Part shown: in pieces, positions 1 through 64,000 of the stretch
Position numbering within the stretch: position 1 is the first letter of the stretch
How the letters are laid out: the number at the start of each line of letters is the position of its first letter
Assembly: GCA_015178975.1 (NCBI GenBank)
Contig: WHVD01000050.1
Span: forward strand, 517,014-581,013
Direction of reading: 5' to 3'
DNA from: Hysterangium stoloniferum
Taxonomy: Eukaryota; Basidiomycota; Agaricomycetes; Hysterangiales; Hysterangiaceae
Length of the DNA stretch: 64,000 nt
Translations under genes and position numbers: made by a program
The notes under the pieces: generated by a model
Told to the model about the DNA's origin: nothing
Database searches by the model: none
Seen by the model: only the letters and a program-made list of their open reading frames with translations

Positions 1-153
1 CGCCAGCATCCAAAGTAATGCCTTGCCACCTCCAGTTAGTAAAACAACAATTAGATTCGACCACCGAGCTTTCACTCAGTTCAATCCTTCCTCTTGTTCA
101 GCAGACCTAAATCGACTCCATTTTCCTTGCGAGTACGAATCCAGATCCATCTG

Positions 154-828
154 GGAGGATATCTGAAAACTATTAAGTATACCAAATTCTAATATACTCT
201 AAAGGTCATTTAAACATCTGGGATGTGATTCAAACATAATTTGGTTTTTAAAACTTTTAAAAAGTTTTAAACTCTCTCATACATTACAAACTCAAGAACC
301 TTTCTGGACACAAGTAGACAATAAAAAAAATTAGTAGTTTGAAACACTAATACTTTTAAAAAATAGATACCTTTAGATAGTCCATTCCATGCATATGTAT
401 ATCATTGGCACCTCTAAATACATATGTATTACTTCGGAATGGATCTGTTAATCTAAACAGATTTCTACTTGATTCAACATACCCAGAATATATAGGGGGT
501 TTTACTTAATAAAGGCAGCTGTGGTATGAAAAATTTCCAATAATATTTTACATATTTTACATGGAAATAACTTCATTACAACTTTTAAAAAACAAAGTAC
601 TAATAAAAGTATTAGTAGACATCTGTAAAAGGAAGGAAATTATATACAATGGAATTTGTTAAATAACTATGGGTTGTATAAGATGTAATATGGAGAACTA
701 TTTCTGATGGTTGTTTTTTGATAATATAATTGTTTCAGAATAGATATCACTCTTTAAAGATGGAGTTTTGTAAAAATAAGACTTTTATTAGTAAATATTT
801 GAGATTATAGTAATTATAAACACCCTCC
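154..828 (+). repeat. Solo 675-bp terminal repeat of the 12954-19633 transposon
   Basis: This copy begins GGAGGATATC, ends CACCCTCC and is flanked by the trinucleotide CTG on both sides (151-153 and 829-831), so it has its own 3-bp target duplication. It matches the two terminal repeats of the element at 12954-19633 along its whole length, with more differences than those two show from each other. It is very AT-rich and has no coding potential. It is best read as the product of recombination between the repeats of an older full element, like a solo LTR. A repeat that moves by itself cannot be excluded. Confidence 0.8.
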
Positions 829-831
829 CTG

Positions 832-1455
832 CATCTCACAGTCCAGATGGTCATCTGAGGGGACCATGAACCCTCTGTGATGTATTAGCTTTATTTTAAT
901 ACTATTTTCCGAAAAAGGAGTCCAATGCTCTATCAAAATGTGCAAATACTCAATTCACTGCAAGGGAAAATAATTTAAGTATTTGATATTAATCAGTGGC
1001 AGCCTGAATAGACTTAGAACGCCTGAAGTCAAGAGTTTACTTGAATATATGCACCCTACTTTGCAAAGAAGGTTTTGAGAGCTGCTTGTGCAAGCTTGTT
1101 CTTTTTCTGTAAAAACACTACTAAAATATGAATAACAATTCACTGATTCCGAAACTAGATTCGACTTCAATTATAGCTAGTTTATATATATTTTATACTA
1201 TTTATCAAGCAGTAAAAATATTTATAAACAGGTCAAAAGATTAGATATAGAATAAAACACTATTTGGCTAATATATGCTTTATTTACACTAACCTACGGG
1301 GTCTACTGTGATACTAACTTATCAGGATCTCAATGTAGTCTTAAGGATTCTGCAAGAATATTCTCAGTATTTGTTTATGCCAAAAACCGGGTAGAAATTA
1401 GAATATATGTATTTCTAATCTCAATATAACCTAAAATATTTATTACTTTAATTTA
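832..1455. other. AT-rich stretch, no gene seen
   Basis: Only short frames without recognisable domains occur here. On the minus strand this would lie downstream of the copia-like LTR at 1655-1965. Around 1313-1330 that strand has a tract resembling the TGGTATCA primer-binding motif of copia elements, too degraded to call. Confidence 0.5.
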
Positions 1456-1458
1456 TAG

Positions 1459-1650
1459 CCAACAACTCAACTAGAGGTGGATAAGTAATAAAGGATAGCC
1501 AGCTACTCAACTAAGAGGAGGGAACAAGTTTTTTGTCAGAAGCTCAACTAGAGGTGACAAGGGGGTAGGATTATTATGTCAGAAGCTCAACTAGAGGTGA
1601 CTAAGTGTTTATATATATTTATCCAACAGCCCAACTAGGGGTGGAATAAA
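1459..1650 (-). repeat. Five imperfect ~40-bp tandem repeats
   Basis: The core CTCAACTAGAGGTG recurs five times with spacers of about 25-30 bp, each preceded by a variant of CAGAAG or CCAACA. The array lies directly next to the LTR-like block and in the same presumed (minus) orientation, so it is probably part of the leader of that retroelement. Confidence 0.6.
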
Positions 1651-1654
1651 CTGC

Positions 1655-1965
1655 TTGCTGCAGTGGCACACTGATGTGGCTGATAAAATGTAGTAAAGAT
1701 TGATTTTATTCAAGGCTGGAGCTGAGCTCCTTATATACATTTTAGCTTGAGACATTTAGAAGATTCTAGAAGATTGAATGATGTCATTTAGAATTTTCTA
1801 GAATTTTCTAGAGCATTGTGGAAGGTTCTAACTACTTTCTAAGACACTATAGAATATTCTTGGCATAATAGAACATTCTGGAAACTTACAGAATATTCTA
1901 CAATATTCTATGTATTATTAGTACCTATTAACTACTATTATTTTGGCAGCCACTGGAATATTCCA
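1655..1965 (-). repeat. Degraded copia-like LTR with TATA box, poly(A) signal and heat-shock-like motifs
   Basis: Read on the minus strand, the block starts near TGGAATATTCCAG. It then runs through about 170 bp of repeated GAATATTCT/TTCTAGAA motifs, a TATATAAGG TATA box (about 1731-1738) and AATAAAATC (about 1702-1710). This order (inverted GAA/TTC motifs, TATA, AATAAA) is that of an LTR with U3 and R. No copia coding sequence is present. The call as an LTR is an inference from layout. Confidence 0.4.
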
Positions 1966-2046
1966 GAGATTTCCAGTTTTTGCTGTAGTAGCATATATGA
2001 TAACATAATGCTCTTGCACCTGTGTGCATGTATGACACCTTTCGTG

Positions 2047-2225
2047 TCTTGTGACTGTCACACATTGTGACTGTCATGCGCCTGTGTGACCGTCGCGTAC
2101 CTGTGTGACTGTTGCGCACCTCTGTGACCATCACACACCTCTGTGACCATCGTACGCCTTTGTGACCATCATGCGCCTCTGTGACCGTTGTGTGCCCTTG
2201 TGACAACTGTCACTTGTTGTGACGA
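2047..2225. repeat. ~20-bp GTGAC-rich minisatellite, about nine units
   Basis: The unit resembles CCTCTGTGACCATCGCGCA and repeats with scattered substitutions, many of them CpG/TpG or CpG/CpA alternations. One frame on the minus strand stays open through it, but this is a property of the repeat and not evidence for a protein. Confidence 0.75.
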
Positions 2226-2639
2226 GTTTCCCGCATGCCGTGTAATAAACACAGGTGACCGGCTTTATATTATTATAATTATTATAATTATTTTTAGTTA
2301 GTTATAAATATATATATTGCCTTGATTATGCGCGATTATTTCGCATCATGTTTTGTCAGTGTCGGAGTTTGAAATGTCATGTGAATATCACATGATTACT
2401 CGCACGTTGTGAATAAGCGCTGAGTCGCTGACATATTAATCAAAAAAGAATAAAAGGTAAAAATTTAATAACTTGCTCAATGTATAAGATGAAAATACAA
2501 AATAAATTGTATAAATTCAAGATAAATCAAGCAAATATAGTACAATTTTATCGTCGCAATATAAATACATTTGAATATTTGTTTTCACAATTTGTTAGGG
2601 GAGATTGGTTTAAAAAATGGAAAAAAGCTAAAAATACAT
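2226..2639. other. Non-coding AT-rich stretch
   Basis: There is a short TTATAATTATTATAATTATT simple tract near 2269-2290. No convincing exon is seen. Confidence 0.5.
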
Positions 2640-5600
2640 AACACCCTCCATCCCTCCTTAGACCCTCAACCATTGCACTGTTGACTTCGCAAACTGTCTC
2701 CCGCATCACCATCGTGAGCATTGTCTCAACTCCCTTGAGTTCCTTGCTGAACTTGGTCTTCATATTCTCCAACCCATCTGAAATAGCTGAGCATAAAATC
2801 TCCCCAGTATCCTCTGCCAAACCGAGCCTTCCATCCACATCAATTTTCCGAGACTTGACTTCTTTCCTCATCTCCACTGGAACAGAGAGCCCCCAAAACA
2901 GATGCACCCAAGAGTGTACTGTCATCCAAATATCAACAAAATAATAGCAATCATTAACAAACAGATACTTACAACAAACACTGCTCTAAAAACTCTTTCC
3001 TTCAGCTCCTGAAAATGAGCCAATTCTACCCCATAATGATTTCTCGCTATTGCAGACGTATCCGCAGCCTGCATATCACCAATCTTCTCAATCATCAGCT
3101 CCTCATCCCTCTTCACATCACTTTCCCCAAATTCTCCATTGCAATGGTGAAAGAAAAGCCCGCACAACACCTGCCGAGAGCTACTCAACATCATCCCATT
3201 CTCCGTCCCCATAGCTTCTGAAGTATATCATTGAATCAACAGTGTGAAGTAGTCTGTTGTCCATTTCCCTGTAGGTCCCGTCCACAAGTAGCAAGGATAA
3301 AGTGATGCAATATCTTCCCCTAGGAATTCCTCTGCGACCATAATCTGAAGAGGCCCCAATACTAGAAGATACCAAACAAACATCCACCCAAGTTCCAATG
3401 GCATCCAATGTGCCTTCACCTTACCCCACCCTGAGATACCTGCCATCTTCTCAGCCTGTATTGCCATCATAATCATTCTGTCAAAAACCAGGATCGTTCT
3501 TGGTGAGTTTGCCATATTGATGATTGTAGTCAAAAGCAACTCTTCTCCATGACTTGGCTGCCCATGCGTGAAATGAACAACAACCAACAAATCTTCCAAG
3601 ATCTTTTCACACCTCTGTAGGAATCCATCCCATCCCATCCCATTCCACACCCACTGCCCATCCACTGCCTTGCCAAATCTCTTTCTGACTTGTGAATTAT
3701 CACACTTGAGAATCCCATCCATAACCATCTCCTGAGTTATCGTAAATTTGTTCTTCTCCTCCCTTATGAATGAATAACCTGGACTAATGTTAGCTGTGTC
3801 ATCATCAAATACATCAGGAAGAGAGGATGCAAACCAGTAAATACACCCAATTCCATGATCTCCCTCTTCAGAGTCTCCATCAATCCTTGAATCATTTCTG
3901 TCAGAGCATCCACTGATCCACGAATGTTTCAAAACATAAACTGACGCCTCTCAGGGTCTGTAAATGCAAATCAGGGTATCACTGTAGCATCATATGCAGC
4001 TGCTCCAATAATACCCCACAATCTATACAGATTCCCCATTGCTGATGGGTTCCCTGCAAACAATCTTGGCTTGATCCCATCTAGTATCCCATATAGTCCT
4101 GTCATCGTCGTATTGTCCTCTTCCCCAATCATGCATTCAAACCCAGCTGTACATCTCGCAATGAAACAAATAGCCACAAAAATTTGCATAATCACATTCA
4201 GCTGCTTAAACGATCTGGTATAATCCCAGTTGAAAACAACCAGGAACAAGGTTAGAGGACAGTCAAATTGGGTCTGCTTCCCTGCCAGATACTCCAGAGT
4301 AAGAGTGACTTCATCAGTGCATGGAGCCTTGCTTGTATACCCTTGTCCCCAATATTGCCTCGGCAGTCTCTCAGATCAACCCAGAAATTCTCGAATGTTA
4401 TCCTTTGCTCTCCGCTCAATGGCAACTCAAATATTCCACTATGAGATGAGAGACTCTGATGAATCATGAGCAAAAATCATGCCATCACACTTGCATATCA
4501 CCAGTATGTCTCTTCCATCCGCACCCCATCGAAGCTCTGGCTAGTGGGCATACTTCAAATTATATAAGCTAAAGGTAAATTATTTGAGAAAGAATCCACT
4601 TACCCATCGAAACACATCAACTGTACTTGAATAGGAAGTGTTGTAATCATCTTTCCTGCATGTCCAAGATACTGTAAGAGCCTATGGCTGCCAGGATCCA
4701 TAACTCTTCACCCTTTGCTGTCTTCAAATCCCCCATAGGCTGCACTTTCTCCACATCCAAGTCTTGCACAAACTCCAACCACCTGACTTTGTGTAGCCAT
4801 GGTGGAATTTCTCTAGCCACTGTCGAAAGGGGATAGGTCCCAGAGGCTCAGCCTTCAGGCTCTTCTTCCAAAGCTCTAATGTATGTCTCCCATCTGTTTG
4901 TGTATGCCATCTGCAAGTAACCACCAATAATCTTGCAAAATTCGAACATAGCCAAATTTGCTGTCCTGCTGTCCGATCAAATCTGCTATAGAGTGTGCCC
5001 TTGCCTTTGTGCTCCACTCGGTAATGCACCTTGAGTGACTTCTCGTTACTAGAAACATGTTTACACATTCTGCACTGGTAGCAATCCGGGATAATATCTA
5101 TGCCATGGTATGGTTTGACCACATTTTGTGGCCAAACCACTTTCATGTCATCCACTGACCCAATAAGATTAAATTCCACAGCTAATTTGTCCCCAAAGTT
5201 CTTTGGTACACCTTTGATCTTGTGGTACTTTTCAGTGTGATCCATAGCAATTCTAGGAAATACAGCATGACGGCAGTCTGTACAAATCAGGAGCCAGCCC
5301 TCTCATTGATCATGAACCCAGATGCTATCAATTCATCATTAGTATAAATCTCGGAAGCATGCTGTGCGACTGGAGCTTCTACCTGAGATGAAGATTGTAT
5401 AGAATCCTCGGGAGATGAATCCGGAATAAGCACTTTGATTCATACTGAAGTATCCTTGGAAGAGGACTGAAGCTGTTTTTGATATCGGACCACCTGCTAC
5501 AATTCAGCTGAGACATTCTAAGCTTCTCTAGCAATTTTAAATCACTTGCCAGATGTTTTAAGTCATACAACATCCTCGATGTCGACCCCTCACCAGAAAA

Positions 5601-6060
5601 TGAACATTGTTTCCTTCCTTCATCACTACTCACATATCTGGGCAGCTTCTTACCACCCAGAAATACCATAGAAGATTGCTTGCCATTGTCACCATCATTG
5701 CTGTGAGTTGCCAATGATTCTAGAGTAGCTGTAGTGATATCTTCATTTATTAGATGCTTCAAATCACCTGAGGGATTACATATCAGCATCTGGCTAGACA
5801 ATTGCCGAGCATTCTTTCCTTGATCACTGCCCGAAGCTCTAGGTGGTTTCTTTTCCCATATACTTGCTAAACAAGACAGCTCATTGTCATCTCGTAAATA
5901 TCATGTCAGGAAATATATAAATATAAATCAATTGTGAACCTACCTGATCTATCCACACCAATACATATAATCGCCATCTTCAGAATCCAAATAAAACTCA
6001 ATGCTCATGAAATGAAATACAGAACCATCACCAGAATCACTGCAGCTGCTAAAAGAGGCA
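2640..6060 (-). pseudogene. OrsB-like (DUF3505-type) mobile-helicase-family gene, copy A, decayed
   Basis: A multi-exon minus-strand gene without an obvious intact model. Its 5' part (about 6060-5240) is a serine-rich leader. The best preserved block is 5245-4724, which contains a zinc-binding stretch CYQCRMCKHVSSNEKSLKVH followed by HKGKG. Downstream blocks (4473-4252, 4249-3971, 3932-3228, 3212-2922) continue the homology to the related copy at 39471-41122. The last block ends in a stretch with HYG and a hydrophobic tail. Cysteine pairs followed by histidines in this arrangement are typical of the fungal OrsB (DUF3505) domain, found in large RecQ-helicase-linked proteins; this assignment is from memory of the family. 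Compared with copy B, many CpG sites here are TpG or CpA. A gypsy element truncates the 5' end at about 6074. Confidence 0.5.
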
Positions 6061-6073
6061 ACATTGTCACTAG

Positions 6074-6409
6074 CAAGGGATTGTCTCAAAGAAGAAGAGG
6101 GCTGATGTGAAGAGTCATGGAAGTTCTGACCGCTCTATATATGAAGAATATCGACCATTTAGGTACAACACAACTATATATTGACTATCGAAGTACAATA
6201 TAGAAAGTAAATAGCTGTAGTCGGCTTTAGTAGTGGTAAGACGACTAAGACGACTAAGGGAAAAGGAATCGACTTTGCAGTACGATTCCCTAGTGACGAT
6301 ATATTGACTATCAAAGTACAATATAGAAAGCAAATAGTTTTAGTTGGCTTTAGTAGCAGTAAGACAACTAAGATGACTAAGGAAAAATGGAATTGAGATA
6401 CCTCTCACA
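6074..6409 (-). repeat. 3' LTR of gypsy copy A (336 bp)
   Basis: It starts TGTGAGAGGTATCTC on the minus strand immediately after the polypurine tract CTGGGGGGCAC. It is the same length as, and collinear with, the LTR at 47309-47644. Internally it holds a duplicated ~150-bp module around TTTCTATATTGTACTTTGATAG. Both copies share sequence up to ATCCCTTG, so the outer end is placed there. It is not the usual CA, and the exact boundary is uncertain by a few bases. Confidence 0.8.
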
Positions 6410-8949
6410 GTGCCCCCCAGTTTGAAGATGTCAACGGAAAGGTCGGAGGATGTCAGGAACTCGTCCCCATGCATCTTGAGTGGATCCCCCTAGCTGCAAG
6501 ATAGCTCGGGCCCAACTTAGCCGTTTAGTCCGAAATGACTCAATAATGTCACCCCTCCTTGCCTCATCATTGGGGTATGTCGATCCCTGTAGTTTTTGAA
6601 TGGAGGATACCCACCGCCCGTAAGCCTTTTGACATGTTCGAATGATGGGTTTGATACCATTGATTGGGGCCATTGTGAGTCGGGTGATGAGGGGTGGTGG
6701 AGGGTTTAGTAGCATTGAAGAGGAGGATGAGGGGATTAATGGCTAGGAACTGCTAGTGGAAGGTCATAGTAGGCTAGTGTCAGTGTTGGAATGGGGGGGT
6801 TCTGGGGATTCTGGTTCCAACAACCGCTTTTCTAGTAGGTCGACTAGGTCCGTGACAGTGGATATAGCTGCGTGTTCGGGGGGAGTGTGGTGGAGATCCA
6901 CTGATAGCGATTGAAACATGGAAAGTTGGACTTTCTCGATACTGTCTGCTAGTCATTCCCTCTCTATGGAATTGTTGATGCACAAATAGAAATCGTCCAT
7001 GTGATCAGTTGGTACGAATGACCCATTATAGCTCTGTATGTGTCCCTTAAGCAGTGGTTGTTGTAGCATTGGTCCCAGCTGCGCTAATACCTTCCCAATC
7101 GTGAATTGTGCGGAAGGGTAGTTGATCGACACGTGCGTCCAGCCTGTTAGAGGAAGATGGTCTGTGGTGGCCATAGAGTTGACGGGTGAAGGTGCCCATG
7201 GAGGGAATGATTCCATCTTGGGCTCGTGGACAGGGTCAACTGGAGGGGGATCAATGACAAGGGACTCCACATCTTGGATCAAAGCCCTCATTTTTCCCTT
7301 CACTTTCTTGCTCATTTGAAGAGGCTCCTCAGACGGTTCTGTGGTCAGCATGTCAATTTCCATTGGCTTGTCGTAGAATGGATAGATGGGGCTCTTGAGG
7401 GAAATGCAACAAGGAGAGGAGAGGGGTTCTGGTGTGGGGATCTGGCATGCAGTAGGGGGATAAGGTATCTCATGCTCCATGGAAGGCTCGGGTAATGATG
7501 CGAGACAAGGTTGTGGAGGATGTATGGGGGCTACTAGGAATGTGTGGAGGTGGAGGGAGCTCTGTGGCAGGAGGGAGCCCTGGTGCAGTTGGGGGCTCTG
7601 GTAAGGGAAGAAACTCTGGCACCAGAACCAATGGAGGGGAGGGGACATGAGACATCTCCAAACTTTTCAAAGGCTCGGAGGACGGCGTGACAAGAGAGAG
7701 CCCTGTTACAGTGGGGGGTTCTGGGAAGGGGAGGAGCTCTGGCACAGAAGGGAGCAGAAGGGAGTGGAATGGTGTGAAATGGTGTAATGGAGGGTGCACA
7801 GAGGGGGTGATCAATGCTGGCACTACAACCAGTTGTATGGTGGATGAGGAGGTAGGGGTAGACTTGTTCATGGTCGTGAGTTTATCTGGGTGATATCCTC
7901 TCCAAACTCTGACGGAAGGTGGTAGCTTCCTTCATTGGTTGGGGTCGCTGGTGATGAAGTGAACTCCATTTGGGAGTAAAAATCCCTCATAGCAGTCCGC
8001 ACCCAGGTACTTGTCATTGTAGGCAGTGTTGCCTGGCAAGGTTTCGTCAGTCAGACAATGAATCTATGGGTCCCATTCGATCAGTCCTTTCTTGGGGTCC
8101 ACATCATTCAAGACATTTTGGAGGTAGTTTGACTCCATCTCCCCATCGCAAGTCAATGCACTGTAGTTTGATCCTTCTAACCCTTTCCCAATCATAAAAC
8201 GTAACCCCATCCCTTCCCTTATTACTCTTGTTTCCTATGGCTCGGACACATGGTGTACCCCCATCGCTACAATCGGTTTCAGCGAAATCTGTCCATTTCT
8301 GGCCCGGGGGAGGGGCAATGACTAAAGGATTGTTGTTCCCTTCCCTCCTTCTCCATTCCCTACATGTCTGTCTGGAAGGGACTCCGACCTTGGCACCCAT
8401 CCTTCGTTGATGCTCTAGATATTCCACCCTCCTTTTCCTTTTGATTTCCTTTAGTTCCTCTTGTGCCCCCTGGTGGAATTCCTTGCTCCATCATTGAGAT
8501 CAGATCTCCTCCTCAGTAGAAGGGAATATGCTGCACGGTACCAGGGGGGTTGCACTCCAGTTGCTGGTGGGATTCTCCCAGAGTTCAGCAGGATTTCCCC
8601 TAGTGTAGCTCACCATCACCTGAGAAGTCGATGACGAAGCTTCCTGGTTACTCCCATAGTACTCCACGTTTTCTGTATGAGACGAGGGAGTGGGAGATAC
8701 GATTGTCTGAGGTCGAGGTATCCTTTTGAAGTTAGGGAACTTCGGTTTGGGGGGAGCGCCTTGTGGTGCGGAAGGGATTTTGTTCCTGTCACTTGTCAAA
8801 GTTGGATATATTGACGGCGGAGTCTTGGAGTTGCTCTCCTGATGCTTGACATTTTTTGTATGAGATGAAAGGGTGGGAGGAATGGTAGTCTGAGGTCGAG
8901 GTATCCTCTTGAAGCTAGGGAAGCTAGGCTTGCCTTGTTCCTGAGACAT
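6410..8949 (-). pseudogene. Proline-rich ORF region 3' of the gypsy integrase
   Basis: Three collinear open stretches (8949-8500, 7871-6953 in two overlapping frames, 6715-6431) read on the minus strand between the chromodomain and the polypurine tract. The first contains two copies of a ~25-residue unit (SFKRIPRPQT and NFKRIPRPQT). The middle is extremely proline-rich (PPP/PEP runs). The last ends just before the polypurine tract. No zinc knuckle, protease or envelope signature was seen. The position after integrase makes this an additional third ORF, not an ordinary gag. Frame changes suggest it is no longer intact. Confidence 0.5.
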
Positions 8950-9141
8950 GATGCAATTGCTTGTGCATTCGTTGTGGGGTTAGGAAAGAGGGATGAAATT
9001 TTCTTAGCGAATTTACATTTCTTTTATATTAATTAAAACTCCACTCAGTTGTCGAAGTAGAGAAGGCGAGGGGAGGGGAGAGGAAAAGGTGATAGATTAT
9101 TAGTTCAGTAGGAGTAGGATAATGAATAATATTTCGTTTTA

Positions 9142-10775
9142 TCAAATCTGGTAGATGGCTTTGTAGGCCCTGAGAAGAGCGGGAGCATTTTGAAGGTTGT
9201 TACTGTTTAGCCAAGTGTCCTTATCCTTTCCATCATACTTGAAGAGTAATTGATTCGATGTTCCTTACGTCCTACGATGACCTCGACTTCTTACTCCTCT
9301 TCCTTGTTGTTTAGCTCCCTAGGGTTCTCAAGCCGTGCCCTTTGTCTGAATTCCTTGGGGGAGAACTGGTATTTCTTAAGGTGATCTCTGTTGATTACTG
9401 GGTGCATTTGATATTTGGAAGGTATTCTAAGTCAGAAAACTTGGGAGTTGATCTTTTCTAAGACTTTGAACAGTCCCATCCATGTCTGTATGAGTTTCCT
9501 CCCAAATCCTTTAGCTTCAACGAGTTCGAGGGAATGGGGATTGATTAATACGTAGTCTCCTACCACGATTTCTTTCACGAGTCTCCACTTATTATTGTAA
9601 CTATGAGCTTGGGTTTCTTGGGCCAGTGCGATTGAATCTCTCGCTACTTGTCAGTGATTTTCTAGTTCCAGGATCCATTGGTCTGCCATAGGACTGTCTG
9701 ATAGCTCTCTAGAAACTACTGAGTCATTCCCTCCCAGGCAACGAGACATTCCTCTCAGTACATATCCCATTAATACGAAGGCTGGTGCATAGTTCGTCAA
9801 ATTGTAGGTGTGAGCGACTACTTGAGTCCATTTGGACCATTCCTCCTTCAAGGAGGCACAATAAGCCCATAACATCTGTTCTACAATAGCGTTTGCATTC
9901 TCCATTTGGCCATCGGTTTGTGGATGGTGGATGAAGATACCGCGAGTGTGCTTCTGTATACCTTGCAAACTTCTCTCCAAAATGGACAGGTCCATCCCTC
10001 ATCCTGATCGCAGAGTATCCTCGAAGGCAGTCCAAAGGGGGCAGCTACCTTGTTCACAAAGATTTGCGTGAATACCTCTGCTGACAGATCCAAAGTTGTA
10101 GGTTCACAGATAATGAAACATGAGAGTTTGCCTACCGTGATGAAGATGGGTGAATGTACATCCTCTCCAGAGGGTGGTAATCTGGTGATTAAGTCCACCA
10201 AAATGACTTCAAATGGTCTAGAGGGTACATTTGTGGGTCTAAGCGCTCCTTGTCGTGCAGTATGATTAGCTTTGGTTTTCTGGCATGTCACAGCTGCGAG
10301 CGTATGCCACGCAGTCCTGTAGCATTTGGGGCCAGAAGAATGGGTCCTTCATCAGCTGAAATAATCAGTGTCCTCCTGCATGGGCTCGCTCAAAGGGATT
10401 GTCAGGTATTAGCTTGAGTATGGTAGATGTGATATTGCTGGACATGCATATTCGACTTTTCCAGTCCCAATCTCAGAAGTATAGGAGTTTGCTCTTGCCG
10501 ACAAAATAATGGGAAGTAGTTGTTACCACGTTCGGGGAAGTAGAGTCAGTAGCATAGTGATTTCTGAAGGCTGGATCTTTCTGATACCTGTCGCAGAGCT
10601 CCTTAGCGTATTTCTCATCGATTTCTATAAGCAGTTGAGAGTTCGATGAAGTAAAATCTAATTCATCCATTTTGTCATGTTGTGAAAATTCCACTCCATC
10701 TGAGGCACTTCCTCTCTTGTTCCGATAGTTCCACTACCTCATGATGAGTGAAAAAGATTGCCTTTTCAGCACTAT
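9142..10775 (-). pseudogene. Ty3/gypsy integrase with chromodomain (broken)
   Basis: The minus strand encodes, with several frame changes, the integrase zinc-binding stretch (ending CD..QKTKAN near 10290), a DDE catalytic core and a C-terminal chromodomain. The core shows the first Asp in VDLITRLPP (about 10200), the second in ILCDQDEG (about 10005) and the Glu in TDGQMENANAIVEQ (about 9900). The integrase C-terminal block has LVEAKGFGRKLIQTWMG (about 9500), followed by YQMHPVI..HLKKY. The chromodomain remnant ends at the stop at 9142-9144. At least three frameshifts and one internal stop make it non-functional. Chromodomains normally direct integration to heterochromatin. Confidence 0.8.
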
Positions 10776-10776
10776 G

Positions 10777-12235
10777 CGGGGGAGCATCGGGCCCATATGA
10801 TGTCACTGCAGTGTGAACAGCTGTGATAGAGATTAATAAAAGACTGAATAAAATGAATGCGGGCTTACCATGATTTTTCACCAGGGGTGAAAATGAGATG
10901 GATGCAGTCATCCATGAATGGGAAGACTGGCCAACTAGTGTTGAGGCAGGGAGTAATTACAGAAAGAAAGATCAAAGTCATAGTTAGCACAGGAATTTGC
11001 AAGCAAAAAGAACAAGATGGGACTCATGTTCCAAAATGGCCTTCATGGTAAGATACGAACATCACTCAGGGGGAATAAAAAAAGATACAAGATGTACCAC
11101 TCAACATGATGTCATATGGTCCCTGTAAGCTAAGCGGGGGAGCACCAGGCCCATATGACGTCAGTGAACAGCTGTGATAGAGATTAATAAAATGAATGAA
11201 TAAAACGAATGCGAGCTTACTGTGATTGTGCACCAGGGGTGAAAATGAGATGGATGCAGTCAAGCAAGAATGGGAAGAACGGCCTGCTAGTGTTGTGGCG
11301 GGGAGTAACTATGGAAAGAATTAAAGTCATAGTTAGCATAGGAATTCGTAGGCAAAAAGGACAAAATGGGACTCCGTTCCAAACTGGCCTTCATGGTAAG
11401 AGACGAGTGTTATTGGAGCGACTTGATTTGGTGTCCCACATCCAGGGGAATAAAAACAATACGAGGTGTACCACTCAACATGACATCATATGGTCCCTGT
11501 AAGCTAAGCGGGGGAGCACCGGGCCCATATGATGTCACTGCAGGGTGAACAGCTGTGGTAGAGATTAATAAAAGAATGAATAAAGTCAAAGCGAGCTTAC
11601 CGTGATTTTTCACCAGGCATTAAAATGAGGTAGATGCAGTCATGCATGAATGGGAAGAAAGGCCCATTAGTGTTGAGGCGGGGAGTAACTACAGAAAGAA
11701 TTAAAGTCATAGTTAGCATAGGAATTCATAGGCAAAACAGACAAAATGGGACTCACGCTCCAAACTGGCCTTCACAGTAAGAGATGAATGTTATTGGAGT
11801 GACTTGGTTTGGTGTCCCACATCCAGGGAAATAAAAAAGATATGAAGTGTACCACTCAACATGACGTCATATGGTCCCTGTAAGCTAAGCGGGGGAGCGC
11901 CAGGCCCATATGACGTCAGTGAACAGCTGTGATAGAGATTAATAAAACGAATGAATAAAACGAATGTGAGCTTACCGTGATTGTGCACCAGGGGTGAAAA
12001 TGAGATGGATGGAGTCATGCATGAACGGGAAGAAAGGCCAACTCGTGTTGAGGCAGGGAGTAACTACAGAAAGACTTAAAGTCATCGTTAGCATAGGAAT
12101 TTGTAGGCAAAATGGACAAATGGGACTCACGTTCCAAAATGGGCTTCATGGTAAGAGACGAATGTTATTGGAGTGACTTGGTTTGGTGTCCCATATCCAG
12201 GGGAATAAAAAAGATACGAGGTGTGGCCTCGGGAT
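10777..12235 (-). repeat. Satellite array A: ~358-381 bp units with CRE-tipped hairpins
   Basis: Three full units and one partial unit, with hairpins at about 10777-10808 (half), 11107-11163, 11480-11538 and 11861-11918. Each hairpin is TGACGTCATATGG(T)CCC, a GC-rich loop, then GGGCCCATATGACGTCA. The unit also holds two conserved intron-like segments (see the findings). The array is in the same orientation relative to the gypsy element as array B at 44305-47010. Confidence 0.85.
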
Positions 12236-12239
12236 TCGA

Positions 12240-12407
12240 TTCCTCATGTTCTGTGATCATGACTCTGCATTTTTGAAATCTGTAATAACATTCTCGGTGT
12301 GTCTGATTCCAAGCGTTGACAAAGGCTTCCTGCAAGTTGATGGCATAGGTCTGTAATCTTAGGCAAGGGATGGCGAGCTTCGTCTGGGTCCAGTGATCCT
12401 CGACCAA
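12240..12407 (-). pseudogene. Unrecognised coding fragment at the edge of satellite array A
   Basis: About 55 codons on the minus strand run VEDHWTQTKLAIP...AFVNAWNQTHRECYYRFQ before the frame enters satellite sequence. The biased, non-repetitive composition looks like real coding sequence, possibly the end of a transposase or of a gene captured at the array boundary. I do not recognise it. Confidence 0.3.
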
Positions 12408-12687
12408 AAACTTGACTGCTATCCCTTCAACGAATGCAGTCGAAAAAGACGGTCAACCTTTATTGGCATTCGGCTTGTCGAGATTCCGGTGGGAGTGGTC
12501 AAAGGGATGTTAGAGGTGGGTCAAAGGTTACTTGGCCTACACCTGGACATTCTGTCGATTATTTCAATTCATCCTTATCGTTTCATTTAAAATACACAGG
12601 GTTTCTAGTGTCTACTTTTGCAGACCGACTTGACGCACCTGTGAATTGACGATAAACTTGCTCTCTCTTCTAACTCATTTTCTCTCA

Positions 12688-12953
12688 ATGGCCAAGTAAG
12701 TAGTTATTATGGCTATTGAAGATTTTCATAGATTATTGGCTGTCTAACATGTTTACAGAGGAACACCAGGTGTAACCATCCAATATCAGGGCTCTGACAA
12801 GTCAGTCCACCCCGTACGAGATGAAAAAAATGGCAAGTGGCTATGTGGAGGCTGTGAGAGTTCGTTTGAGCAGATCAGCGGGCTTCATAAACATGCAAAG
12901 ACACATCCCCTTCCTGCCGCTCTTCCTGATCCTAGATCCCCAAAATTGGCTAT
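12688..12953 (+). CDS. 5' end of a C2H2-finger gene interrupted by the transposon
   Basis: The start ATG at 12688 opens an 8-nt exon ending at 12695. A 63-bp intron follows (GTAAG donor, TCTAAC branch point, TTTACAG acceptor at 12758). Exon 2 starts MAKGTPG across the junction and contains a textbook C2H2 zinc finger, C-x2-C-x12-H-x3-H (LCGGCESSFEQISGLHKH then AKTH), near 12850-12905. The frame is cut by the 6.68-kb transposon at 12954. After the element, coding sequence of a RecQ-like helicase begins within 50 bp, so this is probably the amino-terminal part of that same gene. The link is inferred from position and the shared 3-bp duplication. Confidence 0.65.
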
Positions 12954-13627
12954 GGAGGATATCTGAAAACTATTAAGTATACCAAATTCTAATATACTCT
13001 AAAGGTCATTTAAACATCTGGGATGTGATTCAAACATAATTGGTTTTTAAAACTTTCAAAAAGTTTTAAACTCTCTCATACATTACAAACTAAAGAATCT
13101 TTCTGGACACGAGTAGACAATAAAAAAAATTAGTAGTTTGAAACACTAATACTTTTAAAAAGTAGATACCTTTAGATAGTCCATTCCATGCATATGTATA
13201 TCATTGGCACCTCTAAATACATATGTATTACTTTGGAATGGATCTGTCAATCTGAACAGATTTCTACTTGATTCAACATACCCAGAATATATAGGTAATT
13301 TCACTTAATAAAGAAGGCCATAGGATGAAAAATTTCCAATGACATCTCATATATTTTACTAGGAAATAACTACATTACAGCTTTTAAAAGACAAAGTACT
13401 AATAAAAGTATTAGTAGACATCTGTAAAAGGAAGGAAATTATATACAATAGAATTTGTTAAATAACTATGGGTTGTATAAGATGTAATATGGAGAACTAT
13501 TTCTGATGGTTGTTTTTTGATGATATAATTGTTTCAGAATAGATATCACTATTTAAAGATGGAGTTTTGTAAAAATAAGACTTTTATTAGTAAATATTTG
13601 AGATTATAGTAATTATAAACACCCTCC
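12954..13627 (+). repeat. 5' terminal direct repeat of the DDE transposon
   Basis: It begins GGAGGATATCTG and ends ACACCCTCC. It differs from the 3' copy at only a handful of positions, for example ATTGGTTTT against ATTTTGTTTT. TAT flanks it on both sides (12951-12953 and 13628-13630). Confidence 0.85.
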
Positions 13628-13665
13628 TATATGAAGGTCTTGATTTTCAAATTGAAAAAAATGTA

Positions 13666-15582
13666 ATGAGTGTACAACTGTTACAGTCTCCCATGGCAAA
13701 TGAGGCACTCAAAGAATGTATTGATATTTTAAAAGAGTTCAGTATACCTGCTGTTCTGGATACTAAATACCACAATCCTTTAGAAGCCATTAGACTGTCT
13801 TTTGAGTCCTCTAATACTTCATATATTTTCTGTGACAATGTAATTCTTTGGTCTATTGGTGGAGACTTTAGAGATGTCATATATGGAAAATGCAAAGTAT
13901 ATTTCTCACTTTCCTTTAAGATAAAGTTATTACACTCAGATACTCTCAAGAATAATGATATTGCACCCACAAATACTCCTTACTTTTCTTATAAAATTTC
14001 ATTATCTGAGGTACCTATTAAAAACATAATAAAATTCCTAAGAGAAACCATTTGCGATGAAATTATATTACATGATATAGATATCTCCCAAGATATCTCC
14101 TATGTTACTACTAGAAAAGATGTTCTTAAGCATATATTAAATCTTGGAATAAGAAAAGAAGATATTATAGATGATAGAAAAAAGGTTGGAGATAATTGTA
14201 TATCATTTTACAATGAAGATCACTCATATAAGATCAAAGTATATAACAAATTTGTACAAATGCTAGAAAGCTGTGACACTGGAGGCACCCCAAGGTTTTT
14301 GGAGTTGAAAAACCTTATGAAAATCCTACTATTTGGCCAAATTTTCTAAGAATTCTTTGAACTGATAAATTGATTGGGAATTTTAAGTTTTAGTAAGATT
14401 TTCCAAACTGGAAAATCATATCTGAAAACTTTAAATATTTGTATTAGAAAATCTGAGGAAACATCATCAGTCAAAGTTTCTTGATACAAATTTTCAAGGT
14501 TTTCAGATATGATTTCCCACTTTGGAAAATCCTACTAAAACTTAAAATTTTCAAACAATTTATCAGTTCAAAGAATTCTTAGAAAAGTTGGCCAAATATT
14601 AGGATTTTTAGAAGGTTTTCAAACTTCCAAAACATTGGGGTGCCTCCAGTGTGATGTAATGACTACTCTAGGATCTAGAATCCACAATTTATATGTTGAT
14701 CCTACTGAGTCAATGTCACAATCACTAGAAAGATTAAAGTATGTGGGAATGACAAGGATTGAAGTTAAGTTTTATGGTAACAAAGTATTCTCAAAATCAT
14801 GGTATATAAACAACTTCATCAGTGTTAGAAACAATTTTAATGGATGTAGATTCTATAGAAGTTCTTTTGAAGAGCAATGGAGAGCACTTGTGGATAACAT
14901 TTATTCCAAATCAATAATAATGGTTTACTTAGAAGATAGAAAGTTTTTCACATATTGTCATTGGTGGAATTCTTTAACAGGAAAGATCCAAGGAGGCTTT
15001 CAAAAGAATGTAAATAAGGAAGATATAATTCAATTAATTTCTAACTATAGTTTTAATGGAAATACTACCAAATTTGTTAGATTTGATGATGGGATAACCA
15101 TAGTAGATGAATACAAAAGGTCACAAAAGGGTATTACACTTATACCTGGTCCCAGAGGAGGACTCTATCCTAGGGTTGAGAGTTCATTTTCACCAAGTGA
15201 CATAGGACTTGTGGAATACAAAGGAGTAAAGCTTGGTTGGGTTGATACTCATATAACTAAAAGGTCACCTCCCCTTGTCCCAATTCATAAAGTTAGTAAG
15301 AATTTAGAAGAAGTCAGTGATTTGAGAATATCTATGTACAAGGTAGGATATTCAATTCTTAAAGAAAATTCAAAATATCAAGTCATATCAAAAGGTCAAC
15401 TTTCATATAGGGGAAAGAATTGTACTGTTATAGAAGTCTTAGACAAAAATTCAGAAGTACTGAAGGTAAGGTGTGGAGAATCCTTACAAAATGTTGTAAA
15501 AGATATGAAAGACAAGACCTATATTGAAACTGGTAAGATAATAATGAGACATGGAGGACAGAAAGATATACTTATAAAATGA
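13666..15582 (+). pseudogene. Long unrecognised transposon gene, split by a CACTA-type MITE
   Basis: The open frame from 13666 runs into the MITE at 14277 and resumes in the same frame directly after the second TGA target copy at 14655, ending at the stop of 15580-15582. Without the MITE and one TGA copy the length is exactly 513 codons including the stop, so the two halves were one ~512-aa gene. The protein is lysine-, isoleucine- and asparagine-rich. The second half has a conserved-looking centre (LIPGPRGGLYPRVESS, then VEYKGVKLGWVDTHI). No motif of a known enzyme was recognised. Its position as the first and longest gene suggests a core accessory function of the element. MITE read-through would end shortly after the insertion. 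Confidence 0.6.
14277..14651. mobile_element. 375-bp CACTA-type foldback MITE, TSD TGA
   Basis: Termini are CACTGGAGGCACCCCAA and its reverse complement, with inverted repeats of about 170 bp each, so almost the whole element is a hairpin. It is flanked by TGA at 14274-14276 and 14652-14654. CACTG ends and 3-bp duplications are typical of the EnSpm/CACTA superfamily. It has no coding capacity and interrupts the gene at 13666-15582. Confidence 0.85.
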
Positions 15583-15613
15583 AAAAAGTTCAATCTGTTG
15601 CTTCTGTGGCAGA

Positions 15614-15925
15614 ATGGATCTCCTTGAGACCAATATCACTAACCTCAATGAACAACATATAAATAATATATGTGAGATAGTAGTCTTATCATTGTCACTA
15701 GATCTCAAAATGAAAAAGATTCTTATAGCAGTTGTAGAACTTAATATCAAACTTGTCGAGAAAGGTTCTTCAAAACTTGATGAGAAATCTTGTGGTAGTG
15801 ATGTTATATTCTTCCTTCTTAATATTGGAAAAGATCTAGAACATAAATTATTTTCCAAGGTAAATATAGATAATGAGGTAGTGGAGAAATTAGTTGAATA
15901 TATAAGAATAACTGAAAATCCCTAA
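15614..15925 (+). CDS. 103-aa unrecognised transposon protein
   Basis: The ATG at 15614 lies 32 bp after the stop of the preceding gene on the same strand; the frame ends at 15925, just before the foldback element at 15941. The product is a predicted mostly helical small acidic protein (MDLLETNITNLNEQHINNIC..., leucine/isoleucine periodicity, several glutamate/lysine pairs). It has no recognisable catalytic or metal-binding motif. The close spacing and AT-rich codon use match the other genes of the element. It could instead be a 3' exon of the upstream gene, but no clear splice sites support that. Confidence 0.45.
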   Translation: MDLLETNITNLNEQHINNICEIVVLSLSLDLKMKKILIAVVELNIKLVEKGSSKLDEKSCGSDVIFFLLNIGKDLEHKLFSKVNIDNEVVEKLVEYIRITENP

Positions 15926-15940
15926 AATATTACTACAGTA

Positions 15941-16534
15941 TTTCCCCATAAATACTATTTTTAAAAGAAATTTCAACCAACCTATTTCCCCACAACCCCT
16001 CTTTTTAAAAGTAATCCAAAAATCCTTTAAAATCCAATGATAAAATTAAAAATCTGATGTGGTGATGTAGTGGTGACATAGGCTTAGGGGTCTACCTTAG
16101 ACCCTATTCCACATGGATATTTTCTATTGGTATTTTAGGGGGTTTTGAGTATCTTTTTCATGGAAATATTCAATGGTGATGTAGCTCATCTATTCTTTTA
16201 AGTTACTCTATCTCCTATTTCTTCCTACCCAAAAAAGGAAGAAAGAATAGAGTTGAAAAAAGAAATCATAGAGTTGAAGGAGCATTAGAGCTACATCACC
16301 ATTGAATATTTCCATGAAAAAGATACTCAAAACCCCCTAAAATACCAATAGAAAATATCCATGTGGAATAGGGTCTAAGGTAGACCCCTAAGCCTATGTC
16401 ACCACTACATCACCACATCAGATTTTTAATTTTGTCATTGGATTTTAAAGGATTTTTGGATTATTTTTAAAAAGAGGGGTTGTGGGGAAATAGGTTGGTT
16501 GAAATTTTTTTTAAAAATAGGATTTATGGGGAAA
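15941..16534. mobile_element. 594-bp foldback element with TA flanks
   Basis: The arms begin TTTCCCCATAAAT and are near-perfect inverted copies of about 260 bp, separated by a short loop around 16200-16270. TA lies on both sides (15939-15940 and 16535-16536), as for Tc1/mariner-derived MITEs. The end lies a few bases from the stop of the minus-strand gene at 16538-16891. Confidence 0.75.
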
Positions 16535-16537
16535 TAA

Positions 16538-16891
16538 TTAGGGTTCTACTAAATAAATTTGAGGGTTCCCAGTTATTCCAAGATCTCTTTTTATTTCTTC
16601 AAATGTAGATGGAAATCTTGATAAAATCTCTTCAATATTTACTTCCTCTTTAGGATGAGAAAACTCATAGATACACATGATAAACATTCCACCTTCACCC
16701 TTAGGAGCATCTTCATGTTTCTGGATATTGAATGTTATTGGACATCCACTTCTTCTTATTAACCTCTTAATATCTCCCAAGTAGCCACTCTCTGTAGTTA
16801 TATGATGTCGTCTACACTGTTCCAAGATCCTTTCTTTTCTAACTTTATATCCAAGTACCTTAGGGAAGTTCATATTATCTAATTTCATCAT
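16538..16891 (-). CDS. 117-aa unrecognised transposon protein
   Basis: The minus-strand frame starts at 16891 (MMKLDNMNFPKVLGYKVRKE) and ends at the border of the foldback element. It has a basic amino half with RRHH and LIRRSGCP and an acidic, proline-containing carboxyl half (EEVNIEEILSRFPSTFEEIK). The preceding minus-strand gene ends only 17 bp upstream at 16909, so the two may be co-transcribed or be exons of one gene. No domain was recognised. The carboxyl end may have been changed by the foldback insertion, since the stop lies a few bases from its edge. Confidence 0.45.
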   Translation of the reverse strand: MMKLDNMNFPKVLGYKVRKERILEQCRRHHITTESGYLGDIKRLIRRSGCPITFNIQKHEDAPKGEGGMFIMCIYEFSHPKEEVNIEEILSRFPSTFEEIKRDLGITGNPQIYLVEP

Positions 16892-16908
16892 GTAGAGCTT
16901 TTAAAATT

Positions 16909-17565
16909 TCAGTTTAAGAAGGTGTTTCTAATTTTAGATTTAAGTTGATCAAATGAATCATTATCCATAATATCAAGTATTTTAGATTTATATTCTATTT
17001 CAAATACTTCTTCCTCTTCTTCATCACTAGGGATATAACTCTTATTCCCCCATGAAGTTTTAGGCTTGTGACTCTTAGAAGTATCTTTCCTAATAAATCT
17101 GTACCATTTCCAAAATATTCCTACAGAGACTATTCCAAATATCCCATGATAGTCCTCATCTAGAAAGACTACCTGCATGTATTCTTTTAACTGATCCTCT
17201 GCCTTTTCTACTTGTTCTTCTAACTTCCCTGGATTGATTAACCTCTTATTTTCCACTATCAAATATTTACATTCATATAGACTTTGTGCTTCCTTTTTAT
17301 AATGGATAACAACAAAGTCTGGTATAAATAGCTTAGGTATCTCTACATCATCCCTATTGGTTATACTATATTGTAAGGATAGCTGGGGATTAACCAATAA
17401 TGGTGGTTGTAAAAGTGATACTAGTCTAACATTCCATGGTGCATACCAAAAGCATTCTAAGTTGTCAGGGTTTATAGAAGTACTTTCAGCAGCATTTACA
17501 GATATCTTTAAGATTTGCTCCATTAGACTTACATACTTACCTAAATAATATACATAAGATTTCAA
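16909..17565 (-). CDS. 218-aa PD-(D/E)XK-like transposon protein
   Basis: The minus-strand frame starts at 17565. The central region (residues about 80-110) contains FIPDFVVIHYKKEAQSLYE, then CKYLIVENKRL. The spacing of PD, an intervening beta-strand and ENK matches the PD-(D/E)XK nuclease core (motif II Asp, motif III E-x-K). A helix-rich stretch with EEQVEKAEDQLKEYMQ follows, then a second hydrophobic strand (GIFGIVSVGIFWKWYRF). The carboxyl end has an acidic run (EEEEEVFE). PD-(D/E)XK proteins accompany DDE transposases in other element groups (for example YqaJ-type proteins in ISL2EU). A role in transposition is an inference. The divergent start faces the transposase at 17625, leaving a 59-bp shared 5' region. 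Confidence 0.6.
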   Translation of the reverse strand: MKSYVYYLGKYVSLMEQILKISVNAAESTSINPDNLECFWYAPWNVRLVSLLQPPLLVNPQLSLQYSITNRDDVEIPKLFIPDFVVIHYKKEAQSLYECKYLIVENKRLINPGKLEEQVEKAEDQLKEYMQVVFLDEDYHGIFGIVSVGIFWKWYRFIRKDTSKSHKPKTSWGNKSYIPSDEEEEEVFEIEYKSKILDIMDNDSFDQLKSKIRNTFLN

Positions 17566-17624
17566 TATTCTCTATTAAATTGAATATTTCCAAATTGGCC
17601 TAGTATTGTATACTTACCATATCA

Positions 17625-18860
17625 ATGTCTCCTCTAAATGAGGAGTTTAATAAGTTAATGGACCAACAATGGAAGTTCCTTTATAAGGAATGGCCTCAGA
17701 TCAAGCCATCCAAGTATCACAGGTCTGATATCAAACCTATTGATAAAATTAGTCACATTAAGGATATTGTTCTTCAGAGACTTGGTATTATTCCAGTCTT
17801 TTTCTTCCTTGTTGTGGTCTTTGCCACCCAAGATTATCCTGGACCCTATAGAAATGTGGAGAAAGGACTTTTAATACTATATCAACTACTTCAAGGCTGT
17901 TCCATAAATGATATGGGAAACTTTATACCTAGAAGTAGTTATTATGATATGTTTAGAAAATTCTATGAAAAACAAGGTAATGATCTTGATAAAAGGATCT
18001 CAACTATGCTCATTTCTATGTTCTCAACTATTGATATACGCATTCATTCTGCACAGAAAAATCCTCCATTGTTTAGACATGTAACATTAATGATAGATGG
18101 TCATGATACTAGAGAAAGTGTTATTGGTGAGAAGAGTGAAGATATGTATTCATATAAACTCAAGAAATCTGGACTTCGGACACAAGTTTGTATTGATATA
18201 AATGGCATGGTTCTATTCACATCAAAGTCAGCACCCTGTAAAGATAATTCAGATGGAGTCATGTCTGTAAAGATGAAATTGGAAAAGTATATAGACAAAC
18301 TAGATTGTATTGCTTTAGATGGGGGATATCCCTTACACCTTACAAAGATAACAAGTAATACAGAATTAGATATGATTAACTTCTGTATACCTATACGTAA
18401 ATCCAAAGGTATAGAATTGTCAAAGGAAGAGAGTACCTTTAACAAAATGTTTGGTAGTTTCAGGTCTAAGATTGAAGCTACTTTTGGAGAGCTGGCTACC
18501 ACATTTAAGAAGCTCAGTAATGAAGGAGGTGTTAGAGTTTCTGATGATGAGGTATTCACAACCCAGTTAAAGCTTGGATGTCTCTTATTAAATGTGAAGA
18601 AGTTTGTAATTTTAGGTGGTATTCAACCTCAACCTCATCACTCTTCATGGTTATCTTCAGAGTTTGACTACTGGAAAGATGAAAATATTGAAACATATGA
18701 AAATCTCCCATCATTGACAGATAGTAGAAGTAATGCTCAGGAGATGCTCAAGCTTCAAAGAAATTTTCTGAGTATGGAGTTAGGTGATGATGAAGATATG
18801 GATGAGACAGATGAGGCACATGAAATTGAGGAAATAATAAACCATATGGAAGGGATATGA
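17625..18860 (+). CDS. DDE transposase (IS5/PIF-Harbinger DDE_4-like), 411 aa
   Basis: The frame is open from ATG 17625 to the stop at 18858-18860. An amino-terminal helix-turn-helix-like segment (residues about 77-112, VEKGLLILYQLLQGCSINDM) precedes the catalytic core. Candidate acidic residues are D158 (LMIDGHD), D232 (ALDGGYPL) and E284 (RSKIEATFGEL), with the hallmark SYKLKKSGLRTQVCIDINGM between the first two. This layout is that of DDE_4/IS5-like transposases of PIF/Harbinger and relatives, which usually make 3-bp duplications, consistent with the TAT here. The acidic tail (GDDEDMDETDEAHEIEE) is unusual. No stop or frameshift is seen, so the enzyme could be functional. The assignment to a named superfamily is from motif reading only. 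Confidence 0.75.
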   Translation: MSPLNEEFNKLMDQQWKFLYKEWPQIKPSKYHRSDIKPIDKISHIKDIVLQRLGIIPVFFFLVVVFATQDYPGPYRNVEKGLLILYQLLQGCSINDMGNFIPRSSYYDMFRKFYEKQGNDLDKRISTMLISMFSTIDIRIHSAQKNPPLFRHVTLMIDGHDTRESVIGEKSEDMYSYKLKKSGLRTQVCIDINGMVLFTSKSAPCKDNSDGVMSVKMKLEKYIDKLDCIALDGGYPLHLTKITSNTELDMINFCIPIRKSKGIELSKEESTFNKMFGSFRSKIEATFGELATTFKKLSNEGGVRVSDDEVFTTQLKLGCLLLNVKKFVILGGIQPQPHHSSWLSSEFDYWKDENIETYENLPSLTDSRSNAQEMLKLQRNFLSMELGDDEDMDETDEAHEIEEIINHMEGI

Positions 18861-18958
18861 AGATGTAACTTGGCAAGGAGTGAGGAGTTTTGATACCACA
18901 GAGTGTATAGATGAATACTGGAAAAAGAAAGGAGAAGAAATTTGATAAAATTCCAGTA

Positions 18959-19633
18959 GGAGGATATCTGAAAACTATTAAGTATACCAAATTCTAATAT
19001 ACTCTAAAGGTCATTTAAACATCTGGGATGTGATTCAAACATAATTTTGTTTTTAAAACTTTCAAAAAGTTTTAAACTCTCTCATACATTACAAACTAAA
19101 GAATCTTTCTGGACACGAGTAGACAATAAAAAAAATTAGTAGTTGGAAACACTAATACTTTTAAAAAGTAGATACCTTTAGATAGTCCATTCCATGCATA
19201 TGTATATCATTGGCACCTCTAAATACATATGTATTACTTTGGAATGGATCTGTCAATCTGAACAGATTTCTACTTGATTCAACATACCCAGAATATATAG
19301 GTAATTTCACTTAATAAAGAAGGCCATAGGATGAAAAATTTCCAATGACATCTCATATATTTTACTAGGAAATAACTACATTACAGCTTTTAAAAGACAA
19401 AGTACTAATAAAAGTATTAGTAGACATCTGTAAAAGAAAGGAAATTATATACAATAGAATTTGTTAAATAACTATGGGTTGTATAAGATGTAATATGGAG
19501 AACTATTTCTGATGGTTGTTTTTTGATGATATAATTGTTTCAGAATAGATATCACTATTTAAAGATGGAGTTTTGTAAAAATAAGACTTTTATTAGTAAA
19601 TATTTGAGATTATAGTAATCATAAACACCCTCC
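18959..19633 (+). repeat. 3' terminal direct repeat of the DDE transposon
   Basis: Nearly identical to the 5' repeat. The base triplet on its inner side is GTA and on its outer side TAT, so it has no target duplication of its own. This supports one element rather than two separately inserted copies. Confidence 0.85.
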
Positions 19634-19680
19634 TATATTGGACGGTATGTTTCTGGATGATCTCCTTCCTGAAAGCATGA

Positions 19681-21057
19681 GGCTTACTGTCTGAATCACA
19701 CCCAGACATGACACTGATGGCCCTAGGACCTAGAACGATAGAATCCTCAAGGGATGTGGAGATGTCGGAATCGCATAGAGGCATGTCTCAGATTATCTGG
19801 TCCCTTAAACTTTGGGGCTTATTGTTTATATCAGATGCCGAGACCACAACTGCCATGTTGTGCGCAACATCTTCAACATCTGTAGGAGGAGTTAATATCT
19901 CTGATGATATACAAGCCGATGGACCGATAGATATACCCAGTCATCCCCCTCATACAGCAAGCCTGTCAAGGTTGTTATTCACCTGGTCTGAGGGCAGTCT
20001 CACAAGTTTCAAGTCACCGATGCAACTGCAGGCACTAGAAGCTATTCGGGAGGGAAAGGACCATATGATGGTGGTCATGCATACTGGTGGAGGCAAATCG
20101 CTTCTGTGGCAGTTGCCAGCAGCTACATTTCTATCGCACCAAGTGACGTTGGTAGTGGTGCCATTTGTGGCACTTAAAGAAGACATTCAACGTTATATGG
20201 GTGGGCTCTGTGAGGAGTGGACGAAGAAGACTGAGACTGTGAATGGAAAGGTTTCGGTATTTTTGGTTTCACTAGAACAGTTGAAACTGGCGGAATTTCG
20301 TGCATTTGCTCACATGCTAAAGGTCCAAAAATGCCTGGCGCGAATCGTAGTAGATGAGGCGCATGTGATCCTGACTGCTGGTGATTATAGGGAGGATGTG
20401 CAACACCTCCCACACCTGTATACCTATGGGGTACCTGTGACACTGCTCTCTGCGATGATTCCTCCACATGTGACATCTTACGTAAAGGACTTTTTGGGGG
20501 TCCAGGATCTCAGAACGATTAGGGAGAATACGATGATACGCCCAGTGTCAATCCAAGTTCACCAGGAGGACAGTTGGACGGCTTGGAAAAATAGGATTTT
20601 GGATTGTGCGAGATCTGCATTGGCTCAGTTAAAATCAGAGGAAGCTCAGGGCATAGTTTTTTGTTGAACCCGGGAGGATTGTGAAATGTTTGCGGCAGAA
20701 CTAGGAGTTAGAGCATATCATCCTGGTGTGCCTCTCACTGATCAGAAGTCTATCCAAGAGGATTGGGCAGAGGGTAGAACACCTTTGGTGGTGGCGACGA
20801 CAGCTTTCGGGACTGGTTTGGATGGGAAGAATGTCTGATCTGTGATACATGCAGGGATCCCCTATTCATTGATCGACTACATCCAGGAAATGGGTTGGGC
20901 ATTGCGGGACAATAGGGTGTCCTATATTATTATGTTTGTGCTTCGGTCTCAAAGGAACAAGCTTCCTGAAGGGCCAGATTACAAAGGTATAGAGGGCATC
21001 CACAAGCTAGTCTTTGAGGAGAAGGACTGCCGAGACTGGCACTCAGTGGATTCGTAG
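19681..21057 (+). pseudogene. RecQ-like (telomere-linked-type) DEAH helicase core, broken
   Basis: The frame opens at 19681 just after the transposon. Motifs in order: a Q-like stretch PMQLQALEAI; Walker A HTGGGKSLLWQLPA (Lys at 20095-20097); Ia VVPFVALKED; motif II DEAH (20353-20364); motif III LLSAM (20455 reads ATG where RecQ has SAT); IV GIVFC. A TGA follows at 20665-20667. Beyond it the frame continues through TREDCEMFAAELG, motif V VVATTAFGTGLDG, a second TGA at 20836-20838, and motif VI QEMGWALRD in place of QxxGRxGRD. The frame ends at 21057. Superfamily 2 helicases of this kind are multicopy in basidiomycete subtelomeres and mobile DNA. Loss of the arginine finger and two stops make it inactive. 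The likely 5' exons lie at 12688-12953. Confidence 0.8.
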
Positions 21058-21189
21058 ATGGGCAGTTTGTAACCTATGCCGCTATTGGTGGGAACTTCTG
21101 TGACCTATGTTGTGAGCATATGGGGCACCCGATCATCAATCCATTTACACAGGCAGACAAGGCAGGTAGAGTGAGGGGCAGGTAAGCTT

Positions 21190-22270
21190 GAATTTTGGTT
21201 TGATATTTGAGTTTAATTTCTAATATTCCTCTGGCAGTGATGAGAATATGGGGGAGTATGTGATGGAAGACGATAGCTATGAAGATCTGTCAGGAGAGTT
21301 CAATGGCGACACGACTAGATCTCATTCTAGGGCGAGGGAAGGAAGGGCTGAGGAAAGGTTAGTAGGAGTGTATGAATGACAGATTTTTTATGATACGACT
21401 GATGTAGGATTGGGTAGGGTCATGACTTGTGAAGATGGGAAGCAGCAAAACAGTGGAATTTTTAATAAATTTACACCAGCTTCCTCCAGGTCATCCAAAG
21501 GAGCCGAGTTGAAGAGTTCATCCGATTTTACTTGCCTTACAAAAAAGGGTAAGGGTACCCAGTAAGTCGAGAGGTTGGATCTGAATTTGAATATAATTTC
21601 TAATAGTCATAGCAGAGGTGATGGTGATGATGAGATCAACAGCTTCACGGATGAAGATCTTTTGGTAGACGGCAAAGAAAAGAATACTAGATCTGATTGG
21701 ACGGTGAGAGAAAGTACAGTCCAGGAAAGGTTAGGAGTCTACAGACAATACATTTTTTATCTTAAAACTGAAGTCGGATTGGGTAGGGGCACGATTTCTC
21801 GACATGTAAACACAGTACCTTCAAATATGTGGAGGAAGAGGGATGCAAAGCAGGAAAACCCCCCGGTTTTTAAAAAACCTATGCCAGCTTCCTCCAGCTC
21901 GCCCAAAGGAGCAGAGTATGATCGTTCATCCATTTTCACTTGCCTTACAGAAAAGGATAAGGGCACCCAGTAAGTCGAGACATTGGATCTGGGTTTGAGT
22001 TTGATTTCTAATAGTCATACCAGAGGGGATACTGAGGGTGATGATGATGAGGAGATGGAGTACTATATCAATAGCTTCACGAATGAAGATCTTCTTTCAG
22101 TAGACTTGGATGGGAAAGGAAAGAGTATAAGATCTGATACTATGGTGAGAGAAAGTACAGTCCAGGAAAGGTTAGGAGTCTACAGATGACACACATTTTA
22201 TGTCAAGACTGACATTGAATTGGGTAGTGGCGGGACCTCTCAACATAGGGCGGCAGTCTCTTTAAAGGGA
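21190..22270 (+). repeat. Three tandem ~400-bp coding-like units after the helicase
   Basis: The units start near 21205, 21570 and 21975. Each contains a variant of TTTGATTTCTAATAGTCAT, an acidic coding-like stretch ending in SFTDEDL or SFTNEDL, and a shared stretch RESTVQERLGVYRQ. The first unit is the most diverged. They lie between the helicase core and its cysteine-rich tail, so an exon-intron block of the gene has been amplified. Units 2 and 3 read openly at 21575-21973 and 21983-22189 in different frames, so the block is not simply in frame. Confidence 0.7.
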
Positions 22271-22284
22271 CTCTCTTCGCCAAT

Positions 22285-23053
22285 TTGAAAAAAAGGGGTG
22301 TGGATGAGGTTTCCCCACCAGTTATCGGCGAAGATGATAGGAGTCAGTGCCGAAAACTGTCCTACAAAATGCCAGATGCCTCACCACGTTTTTTGAGCAT
22401 TGGCAGGGAAGTGCCGATTTCTGGATACACATCTCTAGGGTGGACAGGATATACGGCATTGATTCCTGCCTCGTCCAGCTCCTCAATAGGACGAGGGGGG
22501 AAGAATTGGAATTCTCCTACTTTGAATATATGTACGGATGGGTCAGGCTTCGTTTAGTGACAGGATTCCTTCAAGTAGTGCTGGACCATCGATCATGGCA
22601 CAACAACAGTGGTCTATTACTGCAGAGGGGGACTTTGAATGATTTGGAAACGAGCTTGAAGGCCTAATGCGAACATTGAAGGGGTCTTGCATGATTTGTT
22701 GTTTAATACACAAAGATTGGCATCAAGAACATACTGCACGACATTGTCCTAGGAATCAACATCGACTGTCTGACCTTTTGGATGTGCTTCAGACGTATCG
22801 TTGCCCCCCGAAATCGCAGATGTGTTATGGATGCTTAATGGGGACAGGTGTTAAAAAATTCCAACATGGCATGTCAAAAACAGGCAAGGAATGTGTGTAT
22901 CTGGACATCCTTCCACCACTTTTATGGGTGATCTGGGAACATGAGGAGACTCATAACGGAGTTGTTGCAGAGTTTGAGCCAAAGACTGCAGGGGGGATAC
23001 CTGTAGGGTCTAGAAAAGAAATGGAGGAGTGGCTTTTACGTTCACCAGGATGA
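22285..23053 (+). pseudogene. Cysteine-rich C-terminal region of the RecQ-like protein
   Basis: A first stretch (22347-22667) contains ARCLTTFFEHWQGSADFW. The frame at 22667-23053 has CMICCLIHKDWHQEHTARHC followed by PPKSQMCYGCLMGTG and ends RKEMEEWLLRSPG. The C-x2-C, H-x4-H and C-x2-C pattern is a zinc-binding tail like that seen in fungal mobile RecQ helicases after the helicase core. Frames change between the parts, and the upstream helicase carries two stops, so the whole gene is treated as one pseudogene spanning 12688-23053 around the transposon. Confidence 0.55.
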
Positions 23054-24640
23054 AGAGAGTTTCCAAAAATCTCTCAGGTGTTGGTGTGGATATTCAGGGA
23101 CTTGATTTAAGATGGCTGGGGGAGTTTTAGAAAGGAAAAAGTCAGATCTCGTTTTTGAGACAGGTTTCTTAATTCTATTCGTCCACGAGTCTCTTGTTAG
23201 GTATTGAGTACATCAACTTGTGTGGGAGGTAGAATTTTACTTTGAATACTCAGATCAAATAGATTCCCAGTTGATTTTTGGTAAATATTGGATAGAATTT
23301 GGGTCTGATCATGGGTCGTTTAAATTGCAAGTAGAGGATCCTATATTAAATAAATAAAACTTGATTTGAAGGAGAAGGAATAGGACGTGGATCGGTTCTC
23401 AGCCTGGCAAGAGAGGTACGTGTGAAGATAATAAAGGGAAGTGGATGTGAAGGATTAGAAGTGCAGGAAGGAGGGAATGTAGATTGAGGAGAGTCAACTA
23501 TGGACGGACAGTGGTATAAGGTAGCTAATGGGACAAGTGACTAAATATAACAGTATGTATATTCCGGAAGGGTTTCCACAAAAAAAAGTCAGCTAGACAG
23601 GGTTCGAGAGGGAAAGGGAAGGATCTTGAAACTCGGCCAAGGTTCTACCTCCTAACGATGGTCAAGCTTAGACTGCAGCCCTCGTTAGCATGGTGAAGAT
23701 CATAGAGCTCCACAGTGTGGAAAGGCCAGTAGCACATCAATTTGCACCATCTCTGTCTGTGATTCACAGTACAGCTTTGAAAACATCCTCTCACAATACT
23801 CAGTCTGAGATGTGATGGAGGTTCTATGGGAAGAGTTGCATGGTGGGGGATGAGTGCATGACTCAAAGATTATCGAGAAATTGTTCCCTGCATAAAGCTC
23901 ATTCACATCCCCAAACAAACGGGACACCAAAAATTACCTCAGTTCCTTTTCTTTTTTGAGGGCTTTATTCACACATTTCTCAAATAATTTGTGCATGGTG
24001 CATTCACAAATATAGCACAGGGTTTCCATCAAAATACAGCTGGTGCTTGAATAATCAACCTAAGCAATAGGGAGAAATATAACCAGGTGGTTACTGCAAT
24101 GGACAATAGAAATTTAGCAAGTTTTGATCTGTATAATATAGATCTCGCCCCTTCAGCTATCATGCCTATTCCTCTCCGCGACTCCATTTTGCTGTGACAA
24201 CTGCAGGGCCCCCATCACAATTGAACTGTACAGCACATCCTCTTCCCTTCCTTATACACCACCTTGACCCAATAATATGTCCCTCCCCCACTGTCCCAGA
24301 GGCTCTAACTGTACTGTCTTGCACTGGACAAACAGACCACTCCCACTTTCAAATCCTTCCAGGCAACATCCCTGAGTTAGTGGGCTGCCAGTAGGTAAAG
24401 TCTTCCAGTCATTCTTAATATTTTCTATGCTGACATGCATAAAGTGCTGGTCTTTCAATTGAGATACTCAAAAATGTTATTAACATCACATGTTGCTGAA
24501 GTCTGATTTATTTTGCCTATATTTCAAGTGTAATCTAACATCCAAAACCAAGGGACAATACAAATCAGAGAAGAATTTCATCTGCAAACAATCATAATGC
24601 ATGACAAGCTACCACCAGTGCGAATACATTAAAAGTTTGA
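23054..24640. other. No convincing gene
   Basis: Short frames on both strands lack recognisable motifs or good splice sites. A weak minus-strand open stretch at 23645-23930 and a plus-strand proline-rich one at 24194-24394 are probably chance. This looks like intergenic or strongly decayed DNA. Confidence 0.5.
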
Positions 24641-24647
24641 ATGATCC

Positions 24648-27006
24648 CTAAAGCTCAGTGTTGAAAATATCATCAAATACCTGAAAGGTAAGGTGTCCAT
24701 TTAAAGTTTCATGATTGAATGATGGCACAGGAAAACCAGGTGCCCAATTTTCCAGATCCAGTTCATGGTAAGTACACTCCGTGCGACCTCTAAAAATAGC
24801 CTCACGCATAGAGGTAAGGTGCCCTTTCAAGGAAGCGAATTGGGGGGTGAATGTGGGAAGTAATTTCGATTTAGATATAAAGGTGGTCTTATAGTGTTCT
24901 AAGGCTTGACCACCCAATGTCAACCATTCCTGTAGTGGTGGATCGTCAATTTCTTTCCCGTCCTGATAATGAGCTGTGAAAAACATCAAGACATGAAAAA
25001 ATGACTTGAGGTCATGCCGGTACAAGTGCTTGACAGTTGAACTTGGGTCCATCAAATCAATGGACATAAAAGGCCATGTTCCCATTCACTGTTTCGATTC
25101 TGGATGGTTTTCCGTCCCATCCACATAGCATGCCATATCGAAATCATTTAAAACACCAAAAATATCATCCTTTTCACGTTGAAACATCAAGTTCCCAAGA
25201 CTGATGTCACGATGAAGGATTTTTGCGATTCTGTATAACCAATCATGGGCTACAATTCCACGTCAGGAAATATATGGCATGTGTTATGAAACAACCAACT
25301 CACCCTTCAAGGTTTGATGAAACACATCCTTTACTTCCCTGGCATCCTTCAGCTCTGTAAGGGGAAAAAGCTCATTTTGAAGAAGAATCCTCAATTCCCG
25401 AAGCTCATACTTATTGGGCTCCTTCGAATTCAAAAACGTAACAATTCGGCAATGAGCATCCTTTGTATCGGGGGGGAAGGTGTGGGAATATAAAATGCTA
25501 GGAAAATGCTTTTGAACCCAATAATGCTTTGGATGAGAGGAGGCGATGTCTCGTGCCCGGTAGATATATATCCATTCTGGTATTCTTTTCTGACTTGGCC
25601 AGCTGACTTTGATAACGGCGACAGTGGACCAAGATGTGGCATCAACTCTGAAAACAGACATGCCACGCCCGATTAATGCATGTTGGCAAAAGATAATCTT
25701 TTCCACAGTGACTGTGCGGCCATCTGGGAGGTGCAGTCTTTCTCCAACAAACAGCTCTGTGAAAGGCTGCCTAGCATGGTTGTGTTTTGTTTTGAGAAAG
25801 GGGGATATAAATTTCGGGGTGATTTCAGTTGCAAGACCGTGCCCTCGGGGATCCAGCCTACCGTATGCTATTAGCATTCCAACAAATTTCGTCCTATCTG
25901 TAATAAAGTCCAGTGGTTGCGATCGGACGGTCAGGCCATGATGATAATATCGAAGTTGAATTTTAAAATCGGTAATCAAATAACTGATGATATGATTCAG
26001 TAGATTCCCATTCGAGAACATCTCGAGCGCATAACCGGTGCACTGCAGATCACTCTCATCAATTTCAATACCAACCTTGGTCCTTTTTGACACTTGCTCC
26101 AAATTGCTAGATGAAGACCACTTCTGCTGAGACTCAGAGCTATATAGTTTCATGTCTTGATCCTTTTCTTGTGTGTCCCTCATTGTGGCTGTTCTTGTAC
26201 TGCGACGAGTAGGAAGGAGTAAGTTGTTTGACTTTGAATTAGATGAACCAGCTCTTGCTGGGATCTGCTCTTCACTGGGAGTGTTTGTTTTACTAGTCGA
26301 TTCTACTCGGACAGGCCAGGAAGTGTTTGTTTTACTAGTCGATTCTACTCGGACAGATCAGGATAGACTTACCTGTCTTAGAAGAAAGTTTCCTGGATCC
26401 CTTGGACTTCAGGTACTCTGTGAGGCTTTTCACAACCAGCTTGAATTCCCAGAAATCCAACACCTCGCCCCAGTGGAAGGCATAAATCTGTTCTGGCCCA
26501 TTCTTTGACAAGTTATCGGGGTTGATTCTTCCTCCTTGCTTAAATGCCTCTGTAAGCACCCCCAATACATCCGGCTTACGTGCAGCATACGATCCCCAGA
26601 TCAGGCTTCCATCATTGCGACACAGCCGTCTTTCTTTCAACCCTATTTCATTGAAGCCATAGTTGACCATTTCCGAAAAAGGAGCATAATGCTCAGATTC
26701 ATCAGAGACTGGCTCACTGTACTTGTCCATGAGCTTTTTAAAGCCTTTGGTCTTAACGATTCTGTCCGCTTGTGCCATGGCCTCTGGGTCAAGTTTGAAG
26801 TTAAGGATGTGTTCTAAAAATTCTTCAAACTCGATTGTGGCACAATTCTGGAGACCTTGCTGAAGATATGGATAGTAATCTGACACTTTAGTCTTTATAT
26901 GGAAAGCTGAATTACTTCCAGACCCTCGGTTGAGGGGGGTGTTGTGTATGGAGGGACTCAGAGCCTTGGTCTGTGAGGGAGGTGTTATAGGTCTTGTGCA
27001 GGCCAT
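24648..27006 (-). pseudogene. FunK1-type fungal protein kinase, copy 1, one nonsense codon
   Basis: ATG at 27006 opens exon 1, which contains KPDVLG and, further on, WGEVLDFWEFKLV, a PD...ExK pair. An intron (about 26372-26189; GTAAGT donor) holds a 42-bp tandem duplication. Exon 2 (26188-25284) carries the kinase N-lobe with LHLPDGRTVTVEKII and VAVIKVSW. After a small intron the catalytic loop AKILHRDIS lies at about 25230-25205. The activation segment ends KQ, then TGA (25086-25088), then MGTWPFMSID, where relatives read RTGTWPFMS. The C-lobe continues to 24648 with HDLKSFFHVL. FunK1 is a large fungal family related to eukaryotic kinases. The stop fits CGA to TGA, and the neighbouring Met fits ACG to ATG. 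Confidence 0.75.
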
Positions 27007-27204
27007 GACAGTTGAACAAGGTGTGGTGTGGTATATACACCTCAGACTTCGGACTTTAAAAAATGGCATCTGAGCTTAATTGCCCAAACTACATAAAAAT
27101 CTAAATTTGCCCAAACAAATGCCCAGCCCCTCCTAATGATTCGCATCCAATGATCAAATCAGTAGACATTGTCATGGCCTAAAGGGTGATGCAAGTAGCC
27201 GTGA

Positions 27205-27715
27205 AGGCTATGACCAAACTGCAGGGGGGTTTGGGTGCAGAGGTTTGGTTTTAATGATGATTGGGAGGATGCTTAAAGATATCAAAGTGAGGAGGAGTCC
27301 ATTTGAGGAGATGCTGATGGGATGTTGTTATGAAGGAAAGATGAATATAATATATATTATTGTCATCCACAGTGGGCCCGTCCACTTCCCTAATTTCATA
27401 CATAAAATACATACAAGGGGGTAGACATATAATTTGGTGGAAGGGGTTTTTGGATAAACCCTAATTTGTGGGAGAAAAGACGGATTTTTTGTGTGCATGT
27501 GTGGAAATAATACATATATATAATATAATACAATATACATTATTTGGAGACTTCAAAAGACTGAGATGAGACGTCTTGGCAGTGAACTGATTTTGGAGTG
27601 TGTGACGGATTTCCTGAAGAGGATCTACCTGCAAATTCTTCCTACTTTTCATCAGGAAAGCAGTAAGAATCACTCCCTGTAAGCTAAGCAGGGGAGCGCT
27701 GGGGCCATATGACGT
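27205..27715 (+). repeat. Dispersed ~510-bp repeat R2, copy 1
   Basis: Collinear and highly similar to 47903-48425, in the same orientation. It starts GGCTATGACCA, contains an AATATATATTATTG tract and ends in a partial CRE hairpin (CCCTGTAAGCTAAGC...CATATGACGTC, about 27676-27717). No coding potential is convincing. The SINE-like repeat follows within 40 bp at both sites, so the three units travel together. Confidence 0.8.
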
Positions 27716-27744
27716 CCCCGTGTTAAACCGGTGGTAGATGTATA

Positions 27745-27875
27745 TTTAGAAATTGGGCGCTAGTACAGGGACAGATGCCCTGCATTGACGCCCATCTCAG
27801 AGGGAATTAATTTTCTAGAGTGGCATCGCGACTTCACAGGGCTAAGTCCTAATTTTTGCTGGAAAAAAAAAAAGA
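27745..27875 (+). repeat. SINE-like dispersed repeat, copy 1 of 6
   Basis: It contains ATTGGGCGCTAGTACAGGG, GATGCCCTGCATTGACGC, TTTTCTAGAGTGGCATCGCG and a poly(A) run followed by GACAGGTAAA. Other copies: 32290-32440, 41163-41285 and 48448-48540 on plus; 50845-51000 and 55435-55575 on minus. No clear A/B box of a tRNA-derived SINE was found, so 'SINE-like' refers only to size, dispersal and the A-run. Confidence 0.7.
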
Positions 27876-27879
27876 CAGG

Positions 27880-28330
27880 TAAAGGTTATGTGATGTATAT
27901 ATGTAGGCATGTATCGAAATAATACATACATATATATATATAATATAATATAATATAATACAGTTAATAAGGACCATTGCTGTTTTGACGCAGGAAGATT
28001 AGTAAGCAGACAGTGACCTCCCTCTCACTCGTCTCGTGACTCAACTTTTTTTATTTTTATTTTATCTCACTCCAGTCTGGTGAACAACATCATGTTGGGG
28101 TCTAAAGCGGAAGCCAGCTGCGACGACAGGTGACAGGCATCAATGGCCGCAGGTGCGGGCGGCTACCATGAGACTAGTTACAGTACCAACAAATTGAAAG
28201 AAAAGAGAAAAGCGGTAGGAAATGTGAAAGGGGATGGTGGGTGGGAAATAAAAAGAACTGTCCCAAATACTGCAAGCATCCTGTGAGATGGAAGAGGGGA
28301 AAAGCGCTAGCGAACAATAAAGGAAGATGG
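27880..28330. other. No gene seen; TA-rich microsatellite
   Basis: A TATATATATAATATAATATA tract lies near 27930-27962. The rest is non-repetitive sequence without recognisable exons. Confidence 0.5.
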
Positions 28331-28862
28331 TCACACAAAAGTGACATTGAGTGTTGGACCTGGGTTAATGAAATCAATCGACATAAAAGGTAGGGTTTCC
28401 GTTCGCTGCTTGGATGCTGGATCATTTTCTATTCCATCCACATAGATTGATTTAATACACCAAAAACTTGATCCTTTTCGGAGTTGAAAGATCAAGTTTC
28501 CAAGGCTAATGTCACGATGAATGATTTTTGCCACTGTATAACCAATGATGACCGGTCTAGCGAGGACAACTATCTTTGCTTTGTCAGAAATTTTAGAATC
28601 GTCATCATTGCAAATACACTTACATTGTCCAAATTAGATGATATATGTTTCTGCATGGTCTCATCCCCTGCTTCCCAGCCTGTCCAAAATGAATTTCATG
28701 AGTTAGCGTCCAAGTCAGGTGTAGGTAATTGAAACATACAATTCTCCTCTCAAGCGGTTCAGGTCCGAAAACGTCATTTATGATATGTCTTTCCTCAGTC
28801 ACAATGTCTTCCGTCTTCCAAATATCAAATCGAAGCTCCAAAGTTGGTGGCTGCAGTCCCAA
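28331..28862 (-). pseudogene. FunK1 kinase relic, copy 2
   Basis: Two minus-strand blocks remain. The one at 28862-28620 (LELRFDIWKTEDIVTEERHI) lies upstream in the gene. The one at 28534-28331 has AKIIHRDISLGNLIFQLRKG, then a disturbed linker, SKQRTETLPFMSIDF and a truncated end. It therefore keeps the catalytic loop HRD and the activation-loop RT..PFMS motif but lacks the N-lobe start and the C-lobe. It is useful as a comparison because its SKQRT shows what copy 1 had before its TGA stop. It is non-functional as it stands. Confidence 0.7.
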
Positions 28863-28869
28863 CTAGTCC

Positions 28870-29772
28870 AGGCCGACCGGTGAAAAGTGTTCAAAGCCGA
28901 ATAAGTGGCCAAATCCAAGGTAGTAGTACATTGTTGTTTTGTGGCATTCGCACTTAGACTGATCTCATTTCATTTCATTTCTTCATCTGGAAGAACTTGG
29001 TCATATTCCCACATCACATCCGCCGCCGCATGTGAAAGAAGCAGCTCTGAAGGATAGCATGTTTCTTTCCAAGATCGGTCCTCTGTGATGGAGATGCAGA
29101 TCCGCATATGACTGGCCACGGACGTCTCCATGTACTCGACCGTCTCGGGGTGCCCAAACACTACATCCAAGGCGAATCATTGCGAAACTAGTGCAAGCGA
29201 ACATGCCGCCTTTGTATTATCATAATCGTGCGCCAGCATCAGCTTCCACTTAGCTACTGCCACAAGCTCCGAAATCGGAACGCACACGTTCGTCGTAGAC
29301 CATCTGTATATAGACATGAGGTAAATCCCACCGTAGTGTTGTCCCACTCACAAAGGACGCATGTTATTGTTCATTTTAGTTTTAAATGTTGTGGTTGTCA
29401 CTCTACCCTTTTCTCTGTCTTTTTCCTCTTCTAGTTACTGTTATCATACTAGTACTGGCTTCTGTATTTTTGCATAGTTTTTACTAGATGATCCATGGCA
29501 TAGGTTTCAGTAGAAGGATTCTGAACGGTCACTCAGGCTATGTCAACACATTAAGTACATAGGTAAATTAAGAACAAGGTAATACAGGCTGGTATCTGAT
29601 TAGTAATGGTCAAAAAGCAATAGAATATCTGACAATGAGACATGGAGGACAAGGGAGGAGCATGCTGAGGTCAGAGACAACTATGGTGTCTGAAATAGTA
29701 CCTAAGTATATCAGCAAAAAATGTCACAGTGAAAAGAAGAGGAGACATACAGAATGACTACAAAGGTTAACG
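28870..29772. other. No supported gene
   Basis: A minus-strand open stretch at 29170-28970 (about 66 codons) has ordinary coding-like composition but no recognised domain or clear splice sites. It could be a stray exon fragment. 29230-29770 shows nothing. Confidence 0.4.
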
Positions 29773-30780
29773 TTACTTCCTCTGGATAGCCCTCTCTAAC
29801 TCGTCTATCTTGGCCTGCAGTTTTCGTCTTTCCTCTATACCCTCTTCCCTACCCTCTTCCCTACCCTTTTGTATAGCAGTCTGCTCGTGTTCTTTGAGCT
29901 CAGCTTCCCGCCGCTCTCGTGCTAGGCGAATCTGTCACCAGCTATAAGCCTCCAAAAGAATCCCCGTATCCAAGACACGCACCTCATCACAAACTCTATC
30001 ATGTTCCTCGCGAAATTTTCCAGCCATAACCACAACTTGCTCCTGTCTTTCTTTGTGCCAGGTCATACCCGCCCACTCACCTTTTCTGTATTTTTCACCC
30101 GACCAAGCCTGCCCAACATCAACATCTTGAGACAAAGACCTGTCAACGCGAAATCTATATGCGTCTTCCAATACCCTTAAGACCATATCTGAGTACCAGT
30201 AACACTGCATACTCAACAGCCGGTATTGGCTATTATGGGTCCTGACCACCCAAGCAGCGATAGCAAGGTGGACGAGGGTGATATTGGTGTTTGTAACGTC
30301 AACCTTTTCGAGCACCCTGTCGTGTCTTGGCCATCCGCTAACCGTGGAAACCTCGTCCGAAGCTGCACGCTCTTTGAGTGAGTCCATCGATGATGAGACA
30401 TGAGAGGCGGAATGTTGCCTGCTGGTGGTGGTAGGAGTATAGTCTCCGGGAAACCGCTCAATGTGAAGATAACGAGTGCAGCCGTCAGCATGCTGAATCT
30501 TAGCAATGAAGTATTCGTGCACTGCCGAGGTATCCCTTTCCTTCATCCGCCGTAACTCCAGCGCTCTTGAATTTTCTATAATGTGGGCATACTCTGCTGA
30601 AACGACATAATTGCAGAGCTCTCGATGCCATGAATCGATTCCAGATTTGTCGGGGCACCCTGTAGATAGGTTGGCTTCGTGGTCGGCCATGTGAAGAAGT
30701 CGTAGCAGGGCTGGGATAAAGGAGTTGGTGAAGGATGTGAGTGAGAATCGTGAGGTTCGCTGGGCTTTTGACGGCTTCAT
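29773..30780 (-). pseudogene. Orphan agaricomycete-type gene with coiled-coil tail, one in-frame TGA
   Basis: On the minus strand, ATG 30780 (MKPSKAQ; an upstream ATG at 30867 is also open) leads to a 280-residue frame ending at TGA 29937-29935. Directly after that codon the same frame continues for about 53 codons to TAA 29775-29773, with QIRLARERREAELKEHEQ, then two GREE repeats and IEERRKLQAKIDELER. This is a strong coiled coil. The codon is TGA where CGA (Arg) would keep the frame. A conserved-looking centre (NTNITLVHLAIAAWVVRTHN, then MQCYWYSDMVLRVLEDAY) resembles a family of uncharacterised agaricomycete proteins with an N/QCYW motif. The function is not known. It could be an intact gene if TGA is an error or a spliced site, but no intron fits well. 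Confidence 0.6.
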
Positions 30781-30869
30781 TATTACCAACTGTGAACTTG
30801 TTGTAGTTATGCGATAGATCGATAAAGCCACGATGAAAACTAACTTGCCCGTGCAACGACAATCCAACG

Positions 30870-31489
30870 TTTTTTGCCAGAGGGTGGAAGGCGCAAGGCA
30901 ACTGAATCAGAATTGAATTTGGCAGGGTGTCACCATCCTAATGATGTTATGCAAGGTGACACAAATGAGGTCTGACGGTTCAGTAAGGAAACGAAGGAAA
31001 GGTCATTTTCTAATTGGCGCCTAACGATAAGTGGTGCAAATTCAATTCAATAAATATTCATACCGATTTCTGTTCTTGTACAAGTCCGATCTTTGTTCAG
31101 TAATGGCCAAATAAACGTGGTACATCAACCTTTTCAAGTTGAATATCCGGCACTGGTGACAGAACATCGATCCACGCATCCAGTATATATGGGGCGGCAC
31201 TCGGAGCGCTCTAAATTGGATCGAACACGAGGCGGGGTCCCTGGTCAATGCATGTGTCCGTGAGTAGGAGAACTGGCATGTGCATGGACGTATCTGCTAG
31301 CAATGGCAAAGAGAACCACGCTGCAACCAGCCCCAATGCCTCCAGCTGTCGTTGGATGCTGGCAGGAAAGGCACGTATGTCGTTGAGAGGCTGACTGAAA
31401 CCTCAATTAGGGGCTAAAGTAAGTTCATTCATAATGTCATTTTTTATCAGCGCGGTCCCACTAATCGAAATTTACATCAAACGAGAATA
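30870..31489. other. No gene seen
   Basis: Upstream region of the preceding minus-strand gene. It contains several short inverted stretches but no recognisable exons. Confidence 0.4.
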
Positions 31490-32040
31490 CCTCCTTGATC
31501 AACTGACAAATTCATAAACTAAATGCCTTACACCACACACCACCACTCAACCTCACCCTTCCGGCAAACTGACATGATCCTTCACATGAACCCCACGCGT
31601 CGATCGAAAAAATGATGCAAGGTAGCGTGCGCAAGGTGAGGTGGAGGAGGGAAGACGGCTTTCGCTCTTGATACTGTAATCCACATTGGAAGTCGGCACA
31701 ATGGCAGCTGCAGGGGCACCCGCCACGATCGAAATGTACAGTGCTCCCCTCGACCCCAAATAATGTTCCCTCCCAGACCACACACACTGTCCCCCCCTCC
31801 TCTCGGCTCCGCCACGATCGAAACGTACCGCCTCCTCTTCCCTTGGGTTTTAGACACTATAATGTTATGTTGACCCAAATATCAAAGAAATATGTCTCTT
31901 CCGCACGCAGCACCACACTGTCCCCAAGGGCTCCAACGGCACTAGTCCTGCACCGAGGAGGGGTAGGTAGGGCTTTTGTCGTGTCGTGTTGGTTCGGTTT
32001 TTAAAATGGGGATAAGATATCGAAAGGGAGTAGTATGTTT
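31490..32040 (-). repeat. Inverted relic of the CRN-like gene promoter region
   Basis: Read on the minus strand, this matches the sequence upstream of the gene at 51548 (about 51240-51480). Shared blocks are GTACATTTCGATCGTGGCGG, GGGAGGGA(A)CATTATT and GTGGATTACAGTATC, in the same order. The coding part that should follow is missing. The adjacent 32040-32290 stretch (AT-rich, CGCCGCCCACG) corresponds to 51000-51240. It is thus a promoter-only remnant in inverted orientation. Confidence 0.6.
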
Positions 32041-32207
32041 CAAGAGGATGTTTTAATGAATATTATAATATATATAATTTATACGTGTCGTGTCGGTTCG
32101 GTTTTTAAATGGCGATAAGATATCGAAGGGGGAGTAGTACATTTTCAAGAGGATGTTTTTTAATGAATATTATAATATATATTATTCTCGCCGCCCACGC
32201 AGACCAC

Positions 32208-32248
32208 CCGTCCGTCCGTCCGTCCGTCCGTCCGTCCGTCCGTCCGTC
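32208..32248. repeat. (CCGT)n microsatellite, about ten units
   Basis: A pure tetranucleotide run within the AT-rich promoter-relic region. Confidence 0.95.
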
Positions 32249-32289
32249 ACCTTGGGGGTGTGGGGCTGGCGTCTTTGAGCCTTTGAGCA

Positions 32290-32440
32290 TATATTTTAGA
32301 AATTGGGCGCTAGTACAGGGACAGATGCCCTGCATTGACCCCCACCTCAGAGGGGGGGTTCATTTTCTAGAGTGGCATCGCGACTTTTTATCCACAGGCT
32401 AAGTTCTAATTTTTGCTGGAAAAAAAAAAGACGGGTAAAT
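32290..32440 (+). repeat. SINE-like dispersed repeat, copy 2 of 6
   Basis: Same order of motifs as 27745-27875, here followed by an A-run and GACGGGTAAATATG. It is preceded by CTTTGAGCATATATTTTAG, as is the copy at 41163. Confidence 0.75.
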
Positions 32441-32719
32441 ATGTATGGAAATAATAATATATAGATATATAGAAAGGGTAGACATATATATGATTTTGAT
32501 GGGTTCTTTTTTTTACGGTCGAGTTTTCTACAAAAACTGTGGAGTCTTCTACACAAACTGGGTTGCGAAAATGTATCACGTGAGTACCAATTGTATTCTA
32601 AACTTTATTTTAATCAACTTTCAATACGTGACACGTAATTGTCTTATCCTCGAGTTCCTCGGCGTAGATCTGTCGATGAGGTAAATGGAAGGTGAGGGCA
32701 TTCACTCTTTACTTACACT

Positions 32720-35700
32720 ATGCACCCCTCTGATTCACCTCATAAACCATCTCCTGTGTGCCCTTCAGAACCACAACAAACTCTGGGCTCTCATGTTCTG
32801 AAAGCTGTTTTACACGATCTACATGGCTCATTCCACGTGGAAGAGACTAATAAGTTTCTTCGCAAGCTCATGCCTCTCTCTGAAGACCAGATCCAGAAAA
32901 TCTATGAACACCTCCTGAAAAAAAGGCTGTATGACGTGGAAGTTAAGAGATGGAAAAATATGCCAAGATTTCAATCAGACGAAGAGGATATGTACCCCCG
33001 TTTTGTGGAGATTGCCAATGCCATCAATGATTATGCCGAGTCCATGGAGTGGACAGAGGTGAAAGGTGGATGGCGGGACGTGCATAGTAGAGCGCCGAAG
33101 TCTACGAGTAATACGGCGCCATCGATACGGCCGGATTCTGTGTTTGCCTCTAAGAACACTAACATGAGCACTCTCCAGAAAAAAATAGACGAGCTAACGG
33201 CCAGGCAAGAAGCGAAAGAAAAAGAAATGGTTAGAAATGACGAGGTATTAAGAGAAGAAATTGAAAAGGTGGAGCGTTTTTGCTTAAAGGATATATATAT
33301 TATATTGACGGAATGCTTAGTTGGAAGATGACATGGTATGGGATATTTTACTATGGATTATGGTTGGTTCTAACACCTTTTTAGACAAAACTCTCTCATG
33401 TTTGGTGGTTACAAGTATGCGCGGTCGTCGAAATGAAAGCGAAAGCAACGGAGAATGATAGCATCGAAGCATTGCAGCAGCTTTGCTGCTATATGCGACA
33501 GATGTTCCGGGAGCAGTTGGATAGACGTTTTGCTTTCGGATTTACACTTTGCTTTGATCAAGTTTCTGTTTTCTTATGTGACCGGTCTGGGGTGCTAGGG
33601 ACGAGGGAGGCGATTAACATTCATACGGTGAGTTTTCAACTTTCCTCCTTTCTCACTGAACTTGACATGAACGATACTTAAGAGCCCAAAGAGTTTGATT
33701 CGAGTAATTGGCAGCTTCTCTATCCTCAAGCCTCATGAACTTGGTTGGGATCCTAGTATGAAAATTTATTATCCAGAAAACAGGCCTCATCTATCGCTTC
33801 CCTCTTACGAATTTCCATTTGAAAGGGTGAAAATGGGGTTGAGCCTTTACCGACTGAACTGGGTTATTAATTCAGCTGTGGCCCACCTTGGGACACATGA
33901 GGATTTTCTCACTGTACGTGCAATTAGTATTGTGGGCTCTGAAGTCATGTGTGGACGAGCGAGTATTGTATGGGAAGTTGTCAAGCTACTGGACCATCAG
34001 AGGCGTGATAAGGTATGTGTAACAGTTTAATGTAACGTTTGGACTGGTTCGACTTTTAATAGAAAGTGTATGTTTTGAAACAAGGCTGGCAGCGGTTTGA
34101 AGGGTTACACTCAATCTCGGGTGAGCCCTTTGAGGCAAGGGCGCATTGGATGGCAGGTCTACACCAAGGTCGGATTTATTCCTCCGAGCACGTGTTGTCA
34201 AATGATGGTGTGCTGGACACTACTTTGGAACACATCCGCAAAGGTTTAGGTGGAAATAACGAGGAGCGACCATTGTCTATGCCAACTAGTAAACCCAAGG
34301 CTATCAACTCCCTCATCCAGAATGATATCGATCAAGAGTCAAACTTACAGGAGCAAATTGTGATTCAAAATGGCCAATTGGAGTATCAAAGTCGGGATCC
34401 GTACCTGGTGTCCCGTGTTTTTACTCGGATCATAATGGAAACTTGGGGCTGGTCTATCAAGTACTTTAAGGATAACTTGGAGCTTCTGACTGTAATTCGA
34501 GATGCGGTGCAAGGTTTATTATTGTGCATATGTTTTTTTGTGACGGTTTTATTGAAATGGTTGTTATGTGTTAGATCATAAGGATTTCTATCTCAGCGGT
34601 GTCCTTCATCGTGACGTTAGCATAGGAAACATCCTAATATGTCCCAGAGAAGGCAATAGATCAGAAGTATGTGGACGACTGATCGATCTTGACCATGGGA
34701 AGCAGACCTGGAAATTTTTGTCGACAAGTGAAATTCCTCCCAGGAAAGAACTAGACGGTGTTTTGGCAAATTCATATCACTTCACTTTTCAAGTTGAGGG
34801 TGTATTCGCTGAGGAAGATGTTGTTCGCACAGTGTTGGGTGCTTTTAATCTGAAGCCGACCCTTGCCGCAGACTATATTAAGGCTTCTCTGGATGGGGCA
34901 TCTCGCAAAGTGACAAAAGAGGAGCCTTGTACCCTTGAAGATCTTCATTGGCAACGTTTTGTACGTTTATACAAGTTCCTTTTGCTGATTGACTTGACGA
35001 CTTGGCAGGTGGAAAAATTACCAACGTTCCAAGATCGAAGACCACGACCAGGCTTCCGAACGGTGATTTTTCATCAGTTGACTTGATTTGTGCAGTATTT
35101 TGATATTCCTCTAAGGGCACAGGGCACAGTTCCATACATGAGCCATGAGGTACTTGCAAGGAATTATAGTAGGTCATATATACTGCGAGGGGATGGAAAG
35201 CAATGGGTACACGATGCTGCTAACGATATGGAGTCTTTTTTGTGGGTGATCATTTACCTTGCGATAACACGGGGATCTCCTGGAGGGTTTCGTCGTGATG
35301 AACTGGATGCAGGCGACTTCCAGAACGTTGATTTGCGTAAAGTGACCAATCGATTCTTCGATCATTTGGACAAGTTAGAGGAAGAAAAACAAAACCTATT
35401 CACAGTCTCTGAAGATGGTGGAAACGGAGAAAGAATCCTCGAGAATGATATACTCAAGAGTTTCCACCCATACTTCAAACCACTGAAGCGTTTAGTGCGG
35501 GACTGGTACAAACTACTTGTGATGGCTTTCCGATGGCGGGCATCTGAATATCGTTTTATCCACGATTACGTCCTAAACCTTCTCACAAAGGAAATCGAAG
35601 CACTCGGATCGGAAACTATGACGGACCATATGACGGACCCTATATATGATCATAAAACTACTATTGAACTGGAACGCCGTCAGCGACGCCAAGATTTCAT

Positions 35701-35803
35701 CTCGAACGCCTTTCTGGATATCGATTCTGTATCCAACAATGAAAGTTTGGATGACGACAAAGACGGGAATGAGGAGAACAGCCAAGTCCAAGTCTCAATC
35801 TGA
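32720..35803 (+). CDS. FunK1-type fungal protein kinase, copy 3, apparently intact multi-exon
   Basis: ATG 32720 starts exon 1, which ends in a charged helix (TLQKKIDELTARQEAKEKEM). An intron from about 33274 to 33384 (CTAAC branch, TTTTTAG) leads to KLSHVWWLQVCAVVEMKAKA. Together with the earlier RPDSVF this gives a PD...ExK pair. Further exons carry the N-lobe (LKQGWQRFEGLHS near 34070), the catalytic loop GVLHRDVSIGNIL (about 34600-34630), LIDLDHG in place of DFG, the activation segment GTVPYMSHEVL (35127-35160) and C-lobe NDMESFLWVIIYLA. Introns have GT-AG borders. I find no stop within the joined exons, but exact junctions were not verified everywhere. The acidic tail ends at 35803. The kinase is predicted active (HRD and D-x-D present). 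Confidence 0.75.
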
Positions 35804-36049
35804 CACACACGCCAAGAAGGAGGTGTGATTATGCCTAGGGAGGAAACGGGGAAAATAGTGTCAGTGGGCCTGGAGTTCTCTAATGAGGTGTTGGTGACAG
35901 ATGGTTTAGATGAGGGTGATTTCTGGGTGTTAATCTGTGGATGATGGTTGTGATGAGAGAAAGGTATTAACTTGATGTGATTAAGGTCAATGAATATGTA
36001 CAAGAATTGGCAATGTGGATGTAAGAGTCAAGGGTGTGGGAATAATCAA

Positions 36050-39000
36050 CCTCCCTTCTGTCTCGCATTGCTCAAACGGCTAAACGACCTCTCCTGCCCG
36101 AGCTAGAGAACATTGTTTATGTTCAAAAATGTATTGAAGAGAACGATGAGCTCTTGGACTTATTGGGCGAATGTTTACAAAAAGAATCGTTTTCAGAGAT
36201 TTGGAGCCTTGGTAAGTTTCTAGTGTATTTCTCTGGCGCTATCTGTCATCATCGCTCTTATTAGAGATACTCCAACCTGACGATACCGAACGCCCGCACA
36301 CCCCAATACAAGGAAGAAAGGTTGTAGCCAAAGGTAGGTGGTACATTTTCAAGTGTGGATGGGATGGGATTGTAAATATTTTTCGTTATCGTTAGGTGAA
36401 TCCCCGCGCCGCCTCACGGAGAAAGAGAGGAAAGCTACGACAGCCGCCACAATTCAAGAGTTTGATAACTACCTCAAATACTTGGCCACTGGGAAATTGG
36501 ATGGATATCTCGACTCGATCCGATGTGAAGACAAACTTACAGACCTGAAGGTGGATCTCCCCCTCGACCCAATTCTTCTCCTTCAGGACCTCGGCAAGCG
36601 CCCAGACAAGGATCGGATGAAAAATTTGTTCACCCGTGACACAGTGTTCGTGGGGTTTGGACCATTTTACAGACAATAATGCTAATCTTCCTCTTTCTTT
36701 CCAGCCATCTATTCGGGGTCTCGGGTTCGGGTAAAACACGGCTTGCACTTGAGGGTCTTTGCTTGAATTGGGGCCTTTATCTTTTGTGCAGAACCACACG
36801 AGGTCCAGCATCTGGCTCCAAAGACGTAGAAGTAGCGACGGAAAAAATATTGCCAAGTTTAAGCACTTGGCACACAGGAGAAATTGTTGAGAACGCTACA
36901 GCTGCAGACCGAGTGTTTGCAATGTTGTTGTGCGCACGCGTCTTGATCCTGAAGCAGTTTGTGCAACACGTTCCTGTTAACACAGGTGCGACGTTGGCTC
37001 GACGGCGATGGGTTCTTGCTCAAGTTTAGCCACCCTCCTTGAACTTTGAAGATGAGGATCTCTTAGTCAGAGTGCTCTGGACCCTCCGGTCTGCTGACCC
37101 GCAGATCATGGGTAGCATTATCGATTCCACCCTAAATGAGTTCACGACTAACAGAAATGACTTGTTTCCAGAAGGATCCCGGACACGTCTATTCGTCGTG
37201 ATCGATGAGGCACAAGTGGCTGCCGACAATATGAAGGAGTACTTCCGCTCGGACACCGGGACTGATATGCGCCCTATTCTTCGTGAAATGTATAATTTCT
37301 TTCTGAACACTAAACTCTTCAGGGGTTTTATTCTCTCGTGAACTGGACTGTCGATGAAAATGGTGAAGGATGCGGTGGGTTCTGTTTCTGGAAGAAATGC
37401 AGCTGGGAGTGGTACGCGGGTCTTGACTGATATTGGGCGTTTCACGAAAGACGATTCTTCTCAATTGGACTATATTCGCCGATACCTCACACTCTCGGAC
37501 AATAACTGGGATCGAGGATTGTTGGAACGGATGGTGTACTGGTTTTCTGGCCGGTATGTGTATCGTTTGATGCTACAAGTTTCTTTTTTATCGTTGATAT
37601 TGTAGTCACCGGCTGACAGCTAGGCTTATTGAGCTGTTTATCCACTCGGAAAATGTGCCGGGCCACCGTGTGCTGACCTCGTTCACTGAACGGTTGACTG
37701 GATTTAAAATCACTGAGGCAATCGACCTGGAGGATGACGAACCTCCGATTTGCCCTGAGCTGTCCACGTCGATCTCACATTATCGATCAATTGGACAATT
37801 GGACCGGGTTTTCAGCGAAAGAAATAGTCAGTGTAACATCTATTTCTTTTACTAATGCAAGGACCAAGCACGTATTTGATAGGAGAGGAACTGATGCAAT
37901 GCCTAGTTGAAGTTCTCATGCGGTGGACTTTGGGAAGCGAACCTACGACGATCGCCCTGGAAAGGCATATGCACGAAATAATTGCGTGCGGCATAGGATT
38001 TTTGGACAAGAAGGAGACGAAGGCTTGGGAATTCGATGCTGATAAGAACTACCCTGTTTACATTTCCGAACCGTTGGTAGTTCTCTCCCTCAGCTCGCTT
38101 TTCCAAAAGCAGAGTCACACGATGAGGGAGACATGGATGGCCAATGGATTCCGCAGTGCTCGTACCACCTCGTCACTTGGATATATGTTTGACCAGGCGA
38201 TCCTTCTCGTGCTCATGGAGACTTTTGGGGGGAAGTTGACACGTTTCTTGGACGCCTTCCACTGTAGCGAGTGATTAGGGTTGAGGAAGGTTACGTTAGT
38301 GAGGCTGAAGCGTGGGGCTGATAACATAATGGAGTGCTCCCCGGTATCGTGGAAGGCAGGGAATTCTGATCGGTTGGGTGTGAAGGCTAGTTCGCCTAAA
38401 GACGTTCTCGCTTTCTTGCACGAACCAGATGGAAAGCCGTTTCTTCTTGCAGAGATTCAGATGGGACCCGAGGTGCTGTGTACGGTTCAAGACGAGGAGA
38501 CGAAGGAGCTGATTATTCTTGCAGTGCAAGCAACAGTTTCACCGATCAATGCTCAGAAATGGCGAGATGCCATCGATTCTGTTACACCCGAATTCTTTTA
38601 CACGGTGCAGGTAGGTATCAAACATTGTACACCCTATCACACTCAACGTTTATTCTGATGTTTATAGAAGGGAGGGAAACGGGATCAATATGCACGAGTG
38701 TCTTACCCAGATCTTGTAGATGATCTGACAGGGAGTTTGAAGATAATTTTCGGGCCAGCAGTATACACGCCAATAGCTGACATTTATCGCACTAAACTCT
38801 GCAGCAGCATCCGAGCTCAGCAGCAATCTCCTTCACAGTCAACGCGACAGACTCCCAGATTCCTTCGCATCATTGCAACCCCTGACGATGAACAGCAGAA
38901 ACGTCTGAAAGAGGAATGGACAGGTGATGTAGCCGTTTTGGGGTGGGATGTTGTGAAAGGTTATATTGGCTCAACGGCGGATTTACTGAAGGCCAGAATG

Positions 39001-39051
39001 CCCCGTTCCAGTCAAAGTATCTCACACAAGAAAATTAAAACTACGCGGTGA
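36050..39051 (+). pseudogene. Crinkler-like P-loop NTPase/nuclease gene, copy 1 (pseudogene)
   Basis: Collinear with the gene at 51548-55108 but lacking its promoter and about 80 N-terminal codons; homology begins near 36050. It retains Walker A VSGSGKTRLAL (about 36715-36750), Walker B LFVVIDEAQ (about 37188-37215) and the carboxyl nuclease region. It has a TAG at 37027-37029, a TGA at 37339-37341 and a TGA at 38272-38274. In the nuclease region the acidic residues read AEIQMGPEV and the basic one VQATV, where the other copy has PDIHMGPDV and VQAKV. Differences from the other copy are dominated by C-to-G changes on this strand. Non-functional. Confidence 0.75.
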
Positions 39052-39054
39052 ATG

Positions 39055-39470
39055 TCAAGTTTTTTGATGAAAGTGACTCGGAATGTTTAGACACGAGTTT
39101 CCTCGTTGCTTAATTTGTGTCGTTCCCTTATTATCCTGTAGAAGTGTATGGTGTTTCTATTACCAAATATACAAGTAACCCCCGTTGATCAAGGTTGATA
39201 CGAGGACAAGGCTTTAACCCATGGGGTCAAGCCCCCACCATACCCCACTATAATATAACAGAGTAAGTTTCCTCAAGTCTTTATTCCTAATACCTTGCAT
39301 TGATTCAAAAATAATAAGGTAGTCAGATGTGCGGAACAAATGATGTCCATCCTACATTCGCGTATGCTTTGAAGGGTGCGTCTGTAAGCGAGACGACATC
39401 CTCCACTATTAGACGGTGCTAGGACATACATATACCAGGACGCCAGCGAATACCTGTACAGAAGAAATAA
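39055..39470. other. 3' flank of the CRN-like pseudogene; no gene seen
   Basis: The first ~130 bp align with the 3' flank of the gene at 55108. An insertion of about 75 bp (39180-39255) is absent from the other copy. The remainder has no recognisable exons. Confidence 0.5.
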
Positions 39471-41122
39471 TTAGAAACAAGTCGTAGACGACTTCATGAG
39501 TGCATGAAGCTTTGCTTGTAAGCCTCTGTCCCCAATGTTACCTCGGGAGTCCCTCAGATCAACCCAGAAACTGTCCAATATCATCATTTGCTCTGCGCTC
39601 AACGGCAATTCAAATATTCCACGATGAGACGAGAGACTGGGACGAATCATGAGCAAAAACGATCCCATAACACTTGGGTATCGCCTGTATGTTTCTTCCA
39701 TGTGCACACCATCAAAGCTCTGGCTAGTAGGTATCCTATCATTTCGGCCAAAGTAACTTATTTGAGAAAGAAATCACTTACCCCTCGAAACACATGAACC
39801 ACTGACCTACTTGAATAGGAACCGTCGTAATCATTTTCCCTGCGTGACCAAGATAAGAACCTAGTGCAGCGAGGATCCATAATTCTTCTCCTTTCGGTGT
39901 CTTCAAATCCCACATACGCTGGACTTTCCCCGCATCCAAGTGTCGGACAAACTCTAACCACCTGACTTTGTGTAGCCATGGTGCAATTTCTCTAGCTGCC
40001 GTCGAAAGAGGGATGGCCCGCAGAGGCGCACGCTTGAGGCTGTTCTTCCAAAATTCTAATGTGCCCCTCCCATCTGTCTGTGTGTGCCATATCCGAGTAA
40101 CAGCCAATAATCTCGGAAAATTCGCACAAAGCCAAATTTGCTGTCCTGCCGTCCGATCAAATCCGGTATACATTACACCCTTGCCCTTGTGAGCAGCTCG
40201 GTAATCCGCCTTGACTGACTTCTCGTTACCTGCAACATGTTTACATGTTCTGCACTGGTAGCAATCCGGGATAATGTCTATACCGTGGTATCGTTCGACC
40301 GCGGTTTGTGGCCAAACTTGTTTCATCTCATCCACCGATGCAATAAGATTGAACTGGGCAGCTAATTCATCTCCAAGGTCCTTCAGTACTCCCTTGATCT
40401 TGTCATGCTTTTCAGCGTGATCGACAGCAATGCTAGGAAATACCGCACGATCACAACCTGTACACATTCGAAGCCGGGCTCTCTTGTTAATCATGAACCC
40501 GGACCCCGTCAATCGATCGTCTGTATAAATCTCGGAGGCGCACAGTGGGACCAGAACTTGTTGAGGTGAAGAATGCATAGAGCGCTCAGAGGATAAATGA
40601 CCGGAGGAAGTACATGTGAGGATCTGGCCAGACAATGATGAAGCATTCCTTCCTCGATAACTGCCCGAAGCTCCAGGGGGTTTCTTTCCCCGTATACTTG
40701 CCAGACCAGACAAGACAACTGATTGTCATCTGCTAATTATCACGTCAGAAAATATACAAATATAAAACAATTATGAGCGTACCTGATCTATCCACACCAA
40801 CATAATCACCATCTGAAGAATCCGAAGAAAAATCAACGCTGATGAAACGAAACATTGAACGGTCACAGGAATCGCTCCAGCTGCCATGAGAGCCAAGGTC
40901 GTTACTGCCATGGGACGAGATCCCTGTGTTAGAACTGTTTCTGCATCCTTCATCACGAAAATCAGAATTAATGGAAGACCCATCGCAGGGATCACCCTGA
41001 TTGAGACCGGCAGCACTAGAGATAAGATTCTCCAAGGAATAGGTCTCGATATCCTCACTGGGAGGATAACGGTGACTCCTATCGATGATCTAACAGCCTG
41101 GCTTGCCTCTAATAGCGGTTAG
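39471..41122 (-). pseudogene. OrsB-like (DUF3505-type) gene, copy B, partial
   Basis: On the minus strand, a serine/glycine/aspartate-rich leader (41035-40770; DSSDGDYVGVDRSG) precedes an intron and a 311-codon open stretch (40713-39778). That stretch has two zinc-binding motifs: MCTGCDRAVFPSIAVDHAEK followed by H (C-x2-C...H-x4-H), and CYQCRTCKHVAGNEKS followed by YRAAH. After another intron a short block (39707-39480, RGIFELPLSAEQ, FWVDLRDSRGNIGDRG) follows, and homology to copy A stops. About half the gene is therefore present. It retains more CpG than copy A, so it is closer to the ancestral sequence. The OrsB/DUF3505 label is by motif resemblance; a role in DNA mobility is a family-level inference. 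Confidence 0.55.
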
Positions 41123-41162
41123 ATTGTAAAAAAAAAAACAATAATATACATACCTGGTCATT

Positions 41163-41285
41163 TTGAGCCTTTGAGCATATATTTTAGAAATTGGGCGCTA
41201 GTACAGGGACAGATGCCCTGCATTGACGCCCATCTCAGAGGGGGGTTCATTTTCTAGAGTGGCATCGCGACTTTTTATCCAACCC
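41163..41285 (+). repeat. SINE-like dispersed repeat, copy 3 of 6
   Basis: It is joined directly at 41286 to an inverted fragment of the Ppo-type gene. It lacks the A-run half, ending at TTTTTATCC. Confidence 0.75.
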
Positions 41286-41477
41286 AAAAGCAACAAAACA
41301 ACATACCCACTAGCACGATTCTCAAATATTTGCTGGACACGGGGAACATACGGGGTATGGAACGTAGCGCGATCACGGACGATCGAATTGACCGCTGCGT
41401 ACGACTCGACAATATGTGGGCCAGGCGCACAACCGGGACGTTCGAAGGAGTACTTATCCGCGATCCCTAGCTTTTTG
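41286..41477 (-). pseudogene. Inverted duplicate fragment of the Ppo-type oxygenase gene
   Basis: About 190 bp on the minus strand are nearly identical to 43473-43665 on the plus strand. They encode LGIADKYSFERPGCAPGPH through the end of that exon and run into the start of the following intron. No flanking exons of the gene are present on this side. Retention of intron sequence shows it was copied from DNA, not from mRNA. Confidence 0.75.
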
Positions 41478-41854
41478 AGACCACATCTTACTGTCGATGA
41501 TGTCCATGCCACATATTTGGGTGTAGGTTTCAATGGTACCGGATTCGTAGCAATTTCTGTAGAAGGTGCAAGGTGATGCTATAAGACGATGATTAGATTC
41601 AAAAGCCCAGAGGTAACGCACCCTCAGCCGTTGGCTTCCTCCCTGTTTCACCACTTGAACTCCACACGATACTCCCCCACTTGAACTCACGCTTTTGTCC
41701 TCCGTCCCAGAGGACCTCGACTGTTCCCCGATCTTTTTTGACCTATAATGCAACAGCGAGATGAAAAGATAATGCATTAGATGACAAGTGATCCAGAAAA
41801 CTCACTTGCAAAAGAGAGACCTTAAATACACTTGATGAGTTGCGAATGCGGATT

Positions 41855-42424
41855 CTATCCGCAAACCACAACGGCAGCAGCCCATACCTCTTCCCCGACA
41901 ATATCAATCACCCCCTCTACGGCCCTAACACACCACGCCGCACCTTCTCCCTCGTCGCCAGCATAATCTGCGCCTGCTGCATAAGCGTGTCGGTGAGGAG
42001 CGTGAGCGTCAGGACTGCTGGGTCTTCCCCAGTGTCCACCGTCGGCGGCGTGGTGGCGGAGAGTGCGGGGAAGAGGCTGCGCACGGATGGAGAGAGATTT
42101 GGGAGGTGCGCGTTCGCCGGGGTGAGGATGGGCGGTGGGTGGGGGCATGTGGTAGGAGCGTGGGCTTGGACCTGGGCTGCGTGGCCATGCTTTGGGTGGG
42201 TATGTGGCCCTTTCACGGGTGGAGAAGGAGGCTTAGGCGTCGGATGCTGCGAGGGAGAAGATATTGTTTGCTCGGAGCGTGAGGGAAAATGTGTGAGAAG
42301 AAATCGGGGAGGACTTCGAGGGCGAGTTGGCAGGCTTGTATGAAGATAGCGCAGCTGTTACTCTAGCAGCAGACGTCAGGGTCGTATTGATCCGAGTAGC
42401 CATAGGCGCAGATGGCATCCTCAA
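41855..42424 (-). CDS. GC-rich proline/histidine-rich hypothetical gene
   Basis: The minus strand has a 63-codon open stretch (42424-42233, MPSAPMATRINTTLTSAARV). An overlapping frame follows (to 41917) with QHPTPKPPSPPVKGPHTHPK and a helical end MQQAQIMLATREKVRRGVLG. A frame change near 42240 must be an intron or a frameshift. The composition is far more GC-rich than the surroundings, suggesting a host gene remnant. No domain is recognised. The plus strand is also open across part of it, so strand choice rests on the more protein-like minus translation. Confidence 0.3.
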
Positions 42425-42860
42425 AAAACTCCTCGACTTGCCATAGACGTTTCCATAAGTTTAACACTTGAGGTTTATGTGGGTTTGTGGAAGATCTGGT
42501 AGGGAATGGTTAAACGATTTATGATAGTATTTAAAGTAATACGTACATTTGGAGATGATTATTAGAATGAAGAAGCGAGATGGATGCTCAGGACTAGAAG
42601 TGCAGGAGCGAAGATGAGTGGGCACCATGGACCCACAATCGTACACAACCTGTAGCTAGTGTGCCGAGTGACTATATCTAACAAAGATAAGGTGCAAAAG
42701 GCTGAGAAAATAGTGTGTTTGATTAAGAATAATTCGGATACTATCCTTTCTTTCCCATATCCAAGCTCATGTTCCATTGTTCCCTTAGGGTTTACGGTTT
42801 CCAGAGCAGGCAACTCCAATAGCGTCTCTGGTGAAGGGCAGCCCATGCAGCAGGAGTGCC
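42425..42860. other. No gene seen
   Basis: Upstream of the GC-rich frame; only short frames are present. Confidence 0.4.
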
Positions 42861-42865
42861 TCTCC

Positions 42866-42930
42866 CTATGACATCATATGGTCCCTCTAAGCTACGCGAG
42901 GGAGCGCCGGGCCCATATGATGTCACTGCG
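42866..42930. repeat. Isolated CRE-tipped hairpin
   Basis: TGACATCATATGGTCCC and GGGCCCATATGATGTCA flank a loop CTAAGCTACGCGAGGGAG. The sequence after it (ACTGCGTTACTGCCT) recurs after the hairpin at the right end of the window (63967-64000), so a slightly longer unit is dispersed. Confidence 0.85.
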
Positions 42931-43111
42931 TTACTGCCTGTGACACTCGTCCATAGCCTGGGCTGCAAGCAGAAGAAACGAAACCAGTAAGTGCCATTTG
43001 TCCCTTGTAAGTGACGCGATCGGACTGTCACTTACTGTTCTTTGTAAACCAGGTTGAGCCTGGTGCAGGTCTCTGCCCTCCTCACACCACTTCTTGTGCC
43101 ATTCTCGCAGG

Positions 43112-44242
43112 TTTGAAAAAATACACCCCATTATCATTGAGCATTCGTCGTCTAAACTAGTTATAGATGCCATCGCTCTTACTCGTGGCGATCGTTTCTT
43201 CACAGCAGATTTCACACCCGCAAATCTCACTGCATGGGGTTTCCAAGACTGTCAGCACGATACCACCAATGATGAGTTTGGTAGCATGCTAGGACGACGT
43301 GTGTAACCAATTTCTCTTATGCAGGGAAGCAATGATGTTCATGTGTGACCTGTTTGTCATTATATTTATCAGTCCTACTCCGCACACTCCCACACGACTA
43401 TACCGAGAACAGCACATTCACGTGGTTCCCGCTTATGCCTCCCGAGGCAATGGAGAAGAACCTCACAAAGCTAGGGATCGCGGATAAGTACTCCTTCGAA
43501 CGTCCCGGTTGTGCGCCTGGCCCACATATTGTCGAGTCGTACGCAGCGGTCAATTCGATCGTCCGTGATTGCGCTACGTTCCATACCCCGTATGTTCCCC
43601 GTGTCCAGCATATATTTGAGAATCGTGCTAGTGGGTATGTTGTTTTGTTGCTTTTGGGTTGGACTTTATCCTCAAATTGTGTGCGATGCTAGATACTTGG
43701 CGAGTTTGAACGACCCCGTACAACACAAGGCAGACTCTGAACTGCTCATCAATTCATTGGCGAACGATGCCTCGGCTTTGGAGAAGGCTGAGCAGTTCTA
43801 CTTTGACACGACACAGGCTTTGATAAAGCAGAAGAGCTTCACTCTTTCTGGAAGTGCTGGTTACAGTGTGGATCTTGTCGTACGTTCTCTTAGATTCCAT
43901 TCTTATATTCAATTACTTTAATAACATGCCTTGCTCAGGGCGAGGTACTAAACCTCATTCCGGTGCACTTTGCAGCTACGGCCATTGTGAGTTATTTTAT
44001 TTTTAATGTGGTCCTATGCATCTACTTACGGTACACAGGCTGGTCTCCCGTTGAAGACAGAAACAACACCGCGTGGCATCTACATGGAGCATGAATTGCA
44101 ACAAATGCTCCGCGATGTCTTCGCATACATCTTTTTCGAAGTTGAGGCAGCAAAGAAGATGCGCGCGGAACATTTTGCAGGGTTGCACACTCAAGAGCTC
44201 TTGGGTTACATCAAGACCAATGTTAAGAACATCGGACAGACC
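43112..44242 (+). pseudogene. Partial Ppo/linoleate diol synthase-type fatty-acid oxygenase
   Basis: Five exons read in frame across GT-AG introns: to 43298, 43373-43634, 43693-43879, 43939-43986 and 44039-44242. Exon 1 carries the end of the heme-peroxidase domain (LTRGDRFFTADFTPANLTAW, then GFQDC). The following exons enter the P450-like half (KLGIADKYSFERPGCAPGPH; LNLIPVHFAAT; TETTPRGIYMEHELQQML). Ppo enzymes oxygenate linoleic acid to signalling oxylipins. The proximal heme-peroxidase residues upstream and the P450 cysteine downstream are missing, because the gene is cut at 44305 by the satellite array and has no recognisable 5' half. It is therefore a non-functional host-gene fragment. 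The assignment is confident from family resemblance. Confidence 0.75.
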
Positions 44243-44304
44243 GTATGTGTTATATTGCCCTTGATGGAGTGGAGGCTGACTTTTACCTGATAGGAATATT
44301 GCAG

Positions 44305-47010
44305 TGATGTCATATGGGCCCGGCACTCCCCCGCTTAGCTTACAGGGACCATATGACGTCATGTTGAGTGGTACACCTCGTATCGTTTTTATTCCCCTGG
44401 ATGTGGGACACCAAACCAAGTCGCTCCAATAACATTTGTCTCTTACCATGAAGGCCAGTTTGGAATGTGAGTCCCATTTTGTCCTTTTTGCCTATGAATT
44501 CCTATGCTAACTATGACTTTAATTCTTTCCGTAGTTACTCCCCGTCGCAACACTAGCAGGCCGTTCTTCCCATTCTTGCTTGACTGCATCCATCTCATTT
44601 TCACCCCTGGTGCACAAGCACGGGAAGCTCACATTCGTTTTCTTCATTCGTTTTATTAATCTCTCCATCCTGCAGTGACATCATATGGGCCCGGCGCTCC
44701 CCTGCTTAGTTTACAGGGACCATATGACGTCATGTTGAGTGGTACACCTCGTATCTTTTTTATTTCCCTGGATGTGGGACACCAAACCAAGTCGCTCCAA
44801 TAACATTCATCTCTTACTGTGAAGGCCAGTTTGGAGCGTGAGTCCCATTTTGTCTGTTTTGCCTACGAATTCCTATGCTAACTATGACTTTAATTCTTTC
44901 TGTAGTTACTCCCCGCCTCAACACTAATGGGCCTTTCTTCCCGTTCATGCATGACTGCATCCACCTCATTTTCATGCCTGGTGGAAAATCATGGTAAGCT
45001 CGCTTTGACTTTATTCATTCTTTTATTAATCTCTACCACAGCTGTTCACCCTGCAGTGACGTCATATGGGCCCGGCGCTCCCCCGCTTAGCTTACAGAGA
45101 CCATATGACATCATGTTGAGTGGTACACCTCGTATCCTTTTTATTCCCCTGGATGTGGGACACCAAACCAAGTCGCTTCAATAACATTCATCTCTTACCA
45201 TGAAGCCCATTTTGGAACGTGAGTCCCATTTTGTCCATTTTGCCTACGAATTCCTATGCTAACGATGACTTTAATTCTTTCTGTAGTTACTCCCCGCCTC
45301 AACACTAGTTGGCCTTTCTTCCCGTTCATGCATGACTCCATCCATCTCATTTTCATGCCTGGTGAAAAATCACGGTAAGCTCGCTTTGACTTTATTCATT
45401 CTTTTATTAATCTCTACCACAGCTGTTCACCCTGCAGTGACGTCATATGGGCCCGGCACTCCCCCACTTAGTTTACAGGGACCATATGACGTCATGTTGA
45501 GTGGTACACCTCATATCTTTTTTATTCCCCTGGATGTGGGACACCAAACCAAGTCGCTCCAATAACATTCATCTCTTACCCTGAAGGCCAGTTTGGAATG
45601 TGAGTCCCATTTTGTCCTTTTTGCCTACGAATTCCTATGCTAACTATGACTTTAATTCTTTCTGTAGTTACTCCCCGCCTCAACACTAATGGGCCTTTCT
45701 TCCCGTTCATGCATGACTCCATCCATCTCATTTTCACCCCTGGTGCACAATCATGGTAAGCTCGCATTCGTTTTATTCATTGGTTTTATTAATCTCTATC
45801 ACAGCTGTTCACTGATGTCATATGGGCCCCGCGCTCCCTCGCTTAGCTTACAGGGACCATATGACGTCATGTTGAGTGGTATACTTCGTATCTTTTTTAT
45901 TTCCCTGGATGTGGGACACCAAACCAAGTCGCTCCAATAACATTCATCTCTTACCATGAAGCCTATTTTGGAATGTGAGTCCCATTTTGTCCAATTTGCC
46001 TACAAATTCCTATGCTAACGATGACTTTAATTCTTTCTGTAGTTACTCCCCGCCTCAACACTAGTTGGCCCGTCTTCCTATTCATGCATGACTGCATTGA
46101 TCTCATTTTCACCCCTGGTGCACAATCACAGTAAGCTCGCATTCGTTTTATTCATTTGTTTTATTAATCTCTATCACAGCTGTTCACTGACGTCATATGG
46201 GGCCCGGCGCTCCCCCGCTTAGCTTACAGGGACCATATGACGTCATGTTGAGTGGTACATCTCGTATCTTTTTTATTCCCCTGGATGTGGGACACCAAAC
46301 CAAGTAGCCTGAGTGACATTCGTATCTTACCATGAAGGCCATTTTGGAACGTGAGTCCCATCTTGTTCTTTTTGCCTGCGAATTCCTGTGCTAACTATGA
46401 CTTTAATCTTTCTTTCCGTAGTTACTCCCCGCCTCAACACTAGTTGGCCGGTCTTCCCGTTCATATATGACTGCATTTATCTCATTTTCACCCCTGGTGC
46501 AAATTCACGGTAAGCTCCCATTCGTTTTATTCAGTCTTTTATTAATCTCTATCAACGCTGTTCACACTGCAGTGATGTCATATGGGCCCGGCGCTCCCCC
46601 GCGTAGCTTACAGGGACCATATGACGTCATGATGAGGGGTACCCCTTGTCTCTTTTTTATTCCCCTGCATCTGGGACACCAAACCAAGTAGCCCGAGGAA
46701 TAACTTTTGTATTTGACCATGAAGCCCATTTTTGAACGTGAGTCCCTTTTTGCTTATGAATTCCTGTACTAACTATGACTTTAATCTTTCTTTCCATAGT
46801 TACTCCCAGCCTCAACACCAGCGGGCCGTTCTCCCTATTCATGCATGACTGCATCCATCCCATTTTCATGCCTCATGAAAAATCACGATCAGCTTGCACT
46901 GGTTTCATCCACTCTTTTATTAATCTCTATCCCAGCTGTTCCCAATGCAGTGATGTTATATGGCCCCGGTGCTCCCCTGTGTAGCTTACAGGGGTGAACC
47001 GACTTTATGA
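44305..47010 (+). repeat. Satellite array B: eight ~371-385 bp units with CRE-tipped hairpins
   Basis: Hairpins start near 44305, 44676, 45057, 45438, 45813, 46188, 46573 and 46951. A decayed ninth unit continues to about 47186. The unit is the same as in array A. The last units are the most diverged. Short frames in each unit (SYGPGAPPLSLQ, then FIPLDVGHQTKSLQ) are generated by the repeat. Confidence 0.9.
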
Positions 47011-47186
47011 TGGAGTGCACCGCCTCGACAATAGTGGGCCATTTTTGCCATTCATGCATCACCGTCCCCCTCCCATTTTCAAGCCTTATAGATACCCTCT
47101 CATTGATTTTATCCTGGAGTGTTTTGCTAATCTGTCACAACTATTCATAATGTAGTAACATCATATAGGCACTCCCCATTCGTTTC

Positions 47187-47644
47187 AGACTAAACGGCTA
47201 AGTTGGGCCCGAGCTATCTTGCAGCGAGGGGGATCCACTCAATATACATGGGGAGGAGTTCCTGACATCCTCCGACCTTTCCATTGACATCTTCAAACTG
47301 GGGGGCACTGTGAGAGGTATCTCAATTCCATTTTTCCTTAGTCATCTTAGTTGTCTTACTGCTACTAAAGCCAACTAAAACTATTTGCTTTCTATATTGT
47401 ACTTTAATAGTCAATATATAGTCGCTAGGGAATCGTACTGCAAAGTCGATTCTTTTTCCCTTAGTTGTCTTAGTTGTCTTACCACTACTAAAGCCGACTA
47501 CAGCTATTTACTTTCTATATTGTACTTTGATAGTCAATATATAGTAGTGTCGTACCTAAAAGGTCGATATTCTTTGTATATAGAGCGGTCAGAACTTCCA
47601 TGACTCTTCACACCAGCCCTCTTCTTCTTTGAGACAATCCCTTG
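47187..47644 (+). mobile_element. Ty3/gypsy 3' end and LTR, copy B
   Basis: About 120 bp of internal sequence (matching 6410-6530 inverted) end in the polypurine tract CTGGGGGGCAC. A 336-bp LTR follows (47309-47644, TGTGAGAGG...CCCTTG). Everything upstream is replaced by satellite array B, just as array A abuts gypsy copy A, but at a different point in the element. Confidence 0.85.
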
Positions 47645-47902
47645 AATGAGGAAATTGTTCACCCAAGGGTATACAGTAGACATTTTAGCCTTACTAAGCT
47701 ACTCTACCTATAGGACTCACAAGTGTCATCAGATTGAGATTATTAATGACAGCCAAAATTCCAATAGAAATTACACAGCAAATTACTTGGAATGTTTTTC
47801 AGTAATCTCACACTCTTTTACATGAATTGTATTAACTATATATCCCAAAATTCATTCACCATCTGCTACGTTTGTTGCTATGGAGCCATTAGGGTTTAGA
47901 AA

Positions 47903-48425
47903 GGCTATGACCAGACTGCAGGGGGGTTTGGGTGCAGAGGTTTGGTTTTAATGATGATTGGGAGGATGCTTAAAGATATCAAAGTGAGGAGGAGTCCATT
48001 TGAGGAGATGCTGATGGGATGTTGTTATAAAGGAAAAGATGAATATAATATATATTATTGTCATCCACAGTGGGCCCATCCACTTCCCTAATTTCATACA
48101 TGAAATACATACAAGGGGGGGGGTAGACATATAATTTCGTGGAAGGGTTTTTTGGATAAACCCTAATTTGTGGGAAAAAAGAAGGATTTTTTGTGTGCAT
48201 GTGTGGAAATAATACATATATATAATATAATATAATATACAATATTTGGAGACTTCAAAAGACTGAGATGAGACGTCTTGGCAGTGAACTGATTTTGGAG
48301 TGTGTGACGGATTTCCTGAAGAGGATCTACCTGCAAATTCTTCCTACTTTTCATCAGGAAAGTAGTAAGAATCACTCCCTGTAAGCTAAGGGGGGGAGGG
48401 CTGGGGCCATATGACGTCCCTGGGT
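47903..48425 (+). repeat. Dispersed repeat R2, copy 2, with degenerate CRE hairpin
   Basis: Collinear with 27205-27715. The hairpin part (48377-48422) reads GTAAGCTAAGGGGGGGAGGG, where the other copy has GTAAGCTAAGCAGGGGAGCG, so two or three C positions are G here. Confidence 0.8.
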
Positions 48426-48447
48426 TAAACCGGTGGTAGATGTATAT

Positions 48448-48540
48448 TTAGAAATTGGGCGCTAGTATGGGGACAGATGCCCTGCATTGACGCCCATCTC
48501 AGAGGGGATTCATTTTCTAGAGTGGCATGGCGACTGATTC
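48448..48540 (+). repeat. SINE-like dispersed repeat, copy 4 of 6 (truncated)
   Basis: It keeps the first ~90 bp and reads GGCATGGCGAC where other copies have GGCATCGCGAC. It is joined to the HEAT-repeat remnant. Confidence 0.75.
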
Positions 48541-48715
48541 TGATCACATTCTCACCCACTGCACCTTGCTCTGAAAGTTTTGCCAGTGCTGATAATCTGC
48601 AGGTTTGAATGTTCTCGTCAGAGTCCTTCAGCAGTGTGACAAAGTCACAAATGGCACCATGTAGGCCACTTCCAAGTCTAGCTGAAAACTGCATATTATA
48701 TTGCACCCCCATTTC
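48535..48715 (-). pseudogene. HEAT/ARM-repeat gene remnant
   Basis: The minus strand encodes LHGAICDFVTLLKDSDENIQ, then TCRLSALAKLSEQ. This is one complete HEAT-type helical repeat and the start of another, typical of agaricomycete HEAT-repeat proteins with LLKDSD...ALAKLSEQ units. Upstream the frame passes into the 72-bp minisatellite and downstream into the SINE-like repeat, so only one or two repeats survive. No function can be assigned from a single repeat. Confidence 0.6.
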
Positions 48716-48719
48716 CATT

Positions 48720-49480
48720 GTGATTGCCTGTGCATGGGTGTTCATCATGGATGAACACCTGCATATGTACAATATAGGCAGCTTCAGCACTAAAGTTGCC
48801 TGTGCACAGGTGTTCATCCTGGATGAACACCTGCATATGCGCAATACAGGCAGCTTAGGCGCTAAAGTTGCCTGTGCAAGAGTGTTCATCCTGGATGAAC
48901 ACCTGCATATGCGCAATATAGGCAGTTTCAGCACTAAAGTTGCCTGTGCATGGGTGTTCATCCTGGATGAACACTTGCATATGCGCAATACAGGCCGCTT
49001 CGGCGCTAAAGTTGCCTGGATGAACATCTGCATACGTGCAATACAGGCAGCTTCGGCGCTAACGTTGCCCATGCACAGGTGTTCATCCTGGATGAACACC
49101 TGCATATGCGCAATACAAGCAGCTTCGGCACTAAAGTTGCCTGTGCATGGGTGTTCATCCTGGATGAACACCTGTATATGCGCAATACAGGCAGCTTCGG
49201 CACTAAAGTTGCCTGTGCACAGGTGTTCATCCTGGATGAACAGCTGCATATGCGCAATACAGGCAGCTTCGGCGCTAAAGTTGCCTGTGCACAGGTGTTC
49301 ATCTTGGATGAACAGCTGCATATGCCCAATACAGGCAGCTTCGGCCCTAAAGTTCCCTGTGCAAGGGTGTTCATCCTGGATGAACAGCTGCATACACCCA
49401 ATACAGGCAGCTTTGGCTCTAAAGTTGCCTGTACACAGGTGTTCATCCTGGATGAACACCTGCATACACGCAACGTTCGC
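48720..49480. repeat. 72-bp minisatellite, about ten units, open in several frames
   Basis: Units of exactly 72 bp carry the perfect inverted repeat GTTCATCC-T-GGATGAAC, the palindrome GCATATGC and GCTTCGGCGCTAAAGTTGCC. One unit near 49010-49060 is shortened. Because 72 is a multiple of three, frames persist: a plus-strand frame with VFILDEHLHMRNTGSFGAKV units and a minus-strand frame with QLFIQDEHLCTGNFSAEAAC units both stay open for almost 300 codons or more. No start context or splice evidence marks either as real. Confidence 0.9.
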
Positions 49481-49514
49481 CCTAGAGTAAAAGTTGCATG
49501 CACACAGCTGTTCA

Positions 49515-49605
49515 TCCTGGTCCCTAGATGCCCTACCCTATGTAAAATGGATCTGGTCCCTAGATGTTGCACCCTATGTAAAATGGATCTGGTCCCTAGA
49601 TGAAT
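49515..49605. repeat. Two to three ~40-bp tandem repeats
   Basis: The unit is TGGTCCCTAGATG...CCCTATGTAAAATGGATC. It directly follows the minisatellite. Confidence 0.8.
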
Positions 49606-49737
49606 CCTACCAGACCCATATAACCTGGCAATTCTGATACCACCATAATCATCAGGAACAATGCTATATCAAATATTGTTATGGGGTATAATTTATGTTA
49701 TTCTTCAAGCAAGAGATTCACCACAACTGCGGCCCTG

Positions 49738-49986
49738 TCAAAACATCTGGCTTGGGATGAACGTTAGTAGATATGCCTGCAGAGTTTCAGCCATGAGGTA
49801 CAATGCAGAGGAGGCAGAAACAATTGCAACAATATAGAAGTGAAGATGAAGACCTTTTTGAAAGATCCTGAGTATTCTATTGAGCTGCAGGATGAAAGAG
49901 CAGTGACCATCAGGTTCTGATAAAACAATGTATGACGAAGTCTGGCCCATCCTGTTTGGCCTGATGATAATGGTAAAGCACATCAT
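49738..49986 (-). CDS. Possible membrane-protein exon
   Basis: An 82-codon minus-strand frame has a hydrophobic segment (LHLHFYIVAIVSASSALYLM) and a second moderately hydrophobic end (LQAYLLTFIPSQMF). It resembles the transmembrane C-terminal exons of fungal multispan proteins such as the DUF6533/6534 types, but no diagnostic motif is present and no neighbouring exon was found. A chance frame is possible. Confidence 0.25.
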   Translation of the reverse strand: MMCFTIIIRPNRMGQTSSYIVLSEPDGHCSFILQLNRILRIFQKGLHLHFYIVAIVSASSALYLMAETLQAYLLTFIPSQMF

Positions 49987-50324
49987 GTTGGCTCCTCATG
50001 GGAATTTCTCTTTTGATGTACCTACTTAATACTTTGATTTCAAAGGTGCTAGACTCCACTCACAGCTTTCTTTGCTAAATTAGAGTGTTTGGCCATGCAG
50101 TCACTTGGAGAGAACCCACACAGACTCACTGTTAGGATCTGTATCTATTCAGACCTCTGAAACCTTGTCACACCTCCAGCACCCTGACATTAGCACTCCT
50201 GAATATTGTATTGCTGCTGTAGCACCCCAATACATCTCACTCCATGTCATTATCCTATTCTGTGTCCATCCCATCTCTAGGTCTATTCTCGCCCGAGGTG
50301 GACGGTCTACTATTTCGTAGAAGA

Positions 50325-50480
50325 CTCCAACCCAGTTTTCGTACAAGACTCCACGTTTGTGTAGAAGACTCCACCGTTTTTGCACGAGACTCCCACGCTT
50401 TCTGTAGAAGACTCCGCAGTTTTTGTAGAAGACTCCGCAGTTTCTGTAGAAGAGTCCACAGTTTTCGTAGAAAGGTCCAC
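50325..50480. repeat. 24-bp minisatellite, six to seven units
   Basis: Variants of TTTTGTAGAAGACTCCGCAG repeat every 24 bp. Both strands stay open (RRLRSFC or ESSTKTA units) because 24 is a multiple of three. A single related unit occurs near 32520-32560. Confidence 0.9.
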
Positions 50481-50844
50481 CTTAGCCGGAAAGAAGCCTG
50501 GCAGTTTACCGAGGGCGGAGACGTCTGGCCGTTTAGACGCTGGCCCCCCACATACATCCACATACCCCACACGGCGCACACAACCTTTACTTCTTTCTCG
50601 GCAAAAATATTAGGCACTTGGGGACTAAAACCCTTTGGACTCTTTGGACTCTTTGGACTCTTCTACCAAAAATAGTGGACCCTCCACCTCAGGGGAGAAT
50701 ACCCTAGAACCCGTCAAAAGGACCCTCCACCTCAGGGGGGGGGAGAATAAGACTAACGTCTACCCTTTCTATATTATATATTATTATTATTTTTTGATAC
50801 ATATATGTACATCCACATAACTTTTATTTACCCGTCTTTTTTTT

Positions 50845-51000
50845 TTTCCAGCAAAACTTAGAACTTAGCCTGTGCGGTGTGTGTGGATAACGAGTCGCAA
50901 TGCCACTCTAGAAAATGAAATGAACCCCCCCCCAGAATGGGCGTCAATGCAGGGCATCTGTCCCTGTACTAGCGCCCAATTTTCTAAATATATGCTCCGG
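50845..51000 (-). repeat. SINE-like dispersed repeat, copy 5 of 6
   Basis: Full-length minus-strand copy including the A-run. It forms part of the promoter-proximal repeat block shared with 31490-32440. Confidence 0.75.
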
Positions 51001-51547
51001 GGTGGGCGGCGAGAATTATATTATATTATATTATAATATTCATTAAAAAAAACATCCTCCTCTTGTAAGGACGGACGGGGTGGGGTGGTCCTGTGTTTGT
51101 TGGGCGGCGAGAATAATATAATATTCATTAAAACATCCTCTTGAAACGTACTACTCCCCCCCTTCGATATCTTATCGCCATTTAAAAACCGAACGGACAC
51201 GACACGACCCCTCCTCTTGATGGTCCGGTCGGTGCAGGAACTAGTGCCGTTGGAGCCCTCTGGGGACAGTGTGGTGCTGCGTGCGTGCGTGCGTGCGGAA
51301 GGGACATATTTCTTTGATTTGGGTTCTAAACCAAGGGGAAGAGGAGAGGGTACATTTCGATCGCCTCGGGGGGACAGTATGGTCCGGGAGGGACATTATT
51401 GGGGGTCGAGGGGAGCGCTGTACATTTCGATCGTGGCGGATGCCGACTCCCAACGTGGATTACAGTATCCGGCCTCATATATCGACAGCTGGGGTTTAGA
51501 TGGTTCCGTGATATCACGTGACCTCACTGTCATTTCCGCCCCCCCTC
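51001..51547 (+). promoter_or_regulatory. Upstream region of the CRN-like gene
   Basis: The region shares a ~500-bp block in inverted orientation with 31490-32290. Two copies of GTACATTTCGATCG lie at about 51350 and 51419, and CACGTGAC (an E-box-like core) occurs at about 51515. No clear TATA box is seen. Shared blocks may be regulatory or simply repeat-derived. Confidence 0.35.
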
Positions 51548-54500
51548 ATGTCTAATCGATCGCAGCTCCCTCCTGATACCCAGCGGTCCTCATCCTCGGA
51601 GTCGGCTAATGAATCGTCAATCAAGAAACTTCATCATGTGACCACCAGACGGACATCTCCTGAAGATGAGCAGAGGCAAGATCGTGAGGTGTTGGAGAAC
51701 GAGACTATCGCCGTAATCCTCTTGGCCGTCCAGTCTGGCGTGAAAAAGTTTGGGTTAGAATTTGCCATCACCCTTCTGTCTCTAATTGCTGAAACGGCGA
51801 ATCCACCTCTCCTGCCCGCCCTAAACACCCGTCGAGATGTTCGCAAGTGTATCGTCGAGAACGATGAGCTCTTCGACTTATTGGGCGAATGTTTACAAAA
51901 AGGATCGTTTTCAGAGATTCGGAGCCTTGGTAAGTTTCTAGTGTATTTCTCTGGCGCTATCTGTCATCATCGCTCTTATTAGAGATACTCCAACCTGACG
52001 ATACCGAACGCCCGCACACCCCAATACAAGGAAGAAAGGTCGTAGCCAAAGGTAGGTGGTACATTTTCAAGTGTGGATGGGATGGGATTGTAAATATTTT
52101 TCGTTATCGTTAGGTGAATCCCCGCGCCGCCTCACGGAGAAAGAGACGAAAGCTACGACAGCCGCCACAATTCAAGAGTTTGATAACTACCTCAAATACT
52201 TGGCCACTGGGAAATTGGATGGATATCTCGACTCGATCCGATGTGAAGACAAACTTACAGACCTCGACGTGGAGCTCCCCCTCGACCCAATTCTTCTCCT
52301 TCACGACCTCGGCAAGCGCCCAGACAAGGATCGGATAAAAAATTTGTTCACCGGAGACACAGTGTTCGTGGCGTTTGGACCATTTTACAGACAATAAATG
52401 TTAATCTTCCTCTTTCTTTCCAGCCATCTATTCGGCGTCTCGGGTTCGGGTAAAACACGCCTTGCACTTGAGGGTCTTTGCTTGAATTGGGGCCTTTATC
52501 TTTCGTGCAGAACCACACAAGGTCCAGCATCTGGCTCCGAAGACGTAGAAGTAGCGACGGAAAAAATATTGCCAAGTTTAAGCACTTGGCACACAGGAGA
52601 AATGGGTGAGAACGCTACAGCTGCACACCGAGTGTTTGCAATGTTGTTGTGCGCGCGCCTCTTGATCCTGAAGCAGTTTGTGCAACATGTTCCTGTTAAC
52701 ACAGGTGCCACGTTGGCTCGACGGCGATGGGTTCTTGCTCAAGTTTTGCCACCCTCCGTCAACTTTCAAAATAAGGATCTCTTTGTCAGAGTGCTCTGGA
52801 CCCTCCGGTCTGCTGACCCGGAGATCATGTATAGCATTATGACATCCACCCTACATGAGCTCACGACTAACAGAAATGACTTGTTTCCAGAAGGATCCCG
52901 GACACGTCTATTCGTCGTGATCGATGAAGCACAAGTGGCTGCCGACAATATGAAGGAGTACTTCCGCTCCGACACCGGGACTGATATGCGCCCTATTCTT
53001 CGTGAAATGTATAAATACTTTCTGAGCACTAAACTCTTCAGGGGTTTTATTCTCTCGGGAACTGGACTGTCAATGAAAATGGTGAAGGATGCCGTGGGTT
53101 CTCTTTCTGCAAAAAATGCAGCTGCGAGTGGTACGCGGGTCTTCACTGATATTGGGCATTTCACGAAAGACGATTCTTCTCAATTGGACTATATTCGCCG
53201 ATACCTTCAGGGGTTTTATTCTCTCGGGAACTGGACTGTCAATGAAAATGGTGAAGGATGCCGTGGGTTCTCTTTCTGCAAAAAATGCAGCTGCGAGTGG
53301 TACGCGGGTCTTCACTGATATTGGGCATTTCACGAAAGACGATTCTTCTCAATTGGACTATATTCGCCGATACCTTCAGGGGTTTTATTCTCTCGGGAAC
53401 TGGACTGTCAATGAAAATGGTGAAGGATGCCGTGGGTTCTCTTTCTGCAAAAAATGCAGCTGCGAGTGGTACGCGGGTCTTCACTGATATTGGGCATTTC
53501 ACGAAAGACGATTCTTCTCAATTGGACTATATTCGCCGATACCTCACACTCTCCGACAATAACTCGGATCGACGATTGTTGGAACGCATGGTGTACTGGT
53601 TTTCTGGCCGGTATGTCTATTGTTTGATGCTACAAGTTTCTTTTTTTATCGTTGATATTGTAGTCACCGGCTGACAGCTAGCCTTATTGAGCTGTTTATC
53701 CGCTGGGAAAATGTGCCACGCCACCGTGTCCTGACCTCGTTCGCTGAACAGTTGACTGGATTTAACATCACTGACGCAATCGACCTGGAGGATGACGAAC
53801 CTCCGATTTCCCCTGAGCTGTCCGCGTCGATCTCACGTTATCGATCAATTGGTCAATTGGACCGGGTTTTCAACGAAAGAAATAGTCAGTGTAACATCTC
53901 TTTTACTAATGGCCAAGGACCAACCACGTATTTGACAGGAGAGGAACTGATACAATGCCTAGTTGAAGTTCTCATGCGGTGGACTTTGGGAAGTGAACCT
54001 ACGACCATTGCCATCGAAAGGCATATGCACGAAATAATTGCGTGCGGCATAGGATTTTTGGACAAGAAGACGAGCGCTTGGGAATTCAAGGCTGATGAGA
54101 ACTACCCTGTTTACATTTCCGAACCATTGGTAGTTCTCTCCCTCAGCTCGCTTTTCCAAAAGCAGAGTCACACGATGAGGGAGACATGGATGGCCAATGC
54201 ATTCCGCAGTGCTCGTACCACCTCGTCACTTGGATATATGTTTGACCAGGCGATCCTTCTCGTGCTCATGGAGACTTTTGGGGGCAAGTTCACACCTTTC
54301 TCGGACGCCTTCCACTGTAGCGAGTCATTAGGGTCGAGGAAGGTTACCTTAGTGGCGCTGAAGCGTGGGGCTGATAACATAATGCAGTGCTCCCCGGTAT
54401 CGTGGAAGGCAGGGAATTCTGATCGCTTGGGTGTGAAGGCTAGTTCGTCTAAAGACGTTCTCGCTTTCTTGCACGATCCAGATGGAAAGCCGTTTCTTCT

Positions 54501-55108
54501 TCCAGACATTCACATGGGTCCCGACGTGCTGTGTACCGTTCAAGACGAGGAGACGAAGGAGCTGATTATTCTTGCAGTGCAAGCAAAAGTTTCACCAAGG
54601 CTCGATGCTGGGAAATGGCGAGGTGCCATCGATTCCGTTACGCCCGAATTCTTTTACACGGTGCAGGTAGGTATCAAACGTTGTACACCCTATCACACTC
54701 AACGTTTATTTCTGATGTTTATAGAAGGGAGGGAAACGGGATCAATATGCACGAGTGTCTTACCCAGATCTTGTAGATGATCTGACAAAGTGTTTGGAGA
54801 TAATTGTCGGGCCAGCAGTATACACGCCAATAGCTGGCACATATTGCAGTAAACTCCGCAGCAGGATGCGAGCTCAGCAGCAATTTGCTTCGCACTCAAC
54901 GCGACAGACCCCCAGATTCCTTCGGATCATTGCAACACCTGACGATGAATGGCAGAAAGGTCTGAAATCGGAATGGGAAGGTGATGTAGCCGTTTTGCGA
55001 TGGGATACTGTGAAAGGTTATATTGGCTCAACAGCCGATTTGCTGAAGGCCAGAAGGCCCAGTTCCAGTCAAAGTATCTCAAACAAGAAAATTAAAATTA
55101 CACGGTGA
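51548..55108 (+). CDS. Crinkler-like P-loop NTPase/PD-(D/E)XK nuclease protein, copy 2
   Basis: ATG 51548 starts exon 1 (to 51929). Exons 51983-52051, 52114-about 52370, about 52433-53612, about 53667-54666 and about 54724-55108 follow, with short GT-AG introns. Domains: helical N-terminal region; P-loop GVSGSGKTRLAL at about 52433; Walker B LFVVIDEAQ at about 52908; a sensor-like SGTGLSMKMV; a long helical linker; and a PD-(D/E)XK-like nuclease with PDIHMGPDV and LIILAVQAKV (Gln in place of Asp/Glu before x-K) near 54500-54600. The basic tail ends KKIKITR. NTPase plus restriction-endonuclease-fold cores are typical of CRN-type effectors and related transposon proteins. A perfect 169-bp triplication (53036-53542) throws the frame off. 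Without it the gene reads through, so it is either a recent disruption or an assembly error. Confidence 0.7.
53036..53542 (+). repeat. Perfect 169-bp tandem triplication inside the CRN-like gene
   Basis: Units at 53036-53204, 53205-53373 and 53374-53542 appear identical base for base. Copy 1 of the gene has a single unit. 169 is not a multiple of three, so each added unit shifts the frame. Confidence 0.95.
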
Positions 55109-55434
55109 ATGACAACTTTTTTGATCAAAGCGACTTGGTATGTTTAGATACGAGTTTCCTCGTTGCTTAATGTTATGTCGTTCCCTTATTATGCTATAGA
55201 AGAAGTGTATGTTGTTTCGATTACGAAATATACAAGTGACTTGTTAAATATAACACGGGAAATTTCCTCAAGTCTTTATTCGCAGCGATGGGTTCGTCAA
55301 AAGGACCCTCCACCTCAGGGGGGGAGAATAAGACTAAGAACCCGTCAAAAAAGGACCCTCTATATTATATTATATATATATCTATATATTATTATTTCGA
55401 TACATATACATCCACATAACTTTTATTTACCCGT

Positions 55435-55575
55435 CTTTTTTTTTTTCCAGCAAAAATTAGAACTTAGCCTGTGGATAAAAAGTCGCGATGCCACTCTAGA
55501 AAATGAACCCCCCTCTGAGATGGGCGTCAATGCAGGGCATCTGTCCCTGTACTAGCGCCCAATTTTCTAAATATA
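55435..55575 (-). repeat. SINE-like dispersed repeat, copy 6 of 6
   Basis: Minus-strand copy with A-run, preceded (on the plus strand) by CCCTCCACCTCAGGGGGGG tracts that also occur at 50680-50750. Confidence 0.75.
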
Positions 55576-55579
55576 TTAG

Positions 55580-56175
55580 CCAGGTGACCATGACAACGCA
55601 AGGTCGCCAGTGTCCACCAGAGCGCCGCTGGGCGGACCATCACCTTATCACTCGCCACAAACAGTTGTCTCCGAAGATTGAACTTTGTCAGCTAGTGTAG
55701 AGGGTGGCTAGGGGAAACAGGATAGTAACGGTTTCGAGCCGAGAGCTCTCATCAGGGGGATACCCCTACCCCGACCGTTTCGCCCATCCAGAATTACTGA
55801 TTAGGAGTCTACTACTAAGCCTGGTCCAAAAGGAGTGATAAGATAGACGATTCGTGCTGACCTACACATGCATTGAACTCTGAGAATCTTGGTGACCCAG
55901 TGGTGGGTAGTATACAGTTTGGAGCGAGTACCGAGGCCAGCAGGTTTCCCTACTGGTTCGGATTTGTCGATGTCCATACAGCAAGACGATGGTGGATGCT
56001 CAAAGGCTCAAATCCCCTCTGGGATTAGCTCTGTGAATATAATAAGAAAGATATTTTGCCTGAGACAAATTGTATTTCAACATATTTTGAAAGTGAGTAG
56101 TCATATTACATTCAGGGCATTCAACAAAATACTAAGAGTCACAATCGATTGCATACAGATATGTAAGTACCTTGT
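55580..56175. other. No gene seen
   Basis: Intergenic sequence. A stretch near 55830-55880 (AGATAGACGATTCGTGC...) resembles 63490-63515, so it is probably repeat-derived. Confidence 0.4.
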
Positions 56176-56179
56176 GCCA

Positions 56180-58514
56180 CTAGCAAAAGCGGTTCCCTGA
56201 GATTGGACCAGCACCACCCTCAGAATACTCCCTCTTGGGCACCATAGGCTGTGTGGGAGGGGGAGTGGATAGATCGCGCTGAACACGGCCACTATGCGCA
56301 TTCCAACCACTCTTCTGTAACGCAGTCGTTAATTCCAATTCCATCCAGTCTGAGCGGTCCAAGGCAGATAGCTTATCCAGGTACTCCCCAGCACGGAGTG
56401 CAGAAAGAATGATGTTATTATCCACTGGTTTACTGAGGGCTACAGATTTGACATCTGATGACCCTTGCTTCTCAAAGAGTTCTTTATATTGAGCAATTTC
56501 TGTTGCATTCGGCACCTCCCCGTATCGTACCGCAATTGTTTTTGCCAATGTTTTGATCAACTCCTTCAACGGGACATTGAATAAACGAGAAACTTGGAAG
56601 GGGTCAAAGGCTTGCACTTCGACTTTCTTCCTATCTCCTCCCTTCGCCGCCCCTTGAGGATCCAGATAGTGATGGTCAAAACCGGCATGGAGCATATCAA
56701 TGAGCGCACCCTTGACAAACCCATGCTCAGTATATCTCAAGGCAATCCAGACAAGGACGTAGAAGAAGGACTCCAAGTCGTCCGCCCGATCAGGGATCGG
56801 TGCTCCCTCCCCCTGGGTGGGAATCACTAGCAACTGAGCAGCCATGAATTGCCAAGTACCCTGTCCATCACAGAACCAGATAATAAAACATCAAACAAAT
56901 CTTCAGAATTCCCCATACCATTTTCACAGTGCGGGAGGTACTCACAGTCCTTTCAATGTGTGCTTCTCCTTGATATATATCTTGAAGCCTTTTGCAAAGA
57001 TCCCAGTCAATTAACAATCCACCCCCGCTGTCAGTGATAAGAATGTTCCCTGAGCTGATATCTCTGTGAAGAATTTTAGCCCTGTCATAAGCGTCCCCAT
57101 GCCCTGTCGAAAACGAGTCAGCCCCAATTCCATTAAGAGACAGACATACATACCTATCATGGCATCTCTCACTGCAGTCACCATCTCTTTTGTATTCCCA
57201 AAATCAGTTAGAGACCTTGCAATTTCGTTCAAAACCAGTCGATAGTGCCGCAATAACCTCAATCGCGAAGAAACCTGTCTTGCCATTGACCAATCCTGCG
57301 TCTTCGTAACCTGATCCAGCACATCACATCCCTCCTTGCACGTGCAGACATTCCTCACACCATGTTTCTTCAGCTCCTCATATATTATGTGTTCGGGGCT
57401 CTGACTAGGCGAAACGACCCTCCATGTATCTTTGAGAAGGACCAACTTCCCAGTTTCCACGCAGTAGGCCTTGAAAACACGAGTGGACCGGCCAAGGGGG
57501 GATCCAACAGCCATGTACGTAGGACAACAAAATACATAAGTGTCACCTTTTGCATCAACTTTAACTTGAAACAGTCGGTCACCGTCCTCGACACCAAGCG
57601 ACCTTTTAGCCTTTACCGCGACGGGGTGGTTGTGTGGAAACTCTGTGACCGTAGTATCGACACCACGTACATCAGGTTTCGCATGATTGAACCGCCAGAA
57701 GAACTCCACATAGGAGGGATTTGAAAAAGGGACTTCTTCTGTTACGATAACCCCACTACGATCCCAGCGCATGAATCTCGCATATTTGGGGAAGACAAGG
57801 ACAAGGAAGACATGTGTCCGGAATTGTGCAGCTTGGTGTGCCGTCGCATATAATGTAATCTGACCCAGTGTATCATGCGCAGCGTCGGAACTATGCTCGA
57901 AGAAACTGGGTCCATTATCATCTTTGAACGCGTCATCCCCACGGGCCAATTTAAATTCAACAATCATTTCTGTCTGTGTCATATCTGATAGGCCCGATCG
58001 CCTGCAATTGGCAGAATAGATTTGTATGTCTGGCTTGACTTGTTTCCCTCCGAAGTCCACCGCAGGTGTGCTGTGAGCGTCCACAAGCTCAAGGTTAGGA
58101 CAAAATCTCCCAACCAAATCAATCTATATCCTAAATAAATTCCAATGAACCAAAAGGCACAACAAAATAACGTACCCAGGACTTGTACATGTCAACCTCT
58201 CTTTTAGATCCACTGAAAGTTGTATGTTTTTTCTCTGTTTTGTTGGTATGATGATTCGGACAGGGTTTGGGAGCTTTAGGGAGATATCGATTCAAGAAAT
58301 CCCCTACTCTGACGGGACCGACTACTCGCCCAGATATTTCGTGCCACATCACGGTGATCCTTTCATCTCTTGCTACATGCCAGGAAGAATACACCTGTGA
58401 TGTTGATTCCTTCTTTAGAATGGGGGTGGCACCCAACTTGGTAGGATCTGTGGTAGGACGAGATGGTGGTGTTTTTGGGCGGAAATCATGAGGCGGTATC
58501 GTGTTCTTCGGCAT
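56180..58514 (-). CDS. FunK1-type fungal protein kinase, copy 4
   Basis: ATG 58514 starts exon 1 (MPKNTIPPHDF), which ends KSW at about 58173. Exon 2 begins IDLVGRFCPNLEL and carries VKPDIQIYS and TEMIVEFKLARG, again a PD...ExK pair. The N-lobe follows (STRVFKAYCVETGKLVLLKD), then, after an intron near 57150, the catalytic loop KILHRDISSGNILI (about 57075-57040) and IDWDLCK. An intron leads to GTWQFMAAQLL at about 56860 and RADDLESFFYVLVWIAL. The product ends NRFC at 56180. HRD, D-x-D and GTWQFM are present, and no stop was seen in the main exons. The intron in the catalytic region was placed only roughly, so an intact frame is likely but not proven. Confidence 0.75.
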
Positions 58515-58519
58515 CGAGT

Positions 58520-59220
58520 GTTAAAGCCAGGTGATCAAACAAGCATCTGTCACATGTTGTCTGTCACAGGCAATTCCTAGTTCCACACTCTCCATCTTGT
58601 CTCGTCTCAATTCCGCATTCGATAATCTTCAAAGACGTCAAGTTCTGTTTATATTTTTGCAAGTCTTCAAACGTTTCAAGCAGGCTCGAGCTCCTTGAGA
58701 ACGCACACGTACATTACACAGGAAAGGTCAAACGCCATTTGTTCTGTGCAGCCTCTCATGTCTGGTGCACGATGCCCCTTCTGTCTGCACCAACTTTGCC
58801 TGAAGAGACCGTCTATCCCAGATCCCAACATTCCATGCGTGCATGCTGTCCTATTCCCATACCCGTTTCATTCTTTCTCCATGTCATTGATGGTATCGTA
58901 ATGTCCGGATCATATGATACAGATTCTATCCGGTTATCGCTATCCCAATCACCAACAGTCTCATCTAACCTCAAACATTGTATGGCTCTATCTTGGGCTA
59001 GGCTCCAATATAATAATATCAATCAATTTTGAGACCGTTGATCAGAGCAGATATATTTTTTATCAAACAGAACATGATTATTATGACTATCAGGCAGTAA
59101 AACAAAAAATTGATTCAAAATGCCAGAATGATATGAAGTGAAGAAAAGAGAAAAAAATGAGTTCAAGAGGGGCTTTGAGAGCAGAGGTAGAGCCTGAGGT
59201 ACCAATGGATGTAGTGTCCG
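58520..59220. other. Intergenic, no gene seen
   Basis: Between the 5' end of the FunK1 gene and the 3' end of the DUF6532-type gene. It has only short chance frames. Confidence 0.5.
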
Positions 59221-59222
59221 AG

Positions 59223-61480
59223 TCAGAGTGGGAGATGGGGTTCTGGCGGATTCCAGAGAGTCTGAGATGGGATATCAAGAGTCGCAGCTGGTGTATTGGG
59301 AGTCAGAGATGGGATATTGAGAGTTGGAGATGGCGTAGTGAGAGTTGGAGATGGGATATTAGTGCGACTTGCCACTACCACATTGTCTGATTCAAATGAT
59401 GGAGTGAGGTGAGAATTCACATATGTGTGATCTTCGCTGCTACCTATGTCTGTGAAGGACGTCTAGAAAATTATAAGAAAATTTAGCTTGATTCAAAGAA
59501 ATGTGTGAGAGGATGTTCGCACCGTATTTGTATCAGCTGTTGTCATCTCTGGACACGCTGTTTCTGCTAGCTCTGCTGCAATCAACATCTCATACTCAGC
59601 CAGGTCCATTCCTTCTCCAAAGACGATATTGTCTTCAATGCTGTGGTTATTCTGCAAGGATAGATTCAATTTGTTGCTATAGATGTGTTCAGTAAAGTGT
59701 CAAATAGTGCAAGAATAAGATACATTACCTTCCCGCAATCCATAGCTTCTCTTGAAGTGTTGAGCAGTAGCTGTAGTGATTTCTTTGGAATTCTTGAAGG
59801 GATTTCATGTATGCACGATAGCTTTGGTCATAAACACGGCCATCAAAAGCAAAAGAGGTATCGTCTGTAGCACGGCCTAGTATGAGTGACTCCACATGAG
59901 ACGCCTCATAGTCTAGGGCATGCTTAATCTATCATTTTGTTAGTATGAGGAATATTGAGCCTAGTCAATGACTTACCGCAATGCAGCAAAAGGCAATGGT
60001 TTCAAGAGGCATGGACTGAAAAATATCAGGATGCTGCGCGCCATGTGAATTTCTATTTTTGAACACGATGTGCATCATGGCCTTTTTGATGCAAGGATGG
60101 TGCCATTCACCACTGCGCATTGGTTTCTATAGTATTATCAAAGAAATAAATAAGGTTAAAAATGGTCATAGAAAAGAAAAACTTACACCTTGAGGTGATA
60201 ACTTCTGCCGTCCTTCATTTGTAAGTCTTACCTTTTCATAAATAAAGACGGCATTGGAGGACAATGTTTGAATGACATTAAGACGGACATTGAGCTCTTT
60301 ATGCTCATGCAGATTGAATGTTCCAATGATGTCATCCCTGACTCCTTTTGCAAGGGTGTTACGGTGACTACGAGCATTTCTACAAAGCTACAAAGGACTG
60401 TGTGAGATAATAAAAAGAATAAGAATGAGAATATTACATAGCTTATAATATTACTATCCAAAGGAATCACAACTTCTCTTTTGATGTTTAGCTGGCCGGT
60501 AAACCAAGCATCACTAGCTGCTTTTTGTAATATATTGTTGTGAACCTCCGGAAACATATATTTCGTCAGTAGTGACAGTTTAAAAAGAGCGTCAGCTGCA
60601 CCAATCACTGCTTTAGCCTCTCGATCACCAGATGCAAATGTACGGCCATCCCACTGAAGTGTCTTGGACTCTTTTTGGAAATCTTCATGATCGGTCACCA
60701 AAGAGCTTGAATTAGGGGATGGGGATGTGTACATATGTGTTTGTGTATTTGTAATGGATGGGGCAGCGTGTGCCTGTAGGTGGGGAGGTTGTGTGTGCTT
60801 GGTTGATGTGCGTGCAGGTACATTGAGGTAGTGTGGGCGGTTGGTCAATGTGGGCAGTGCAGAGACATCTAGGGAATGTGCCCTGTGAACCAGTGGTATA
60901 GTATAAGGAGCAGGACGTGCCATGGGAACTCTTTGCTGCCTGGGCTGGATGTCCCTTCGTGCACGGAGAGATGATACTAATGCATGTCCACTGTTCTTTT
61001 GTGGCTGTGAAGCACTACCAGTAGGATTAATAGGTGGTGAATTTTCGAGCCCAGGCAAAACAGGGAAAGTGGGGGCCTGTAGGAAATGACACAATAATTA
61101 GTACTAAAAATAAAAAAACTAAAAATATAATTGCGCACCTGATTATCCCTTCTATTATTCACTCCATTTTCTTGTAAGTATTGGGGCATAGGTAGCAATG
61201 GTCCAGGGTTTTCTGTGTAAGCCCTGACAGCCTGTGATGCGATCTGGGATTGCGCCTGATAGAATTCTGCTATGCCTGCACTACCTGCTGGTGCTATGAA
61301 TCCATTCGAGTTGCAGGCACCACCATAGCTTTCACTGAACACCTGCTCTGCACAGTTGTCAATGTCTGCATTTATGTTACGGTTGTCTATAATATCTGGA
61401 TGGATTTCAAGCTGGTCAAAATCTTCAGGAATCCCAGGAAATGGAGTGAAGTCGAAATTTGTACTTGTACTGAAATTCAT
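59223..61480 (-). CDS. DUF6532-type agaricomycete protein, multi-exon
   Basis: ATG 61480 starts exon 1 (61480-61139, FTPFPGIPEDFDQLEIHPD). Intron 61138-61077 has GTGCGC and CTACAG borders. Exon 2 (61076 to about 60443) has a disordered proline/serine part, then ALFKLSLLTKYMFPEVHNNI. Exon 3 begins LCRNARSHRNTLAKGVRDD. Later exons hold HPCIKKAMMHIVFKNRNSHG, PLETIAFCCIAV and DQSYRAYMKSLQEFQ, a carboxyl signature I associate with DUF6532 proteins. Two more exons (near 59660-59520 and 59460-59223) end in threonine/proline repeats (SPTLTTPSPTLNIPSLTPNT). The family is abundant in mushrooms and of unknown function. No stop was found in the exons, but junctions after exon 3 are approximate. Confidence 0.65.
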
Positions 61481-61499
61481 ACTAAAAGAGATTTTTGAG

Positions 61500-62240
61500 T
61501 CAGAAAAGATATTAGATATTATGATACTTACCTTATCAAAGGGGCTAAGAGTATATATAGTGATCAGATTGATAGTATGAGTGATGGATTGATATGTTCC
61601 TGAATGGATGTGGTGTCGAGTGTACTATGGGGGAAAACTTATGTAAGGACTTCCCACACTCTTGGGAAGCCTGCAGGATGCCTCAAGGCCGCTATCCTTC
61701 TCTCCTGCCACCTCTCCCACCCTGAGCCCTCTCCTCCCCACATTATAGGGGTTATATTAGCAATATTTCTGAGCTCTAAAGGCTCACATAAAGGTGTGTG
61801 AGATCCTCTATTTAATTCTATTTAATTTTCCGTTTTAATAATTAATAATTCATTTTCAGTCAGAATTGACCTCTTCGTGGACTTTTTGTGCTCTAAATCT
61901 GGGATTACACTGCCCAAAGGATATAGAGCAGTGTCAGGTGCATTTACCTTGACTTTATTTTTAATACAAATACTTGTCTTTGTATGCTACAAGTCTTCAG
62001 TTCAAATATCAATTTAGAACTCCCTTCTCTTATATTAGAGCTTGCATGCTAACACCTTTAGCATTCTAGAGTATGCTCCCTTGATAAGTGGACTGTGATA
62101 GTAATCCAATGCTTTATTGGTTAGAGCTATCTGGTCACTTTAGTAGGTTTTGTTAATGTATATGACTTTATGCATTCCATTGTGTCCAAAAAACTCATAA
62201 GAGTCTAGTATTTTTATTTTTATTCTTCCACCACCAGGTC
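61500..62240. other. No gene seen
   Basis: Upstream of the DUF6532-type gene and downstream of the RRM gene. A tract CTCCTGCCACCTCTCCCACC (about 61701-61720) is polypyrimidine-rich. No exons are recognised. Confidence 0.5.
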
Positions 62241-62247
62241 TCAGGCT

Positions 62248-62895
62248 CTATATGTGCCATTCAGTTGGATGCAGGTGGCAGATGAATTGGTGACAAACCT
62301 GTCCATGTATGTACTTGACACAGTCCTGAGCCATAGCCTCTGAAGATACAATCATATGTCCATACAATAAATCAACCTATTATATCACTCAGAATGAAAA
62401 CAATTATATTTGAATCAAATTGTCCTGTACCTGGGAATTATAATTCACCTTCAAGGAGATAACTTTCCCATATTTCCCAAATGCTTTATACAAAGTATCT
62501 TTTTCCACATCACAAGGGAGATCAAGCAGCAGGACATAGGGGGGCCTCTTAGAATTATCAGGTGGCTTGCCAGAACCCATTGGGTAATACAGTTCAGACT
62601 CTAAGGTAAGAACATCTATAAAAATGAAGTCTTAATCCCTTGTTTATATTAGAGCATCATATAAACATACCAATTCCATCTTTTCTATAAGCAGAAAGAA
62701 TATATCCATCTCCAGAAAATCCAAGTCCAAGAGTCTGCTTTGAGTCTGCCAGATCCGTTTTATTTTGCATCTGAGGAGTAATTAGCATGTACTTGATTAC
62801 ATAATAATATTGCTTACTTCTTGAAAAAGTCCCCATGACCCGGAAGTTGGGTCACAAGCCTGCCAGTGAGGAATAGGAATTATGAAGTTTGACAT
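62248..62895 (-). CDS. Small RRM protein, 163 aa, four exons, intact
   Basis: Exons 62895-62818, 62770-62671, 62615-62431 and 62376-62248 join in frame to exactly 164 codons including TAG. All introns have GT-AG borders (GTAAGC/CTCAG, GTATGT/TATAG, GTACAG/AATAG). The product starts MSNFIIPIPHWQACDPTSGS and has a short helical linker. Its RNA-recognition motif has an RNP2-like strand (RPPYVLLLDLP), a helix (VEKDTLYKAFGKYG), a weak RNP1 strand (KVISLKV) and the later VSSEAMAQDCVKYIHGQ element. The aromatic residues of RNP1 are missing, so RNA binding may be atypical. The function is unknown. It is one of the few genes in the window with a fully verified reading frame. Confidence 0.7.
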
Positions 62896-63146
62896 AAGCT
62901 GGGATCAGGGTGAAAGGGGTTTTTTTGAAGGCACAGGTTTGGCAGAGTACTATACTACTTAGTGTAGTATGAGCTGATTAGTAGTTTTTCTGACTACCGG
63001 CTTTTAACCATGGGGAGTGATTAAGTACTACCTATTATTACAATAAATGTACTGTACTCTACTGCATATACATCATAGTACTACTTAGACTATCCAAGAC
63101 TGCCTGGACTAGCTACTAGTATACAGCTATGCCCCACTAAACGTAT

Positions 63147-63400
63147 CGAGCTGGTAGCCGATATTCGCGTACTACGTGGACTGTCTATACTGTCTGTACA
63201 AGACCTTGTCGGTCTAGATGGTACTGTACACATTAGCGCCCATCTCCATTTTCCTAATGTCTATGGAGGTGCCCGCTAGGCATACCTGAGCTGGTAGCCG
63301 ATATTCATGTACTACGTGGACTGTCTATATTGTCTGTACAAGACCTTGTTGGTCTAGATGGTACTGTACACATTAGCCCCATCCCCGTTTTCCTGATGCT
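63147..63400. repeat. ~142-bp tandem duplication
   Basis: GAGCTGGTAGCCGATATTC and TGTACAAGACCTTGT...GGTCTAGATGGTACTGTAC occur twice, starting near 63149 and 63291. Copies differ mainly at CpG sites (TTCGCG/TTCATG, GTCGGT/GTTGGT). Confidence 0.85.
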
Positions 63401-63420
63401 ATCTCAGATAGAAATTTGAA

Positions 63421-64000
63421 ACCAAGAATTAGGCCCACACACGATCCGAAGCAAAAAGGATGGGGACAATCAATAACGGAGAGGGTAGGATAGACGGTTC
63501 ATGCAAAGACTCACACATAACACTCACTCAATTGAGATCTCAGAAGCACTCCTCGGTCTCAATATCTTAAGCACCCCTCGTCCCCCCATCCCCTTAACCT
63601 AACCTTTACACTCAAGCCCTTAGCGTTTGTGACAGCCTACGCGGCTACCCTCCTTGCCACGTCAACCAAGGAGATCGCACCGAGGTTTTGTTTGTGCACC
63701 TGCCTTCAATGACGACGGTGCCACCCATCTGGAGTATGTGAATTATTGCAGCTGGGGGGTTTAGCGTTCCTGAGCGAAAGCAGTGGTCCGTTTGAGCACG
63801 GCCCGATTTATTTCTGGTCGCGCAAAAAGAGCGGTGACAATGCAATAGAGTCTATTTGTTCGCCCAAACTCACCAATGCACGCCAGGAGAGGAAAGTCTT
63901 ACAAGCCGCTTTGCATTATGTAAGGAAGGCAGAGTCCCTCCCGGGAGTGCCGGGCCCATATGATGTCACTGCATTACTGCCTAGAACCCGTCAAAATTAT
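63421..64000. other. No gene seen; CRE hairpin arm at the window edge
   Basis: A hairpin arm GTGCCGGGCCCATATGATGT lies at 63946-63968, followed by ACTGCATTACTGCCT as in the copy at 42866-42945. The other arm is degenerate. A minus-strand open stretch at 63845-63645 has no recognised domain. Confidence 0.5.

What the first reader, a model, noticed from the sequence alone, without database searches (positions are those of the whole stretch)
12954..19633. A DDE transposon with LTR-like 675-bp direct terminal repeats and 3-bp target duplications
Seen: near-identical ~675-bp direct repeats, each with GGAGG...CCTCC ends; TAT on both outer sides; a DDE transposase (D158, D232, E284), a PD-(D/E)XK-like protein and three unrecognised proteins inside; no reverse transcriptase. 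A solo repeat at 154-828 has its own CTG duplication, so the unit has moved more than once. Known: cut-and-paste elements with DDE_4-type transposases normally have short terminal inverted repeats, and LTR-like direct repeats belong to retroelements. Inference: an undescribed group whose repeats act as compound ends, able to leave solo repeats by recombination. The inner flank of the 3' repeat (GTA) lacks a duplication, arguing against two independent MITE insertions.
Basis: partly seen in the sequence, partly recalled or inferred. Interest (0 to 1): 0.88.

Follow-up and report, generated by a model that had tools for sequence, protein, structure and literature searches.

The report
Fungal DNA transposon flanked by LTR-like repeats
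A probably fungal jumping gene of the cut-and-paste type is built like a retrovirus, with a long, nearly identical repeat at each end that also occurs alone many times, and it carries a protein predicted to resemble the DNA-nicking replication starter of bacterial plasmids and filamentous phages.

Summary
Window 12954-19633 is a DDE transposon (PF13359) between two direct repeats (674 and 675 bp, GGAGG...CCTCC ends) inside a 3-bp duplication. The genome (111 Mb) holds more copies: 9 of 9 with both ends readable are repeat-INT-repeat (INT = internal region) with a matching 3-bp duplication. Two belong to a second family: transposase about 50% identical, unrelated repeats, similar termini. All 24 solo repeats read have their own duplication; 827 repeat ends stand against about 20 INT-repeat junctions. 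The two repeats of a copy agree at 98.5-100% (8 complete pairs), and in 7 of 8 are mutual nearest kin among the element repeats read, so they do not evolve as separate ends; solos as near or nearer exist. LTR-like DNA transposons are known (KolobokP, animals, 2022). This one differs in transposase (DDE_Tnp_4 plus chromodomain), host and cargo. New: the large ORF1, broken here but intact elsewhere and under purifying selection, is predicted to have the fold of Rep_trans rolling-circle initiators, with residues at the catalytic positions kept in 40 or 41 of 41 relatives; profile-profile tests did not confirm homology. A one-repeat circular intermediate is the favoured, unproven mechanism.

The parts
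12951..12953 (.). left target-site duplication TAT
   Evidence: matches 19634-19636
12954..13627 (+). 5' LTR-like direct repeat, 674 bp, GGAGG...CCTCC
13628..13637 (+). start of INT, near-constant inner junction (TATATGAAGG; TTAATGAAGG, TTGATGAAGG or TAATGGATGT/TAATAGATGT in other copies)
13666..14349 (+). ORF1, first piece (Rep_trans-like protein, broken here)
14277..14649 (.). foldback insertion splitting ORF1, absent from C71, C441, C113
14635..15582 (+). ORF1, second piece
15614..15925 (+). ORF2, 103 aa, no family
15939..16536 (.). large palindrome, arms 15939-16187 and 16288-16536, 98% complementary; present in the four family-A copies read in full
16538..16891 (-). ORF3, 117 aa, no family
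16909..17565 (-). ORF4, PD-(D/E)XK-like by sequence pattern (unconfirmed)
17625..18860 (+). DDE_Tnp_4 transposase; chromodomain lost by a 35-bp deletion
18951..18958 (+). end of INT, constant inner junction TTCCAGTA
18959..19633 (+). 3' LTR-like direct repeat, 675 bp
19634..19636 (.). right target-site duplication TAT
154..828 (+). solo repeat with CTG duplication

Best explanation
The element is a composite-like DNA transposon. Each repeat is a complete transposon end pair (short inverted termini GGAGG/CCTCC), so that a repeat alone and repeat-INT-repeat can both be moved by the element's DDE_Tnp_4 transposase with 3-bp duplications (anatomy shown, activity inferred). The two repeats of a copy do not evolve as separate ends: they are made from, or corrected to, one sequence (shown by comparison between copies). 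Most likely route (inferred): the element passes through a circle with one repeat plus INT; the transposase joins both ends of that single repeat to a target in a replicative, cointegrate-like step, which gives repeat-INT-repeat with two identical repeats. ORF1, a Rep_trans-like protein with a tyrosine active site, would nick such a circle, perhaps at the conserved palindrome, to amplify it (inferred, least certain).
For: 3-bp duplications at 9 of 9 copies with both ends readable and 24 of 24 solos read. Pairs against the next element repeat read: C441 0/675 (next 12/675), C152 0/675 (next 8/593), C1 10/671 (next 41/671), C113 6/675 (next 9/593), C71 1/675; C356 4/620 and C141 6/510, 82% between these two. 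In the whole-genome search C441's own two repeats are among four perfect matches, and after ten close matches identity drops to 98%. Repeats and INTs have different histories: C71 and window repeats are about 99% identical while their INTs fall to 52-80% from the palindrome to ORF4. ORF1 domain: the first three PDB entries are RepDE, a sister entry and RepSTK1; residues at catalytic positions kept in 40-41 of 41; dN/dS 0.22-0.23. ORF1 and palindrome are both in family A and both absent from the two B copies.
Against: Gene conversion between the two repeats, or recombination of a circle with a solo of the same subtype, would give similar pairs. Solos matter: the window's 5' repeat is nearer to solos and to C441b than to its own 3' repeat, C71's 3' repeat is tied with a solo, eight places elsewhere match C441's repeat at 99-100%, two of them as perfectly as its own pair, and eight other places match C356's 5' repeat better than its own 3' repeat does. 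Family B has no ORF1, yet its pairs are equally alike, so ORF1 is not needed in cis. No multimer was seen at the 17 listed 5' junctions. Profile and HMM tests of ORF1 against Rep_trans and gene II sets were not significant. No circle was observed.
Confidence: 0.45

Rival explanations
1. Ordinary cut-and-paste of the whole element by its outermost ends; the two repeats are kept alike by gene conversion or by recombination of an excised circle with a solo of the same subtype, and solos are left by repeat-repeat recombination, as in LTR retrotransposons. ORF1 is a helper or passenger.
For: Needs no new step; INT blocks are mosaic between copies, so exchange among copies is frequent; identical solos of C441's subtype probably exist.
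Against: Repeat ends outnumber INT-3' repeat junctions about 40 to 1 (827 and 20), and 24 of 30 loci with a repeat at least 99% like the window's are solos, although full copies whose repeats differ by 1.5% still exist (C1).
Confidence: 0.34
2. The repeat is the real transposon (a MITE-like unit mobilised by the transposase) and composites form when two units happen to flank INT.
For: Repeats alone are by far the commonest form; 24 of 24 solos read have duplications; repeats have their own inverted termini in both families.
Against: Inner junctions would then vary and inner repeat ends would show their own duplications; they do not. Paired repeats occur in two families with unrelated repeat sequences.
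Confidence: 0.1
3. A retroelement or retroelement hybrid.
For: LTR-like repeats; ORFs that I recognise as Gypsy-like (recalled, not scanned) lie beside copies C441 and C356.
Against: No reverse transcriptase, RNase H or Gag family in the ORFs scanned inside the element; the Gypsy-like ORFs lie outside the repeats; repeat ends are not TG...CA.
Confidence: 0.01
4. About ORF1 alone: a TBP-like fold without nicking activity (for example a DNA-binding protein) whose likeness to Rep_trans is convergent.
Against: Residues at the catalytic positions (D57, D139, E240; Y193; K191, K195, Q198; R238) are present in 40 or 41 of 41 relatives, as expected of an enzyme.
Confidence: 0.3

Closest known systems
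KolobokP (Kojima & Bao 2022, PMC9587614)
   Same: DDD/E transposase and a further protein between long terminal direct repeats (about 450 or 660 bp) with their own short inverted ends; solo repeats with duplications; composite-like.
   Different: KolobokP: Kolobok transposase, animals, His-Me finger nuclease, multimers common. Here: DDE_Tnp_4 plus chromodomain, fungal-type host, no His-Me family hit, Rep_trans-like ORF1, palindrome, no multimer seen.
PHIS superfamily (PIF/Harbinger, ISL2EU, Pangu, Nuwa; PMC4482050)
   Same: DDE transposase of the DDE_Tnp_4/IS5-like kind (kinship of PF13359 with PHIS recalled), mostly AT-rich 3-bp duplications, G-rich termini.
   Different: Those have inverted termini, group-specific duplication motifs and mostly a Myb/SANT or YqaJ second ORF; here direct repeats, unfixed duplications, chromodomain and ORF1.
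Rep_trans rolling-circle initiators (RepDE, RepSTK1; PMC4797284) and filamentous phage gene II protein (phrog_702)
   Same: Predicted fold, and order and identity of most catalytic residues; one fungal ORF1 (P0189) matches phrog_702 at E 1.6e-6.
   Different: Encoded by a transposon in a fungal-type genome; profile homology not significant; 45 residues from Tyr to the R-x-E motif against 21 in RepDE; the first residue of motif I is D, not R. Those Rep_trans proteins scanned here that matched a PHROG matched phrog_453, not phrog_702.
IS26/IS6 pseudo-compound transposons (as summarised in PMC9587614)
   Same: Directly repeated ends, proposed circular translocatable unit.
   Different: IS26 carries its transposase inside the repeat (recalled); here the genes lie between the repeats.

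Membership tests
KolobokP | long terminal direct repeats with own inverted termini around a DDE gene | tested here: met
KolobokP | Kolobok transposase (C/DxxH motif between second D and E) | tested here: not met
   no C/DxxH between D232 and E284 of the L062 and window copies, read by eye; Pfam hit is DDE_Tnp_4
KolobokP | His-Me finger nuclease | tested here: not met
   no such Pfam or NCBIfam hit in the ORFs scanned
PHIS / PIF-Harbinger | DDE_Tnp_4-type transposase | tested here: met
   PF13359 E 4.9e-10; an IS5 model only E 0.025
PHIS / PIF-Harbinger | TWA duplications | tested here: not met
   24 solos: TAT 5, ATA 5, TAA 4, TTG 2, TAG 2, six others once each
PHIS / PIF-Harbinger | second ORF with Myb/SANT (YqaJ in ISL2EU) | tested here: not met
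   no such Pfam hit among the ORFs of L062 and L064 that were scanned
PHIS / PIF-Harbinger | transposase groups with PHIS in a tree | not tested
   no PHIS reference set was at hand
LTR retrotransposon | reverse transcriptase | tested here: not met
Rep_trans (PF02486) | PF02486 HMM match | tested here: not met
   none in the own genome at E <= 10; the control rings in B. subtilis
Rep_trans (PF02486) | fold of the catalytic domain (TBP-like) | tested here: met
Rep_trans (PF02486) | catalytic Tyr, metal acids, K and R-x-E motifs | tested here: met
   Y193, K191, K195, Q198, R238 41/41; D57, D139, E240 40/41; reference residues from passages of PMC4797284; correspondence read from order and spacing
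Rep_trans (PF02486) | nicking activity | not testable with these tools
   needs protein

The most novel reading that the evidence does not exclude
A eukaryotic DDE transposon that carries its own rolling-circle initiator of the Rep_trans class, which PMC13107129 (passages) describes as apparently restricted to bacteria apart from its distant archaeal kin Rep-Arvir. It multiplies as a one-repeat circle nicked at its large palindrome and returns to the chromosome by transposase-driven cointegration, which rebuilds its LTR-like ends at each jump: another way, beside reverse transcription and gene conversion, of making identical terminal repeats.
Probability: 0.28. Interest if true: 0.93.

Novelty: new variant of a known kind. 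Interest (0 to 1): 0.77.

Why it matters
It shows that the LTR-like plan of DNA transposons is not peculiar to KolobokP but also occurs on a different transposase in a fungal-type genome, and that the two repeats of a copy share one history, which makes the open question of how such elements keep their ends directly testable. If ORF1 is a real Rep_trans enzyme, this is a class of replication initiator not reported from eukaryotes in the papers seen, joined to a DDE transposase in one element. The abundant solo repeats could also be mistaken for retrotransposon LTRs or MITEs in annotation.

Tried and rejected
Two independent MITE insertions: rejected by near-constant inner junctions in other copies. 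TAT inside the 5' repeat as a duplication: rejected, it is INT sequence. Palindrome as an independent MITE: its arm has 46 matches (40 of 42 candidates scored); by reading coordinates I count 15 loci with an inverted pair, each on a contig stretch with a transposase, ORF1 or ORF4 hit, so it is an element part. Retroelement: no RT.

Rows dropped: of ten 5' regions fetched, L067 (C464) and L071 (C177) gave no repeat match and L070, L074, L076 gave partial repeats. C212 has a truncated 3' repeat, and its 5' repeat is nearer to three other copies' repeats than to its own 3' remnant (17/539). C537's pair is partial (13/297 differences). C212 and C537 are left out of the 8 complete pairs; C537 is kept in the duplication count. 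C367 and C323 (456 kb) had only one end read. Solos were drawn from the best hits to the window's repeat, so nearer solos of C113, C1, C152 and C141 cannot be excluded; for C441 a later search found some, which, made me lower two odds.
Full report
WHAT IS THERE. The window lies in a 111.1-Mb genome of 554 contigs. The element runs from 12954 to 19633 between TAT duplications. Order: repeat, ORF1 (two pieces), ORF2, a 598-bp palindrome, ORF3 and ORF4 on the minus strand, transposase, repeat. The window copy is damaged: a foldback insertion splits ORF1 and a 35-bp deletion removes the chromodomain. Copy C441 has ORF1 (512 aa) and transposase (451 aa, with PF00385 chromodomain) open throughout.

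OTHER COPIES. The repeat gave 1099 first-look candidates, of which the best 40 were scored, at 99-100%. The first 24 bases match 827 places at up to 3 mismatches (control 0). The INT-3' repeat junction occurs 20 times at up to 1 mismatch and the 5' junction 17 times at up to 3. The transposase search gave 72 matches, pieces included: eight others cover residues 1-408 at 96-99%; diverged ones reach 52% (C356), 49% and 47%. Copies read at both ends: window TAT, C71 AAT, C441 AAT, C113 ATT, C1 TAT, C152 AAT, C537 TTA, and family B: C356 TGG, C141 TAA: 9 of 9 match. Of 30 loci cut for the repeat, 6 belong to elements and 24 are solos; 24 of 24 solos have a 3-bp duplication, expected 1.7% each by chance. 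A third diverged copy, C1:1534146 (L066), showed no repeat pair in the 10 kb read.

A SECOND FAMILY. C356 carries a transposase 49-52% identical to that of the window family, 620-bp repeats unrelated to the window's except at the termini (GGAGGATA...TATCCTCC), its own duplication, and a small ORF resembling one in C441. Its repeat is also abundant (986 first-look candidates, 40 scored at 97-100%). The direct-repeat plan is thus older than the repeat sequences.

THE TWO REPEATS OF A COPY SHARE ONE HISTORY. Differences within copies: window 4/674, C71 1/675, C441 0/675, C113 6/675, C1 10/671, C152 0/675, C356 4/620, C141 6/510. Among the element repeats read, 7 of these 8 pairs are mutual nearest neighbours (the two B pairs were compared only with each other); the window pair is not, because its 5' repeat equals a widespread solo sequence and lies nearer to C441b in the tree. 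If left and right ends had separate histories, left ends would group with left. Solos qualify this: C71's 3' repeat is tied with one solo; C441's repeat has eight further matches at 99-100% (two perfect), none near a transposase or ORF1 hit and so probably solos, then a drop to 98%; and eight places match C356's 5' repeat better than its own partner. Each subtype thus seems to comprise few composites and several solos. Repeats are also shared across INTs: C71 and window repeats are about 99% identical, yet their INTs fall to 52-80% from the palindrome to ORF4. INTs are mosaics: window and C441 98-100% over ORF1, window and C113 about 99% over most of the ORF4 region, C71, C441 and C113 98.8-100% over the transposase.

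PALINDROME. The four family-A copies read in full have a near-perfect inverted repeat at the same place (arms 249, 289, 246, 289 nt; 98.4-100%), although the copies differ there by up to 25-50%. The arms stay complementary while the sequence changes. Both family-B copies lack it and lack ORF1. An origin or nicking site for ORF1 is a guess that fits.

MECHANISM. Shown: an architecture conserved in two families, 3-bp duplications, paired repeats with one history, abundant solos. Inferred: circle with one repeat, cointegrate-like insertion, amplification by ORF1. Gene conversion, or recombination with solos, plus ordinary cut-and-paste remains a serious rival. Five solos (L002-L006) are identical to the window's 5' repeat on five contigs with different flanks, which needs either fast repeat-repeat recombination or movement of the repeat itself.

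KNOWN OR NEW. KolobokP (PMC9587614; parts named above) already shows long terminal direct repeats with inverted ends, solos and multimers on Kolobok transposases of animals, and its authors raise both solo movement and circles. This element differs in transposase family, chromodomain, host, cargo and lack of observed multimers. PHIS membership is plausible by the DDE_Tnp_4 match but fails on duplication motif and second ORF as stated in PMC4482050 (passages). Paper searches found no earlier account, within an open-licence library only.

Noticed in passing
G000:C441:4683-9658 (L013, L014): Two 5' repeats with ORF1 pieces face each other with the same outer flank, inverted, near a contig start: a palindromic dimer or an assembly artefact.
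   Followed up: no
window 14277-14649: Foldback element with inverted CACTGGAGGCACCCCAA ends inserted in ORF1.
   Followed up: partly
window 10772-12295: Direct repeats with about 350-380-bp spacing just left of the element.
   Followed up: no
window 48425-49668: Repetitive ORFs on both strands with recurring units such as 'FIQDEHLCTGNF'.
   Followed up: no
window 25284-26357, 34063-35803, 57011-58123: Fungal protein kinase (PF17667) gene pieces.
   Followed up: partly
L032 (C152) and L045 (C332): Same outer 3' flank at two element copies, suggesting a segmental duplication.
   Followed up: no
L062:2731-3210 and L064:6652-7143: A 159-163 aa ORF of unknown family shared by copy C441 and family B, absent from the window copy's ORF list.
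   Followed up: partly
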